From a virus: 20,401 bases of DNA. The stretch lies in IMG/VR virus record IMGVR_UViG_3300031851_004795, positions 1-20,401 of that record; one strand, written 5' to 3'. The position numbers and the translations under genes were made by a program. Shown here piece by piece: positions 1-20,401 of the stretch. The notes under the pieces are model-generated. The model saw only the letters and a list, made by a program, of their open reading frames with translations, made no database searches and was not told the DNA's origin. Each line of letters begins with the position of its first letter. Positions within the stretch are counted from its first letter, which is position 1.

Positions 1-654
1 GCCTATAAAAAGATAGGCGTAACTCCGGGCCAATGTTATAACGTTTATGCTGGAGTTTCATATTGCGCGACGCCGTGCCGTTGTGGCGGCTGCGCAATGA
101 CAGCCGGCCAAAGTGAACCATGTCATGAGAGGTATAATACCTTTGTAACAGGCTCTGGCCTAACAAACTTTTGTGCAGAACATGGTAACCATTCGTGCTA
201 TATCACGTGTGGCAGTGCGGCTACTGGTGAATGGGAAGCCGTGACAGGCGTTGATAGCGATACAACGTTCTTATGGAATGATTCTGAAAACGCCCCGCAG
301 GCTCAATACTATGGAGCAGATGGTGGTACGATTGGAATTAACGGATATGCGTTTACAAACAAACAAGGTAATCCAAAAACAACTGGTGAATTTTGCTCAT
401 GGCGGTGGGCTGTTCCTTATCCGGGTGGGCTAGTTACTAAACAAGGTGGTCACTATATCGCTCAAGCGTGTTGTAACCAATCTGGCTGTATGGGTATGTA
501 TTTTAATCATACATTTGGTTATGGCGGTGGCAACCGTAGCACTGGAGGCGCATACGCTGCAGGTGCTGGACAGCCCAGTGCAATGTCTTGTGGCGGCAAC
601 ACCAACTGCGCCGCGGTGAACAACCACGGTCGTGTCAGAATTACTTATACTTAG
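1..654 (+). CDS. Cys/Gly-rich putative tail-fibre adhesin, type I (5' partial)
   Basis: The reading frame is open from the first base, so the gene starts upstream of the window; the Met at base 97 is internal. The visible 217 residues begin inside a glycine-rich fold (AYKKIGVTPG matches the YAHKEIDVTPG stretch of the gene at 1689). They contain the shared block TGSGLTNFCAEHGN (around residues 50-63) and YYGADGG (around 103-109), and end in GRVRITYT, the usual closing strand of this type of phage glycine-rich domain. There are about 15 cysteines (7 %), far above other genes here. The neighbouring gene follows after 9 bases with a good ribosome site. Role as a receptor-binding or tail-fibre tip protein is inferred from fold type and from the tandem array of paralogues; no catalytic motif is visible. 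Confidence 0.72.
   Translation, partial: AYKKIGVTPGQCYNVYAGVSYCATPCRCGGCAMTAGQSEPCHERYNTFVTGSGLTNFCAEHGNHSCYITCGSAATGEWEAVTGVDSDTTFLWNDSENAPQAQYYGADGGTIGINGYAFTNKQGNPKTTGEFCSWRWAVPYPGGLVTKQGGHYIAQACCNQSGCMGMYFNHTFGYGGGNRSTGGAYAAGAGQPSAMSCGGNTNCAAVNNHGRVRITYT
161..180 (+). repeat. Conserved 20-bp core of type I adhesin genes, copy 1
   Basis: Core taacaaactt followed by ttgtgcagaa, encoding LTNFCAE. It recurs with one or two mismatches in three other genes of the array. Conservation at DNA level in otherwise divergent paralogues suggests purifying selection or gene conversion. Confidence 0.6.
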
Positions 655-663
655 GAATTAAAA

Positions 664-1683
664 ATGGCAAAAAATATTACTCAATTTATTCCTGGATTTA
701 GTTCAACCTCTGAAATGGTCGACAAGTGCGAATTTATGTGGATAGCTACCAGTATGGACGATAACCGCAGTGGGAACGACTACGGCTCGATTTGTGGCAG
801 ATGGTGTTGGCAGGCTAATCACAAATATAGAGGCGACGTAGAAATAACAGCACGATTTTCAAGTGGTGGCGTAGGCGGTAGCTGTTGTTGTCAGTATGGT
901 GCGGCAGGATTTAGCGGCACCGTCTTAAATTATAACGCTAAACCAGTTAATTCAGCAGACGCATGCGATCACGCAGAGCTATGCTGGAGAATACCTTATG
1001 GCGGTTGTTGCAGGCCTGACTTTGCAGCAAGCAGCGAAGCTTGTACTGGTTGGTTTAAAGACACAAACGCGTTTGGCAATGATGGTAACGATTACAAATA
1101 CTGCGCGCCATCTCCATATTGTATGTGTACAGTGTGTAATGATATGCTAGACAGTTGTGCTCGGTGTAATACTGTAGTTTACAATGACAATATGTGTTAC
1201 GATATGACCACCTGTGCCGGCCAATCATCTGGAAACATGTATCATCGCTGTCGACAGCAGTATGTTAACGCTGGAATTAATCTTGCCGACTTTCCTTTTG
1301 ATTCAGACACGAACATAAAACCGGGTAAACCTGGATTCCGAGCATACGCTCAAGAATCATATCATGGCTCTGGCGTGTGCACAGCAACAAGTTGGGCAGA
1401 ATTTCCTGCTATGCGTGGCGGCAATAAAGAGCACTTTATAGGTATGCAGACTGGTGGAGAAAATTGTTTTGGAGCGTGGGTACAAGAGTGCATGGAATGT
1501 GTTTGGTTTGGCAGAGCACAGACAGGCGGTAACTCACAGAACCAGTACAGCAACGTTTGCCTCTGGGGCCGAGCAGCTTATCCTCCCTCCGCCAATGGCA
1601 ACAATTGCTATTGTGGTTCAATGGAGCATGGCGGTAAAGGTTTGCATATGTACTACACATTAACTGAAGAAATTACAGGGTAA
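664..1683 (+). CDS. Cys-rich putative tail-fibre adhesin, type II
   Basis: This 339-residue protein opens with MAKNITQFIPGF, the N-terminal tag shared by the genes of this array. The ATG has an AGGAA ribosome site about 7 bases upstream, right after the stop of the previous gene. It has about 27 cysteines (8 %), including SCCCQYG (around residues 73-79), GGCCRP and the cluster CMCTVCNDMLDSCARC. It lacks the GLTNFCAE block and YYGADGG of the type I members. Instead it resembles the gene at 3807: CCCQ near the start of the glycine stretch, an R-I-x-x-GGCC segment, a Cys knot-like middle and a similar C-terminal third. I infer a second subfamily of distal tail or adhesin proteins. Disulfides or metal binding are both possible; nothing in the sequence decides. 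Confidence 0.68.
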   Translation: MAKNITQFIPGFSSTSEMVDKCEFMWIATSMDDNRSGNDYGSICGRWCWQANHKYRGDVEITARFSSGGVGGSCCCQYGAAGFSGTVLNYNAKPVNSADACDHAELCWRIPYGGCCRPDFAASSEACTGWFKDTNAFGNDGNDYKYCAPSPYCMCTVCNDMLDSCARCNTVVYNDNMCYDMTTCAGQSSGNMYHRCRQQYVNAGINLADFPFDSDTNIKPGKPGFRAYAQESYHGSGVCTATSWAEFPAMRGGNKEHFIGMQTGGENCFGAWVQECMECVWFGRAQTGGNSQNQYSNVCLWGRAAYPPSANGNNCYCGSMEHGGKGLHMYYTLTEEITG

Positions 1684-1688
1684 AAATA

Positions 1689-2750
1689 ATGGCAAAAGTA
1701 TATACTGAAATATTACCCGCGGTTTTTCCGACAGAAGGTGTCACAAATTCCGAAGGATTTAGAGATCGTAAGTTATTAACTTTCCAAGCGCCGCACGATC
1801 TAGCGCGGGACCAGTGGACAAGCTATTATGGTTCAGATGCTGATAGTCCTACGCGGTTGATTTGGGTCATTCCAACTGGCGTGAGCAAAGCAAAGTTTGA
1901 GCTTTGGGGTGGCGGAGGCCATGGAGCCGGGGCAAGTTGTTGCCAAATGGGAGCACCTGGAGGGTCAGGTGCATATGCACATAAAGAAATTGACGTAACA
2001 CCGGGCGAAAGATACGTGCTTTGTCTTGGCAATTATGAGCACTTTTGTTGTACACACCGTGCTTGTTGTAGCGGTATGAGCCCTTCGACAATTAGCCAAG
2101 GATGTATGATAAAGCAGATCGGCCATAAAGGTGCTACGGCTTGGGTATCAGGCAGCGGACTAACAAACTTCTGTGCCGAAGGCGGTAATCCTGGAGTTGT
2201 TGCATTTTGTCCTGGAACTAACTGTCATGATGTAGAATGTAGATCTTGCTGTTACTGTTGGACAACTTGTGAGTTTTTTACAGGTGGTCCAGCCGGTACT
2301 ACTTGTTCTTGTTATAGTGGTGGTCCTCAGATCAGATCCCTTGACAGCGATGGGGACATAATGCGTTGTGCTTGTTACTTCGGCGCGGACGGCGGCGAGA
2401 GAGGAACACGCGGTTATATGAGAACTAGCTGTTGTGGCATCAGTGCTGATGCATCAATGTGCGGTGGACGAATTGGCGTACCATGGGCAGGCGGATACTG
2501 GGATAGACCTGGTCGGACGGCCAGAGGCGGCATAATGGAAATGTCAGGCGGCATGTGTTGCCACTGCTGTGGCGGATATGGCGGCCCGTGGGCGCAGTGC
2601 GCGCTTAATGGCACATTTGGTGGCAACGGCACGACCAATCATGCCAACATGATGCGAGGCATGGGTGGTACATCGTCTGTTGCAGTAGACGGTACAACTT
2701 GTTGTGGTCAACGCGGCGGGCCTTCTGCCATCTGGATAAGTTATTGTTAG
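1689..2750 (+). CDS. Cys/Gly-rich putative tail-fibre adhesin, type I
   Basis: A 353-residue protein starting MAKVYTEILPAVFP. Residues about 57-115 show the hallmark opening of phage glycine-rich tail domains: W-V-I-P-x-G-V-x-K-x-F-E-L-W-GGGG, then APGGSGAYAHKEIDVTPG. The block SGSGLTNFCAEGGNPGV and FGADGG follow, then glycine-rich strings with CC pairs (GMCCHCCGGYGG) and a closing strand (SAIWISYC). About 31 cysteines (8.8 %). The glycine runs recall the polyglycine-helix sandwich of gp38-type adhesins (family knowledge; not proven here). The gene follows the previous stop by 5 bases with an AGGG-containing ribosome site inside the upstream gene, so they are probably co-transcribed. Receptor binding is inferred. 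Confidence 0.72.
   Translation: MAKVYTEILPAVFPTEGVTNSEGFRDRKLLTFQAPHDLARDQWTSYYGSDADSPTRLIWVIPTGVSKAKFELWGGGGHGAGASCCQMGAPGGSGAYAHKEIDVTPGERYVLCLGNYEHFCCTHRACCSGMSPSTISQGCMIKQIGHKGATAWVSGSGLTNFCAEGGNPGVVAFCPGTNCHDVECRSCCYCWTTCEFFTGGPAGTTCSCYSGGPQIRSLDSDGDIMRCACYFGADGGERGTRGYMRTSCCGISADASMCGGRIGVPWAGGYWDRPGRTARGGIMEMSGGMCCHCCGGYGGPWAQCALNGTFGGNGTTNHANMMRGMGGTSSVAVDGTTCCGQRGGPSAIWISYC
2161..2180 (+). repeat. Conserved 20-bp core of type I adhesin genes, copy 2
   Basis: taacaaactt followed by ctgtgccgaa, encoding LTNFCAE in the same position of the fold as the other copies. Confidence 0.6.
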
Positions 2751-2760
2751 GAAATATGTA

Positions 2761-3768
2761 ATGGCAAAAAATCTCGCAAGTATAGTAAAAAACGTCAAGC
2801 CCGGTGGCGTAACTGGTACAATCGACCAAACACAGAAAAAAGTTCACGTATGGGAAAACGTAGGCGAACAGGGCATCATGCAAGGCATCCACGGGCAGGG
2901 CGAATACAGTTGCGGCTATTGCCGAAGTTGCTATATCTACTGTGTTCCAGGCGTTGCGCGTCCTGGTGCAGGCTCCTGTGACCGCAATAGCGCACCGAAC
3001 AGAGTTAAGTTTGAAATCTGGGGCGCGGGCGGATATGGCGCTCAGCCGTGGAATTGCGGTATAGCTGTTCCTTCTGGTGCCGGTGCATATGCGTATAAAA
3101 CAATATGTAATTCGGATGTCGTGGCAAACAACTGTTATCTAATTAGACTTGGTTACACGTGGTGTTGTCTGCCTAACGCTGGTTCAGGCGATAATGTGAC
3201 TCCAAACACTGAATATCGCGAGCTCAATTGCACAACTCACATTACAGGCAACGGCTTAACAAACTTCTGTGCCGAACCTGGAAGAGGCACAACAATACGT
3301 TGCTGTAACTTTAACGCTACATGTTTTGATAGTGACAATGCTAGAATTTGGACACTTGACAGTCATGACCAAGGTGGCCTTGGCCCACAAGCAGCGTATT
3401 ATGGAGCAGATGGCGGTTCTAAAGGCAAACTTGGTTATATCACCAAAAAGCCAGGAGCACCGGCTGACAATCCACTTTCATATATGCAACATGTCCCATA
3501 TGCTGGCGGGAAAATTGATAAATGTGGCGGACACTTTATCTACAGCAATGTTAGATATGGACATGGCGGAGATTTGAATCCGGGTCAGGATTACACAGAA
3601 CAATGGAAATGCGTTGACGCTCTTTACCATGGTGTTGCGAATCATTCACCTTCATATTACACGGCTGGTCAAGGTTGGCCTGGCGGACATACATGTGGCG
3701 GTGCAAGCCCGTGTTCTGGTAACACTCCGGGTCGCGTAAAAATCACTGCTTGGTATGAGGAGGAATAG
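2761..3768 (+). CDS. Cys/Gly-rich putative tail-fibre adhesin, type I
   Basis: A 335-residue member of the array starting MAKNLASIVKNV, with AGGA about 8 bases before the ATG. After an N-terminal Cys cluster (SCGYCRSCYIYC) comes the glycine-rich opening RVKFEIWGAGGYGAQPW, then PSGAGAYAYKT, TGNGLTNFCAEPG and YYGADGGSKG. The end is GRVKITAWYEEE. About 19 cysteines (5.7 %), the lower end for this array. The segment YYGADGG-x-x-G-x-x-GYI is closely shared with the partial gene at the left edge and with the gene at 4889. The next gene is separated by 38 bases that hold a late promoter, so a transcription unit may restart there. Confidence 0.72.
   Translation: MAKNLASIVKNVKPGGVTGTIDQTQKKVHVWENVGEQGIMQGIHGQGEYSCGYCRSCYIYCVPGVARPGAGSCDRNSAPNRVKFEIWGAGGYGAQPWNCGIAVPSGAGAYAYKTICNSDVVANNCYLIRLGYTWCCLPNAGSGDNVTPNTEYRELNCTTHITGNGLTNFCAEPGRGTTIRCCNFNATCFDSDNARIWTLDSHDQGGLGPQAAYYGADGGSKGKLGYITKKPGAPADNPLSYMQHVPYAGGKIDKCGGHFIYSNVRYGHGGDLNPGQDYTEQWKCVDALYHGVANHSPSYYTAGQGWPGGHTCGGASPCSGNTPGRVKITAWYEEE
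3257..3276 (+). repeat. Conserved 20-bp core of type I adhesin genes, copy 3
   Basis: taacaaactt followed by ctgtgccgaa, identical over these 20 bases to copy 2 although the surrounding genes have diverged strongly. Confidence 0.6.
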
Positions 3769-3774
3769 TGTGAG

Positions 3775-3782
3775 TATAAATA
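3775..3782 (+). promoter_or_regulatory. T4-type late promoter
   Basis: The exact octamer TATAAATA, the consensus recognised by the gp55-type late sigma factor of T4-like phages, stands 25 bases before the next ATG, between two adhesin genes. An AGGAG ribosome site follows at about 3794-3798. Spacing and strand match the other two copies of this octamer placed upstream of genes in this window. Confidence 0.8.
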
Positions 3783-3806
3783 ACCTAAGTTATAGGAGAA
3801 TTATTC

Positions 3807-4889
3807 ATGGCTAAAAATTTATCACAGTTTATGCCAGCCGTCGTAGCTCCTGAGCAAGTTCCAACCGGATTTGAAGCATTCTTACTACCAGACAAGGCTC
3901 AAGGCGATTTTGACGCCAATGGGCGAGATCAAAATTATAGTGGCCACTGTTTTGTGTGGCGTATAAACCGTAACATGTGTGACATCCGCGTAAAAATTAC
4001 TGGTGGAGGCCAAGGCGGTGCAGCCTATTGTTGCTGTCAGCAAGGTCAAACTGGCCTGCCTGGCGTAATGCAATTGTACAGTGTTTGTAATTCTGTCAAT
4101 TCGAGCGGAAGCGTACCTCCAGGTTCAACACCAACTGGACCGCTTGGCGAAGATGTAGAAGTCAACGGTGTAAAAGGTCAGCAGCGTCTTATGTTTAGGA
4201 TTGGTATGGGCGGATGTTGCTGTTCTACGTGTATCGGCCATGAGAGTTGTTTTTCTATGTTGTGCCATTATTGTACTGGCACAGGCATCACAGAAGATCT
4301 GAACACCGGGTTTATTTGCATTTGTGCTGGATCGTTTCAATGCGGTGGCAGGACGTCTTGCCAGTGGGGTTACAACAACGACTGCAACAGAGCCGCGATA
4401 ACAAATCAAGCTGATGCGTTGAATACCGCTGTTTGCAGTGGTGCCAATTGCGGAACATGCTGTGCCCGTATTGATGGCAAATGTGGATGTACAAAATCTC
4501 CAATTTGTGCTGGTTATGACTGTGCGGAATGTATAGGTTGTGCTCATCCAGGATATAATATGTATAAAGGGCAGTGCTGCTCTGATGGAAGATGCGGTGT
4601 ATTACAAATGTCGGCAGGTCAAAATACTGCTTCACCATTTGAATACGGATCACATTATTTAGGCATTGGCCATGGGTGTCAGCAAGAACATAATGCAAAT
4701 TCTATGTGGTGCCAACTTTGGAAAAGAATCGGTATTGCTGGCAATAACACTATCAATATAAGGCAGGCAGGCCGAAGTAATGCTGTTCCATCAGGCTGTG
4801 CAGGCGGTTGTGCCGGTGGTTCACAAGATCAGGCTGGATGGGGTTATATACGCTGGAAAGATCCAGGATACGACGGGAAGAAATTATAA
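3807..4889 (+). CDS. Cys-rich putative tail-fibre adhesin, type II
   Basis: A 360-residue protein starting MAKNLSQFMPAVVAP, behind a late promoter and a strong AGGAG site. It is the most cysteine-rich protein here, with about 35 cysteines (nearly 10 %). Examples are AYCCCQQG (around residues 72-79), GGCCCSTC, and CAGYDCAECIGC. It lacks the GLTNFCAE block and aligns by eye with the gene at 664: the CCCQ motif, the RIGMGGCCC segment and the Cys-dense middle occur in the same order. The C-terminus (GYIRWKDPGYDGKKL) differs from the R-I-T-Y endings of type I proteins. Its stop codon overlaps the next start by one base (TAATG). Likely a virion distal tail component; function inferred only. Confidence 0.68.
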   Translation: MAKNLSQFMPAVVAPEQVPTGFEAFLLPDKAQGDFDANGRDQNYSGHCFVWRINRNMCDIRVKITGGGQGGAAYCCCQQGQTGLPGVMQLYSVCNSVNSSGSVPPGSTPTGPLGEDVEVNGVKGQQRLMFRIGMGGCCCSTCIGHESCFSMLCHYCTGTGITEDLNTGFICICAGSFQCGGRTSCQWGYNNDCNRAAITNQADALNTAVCSGANCGTCCARIDGKCGCTKSPICAGYDCAECIGCAHPGYNMYKGQCCSDGRCGVLQMSAGQNTASPFEYGSHYLGIGHGCQQEHNANSMWCQLWKRIGIAGNNTINIRQAGRSNAVPSGCAGGCAGGSQDQAGWGYIRWKDPGYDGKKL

Positions 4890-5968
4890 TGGCAAAAACA
4901 CTAAAAAGCTTTTTCCCACACCAGATAGAACCTGGTTCTCGGGATATGAAAGACACTGAAGGTTCATCAATTATTTTCCAATTGTGGGGCGGTGATTATA
5001 CACAAAATGACCAGATACCTGGTTACTGTTATTGTACTGGTGGCGCATGTTATAATCCTACTGGATATGATTCTGATATTCCACGTTATTATTGGACAGT
5101 GCCGGCAGGCATAACCAAAGCGACATTTGAAGCTTGGGGAATGGGCGGATACGGTGCCGGGGCTACTTGCTGTATGATGGGTGTTCCAGGAGGTTCTGGT
5201 GCCTACGCACTTAAAACTATAGACGTTGTCCCAGGTGATACATATACAATGTGTCTTGGCGATGTAATAGACAATGGTGCGCAGACTACATATATATCCA
5301 ATTGCGCTAACACCATACAAAACAGTGACCCAAGCAGTAATCCTGACCTTGTCAATCACGGAATACGAGGCGCAAAGGCATATGTCACAGGTAACGGTCT
5401 AACAAACTTTTGTGCCGAAGGTGGAAACCCTGGAGTTACACGGCCATATGCATATATAGGTTCAACTGCATGTCGGATGCCCGGTGGCGGTAATCAGGCG
5501 TTTCATTGCTGGGTACCTCTGACAATGTGTGATATCACACGAAGATCCGTCGGCGATAGTGATAACGACAGATATCAAAGAGCCTGTTACTATGGCGCAG
5601 ATTATGGATCAAGGGGACAATGGGGTTACGCTCAATCGAATTATTGCAGTAATACATGTAGCACCGTTTCCGCGACGTGTGGAACACGGTTATGGCGTCA
5701 CTATCCTGGCAGACAACTCGATCATTGGCACGGCTGGTCCGCGCCGTTAGAAGGCGGTTGGATTGCCGAGTGGGTTTGCGCACAAAATATGAATGCAACT
5801 AGCACCAGAGCAAATCGTCGGGCACACACCGCTACGCCTTACGCACGCGGATGTGCGCATCATCCCAATCTTATAGGTGTTGGTGGAATGTCGTCTACCA
5901 CAGAAGGTGGCAACATCATGTGTGGTGGCATGGGCGGCCCAAATCAAATTAGAATTACTTACAAATAG
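4889..5968 (+). CDS. Cys/Gly-rich putative tail-fibre adhesin, type I
   Basis: A 359-residue protein. I choose the ATG at 4889 because it gives the family N-terminus MAKTLKSFFP, overlaps the upstream stop as TAATG, and has GGGAAG upstream; the frame is open further upstream but inside the previous gene. Order of parts: N-terminal tag, a Cys cluster, then W-T-V-P-A-G-I-T-K-A-x-F-E-A-W-G, GGYGAGATCC, PGGSGAYALKTIDVVPG, TGNGLTNFCAEGGNPGV, YYGADYGSRG, and the closing GGPNQIRITYK. About 18 cysteines (5 %). It is nearest in pattern to the gene at 1689. Last member of the array; the next gene begins 12 bases on. Confidence 0.72.
   Translation: MAKTLKSFFPHQIEPGSRDMKDTEGSSIIFQLWGGDYTQNDQIPGYCYCTGGACYNPTGYDSDIPRYYWTVPAGITKATFEAWGMGGYGAGATCCMMGVPGGSGAYALKTIDVVPGDTYTMCLGDVIDNGAQTTYISNCANTIQNSDPSSNPDLVNHGIRGAKAYVTGNGLTNFCAEGGNPGVTRPYAYIGSTACRMPGGGNQAFHCWVPLTMCDITRRSVGDSDNDRYQRACYYGADYGSRGQWGYAQSNYCSNTCSTVSATCGTRLWRHYPGRQLDHWHGWSAPLEGGWIAEWVCAQNMNATSTRANRRAHTATPYARGCAHHPNLIGVGGMSSTTEGGNIMCGGMGGPNQIRITYK
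5400..5419 (+). repeat. Conserved 20-bp core of type I adhesin genes, copy 4
   Basis: taacaaactt followed by ttgtgccgaa, encoding LTNFCAE. Copies 1 and 4 share the ttgtgc variant, copies 2 and 3 the ctgtgc variant. Confidence 0.6.
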
Positions 5969-5980
5969 AGAGTAGAAAAA

Positions 5981-6685
5981 ATGAGCAGAATTAAAAATAC
6001 GTTTACGTATAAAATTCCTGACGGTTACGTAGAGCAGACAAGCGTAAATGATTCTTCTGCTACGTTTACTTATCGGGGCCCACAATATTTAGGTATTTCC
6101 GTAGATAAAAACAATAATGTCGGCGGCAGCGCTAGAGAAGAAACAAGCGAAAGCTTTTTGACTCAGCGTCCAGGTGACCCTGTTGTAATTTCAGCATATG
6201 ACCATCCGCTTGAAGCTGCCATTTTATGGGGGCAACTTGGTGTTGATTCTTCAGATCAAGATTCGTCGGCATATCCTCATCTTACTGTTAATCTTCCAGA
6301 CGGCGATGATAATCATGTATATAAAGCACCATGGCCGCCTTTGCCGTGGAAAGCATATGAATCAACTATGCAATATGATACAAATACCGGAGTTTTCAGT
6401 GGATTGACATGGCACAAGCCGTGGACAAACTGGGGCGGAATTGGCGGGCAGGCTGCTGCCTTAAGGGCTCGTTCAGATGAAGAAGTTGCAAGGATTACCG
6501 CGCTTGGTTCAGATGCTACAGATGCAGACACCGCTAAAAAAGATGCATGGTTGGCAATGAATACAGAAATTGATAACAAAATTAATGTGTATCAAGGAGC
6601 CGGACTTAAACCGCATCAGGTCGTATGGACCAGAACTCCTGATTGGGAAGCTCCGGCCACGGCAATCGAAGACAGTGATGCATAA
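5981..6685 (+). CDS. Unrecognised protein, possibly tail-associated
   Basis: A 234-residue protein (MSRIKNTFTYKIPDGY...) that I do not recognise. It has no signal peptide or membrane segment. It contains an aromatic, Trp-rich middle (APWPPLPWKAYEST, TWHKPWTNWGG around residues 115-153) and then an Ala-rich probable helix (AAALRARSDEEVARI... to about residue 200). Only a few residues are charged clusters, and it contains no cysteine, in sharp contrast to the six genes before it. It starts 12 bases after the adhesin array and ends just before a hairpin, so it is probably the last gene of that late unit. An accessory virion protein or an assembly factor for the adhesins is possible from position alone. 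Confidence 0.6.
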   Translation: MSRIKNTFTYKIPDGYVEQTSVNDSSATFTYRGPQYLGISVDKNNNVGGSAREETSESFLTQRPGDPVVISAYDHPLEAAILWGQLGVDSSDQDSSAYPHLTVNLPDGDDNHVYKAPWPPLPWKAYESTMQYDTNTGVFSGLTWHKPWTNWGGIGGQAAALRARSDEEVARITALGSDATDADTAKKDAWLAMNTEIDNKINVYQGAGLKPHQVVWTRTPDWEAPATAIEDSDA

Positions 6686-6691
6686 AAAAAA

Positions 6692-6719
6692 CAAAGAGCC
6701 CATTAATTTGGGCTCTTTG
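6692..6719. terminator. Perfect 10-bp hairpin with flanking A-tract
   Basis: Stem CAAAGAGCCC, 8-base loop attaattt, stem GGGCTCTTTG, immediately after the stop at 6685. On the plus strand it is followed by gaaccg, not by a T run. On the minus strand it is followed by eight T (A-tract at 6684-6691), which makes it a textbook terminator for leftward transcription. It may act in both directions. Confidence 0.65.
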
Positions 6720-6741
6720 AACCGTGTATATATAACTACAT

Positions 6742-6770
6742 AATGATTATTTAGATCATTCATTTATAAT
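6742..6770 (+). promoter_or_regulatory. Possible promoter of the GT9-carbamoyltransferase cassette
   Basis: TATAAT lies at 6765-6770, 20 bases before the ATG at 6791. The matching -35 region (around 6742-6747, aatgat) is poor. A 6-bp inverted repeat (aatgat at 6742-6747, atcatt at 6755-6760) sits just upstream and could be an operator or chance in this AT-rich 105-base gap. No late octamer is present. Confidence 0.3.
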
Positions 6771-6790
6771 TTATTCTTGTGAGGTGCAAA

Positions 6791-7744
6791 ATGACAAGAT
6801 CAACAGCGTTCTTCGTGAACGGCGGGGCAGGCCGACATCTCTGCTCAATTCCAGCTTTCGAAAAATATGAACAAGAAAATCCTGACGACGATTTTATTAT
6901 CGTTTGTGAAGGTGGTATGGACATGTATAAAGGTCATCCGACCCTACATGCACGTGCATTTGATAATTGGCACAAAGATTTATTTGAATCATATGTCAAA
7001 GATCGAAATTGTATTACGACCGAACCATATCGGATCTGGGAATACTATAATCAAAAAGGAAGCTTAGCACAAGCGTTTGATATAGAAATCAACAAACAAG
7101 GCTTGCGCGAACTTCAAAAACCAACTCTAAAGTTATCAACTCAAGAAGAGGTTGATGGTTGGAATATTGTCGAAGAAGTAAAACAAAAAACCGGCAAAAA
7201 TAAAGCTATAGTCTTTCAGCCATTTGGAAGAGGCATTATGCCTATGGGCAAAAACTTGGTAGATCCAGGTGGGCGTTCATTTAGTCAGTCTGATGCAGTA
7301 AAGCTTGTTAAAAAAATCCAAAAGAAATATGCAGTAATTGTTATGGCAGAAATGCAAATTGACTGGAAAGAAGCCGGTTGCGCAGATCCAGTTGCACAAC
7401 CTGATGGTGCGCCATTACGATCATGGGCTGGATTTGTTAAAGCGGCAGATGGATTTGTTGGGTGTGATAGTGTTGGTCAACACTTTGCTTACGCGTTAAG
7501 TACGCCTGCTATAGCAGTACTTGGTGCAACCTTTCCAGAAAACGTAAGCTATCCAGACAGCAATACATATCAATGTTTAGATATTGGCGCTGGTCGTCGC
7601 GAGTATGATCCTATTAGGATTTCTATGGAAGACGAAAAACATCGCAAATCTGATGGCCTTATGTTAATGAACGACAAAGTTATCGATGAAATTTATAAAG
7701 AACTTGAAGTTATTATGAATAAAGGTGCAAAAAATGGAAAATGA
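6791..7744 (+). CDS. GT9-like (heptosyltransferase-type) glycosyltransferase
   Basis: A 317-residue protein. The ATG at 6791 is preferred over the in-frame GTG at 6779 because GAGGTG at 6781-6786 is a well-placed ribosome site for it. The N-terminal NGGAGRHLCSIPAF resembles the GxGDxL-x-x-P-A-L loop of GT-B fold family 9 enzymes. The C-terminal GCDSVGQHFAYALSTPAIAVLGAT (about residues 224-247) matches the family's GVDSGxxHLAAALGTPVVALFGxT nucleotide-sugar site. GT9 enzymes usually transfer heptose from ADP-heptose to lipopolysaccharide. Genes for ADP-heptose synthesis lie in the same window, so ADP-heptose is a reasonable donor, but donor and acceptor are inferred. The stop overlaps the next start region by 11 bases, suggesting translational coupling. 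Confidence 0.75.
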   Translation: MTRSTAFFVNGGAGRHLCSIPAFEKYEQENPDDDFIIVCEGGMDMYKGHPTLHARAFDNWHKDLFESYVKDRNCITTEPYRIWEYYNQKGSLAQAFDIEINKQGLRELQKPTLKLSTQEEVDGWNIVEEVKQKTGKNKAIVFQPFGRGIMPMGKNLVDPGGRSFSQSDAVKLVKKIQKKYAVIVMAEMQIDWKEAGCADPVAQPDGAPLRSWAGFVKAADGFVGCDSVGQHFAYALSTPAIAVLGATFPENVSYPDSNTYQCLDIGAGRREYDPIRISMEDEKHRKSDGLMLMNDKVIDEIYKELEVIMNKGAKNGK

Positions 7745-9557
7745 TATTTGGATTGCAGGCGTAGCTCGTGGCCATAATGGTGGCGTTTGTTTAATCAAAA
7801 ATGGTGAGATCGTATTTAGCATCGAGGAAGAACGACTCTCGCGTGCAAAATATGACGGCGGCCCGTATGCAGCTATTATGAAAATTCTTGATTATACCAA
7901 GAAAATTGATTATGTTGTTATTGCACATACTCAGTCACTTGCATCTACTGCCGGCATGGTGGATTTTTCAGGTGATGATGTATATACAGGCCTATTCCGT
8001 AAAATGGGTATGATCGATCGAGCAAATCGAACGCAAAAACACCCTCAAGTAATCGATCTTTCTATTATGCATCACAAGTTGCATGCGGCAGCTGCGTTTT
8101 ATCGTTCGCCGTTTGATTCGGCTGTTGCTCTTATTGCAGACGGCGCCGGCTCTGTTATGCCACTTGGTGATCCAAGCGATCCTAATCGACAATTAGGTTT
8201 CTGGGAATATGAAAGCATTATCGACTGTAGTTATCCTTCTAATTTTACAACGTTGTACAAGCACATCGGTTGTCGCGAACCAGTATCGGGCGCGGCTGAC
8301 GTCAAACTGTCGGCTGAAATATTTGGTGAAGAAGGCGAATATGAAGCACAAATCTCAGATCGCTGTGGACTGACCAAAGCCTATGAAGCTGTAACGACAT
8401 ACTGTGGTTGGGCTCCTATTGAAGCCGGTAAGACTATGGGCTTGTTTCCATACGGCAATGCAAATCCTGATATACCTGAATTGTTTGACAGTTTGTCGCC
8501 AAACCCTGGTATCACAAACCGAAATATCTTAGTGCCAAATACGCCAAACGGTGCTTTTGTCAACGACAATTTCTACAAACAGCTGCATGCAACCCAAGAG
8601 GAATTTGACGCGGCTGGAGGTGATTTAACAAAAATGCAGTTGCGGCGAGATATGGCGTATGCAATACAGACTGAATCACAAAAGCAAATGGTTGCATTGA
8701 TTCGTAAAGCTGTTGAAATGTCTGGTAATAACAACGTTGTTATTTCAGGCGGATACGGACTTAATTGCGTTGCTAATTATCATTACCTTGAAGCACTTAA
8801 AGATGAGGGCATTAATCTTTATATCGAACCAATATCTAATGATGCCGGAACAGCTATGGGCGCTGCGCTTATGTACTGGCACGGTCGAACAGACGATGAA
8901 ACAAACCGCGACTTAAATACATTATATCTTGGACCAGATCATAACTATACGATCGAAGATATTGCAGTCGCTGTCGCTGGGGCCGAAGAAGCTGTAATGT
9001 CAGACGCAACCGATAAAGATATTGTTGATCTAATGACAAGTAAAAATATTGTTACTGTGTTCCAGGGTCGATCAGAGAACGGGCCGCGAGCACTTGGTAA
9101 TCGTTCTATATTGTTTGATCCTACATTTAAAGACGGCAAAGATTATGTCAACAATATTAAAAATCGTGAGTATTTTCGGCCATTTGCAGGATCTATCCTA
9201 GCTGAAGATGTACACGATTGGTTTGATCTGCGCGGCATGGATGAAACACCTCACATGATGTATGCTGTGAATTGTAAACCAGGAGTTGATGAAAAGATTC
9301 CATCAATTATTCATATCGATGGAACTTGTCGTATTCAAACGGTAACAGAAGAACAAAACCCTTTATATTATAAATTAATTAAAGAGTTTAAAGAAAAAAC
9401 TGGTGTGCCTATTGTATTTAACACCAGTTTTAACCTGGGCGGAGAACCGCTTGTAGAAACTATTGACGATGCTATCCACACTCTTGTTAACTCAGACATT
9501 GAATATCTGTATTTGCCAGAGCACGGAAAGTTAATCAAAGTTGCTAACGAAGACTAA
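7734..9557 (+). CDS. O-carbamoyltransferase, NodU/CmcH/TobZ family
   Basis: A full-length 607-residue two-domain carbamoyltransferase. I use the ATG at 7734, preceded by AAAGGTG, rather than the GTG at 7725. The N-terminal TsaD-like ASKHA domain has GVARGHNGGVCLI, the metal-binding HHKLH (113-117), DGAG (136-139), ISGGYGLNCVAN (337-348) and NDAGTAMGAAL (369-379). The C-terminal YrdC-like carbamoylation domain has NGPRALGNRSIL (449-460) and NTSFNLGGEP (563-572). Such enzymes make carbamoyl-adenylate from carbamoyl phosphate and ATP and carbamoylate a hydroxyl of a sugar or antibiotic; members that carbamoylate 5-hydroxymethylcytosine in viral DNA have been reported. Coupling to the glycosyltransferase gene favours a glycan target here, but DNA cannot be excluded. 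Confidence 0.9.
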   Translation: MENDIWIAGVARGHNGGVCLIKNGEIVFSIEEERLSRAKYDGGPYAAIMKILDYTKKIDYVVIAHTQSLASTAGMVDFSGDDVYTGLFRKMGMIDRANRTQKHPQVIDLSIMHHKLHAAAAFYRSPFDSAVALIADGAGSVMPLGDPSDPNRQLGFWEYESIIDCSYPSNFTTLYKHIGCREPVSGAADVKLSAEIFGEEGEYEAQISDRCGLTKAYEAVTTYCGWAPIEAGKTMGLFPYGNANPDIPELFDSLSPNPGITNRNILVPNTPNGAFVNDNFYKQLHATQEEFDAAGGDLTKMQLRRDMAYAIQTESQKQMVALIRKAVEMSGNNNVVISGGYGLNCVANYHYLEALKDEGINLYIEPISNDAGTAMGAALMYWHGRTDDETNRDLNTLYLGPDHNYTIEDIAVAVAGAEEAVMSDATDKDIVDLMTSKNIVTVFQGRSENGPRALGNRSILFDPTFKDGKDYVNNIKNREYFRPFAGSILAEDVHDWFDLRGMDETPHMMYAVNCKPGVDEKIPSIIHIDGTCRIQTVTEEQNPLYYKLIKEFKEKTGVPIVFNTSFNLGGEPLVETIDDAIHTLVNSDIEYLYLPEHGKLIKVANED

Positions 9558-9580
9558 ATGAGAAGCACCTCATGCAACTA

Positions 9581-9606
9581 GGCGGGGATAATTCCCCGCC
9601 TTTTTT
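9581..9606 (+). terminator. Intrinsic terminator after the carbamoyltransferase gene
   Basis: GGCGGGGA (9581-9588), loop taat, TCCCCGCC (9593-9600), then six T (9601-9606). A strong GC stem plus T run 23 bases after the stop at 9557. The T run touches the stop codon of the convergent gene; on the minus strand there is no T run after the stem. Confidence 0.9.
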
Positions 9607-10256
9607 CATTGCAATGATTCTGCAAACTCAAGTAAATTGTCGTATATTTTAGTTTTCTTTTTTAGCGGCCTATTGGCAAAACTATTAAATTGTTTTTTGT
9701 CATCTTCATATTTACCTGTCTTAACTAGAACAGGTTTAAGCTTTGCTCGGTCAGCCATTTTAGCATCTACTAAACGATCACCTACATAGTATCCGCCTTT
9801 AAGCGGCACACCCATTTCATCGCGCAGACGTTTAAGCATGCCGGTATTTGGTTTAGAATAAATGTCATGCTTTAAATCTGACATGTTATATAACGTGCCA
9901 TCGATGCTAGGGCATCCGGCCTGACCAAATAAATCAATCATGTGGTCATTCATCCGATCCACGTCTTCTACAGTCAATTGGCCTCGAGAAATTCCTGGCT
10001 GGTCAAATATGATTGCTACTTTGTAACCCTTTGCCCTAATCATAGAAATTGCAGATAAAGAACCCTCAATAGGCTCAAAACTTTCTATTGATTTAACAAC
10101 ATCTTTGCATTTTATAAGTACGCCGTCACGATCAATAGCTACTAATGGCTTAGGATACTTACTCCACATTTGCGCTCTGCTTAACAGAGCGTCAGGAGAT
10201 CCTTGCTGTATCTCGTCAGACTTTTGATCTTGCCACATATTATACATTATTAACAT
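9606..10256 (-). CDS. gmhB: HAD phosphatase, GmhB-like heptose-1,7-bisphosphate 7-phosphatase
   Basis: Up to 216 residues. Three in-frame ATGs (10256, 10247, 10238) lie near the end of the upstream gene; a GAGG site is slightly too close to the first and slightly far from the second, so the start is uncertain by a few codons. HAD motifs: IDRDGVL (D42 and D44 from the first Met), K135 in SKPNTGML, and VGDRLVDAKMA (D160, D164). The order and the segment GISRGQLT-x-x-x-x-x-x-MNDHM fit histidinol-phosphatase/GmhB-type enzymes that dephosphorylate heptose bisphosphate. Two deviations: the usual TNQSG around motif II reads FDQPG, and the zinc-binding Cys/His loop of GmhB is absent. Context with HldD and HldE supports the heptose role; the exact substrate is inferred. 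Confidence 0.75.
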   Translation of the reverse strand: MLIMYNMWQDQKSDEIQQGSPDALLSRAQMWSKYPKPLVAIDRDGVLIKCKDVVKSIESFEPIEGSLSAISMIRAKGYKVAIIFDQPGISRGQLTVEDVDRMNDHMIDLFGQAGCPSIDGTLYNMSDLKHDIYSKPNTGMLKRLRDEMGVPLKGGYYVGDRLVDAKMADRAKLKPVLVKTGKYEDDKKQFNSFANRPLKKKTKIYDNLLEFAESLQ

Positions 10257-11064
10257 AATCCTCTACAGAGATCCAATCAATATCAACGTGCTTTGAAATT
10301 TTTTCTATATTTGCATGAGTAAATTCTTGATAACTTGCGCGGATTGACTGGGGCATCGGAATACGATTAATTGTCACGTCATGTTTTTCAGCAATAACAT
10401 TTGCAACACTTTCAAAACTCACTGGCTTACCTGTCCCAACATTAAATATGCCTGATACATCTGTGTCTAACATCTGTTCGTGGACTTTGCAAACGTCATC
10501 AACACATACAAAATCTCGGATGTATTTTTCTGAATCATCAAATAGCATAATAGAACCATCTATTAATGCTTGCTGCTTAAACTTAGTAACTGGCGACGCC
10601 TGATTGCCCTTAATTGATTCCCACTTCCCATAAACATTAAAGTATCTAAAGCCCTGGATATTAATAGGCAGAGGCATATCTAAAGTTTCTTCGACAAATT
10701 TATCGATAAGATACTTTGACCATGCGTAACCATTTAAAGGCCTGCAAGCGTCGGTTTCTCTGAATGTTGTACTATCGCCGTAAACTGATGCTGAAGATGC
10801 ATATTGTAGATCAATATTAAGCTCTAAACATTTCACAATAAGATCTGTCGTAAACTTATAATTTTTTTCCATAAGTTCATCTGCATTGCGTTCTGTTGTG
10901 CTACTAATAGCACCGCAATGTATTACTACATCTAAGTTTTCATGCAAAAGCAGCTCAGGTGTATCTCCCCACTCCCAGCCTTCGACGTTGTAGCCTTTTG
11001 ACTTAAAGTAAAGCCATAAGTTCTTCCCGATGAATCCTCGGTGCCCTGTTATTAATATATTCAT
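10240..11064 (-). CDS. hldD: ADP-L-glycero-D-manno-heptose 6-epimerase
   Basis: A 274-residue extended SDR protein. The ATG at 11064 gives MNILITGHRGFIG at the N-terminus with GGAAG about 7 bases upstream; a longer reading from 11085 would have no matching site. It shows the NAD(P)-binding TGHRGFIG (6-13), SSASVYG (90-96), the catalytic Y113-x3-K117 in GYAWSKY, and the HldD-specific RYFNVYGKWESIKG (140-153), followed by D-F-V-C-V-D-D-V and GIFNVGTG. HldD interconverts the C6 epimers of ADP-heptose, the last step before transfer to lipopolysaccharide. It is somewhat shorter than bacterial HldD (about 310). The start lies inside the end of the upstream kinase gene (62-base overlap) and the end overlaps the phosphatase gene, indicating one operon. 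Confidence 0.9.
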   Translation of the reverse strand: MNILITGHRGFIGKNLWLYFKSKGYNVEGWEWGDTPELLLHENLDVVIHCGAISSTTERNADELMEKNYKFTTDLIVKCLELNIDLQYASSASVYGDSTTFRETDACRPLNGYAWSKYLIDKFVEETLDMPLPINIQGFRYFNVYGKWESIKGNQASPVTKFKQQALIDGSIMLFDDSEKYIRDFVCVDDVCKVHEQMLDTDVSGIFNVGTGKPVSFESVANVIAEKHDVTINRIPMPQSIRASYQEFTHANIEKISKHVDIDWISVEDYVNNV

Positions 11065-11923
11065 TGATTTCTTCCATAGCTTCATTAAAATCTGTTGGGC
11101 TTATTACATAAGTTCCAGGTTTGCTCACGGCCAATCCAGCCATCTTGTTTGCTATAATCACAGCGTCCTGAACATCACAACTTCTGTATATCCCATATGC
11201 AAGCGCGGCAGTGAAGGTATCTCCCGCTCCAGTTACGTCAAACACTTCTTGCGCAGTTGCTTCGTAGTGTTCAACTGAATCACCAACGTATAAAACTCCT
11301 TCTGGTCCTAATGTGACAATGAAATGTTCTATTTCTAATTCATGTCTTAATCGTTGGGCTTCGGTCATCAAAGACTTAGGCGTAGTCGTATGTCCTATGT
11401 AGTCTTCAAATTCTTTTCTGTTTGGCTTTAATATAAAAGCACCTTTATAATTATCGAGCGAGATCTTAGGATCTACGATCGTGCGTTTAGATTTTTTAAT
11501 GATCGACTGTGGATCTTTAACTGTTCCCTTATCATAGTCAGATAATATGACTATTTCAAATTTATTTGGCACAAAGAATTTATCTTGTACATCGTTGTCT
11601 TCTATGCGTTTCTCGGCGTCGATCCTTGACATATAATGAGAGCCTGAGAATACGCGCAATTTATGTGGCATTTGTTCTGTTAGTAAAAGGTTGCCAGTCG
11701 CCTCTACCTTATCAAATATATATGCAAAATCTTCGCTGTAATATCCGTGAAGTGCAACTTGATTTGTTAATCCACGCAAATTCATATATACGTTGCCAGC
11801 ACCTCCAATCGAAATGCTTTTATTTTTTAAATCAACAATAGGCACTGGTGCTTCAGGTGATACACGATTAGTATCACCATGCCAGTACTCATCTATAATT
11901 ATATCACCTATCACATTAATCAT
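11003..11923 (-). CDS. hldE: D-glycero-beta-D-manno-heptose 7-phosphate kinase (HldE N-terminal domain as a separate gene)
   Basis: A 306-residue PfkB-family sugar kinase equal to the N-terminal half of bacterial HldE (RfaE). Residues 5-28 (IGDIIIDEYWHGDTNRVSPE...) match the RfaE opening GDxxLDxYWxGxxxRISPEAPVPV. GGAGNVYMNL (40-49), SDYDKG (128-133), LKPNRKEF (165-172) and the PfkB signature TGAGDTF (231-237, catalytic D235) follow. It phosphorylates heptose 7-phosphate at C1. The adenylyltransferase half, fused in most bacteria, is a separate gene at 15835-16236. The start MINVIG is the only sensible one; no strong ribosome site is visible. Its divergent neighbour is heme oxygenase, with promoter-like octamers between them. 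Confidence 0.9.
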   Translation of the reverse strand: MINVIGDIIIDEYWHGDTNRVSPEAPVPIVDLKNKSISIGGAGNVYMNLRGLTNQVALHGYYSEDFAYIFDKVEATGNLLLTEQMPHKLRVFSGSHYMSRIDAEKRIEDNDVQDKFFVPNKFEIVILSDYDKGTVKDPQSIIKKSKRTIVDPKISLDNYKGAFILKPNRKEFEDYIGHTTTPKSLMTEAQRLRHELEIEHFIVTLGPEGVLYVGDSVEHYEATAQEVFDVTGAGDTFTAALAYGIYRSCDVQDAVIIANKMAGLAVSKPGTYVISPTDFNEAMEEINEYINNRAPRIHREELMALL

Positions 11924-11925
11924 TG

Positions 11926-11933
11926 TATAAATA
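11926..11933 (+). promoter_or_regulatory. T4-type late promoter for the heme oxygenase operon
   Basis: Exact TATAAATA, 29 bases between its end and the heme oxygenase ATG at 11963. It begins 3 bases outside the start codon of the divergent kinase gene. Same strand and nearly the same spacing as the octamers before the gp13 gene and the gene at 3807. Confidence 0.78.
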
Positions 11934-11957
11934 CCATTTTATTCTACGTTATGGAGC

Positions 11958-11965
11958 TATTTATG
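11958..11965 (-). promoter_or_regulatory. Possible late promoter variant for the leftward heptose genes
   Basis: Read leftward this is CATAAATA, one mismatch from the late consensus, 34 bases before the kinase start at 11923, a spacing like that of the exact copies. It overlaps the start codon of heme oxygenase, so chance is possible. Confidence 0.35.
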
Positions 11966-12604
11966 CCACTTAAGAAAATGACACGCGAAGTTCATGAAGA
12001 AGCAGAGAACACTAAATGGTCTAAGCTATTAGTCTCTGGTAAAATGACCGATGAACAGTATGGCCAATACCTGTATAATATGCAACATATTTATGAAACT
12101 ATTGAAAACACTCTTGGCGCACACGACTTTTGGTCCAAACACCCTATACTTATAGATATCCAGCGGATTTTACCGATCACTCAAGATAGAGGCCAGTATA
12201 AATATGAAGCGGGACTTGAAGAATCAACTGTAAAATACGGCGATTACATTCGTAGCTTAGACGTCGACCAGCTATTGGCACACCTCTACGTACGTCATTT
12301 TGGCGATATGTACGGCGGCCAAATTATTGCTAAGCATGTACCAAAACCTACACATTATGAGACGTATGCAGAAAAAGCCGCTAACGATAGTGCAGCAGAT
12401 TCTGATGGTAGAGAATCATATTGGTTAAGTCCAGCTTTTACAGATCCGAGAAGTTGGACAAATTGTTATCATTTTGAAAACAAAACACAGATGAAAGAAT
12501 ATCTTAGAAATTTGTTAGATATTACTATGGCAGACGAAGCAATATTTGCATTTAAAAATAGTATAAACATTTTCAAAGATTTGGAAAAACGATTTGATCT
12601 TTGA
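11963..12604 (+). CDS. ho1: Heme oxygenase
   Basis: A 213-residue heme oxygenase that opens heme to biliverdin IX-alpha, CO and iron using reductant such as ferredoxin. The ATG at 11963 gives MPLKKMTREVHEEAEN, with the proximal heme ligand H11 in EVH-x-x-AEN, and has GGAG 6 bases upstream; the frame is open further left, but no ribosome site supports that. The distal-helix signature HLYVRHFGDMYGGQ ends at residue 120 (GDMYGGQ 114-120 holds the distal glycines). It is slightly shorter than bacterial or cyanobacterial enzymes (about 230-240). No signal peptide, so cytoplasmic. It follows an exact late promoter and overlaps the bilin reductase gene by 11 bases, so the two are probably made together late in infection. 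Confidence 0.93.
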   Translation: MPLKKMTREVHEEAENTKWSKLLVSGKMTDEQYGQYLYNMQHIYETIENTLGAHDFWSKHPILIDIQRILPITQDRGQYKYEAGLEESTVKYGDYIRSLDVDQLLAHLYVRHFGDMYGGQIIAKHVPKPTHYETYAEKAANDSAADSDGRESYWLSPAFTDPRSWTNCYHFENKTQMKEYLRNLLDITMADEAIFAFKNSINIFKDLEKRFDL

Positions 12605-13241
12605 TAAGCTCATCGCAGCTAGCCAAGACATGGAAGCCATTTTAGCAGAGTATTCATATGCGTGCCATACACACGATTTCCCATGGCCAGCAAAATCATA
12701 TCAGTCACCTGAAATATTTAGACAGGCTGACATAGATATTATTGATGCCAGAGAAGATCGAAAACTGTGGATGATGCACTTATGCATTTACCCGCATGTT
12801 AACGATCCTGCTCCGATATTTGGTTTTGATATTATTGCTGGTCCGAACAAGGTGACAGGTGCCTTTCATGATTTTAGTCCTATCGATCCATATAGTCATA
12901 TTCTATCAGAGTTTGCAACTAATGTACAGTCTTTTATTCCATCAAAGGCAAGAGAATTGCCTGATTGGGCAAAAAATATATTTAGTGGCAACATGGTTTC
13001 AGCCGGTAATATTCGTGATGGCAAAGAGTTAGACGATTTACTTGAGTTAGTAATTAATAATCTAAAATATTTTATCAAAAATATTGGCATGACAACTGAT
13101 AACGATTACACTGAACAACATAATTGGTATGCAATCAACCAAAAGAAAAATCCGCATACTGCTCGGGTTATGGAAAACATGGGTGTCGATCCTACGTTAG
13201 TACAAAGATATATTAACGAGTGTTTATTCCCGGAAATATAA
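12594..13241 (+). CDS. pcyX: Ferredoxin-dependent bilin reductase, PcyX type
   Basis: A 215-residue member of the ferredoxin-dependent bilin reductase family. H62 (in LWMMHLC) and D79 (in PIFGFDI) are 17 residues apart, the same spacing as the catalytic H88/D105 of PcyA and the His/Asp pair described for phage PcyX. The [10 protein letters not shown]-x-x-K-V segment and a C-terminal [10 protein letters not shown] are typical. Oceanic phage PcyX enzymes reduce biliverdin to phycoerythrobilin by four electrons; the product here is inferred. The start is probably the TTG at 12594, inside the heme oxygenase gene with GGA upstream; the next ATG (12630) lacks a ribosome site and would remove 12 residues. 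The 3' end overlaps the convergent ALAS gene by 18 bases. Confidence 0.88.
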
Positions 13242-14429
13242 TATAGATTCTTTGACAGCGTTAACACAGTCTTCGATCATAGCATCGGTGTGTAACGGAG
13301 TAGGTGCAAATCTTAATCGTTCTTCACCAACGGCTACTGTAGGGAAGTTAATGGCCTGGACATATATGCCGTGTTCCTCTAACAATCTGTCAGAAATAGC
13401 TTTACACTTGTCTGCATCACGGATCATTACCGGGACAATGTGTGTGCAAGCCTCTTTGAAAACTTCTATGTCTGCTTGTTTAAACTTTAATGAAAGTTTA
13501 GCCGCTTTTTCTTGATGCCTTTGTCTTAATTCGTGATGATCTTTAAGATATTTTATACTAGCTAAAGCACCGGCGCAAATGACTGGTGATATGCTCGTGG
13601 TAAATATGAACCCGCTTGCGGTTAGTCGTATAGCATCTAACACGTCAGCAGCGGCGGCTATGTATCCGCCAGTTACACCATACGCTTTACCAAGTGTGCC
13701 GTTAACGATATCTATTCGATCTTGTAAATTTTCATCTTCCAGTATTCCGGCTCCGCTATAACCATATAAACCAACGCCGTGAACCTCATCGAGATAAGTC
13801 ATTGCCTCGTACTTATCAGCTAATTCTACTATGTTTCCGATATCTGATTTATCGCCGTCCATAGAATATACAGATTCAAATACTACACACGGAATCAAAT
13901 CATCCTGCAAAGCATCGTTCAACTTGTCTTCAAGATCTTCCATATCATTGTGCTGAAATATAGACTTATGTGCGCCACTGTGTTTTATGCCTTGAATAAT
14001 ACTAGCATGATTCTTTGAGTCGCTGATAAAGCAAATGTTAGGTATTATTTTAGCTAGTGATATTATTGTCCACTCATTAGCCACATACGCGCTTGAGAAT
14101 AGTAAGGCGCCGCTTTTCTGATGCAACTTTGCAAGCTCTAGCTCAAGCGCTACGTGATAGTGAGAAGTTCCTGATATATTTCGTGTTCCGCCTGAACCAG
14201 CACCTGTTTGTTCAAGTGCTGTGTGCATAGCATCGATGACGATTTTGTTTTGACCCATGCCTAGATAATCGTTACTGCACCAATTAACAACTTCTTTGAT
14301 AGCATATTTGCCGTACCATATAGCCTTAGGAAACTTGCCGCGTTCACGAATAATATCATTGAATACTCGATATTTGCCTTCGGCCTTTGCGCTATCTACT
14401 ATATCCCAAAATGGTTCTAATTCAATCAT
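13224..14429 (-). CDS. hemA: 5-aminolevulinate synthase (viral ALAS)
   Basis: A complete 401-residue PLP enzyme condensing glycine and succinyl-CoA to 5-aminolevulinate, the single-step (Shemin) entry to tetrapyrroles. Hallmarks that separate ALAS from related 2-oxoamine synthases: [11 protein letters not shown] (50-60), [17 protein letters not shown] (76-92), [11 protein letters not shown]-type segment (135-145), SVYSMDGD (186-193), [12 protein letters not shown] (212-223, with D214 and H217 for PLP), the PLP lysine K248 in NGTLGKAYG, and [14 protein letters not shown] near the C-terminus. The pattern is closest to alphaproteobacterial ALAS and the lysine number equals that of the Rhodobacter enzyme. 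All key residues are present, so activity is expected. Its start overlaps the carbamoyltransferase stop (ATGA). Last gene of a five-gene minus-strand operon. Confidence 0.95.
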
Positions 14430-15307
14430 TTGTTTAAGTACGCGAGCACTGCCGTTTCAGCAGAGCCGGCATCTCCTGGATTAGGCGGGATATAGGCGGC
14501 ATATCGATCCTTTACTATTTGCTGTAAACCCTTATTGAAAGCACAGCCACCTGTAATAATAACCTGTTTATTGTCATAAGTATTAACAGCGTGATCTATG
14601 AATGCTTTGCATCGTTGTTCGAATACAATTTGTGTTGCGCCAGCTATTTCTTCTTTGCTTAAAAAGGGCCGCCAATTGCCAATGCCACGATGCATGTTCT
14701 TTTTCATTAAAGGTCTCCACTGGTGGCAAAACACCAAATCATTATATATGGCATCAATCGCAGCTTGGCTAGAATAACCGCGACCAAATTCTTCGATTAA
14801 ACCTTCTTGCTTCGACGGAATAAATCCACAACGTTGTGTCATAGCCGAGTAAAATAAGCCTAAGCTATCAGGATATTTCATTGAAACACGCTGTTTGAGC
14901 TTACCGTTTATATCTGCTGTCCATATAGATGAGCATGAAAATTCACCTATTGCATCAATAACTACAATAACACTTGGCACTTTAGCAGCATTGTAATAAT
15001 GTGCCGCATGCGCTTGATGATGCCATACGGTTTTTATTTGACAATTTATGCCAAACTCTTGTAAATATTTTTTGATATTGTTTCGTGTAAATGGTTTAGA
15101 CTGGCCTGCAATGTATTGTCGTATTGCTTTTGCCCAGGGCTTTTCAAACCACACTATCAATTCAGGACAAGCAACGTTCATTGCTTTCTGTATAAGGCTG
15201 ACGCTATGGACGTTATCAGTAGATGTAAATGATTGTAGCAGTGTGTCGTCAGAGAATACTGCTATTGTCGCATCGTGACATCCGCCTACCATACCCCATA
15301 TAATCAT
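14426..15307 (-). CDS. Single-domain NodU-type carbamoyltransferase (N-terminal TsaD-like domain only)
   Basis: A 293-residue protein covering only the N-terminal ASKHA/TsaD-like half of NodU-family carbamoyltransferases. It has [13 protein letters not shown] (5-17), the metal-binding HHQAH (96-100), D118-[17 protein letters not shown] (150-162), GGCAFNKG (253-260) and [11 protein letters not shown] (277-287). The C-terminal YrdC-like domain with GPRALGNRSI, which makes the carbamoyl-adenylate in full-length members, is missing; the sequence ends cleanly, so this looks like an evolved short form and not a frameshift. It might use carbamoyl-adenylate from another enzyme such as the full-length paralogue at 7734, or have a different role. 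ATGA overlaps on both sides tie it translationally to its neighbours. Confidence 0.85.
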
Positions 15308-15492
15308 GCAATAATATCTACGTATTGCCCTAGCCGCAAATAGCGCGGTTTAGGCTTTACTGCTGGCGTCGCTACAATTGGTTGAACTCTGCGTCGTAAT
15401 GTTTTGACAGGTTGTTGATTGGGTTTGCTGTCTGTATGCGCCGCAATTGTGCCGTATATTTGAGCTGCACGTATTTGCGAATCTAGTTTCAT
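15304..15492 (-). CDS. Small basic protein of unknown function
   Basis: A 62-residue protein, not recognised. It is basic and proline-containing in the middle (KTLRRRVQPIVATPAVKPKPR, residues about 30-50), without cysteine or membrane segment. Its reality rests on the neighbourhood: start and stop both form 4-base ATGA overlaps with the cupin gene upstream and the carbamoyltransferase gene downstream, and the rest of the operon is packed in the same way. It could be a small partner or anchoring peptide of the one-domain carbamoyltransferase, which is only a guess from coupling. Confidence 0.6.
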   Translation of the reverse strand: MKLDSQIRAAQIYGTIAAHTDSKPNQQPVKTLRRRVQPIVATPAVKPKPRYLRLGQYVDIIA

Positions 15493-15848
15493 TTTTGACT
15501 GTCTCCCTTTGCAACTCTATAGTTATCTTCTACTGAGTCAGGCGATGACACTTCAATTATAGTACCTTCTTCAATACAAAATAATTGATGTGGGACAAGT
15601 GGCTCGATCCTTAGTGAATCGCCTGGCTGCAGCCTACGTTTTTTAACAGATGCGTCATCTGTGTTTATGGTCAGTACATCAAACAGACCTTCAAAGACTA
15701 ACCAAGTTTCGTCCTTAATGGCGTGAAAGTGCATAGAGAACTTAGCCCCTTTATTAAAATTAAGAAGCTTACCGCAATACTTATCATTGGTCGCAAAGAT
15801 TAATTCGTGGCCCCAACCCTTATCAACCATACCCTCAAGTCTTGTCAT
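15489..15848 (-). CDS. Small cupin, sugar-isomerase-like
   Basis: A 119-residue single cupin. The ATG at 15848 is chosen because AAGGA lies 7 bases upstream; the longer reading would add a hydrophobic stretch encoded in the overlap with the upstream gene. The opening VDKGWGHELIF recalls the KPWGxE start of mannose-6-phosphate isomerase-type cupins. The metal-binding set is H-F-H-x(4)-E at about 40-47 (SMHFHAIKDETWLV), then the second cupin motif PGDSLRIEPLVPHQL (about 75-89). The substrate is unknown. Its place just behind the heptose adenylyltransferase gene suggests a step in activated-sugar synthesis. It overlaps that gene by 14 bases and the next one by 4. Confidence 0.75.
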   Translation of the reverse strand: MTRLEGMVDKGWGHELIFATNDKYCGKLLNFNKGAKFSMHFHAIKDETWLVFEGLFDVLTINTDDASVKKRRLQPGDSLRIEPLVPHQLFCIEEGTIIEVSSPDSVEDNYRVAKGDSQK

Positions 15849-16236
15849 CACAAATCCTTTTAATAATATTAGTAGTAGAATAACCGTCACACAGCTTCAG
15901 TGAAACAGTTAGTTTTGCTATGTCTCTTCCTACAATCTGGTCAATTTGGTAATCGCCGCCCTTAGTGAGCACATCAGGTTGTAGTTGTTTTATTAACTCA
16001 TACGGAGTGTCTTCATAGAATATGTATACATGATCTACGCACTTCAATGATTGTAGCATATATCTGCGGTCTTCTTCATTGTTAATAGGCCGCAAATCTC
16101 CTTTTAATCTGCGAACAGATGCATCTGAATTTATCCCGACTATAAGTCTGTCACCTAGATCACGCGATCTTTGTAAATAATCGACATGACCTCGATGCAG
16201 AATATCAAAGCAACCATTTGTAAATACTGTTTTCAT
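15835..16236 (-). CDS. hldE: D-glycero-beta-D-manno-heptose 1-phosphate adenylyltransferase (HldE C-terminal domain as a separate gene)
   Basis: A 133-residue nucleotidyltransferase equal to the C-terminal half of bacterial HldE (RfaE2 type). NGCFDILHRGHVDYL (7-21) holds the HxGH signature at 14-17, which binds ATP. GINSDASVRRLKGDLRP (34-50), DVLTKGGDY (88-96) and GYSTTNIIKRI (118-128) complete the family pattern. It makes ADP-heptose from heptose 1-phosphate and ATP. The kinase half is about 4 kb away at 11003-11923 on the same strand. First gene of the leftward operon ending in ALAS. A near-consensus sigma70 promoter ends only 5 bases before the ATG, so the transcript could be leaderless; no ribosome site is visible, and the family N-terminus rules out a later start. 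Confidence 0.92.
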   Translation of the reverse strand: MKTVFTNGCFDILHRGHVDYLQRSRDLGDRLIVGINSDASVRRLKGDLRPINNEEDRRYMLQSLKCVDHVYIFYEDTPYELIKQLQPDVLTKGGDYQIDQIVGRDIAKLTVSLKLCDGYSTTNIIKRICDDKT

Positions 16237-16241
16237 AGTCT

Positions 16242-16270
16242 ATTATACCATAATTTGGAGCAGTTGTAAA
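16242..16270 (-). promoter_or_regulatory. Sigma70-like promoter of the leftward operon
   Basis: Read leftward: TTTACA (16270-16265), 17-base spacer, perfect TATAAT (16247-16242). The -10 box ends 5 bases before the ATG at 16236, which places the transcription start at or next to the start codon. The -35 box lies close to the rightward late octamer at 16273-16280, so the two promoters are back to back. Confidence 0.75.
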
Positions 16271-16272
16271 CG

Positions 16273-16280
16273 TATAAATA
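16273..16280 (+). promoter_or_regulatory. T4-type late promoter of the gp13-gp17 block
   Basis: Exact TATAAATA, followed by G, 31 bases before the gp13 start codon. GAGGA at 16301-16305 is the ribosome site. Same architecture as the octamers at 3775 and 11926. Confidence 0.85.
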
Positions 16281-16311
16281 GAGTTAAACCCGATGAATTT
16301 GAGGATTAAAC

Positions 16312-17064
16312 ATGGCATCACCTAATAGTAGAGATACCTTGATCGAATATGCCAAGCGCAAGTTGGGCGATCCGGTAATAGAAATCAATGTCGACGAAGA
16401 TCAGGCAGAAGATAGACTTGATGAAGCACTTCAGTTATATCAAGAATATCACTCAGACGCGACAATTAAAACTTATTTTAAACATTTAGTAACAGCTGAC
16501 GATGTGACTAACGAATATATACCTATAACGTCTGATATTATATATGTATCTAGGTTATTCCCGTTTTTTACATCATCGGCGTCAAGAAATTTCTTTGATG
16601 TAAAATATCAGTTGATGCTCAACGACATGTGGGATCTTAACTCGGTTGTTGGCGGAATTGCTTACTATGAGCAAACACAACAATACTTGTCAATGCTAGA
16701 TATGAAACTCAACGGCACACCTCAAGTGTCATTTGCACGTAAACAAAATCGACTGTATATACACGGTGATTTTGCTGATAAAGATATTAAGGCCGGTGAT
16801 TACATTGTGGCCGAGGTATACCAGACATTAGACCCTGATACACACACGAGTATATACAACGATATATTCATAAAAGATTATACTACTGCACTTATAAAAC
16901 AACAGTGGGGTGCAAACCTTATTAAGTTTGAAGGCATGCAACTACCAGGTGGCGTTACGTTAAATGGTCGGGAAATTTATTCTGATGCTACCCAGGAAAT
17001 ACAACAACTCAAAGAGAATTTGAGACTTGAGCAAGAACTACCACCCAGCTTTTATGTAGGTTAA
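16312..17064 (+). CDS. 13: Neck protein gp13
   Basis: A 250-residue homologue of T4 gp13, which with gp14 closes the filled head and forms the collar onto which the tail docks. The opening LIEYAKRKLGDPVIEINVDEDQAEDRLDEALQ-like region (residues about 7-45) is characteristic of gp13 of T4-like marine phages, as is the segment around residues 75-110 (SRLFPF, then MLNDMWDL). It contains no cysteine. A late promoter and GAGGA site precede it, and gp14 follows after 3 bases. Length is below that of T4 gp13 (about 309), as is common in marine relatives. Confidence 0.9.
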   Translation: MASPNSRDTLIEYAKRKLGDPVIEINVDEDQAEDRLDEALQLYQEYHSDATIKTYFKHLVTADDVTNEYIPITSDIIYVSRLFPFFTSSASRNFFDVKYQLMLNDMWDLNSVVGGIAYYEQTQQYLSMLDMKLNGTPQVSFARKQNRLYIHGDFADKDIKAGDYIVAEVYQTLDPDTHTSIYNDIFIKDYTTALIKQQWGANLIKFEGMQLPGGVTLNGREIYSDATQEIQQLKENLRLEQELPPSFYVG

Positions 17065-17067
17065 ACC

Positions 17068-17946
17068 ATGGCAAGAAATCTTTATTTTTCTGACGCGGTT
17101 AGATCCGAGCAGAGACTTTACGAAGACATAATAATTGAATCACTTAAAATGTATGGGCAGGACCTGTACTATCTGCCACGGACTATTGTTAATGAAAATA
17201 AAGTTTTCGGTGAGGATGTATCTTCTCAATTTAACAACAGCTATAAAATCGAAATGTACATTGATAACGCCGAAGGCTTTGACGGCGAAGGCGATCTGTT
17301 TACAAAGTTTGGTGTAGAGATCAGAGATGAAGCTACATTCACTGTTGCAAAGAAGCGGTGGAATCAAACAGTGGGTCGCACTAACAATGAAATTCAAGGC
17401 GAACGTCCACGTGAAGGCGATTTAATCTATTTACCTATGTCTAATTCCATGTTTGAAATTACACACGTTGAGCATGAATCGCCGTTTTATCAGTTGGCCA
17501 ATCTGCCTACATTTAAGATGCGTTGTCAGCTGTTTGAATACGCAGACGAAGATCTTGATACAGGTCTTGGTACGATTGACGGCATAGAACAAGATCACGC
17601 CTATGAGTTTGATCTAATGCTATCAGGCACAAGCGGCGATTACATTGTCGGTGAACGAGTAACTCAGACAACTCCTAGCGGCGTGGTGTTAGGCGGCGAA
17701 GTATCAAGTTGGGTATCAAGTACTAATACGTTATCGATTATTCATTTTGGCGGAAGCGACGGCAAATTTCATTTGCCTGTTACATCGCTTGTCGTCACTG
17801 GTGCCGAGTCAAATGCAACAGGCACGCTTGCATCATATACTGAAGACAATAAATTATCTGACAATGAGCAAAACACTACGTTTGATACCATTGGTGCTGA
17901 TTTCTTAGACTTTAGTGAAAGTAATCCGTTTGGAGATCCTAGCTAA
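17068..17946 (+). CDS. 14: Neck protein gp14
   Basis: A 292-residue homologue of T4 gp14. The N-terminal stretch with LYEDIIIESLKMYGQDLYYL (about residues 17-36), then PRTIVNE and FGEDVSSQFNNSYKIEMYI, is the recognisable part in marine T4-like phages. It forms the neck with gp13 and, in T4, binds the tail terminator region. A C-terminal half with acidic stretches and G-x-V-V-x-G-type repeats (around 190-230) is less conserved. Only one cysteine. The stop overlaps the gp15 start by one base (TAATG). Confidence 0.9.
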   Translation: MARNLYFSDAVRSEQRLYEDIIIESLKMYGQDLYYLPRTIVNENKVFGEDVSSQFNNSYKIEMYIDNAEGFDGEGDLFTKFGVEIRDEATFTVAKKRWNQTVGRTNNEIQGERPREGDLIYLPMSNSMFEITHVEHESPFYQLANLPTFKMRCQLFEYADEDLDTGLGTIDGIEQDHAYEFDLMLSGTSGDYIVGERVTQTTPSGVVLGGEVSSWVSSTNTLSIIHFGGSDGKFHLPVTSLVVTGAESNATGTLASYTEDNKLSDNEQNTTFDTIGADFLDFSESNPFGDPS

Positions 17947-18728
17947 TGTTTGGCACTTATTTTTATCATCAACGTATACGTAAGGCTGTTGCCACTTTTG
18001 GTGCAATGTTTAATAATTTGTATGTTCTTCGAAAAGATTCTGGCGGCGGTGTTATTAGCACACAAAAAGTACCGTTAGCCTATGGCCCAAGAGCTAAGTT
18101 TCTTGATCGTATTCGTGAAATGCCAGATCTGCAGACAGATACAAAAGTTGCTATTAAACTGCCGCGCATGTCGTTTGAAATTACTAATGTCTCGTACGAT
18201 CCTTCTCGCCAGCTGCCTAAAACTAATAATTATGCAAAAGCAGTATCAGGTTCAATTTTAAGCCGGCAGAAAATATATGCCGGAGCTCCTTATATTGTTA
18301 GCTTTCAGTTAAGCTGTTATGCCAAGAATCAAGATGATGCTTTACAGTTAGTCGAACAAATAATTCCTTACTTCAATCCACAATATACATTGTCGATTAA
18401 GCCGTTCGAAGATTTTGAAGATATAAAAGAAGACGTCCCTATTATTTTGACTGGCGTCGTGTTAAATGACGATTACGAAGGACCAATGGAAGGTCGCCGC
18501 ACTATCATCTACACACTAGATTTTGATATGCATATAACATTCCACGGTCCGACCTCGTCCAGTGGCATAATCACTAAGTCTATCACAAATATTCTTGATA
18601 TTGGTGCCGGACTAAATGATAGTGATAATCCACTTGAAAGAATAACAGTAACTCCAACACCTGCCGGTGTAGGTGCTGATAGTGATTTTGGTTTCCTTGA
18701 AGTAATAGAAGAGATAGATAGTGCGTGA
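17946..18728 (+). CDS. 15: Tail sheath stabiliser and completion protein gp15
   Basis: A 260-residue homologue of T4 gp15, the hexameric ring at the top of the tail that stops the sheath from contracting and joins head to tail. Diagnostic parts: MFGTYFYHQRIRKAVATFG at the N-terminus (T4 starts MFGYFYN), VPLAYGPRAKFLDRI (around 42-56), and LVEQIIPYFNPQYTLSI (around 136-152), all matching the T4 layout. The ribosome site GGAGATC lies in the end of gp14. The C-terminal 50 residues are variable in the family. It ends overlapping the gp16 start (TGATG). Confidence 0.92.
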   Translation: MFGTYFYHQRIRKAVATFGAMFNNLYVLRKDSGGGVISTQKVPLAYGPRAKFLDRIREMPDLQTDTKVAIKLPRMSFEITNVSYDPSRQLPKTNNYAKAVSGSILSRQKIYAGAPYIVSFQLSCYAKNQDDALQLVEQIIPYFNPQYTLSIKPFEDFEDIKEDVPIILTGVVLNDDYEGPMEGRRTIIYTLDFDMHITFHGPTSSSGIITKSITNILDIGAGLNDSDNPLERITVTPTPAGVGADSDFGFLEVIEEIDSA

Positions 18729-19078
18729 TGGATTCAAATAATGCAGAAGATGATTTTGAAATGGTTCGACAAACTTATCATGATTTGTTAGCCAAGGGTG
18801 GATCATCACTTGAAGATATGATGGAAGTAGCTCGAGCTACCGAACACCCTAGGGCTTTTGAAGTTTTATCTGGCATGATGAAAAATATGGCAGATATTAG
18901 TGGCAACCTTATGGACATGCATAAGAAACGTAAAGAATTTCACACCACTGATAAACCTGCAGCTATTGCTGGCACAACAAATAATAATGTATTTGTAGGA
19001 TCTACTACAGAACTACAGCGTATGCTACAAGACGCAAGTGAGAAAATGATAGATGTATCTCCAACCGAAGAGCAATGA
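18728..19078 (+). CDS. 16: Terminase small subunit gp16
   Basis: A 116-residue homologue of T4 gp16, which forms the ring that recognises DNA and stimulates the packaging motor. I use the ATG at 18728 (TGATG overlap with gp15) over the GTG one codon earlier. The N-terminal part is predicted helical (SLEDMMEVARATEHPRAFEVLSGMMKNMA-type coiled-coil core, residues about 26-60). The C-terminal NNNVFVGSTTELQRML matches the T4 stretch with N-A-T-V-F-M-G-S-x-T-E-L, the part contacting gp17. It is shorter than T4 gp16 (164). The 3' end overlaps gp17 by 26 bases. Confidence 0.88.
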   Translation: MDSNNAEDDFEMVRQTYHDLLAKGGSSLEDMMEVARATEHPRAFEVLSGMMKNMADISGNLMDMHKKRKEFHTTDKPAAIAGTTNNNVFVGSTTELQRMLQDASEKMIDVSPTEEQ

Positions 19079-20401
19079 AACATATCTTGGTAATGTAAAT
19101 GTTAAACGTGATGGAGTAGTCCAGCAATGGGCCAATGAGCAAGTAGCAGAGTATGCTAAATGCATGAAAGATCCGGCATATTTTACTAAGACATATTGTA
19201 AAGTTATTTCATTAGACGACGGCCTAGTGGATTTTAATTTATACCCATATCAAGAAAAAATGTTTCGACATTTTAACGATCATCGTTTCAATATCGTTTT
19301 AGCATGCAGACAGTCTGGCAAATCAATTAGCTCAGTTGCATATCTGCTCTGGTACGCTTTATTTCACTCAGAAAAAGTTATTGCCGTTATGGCAAATAAG
19401 GGTGCGACCGCGCGTGAGATGCTTGGACGCATTACACTCATGCTAGAAAATCTACCTTTCTTTTTACAGCCGGGTTGTAAGGCTTTAAATAAAGGATCGA
19501 TTGAATTTTCAAACAACTCACGAATAATTGCTGCAGCGACATCAGGATCTTCAATTCGGGGTATGTCAGTTTCACTACTTTATTTAGACGAGTTTGCATT
19601 TGTCGAAAATGATGCTCAGTTTTACACGTCGACATATCCTGTTATTTCATCTGGTAAGAACACTAAAGTTATTATTACTTCGACTGCAAATGGCATTGGC
19701 AACGTATTTCAAAAAATATGGGAGTCGGCTCTGCAAGGCGTCAGCGAGTTTAAACCTATGCGAGTTGATTGGTGGGATGTTCCTGGCAGAGACGAAGCGT
19801 GGAAGCAACAAACTATAGGTAATACATCTCAACTGCAGTTTGATCAGGAATTTGGTAATACATTTTTAGGAACAGGTGATACACTTATTAATGGCGAAAC
19901 ACTCTTAGGCCTGAGAGCCAAGCCACATTTAGGTTTAAGAGAAAACGGAGATTTGAAAATATACGAAGAGCCTAAGAAAGCGCACGAGTATATTATGCTA
20001 GTAGATGTTAGTAAGGGAAGAGGACAGGACTATAGCACTTTTAATGTAATCGACATTAGCGGACGCCCGTTTAAACAGGTTGCTGTATATCGCAATAATA
20101 TTATTTCTCCATTACTCTTCCCCGATATTATTTATAAATGGGCGAATTCCTACAATACAGCATATGTCGTAATTGAATCAAACGATCAAGGCACTTTAGT
20201 TTGTAATGGCCTATATCAAGACTGGGAATATGAAAATATGCATGTCGAATCTGCGGTACGGGCTGACGGACTAGGCGTAGAAATGACACGAAAGGTTAAA
20301 CGTCTAGGATGCTCGGCATTTAAAGACGTGCTTGAAGAAAACAAATTAGAGTTAGTTGACGATCAGACAATTATTGAATGCTCTACCTTTGTCGCCAAAG
20401 G
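19053..20401 (+). CDS. 17: Terminase large subunit gp17 (3' partial)
   Basis: The ATG at 19053 follows two in-frame stops (TGA TAG) and lies inside the gp16 gene; the frame stays open to the window edge (449 codons). It is the DNA-packaging motor ATPase and headful nuclease. Visible motifs: Walker A CRQSGKS (85-91), Walker B LLYLDEF (175-181 with D179, E180), coupling motif TSTANG (209-214), and the RNase H-type nuclease residues D318 in VDVSKGRGQDYS and E375 in VIESNDQG. The third nuclease aspartate lies beyond the edge. Walker A falls at about residue 85, against about 161 in T4, so the T4 N-terminal extension is largely absent. A weak GTGAG precedes the start. Confidence 0.95.
   Translation, partial: MYLQPKSNETYLGNVNVKRDGVVQQWANEQVAEYAKCMKDPAYFTKTYCKVISLDDGLVDFNLYPYQEKMFRHFNDHRFNIVLACRQSGKSISSVAYLLWYALFHSEKVIAVMANKGATAREMLGRITLMLENLPFFLQPGCKALNKGSIEFSNNSRIIAAATSGSSIRGMSVSLLYLDEFAFVENDAQFYTSTYPVISSGKNTKVIITSTANGIGNVFQKIWESALQGVSEFKPMRVDWWDVPGRDEAWKQQTIGNTSQLQFDQEFGNTFLGTGDTLINGETLLGLRAKPHLGLRENGDLKIYEEPKKAHEYIMLVDVSKGRGQDYSTFNVIDISGRPFKQVAVYRNNIISPLLFPDIIYKWANSYNTAYVVIESNDQGTLVCNGLYQDWEYENMHVESAVRADGLGVEMTRKVKRLGCSAFKDVLEENKLELVDDQTIIECSTFVAK

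Follow-up and report, generated by a model that had tools for sequence, protein, structure and literature searches.

Opposed host-type and T4-type late promoter sequences between auxiliary genes and gene 13 of an uncultured marine T4-like phage

In the genome of an uncultured marine virus of bacteria, two conserved promoter sequences of two classes, which point in opposite directions, share the same 40 bp between a leftward series of auxiliary genes and the rightward late genes that begin with gene 13. The best reading of this junction, in our view, is that an early, leaderless auxiliary-gene operon has been set divergently against an older late promoter, with a host-type extended -10 promoter standing back to back with a T4-type late promoter that would serve the late neck and terminase genes. 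We assign a probability of roughly 0.62 to this reading. The window, by which we mean the whole stretch of DNA that was analysed, is an IMG/VR contig of 20,401 bases and is identical to the source record. The coordinates of its features are collected in Table 1.

Gene content and promoter sequences of the window

The rightward genes at the right end of the window encode the neck proteins 13 and 14, the sheath stabiliser 15 and the small and large subunits of the terminase, which identifies the window as part of a T4-like myovirus. The best full-length matches to gp13 in isolates were those of the Pelagibacter phages HTVC008M (45.2% identity) and Mosig (44.5%), while the match to Caulobacter phage Cr30 was 45.7% across 93% and identities of up to 90% were found in uncultured contigs. 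With these match levels, the host of the virus is only a guess.

Leftward from gene 13, the gene order is rfaE2, cupin, a 62-aa ORF, a carbamoyltransferase-type protein and ALAS. The profile searches thus agree with the initial annotation, in which the leftward series was said to consist of heptose and ALAS genes. Its description of the rightward series as packaging genes holds for the terminase but is loose, as the first genes served are those for the neck (13, 14) and the sheath stabiliser (15). Beyond ALAS, the genes for a heme oxygenase (HO) and a bilin reductase are located on the other strand, followed by leftward genes for an RfaE1-like kinase, an epimerase and a HAD phosphatase; the kinase scored 234.7 bits, well short of the NCBIfam cut-off of 345. 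At the other end, the rightward genes at positions 1-5968 encode a run of proteins rich in cysteine and glycine, and a late octamer is present at 3775-3782; this part is probably the tail-fibre region, judged by its look alone.

Direct reading confirmed to the base the positions given earlier for both promoters of the rfaE2/gene 13 junction and their separation by two bases, which are CG (16271-16272). The leftward site consists of a -35 box, a 17-nt spacer, a -10 box and the TG of sigma70 extended -10 promoters. With 11 of 12 consensus matches, it was at the top of 68 promoter-like sites in a scan of window positions 1-20000; a second 11-of-12 site, on the + strand at 15275-15304, was without the TG, which the leftward site alone of the two contains. 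When the 75-bp intergenic region was dinucleotide-shuffled, the score of the leftward site (matches plus TG) was reached leftward in 0 of 20,000 sequences and on either strand in 3. The corresponding result for the whole window was less striking: one such site was observed, and 30 shuffles gave 0.23 on average and at most 2. This expectation of 0.23 sites, together with the persistence of the leftward genes in 4 of 14 junction types that have no such promoter (see below), speaks for a chance origin of the box pair and transcription of the leftward series from elsewhere. However, the shuffle test of the junction and the conservation of the boxes make such an origin very improbable.

The rightward octamer, TATAAATA, is located 31 nt ahead of the start codon of gene 13. 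The T4 late consensus is placed at -13 to -6 in the part of the source that describes it (PMC1524935), and the late transcription start in Table 1 is predicted from this rule. The octamer alone is not rare: five copies were found in the window as compared to 2.0 expected, and 3 of 100 shuffles reached five. Its placement is another matter. Among the best 80 of 595 candidate gp13 loci, fetched by protein similarity, 72 contain TATAAATA no more than 60 nt upstream of gene 13 (60 of the 67 distinct sequences), so that the octamer stands ahead of structural genes in relatives too, and one further locus contains only CATAAATA upstream of the gene. As a control, TATAAATA was found in 117 of 8000 random 60-nt windows from the same 80 loci. 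The placement of the octamer before gene 13 is thus non-random.

The longest ORF upstream of gp13 was rightward in 67 of these 80 loci, while it was a leftward rfaE2 in 4, a doubtful leftward ORF in 1 (L045) and could not be called before the end of the contig in 8. Since the octamer is present in most of the loci, the late promoter probably predates the divergent arrangement. None of the ORFs searched in this 20-kb record was gp55, gp33 or the sliding clamp; the annotation of HTVC008M, whose gp13 is 45% identical to that of the window, lists a late sigma factor, a sliding clamp and a putative late-promoter factor.

Table 1. Positions of genes and of observed and predicted transcription signals in the window.
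Feature	Position	Strand	Remarks
Second leftward arm: RfaE1-like kinase, epimerase, HAD phosphatase	9606..11923	-	
Second late octamer, upstream of heme oxygenase	11926..11933	+	
Heme oxygenase (HO)	11963..12604	+	Strand opposite to the leftward series
Ferredoxin-dependent bilin reductase, "PcyX" by analogy	12594..13241	+	Overlaps the 3' end of ALAS
5-aminolevulinate synthase (ALAS)	13224..14429	-	TIGR01821, 551 bits; NCBIfam cut-off 338.55 (passed)
Carbamoyltransferase N-terminal-type protein	14426..15307	-	
62-aa ORF	15304..15492	-	No family in Pfam search
Cupin-domain protein	15489..15848	-	Cupin_2, 25.5 bits; cut-off 27.2
rfaE2-like heptose-1-phosphate adenylyltransferase, first leftward gene	15835..16236	-	TIGR02199, 179 bits; just below cut-off of 181.5
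Predicted leftward transcription start, leaderless mRNA	16236	-	A of the rfaE2 ATG; from the -10/ATG gap
-10 hexamer TATAAT, leftward promoter	16242..16247	-	Extended -10 TG at 16249-16250; invariant in window, L002, L003 and L020
-35 hexamer TTTACA, leftward promoter	16265..16270	-	As + strand TGTAAA in 10 of 14 rfaE2/gene 13 junction types
T4-type late promoter octamer TATAAATA	16273..16280	+	Exact match to T4 late consensus
Predicted late transcription start	16286	+	From T4 rule, octamer at -13 to -6 (PMC1524935, passage on the late consensus)
Shine-Dalgarno-like GAGGA of gene 13	16301..16305	+	Direct reading
Gene 13 (neck, head-tail adaptor), first rightward late gene	16312..17064	+	

Conservation of the junction and occurrence of the layout elsewhere

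The conservation of the leftward promoter was examined in junctions where rfaE2 or the kinase is divergent to gene 13. Among the 43 loci of this set there are 27 different junctions; the gene beside gene 13 is rfaE2 in 14 of them and the kinase in 13. All 14 distinct rfaE2 junctions were also reached by protein similarity; L165 and L166 were obtained from a separate promoter-pattern scan, with junctions identical to protein-found ones, and L218, found by the pattern scan described below, was left uncounted. The leftward boxes are kept in 10 of the 14 rfaE2 types. In nine of these (the window, L002, L003, L020, L091, L096, L097, L106 and L148) they precede rfaE2, and in the tenth, L107 (also contig L108), they are located ahead of an inserted gene. 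The promoter was not found in the remaining four of the 14 types (L053, L118, L125 and L145), and the leftward genes can therefore manage without it. In L118 and L145, the intergenic region before gene 13 is just 33 bp long and the first base of the octamer is shared with the start codon of rfaE2, which leaves no room for such a leftward promoter. The kinase-type junctions are differently built, with CTCC (leftward GGAG) just before the start in 5 of 13 (L092, L100, L102, L122 and L128).

In an alignment of the window with L002, L003 and L020, all 23 columns of the -10 box, the -35 box and the octamer are invariant, as compared to 10 of 22 other columns (p 2e-5; the 23 columns were picked after viewing the alignment, and two of the four sequences, L002 and L003, are closely related). 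Between the unchanged leftward boxes, the spacer has diverged. In a gp13 tree of 47 rows, which include 17 hand-picked tandem loci, the promoter-bearing rows form two separate groups of 4 and 8 rows, with several weak inner forks.

We also scanned viral contigs for the pattern ATTATA, 16-18 nt, TGTMAA, 0-6 nt, TATAAATA, which gave at least 120 stretches, and for a reversed control pattern, which gave 53. Among the matches listed, and by identical ORF criteria for both patterns, divergent ORFs were present at 23 of 108 distinct real sites versus 0 of 38 distinct control sites (p 6e-4, or 1e-3 without L218). Nine of these 23 sites, again among the matches listed, have a gap of 4-8 nt to the leftward ATG; the divergent and leaderless layout, found at 9 of the 108 listed sites versus 0 of the 38 controls, did not differ significantly from the control (p 0.11). 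A looser first count gave divergent ORFs at 39 of 85 sites among the matches listed, as compared to 551 of 4250 random positions; the window and five kin from the scan that had yielded L165 and L166 account for 6 of the 39.

In five contigs that belong to these nine sites (L254, L255, L260, L291 and L317), the back-to-back layout has a small ORF on its leftward side and a gene for an SNase-type nuclease on its rightward side, an assignment for which a Pfam match was tested in L254 and which was made by similar N-termini in the other four. In the isolates Melnitz and S-TIM5, the genes next to the SNase gene are arranged in tandem with it. The back-to-back pattern was found in neither of the two isolates searched, HTVC008M and Mosig. 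Gene 13 of Mosig is in a tandem and not a divergent arrangement. HTVC008M has a divergent oxygenase/ferrochelatase operon at gene 13 (L197, 5966-6001), with a 32-bp gap and the octamer variant CATAAATA.

That relatives keep both signals suggests a real early/late gene arrangement. The alternative is that there is no regulatory link, and that an auxiliary cassette landed divergently by the old gene 13 late promoter, the closeness of the two promoters being explained by the compact intergenic space. The predominance of rightward upstream ORFs in the gp13 loci and the probably greater age of the octamer fit this explanation, as does the variable distance between the -35 box and the octamer (see below), and in pelagimyophages a nonsyntenic island of variable genes ends at the neck gene, according to the section of the survey that treats it (PMC7029224). 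However, two gp13 groups that lie apart in the tree both retain the boxes, and divergent ORFs were restricted to the real pattern (23 of 108 among the matches listed, 0 of 38 in the control), and we consider an arrangement with no regulatory link to be possible, at clearly less than even odds.

Predicted leaderless start, promoter occupancy and antisense transcription

In all ten promoter-bearing junction types, the leftward start codon is located 5-6 nt from the end of the -10 box. The window has only AGACT (5 nt) between the -10 box and the ATG of rfaE2, with no Shine-Dalgarno sequence between the predicted start and the start codon. The sigma70 polymerase initiates about 6-8 nt downstream of the -10 box, so the gap predicts a transcript whose first base is the A of the AUG. 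Such a leftward mRNA would be leaderless, leaving no space upstream of the start codon for a ribosome-binding site. The start codon of rfaE2 is secured by homology, with a conserved FTNGCFD stretch from residue 5, which has a role in nucleotide binding. A natural test of the spacing is provided by L107 (also contig L108), where rfaE2 is separated from the leftward promoter by an inserted gene for a 193-aa 2OG-Fe(II) oxygenase (2581-3159; Pfam E 2.9e-17). The ATG of the oxygenase gene is likewise 6 nt from the -10 box.

Two further ideas about leaderless starts were tried and rejected. Such starts do not appear to be a general feature of pelagiphages, as TATAAT was found once each at gaps of 4 and 6, with no peak, among 193 script-called ORFs of HTVC008M. 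Synonymous conservation at the 5' end of rfaE2 is not diagnostic of leaderless translation: codons 2-8 are identical in 81% of comparable pairs versus 56% for codons 13-93 in the promoter-bearing group, but the group with no promoter gave 79% versus 50%.

The -35 box and the octamer are separated by 2 nt in seven of the promoter-bearing junction types and by 9 nt in three (L096, L097 and L148), which places the predicted start sites about 50 bp or 57-58 bp apart, respectively. Because the footprint of a sigma70 complex extends roughly from -55 to +20, an overlap with the late complex is expected at either gap, and on any single DNA copy occupation of one promoter should then exclude that of the other. 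Relative to the leftward start, the octamer itself spans about -37 to -44, where a proximal UP element would be located, and it may by this position help leftward transcription early in infection.

According to our preferred reading of an early leaderless operon set against an older late promoter, host RNA polymerase would fire the leftward promoter early and produce an mRNA starting at the AUG. After replication, a polymerase with gp55, gp33 and the sliding clamp would occupy the same stretch and fire rightward. The change in timing would probably come mainly from the changed form of the polymerase, reinforced by local occlusion and by antisense late transcription from the octamer upstream of HO.

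The initial annotation had gone further, in proposing that only one polymerase form can bind at a time and that activation of late transcription should thereby shut the leftward operon. The overlapping footprints predicted here support the first part of this proposal, and the footprint of the clamp-activated late complex extends 13 bp further upstream than that of the basal complex, as stated in PMC2988020. As the main cause of the shut-off, however, occupation of the late promoter seems unlikely: the gap between the two promoters is variable, the leftward promoter is missing in 4 of the 14 junction types, high occupancy of the late promoter would be required on every genome copy, and replacement of sigma at the late stage alone predicts identical timing.

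The predicted leaderless start goes beyond the initial annotation, as does the finding that the HO/PcyX pair with its late octamer (11926-13241) is antisense within the leftward series (9606-16236). This nested gene order is kept in 9 loci in which both leftward arms are visible. Of 8 distinct related junctions, a count that excludes L073 because of its different context, 7 have a late octamer no more than 36 nt from HO; in the eighth, L053, there is one further upstream. In 15 loci of the rfaE2/gene 13 group where both ends are readable, the gene for the bilin reductase converges tail to tail with the leftward arm, the two either touching or overlapping, and as judged by eye their matched ends are no more than 5 bp apart; in the window the reductase and ALAS overlap by 18 bp. 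No terminator was predicted between 12973 and 15645 of the window, the reductase/ALAS junction included, and taken together with the tail-to-tail overlap this means that transcription of either operon may run antisense through the other. Ahead of the leftward/HO block, at 9580-9601, is a strong terminator-like site in the rightward direction.

Antisense control of a noncontiguous operon could even be the main switch. Late transcripts from the HO octamer would then be antisense to ALAS and the other leftward genes, and early leftward transcripts would cross HO-PcyX in antisense and continue into the second heptose arm. The tail-to-tail ends with no space for a terminator and the octamers near HO would both favor such control, for which phage 80alpha provides a measured precedent in the portion of PMC11087260 that reports it. 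Nevertheless, weak terminator-like matches are present inside genes (leftward at 12972-12957, rightward at 15646-15662 and 16049-16071), and the second arm could have a promoter of its own in HO, where a weak 9-of-12 site was found (11969-11941). Furthermore, the reductase and ALAS are on the same strand in seven other contigs (L117, L123, L124, L130, L149, L157 and L158), and the antisense arrangement is therefore not universal. As the main switch, we think antisense control rather doubtful.

Comparison with known systems and implications

If the preferred reading of an early operon opposed to an older late promoter is correct, the junction would give a precise and testable early/late boundary for uncultured marine T4-like phages, a group for which the prediction of middle and late promoters in pelagimyophage genomes was unsuccessful in a 2020 survey, as stated in its passage on promoters (PMC7029224). 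The prediction is that ALAS and the heptose genes are expressed early, and heme oxygenase and bilin reductase late. It bears on why phages carry heme-making plus heme-breaking genes, a co-occurrence called "enigmatic" in one passage of Wegner 2024 (PMC11480375). More tentatively, marine T4-like phages may reuse a compact module in which a leaderless early promoter is back to back with a late octamer, and new genes are inserted so that their AUG coincides with the transcription start and they are timed against the late genes; here the module would be coupled to the late antisense HO/bilin-reductase pair. The inserted genes would be rfaE2, the oxygenase in L107 and the small ORF opposite the SNase-type nuclease in other contigs. 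We regard this generalization as doubtful; if true, heme-precursor supply would be early and heme breakdown late.

The marine phage contigs described by Wegner 2024 carry genes of like kinds to the ALAS, HO and bilin reductase genes of the window (valaS, hemO, pcyA/X), and gp13 too, in the parts of that study that list them (PMC11480375). A passage in it that mentions a promoter is about the expression plasmid, and the words "operon", "opposite" and "orientation" have 0 occurrences in its main text (PMC11480375). Our literature search found no title on this promoter pair; subscription journals were mostly outside its coverage.

The PRM/PR region of phage lambda is a divergent promoter pair. 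The cI transcript is named as a leaderless mRNA in the relevant passage of PMC9031893, and lambda cI transcribed from PRM thus shares with the window junction both a leaderless start, predicted here, and a divergent promoter pair. However, the window junction would use two polymerase forms where lambda uses one, no repressor or operators were noticed in it, and we do not class it as a member of that system. The noncontiguous operons of phage 80alpha, in the part of PMC11087260 that describes them, have an antisense gene with a promoter of its own inside a longer operon, as in the window, whereas the window pits a host-type promoter against T4-type late promoters and is known here from sequence alone. 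A further likeness is to the late promoters of T4, which are recognized with gp55, gp33 and the gp45 clamp: the octamer of the window is identical and stands before a structural gene, but it belongs to an uncultured marine relative. The parts of the junction are thus of known kinds, and it is their conserved combination that is unusual and new.
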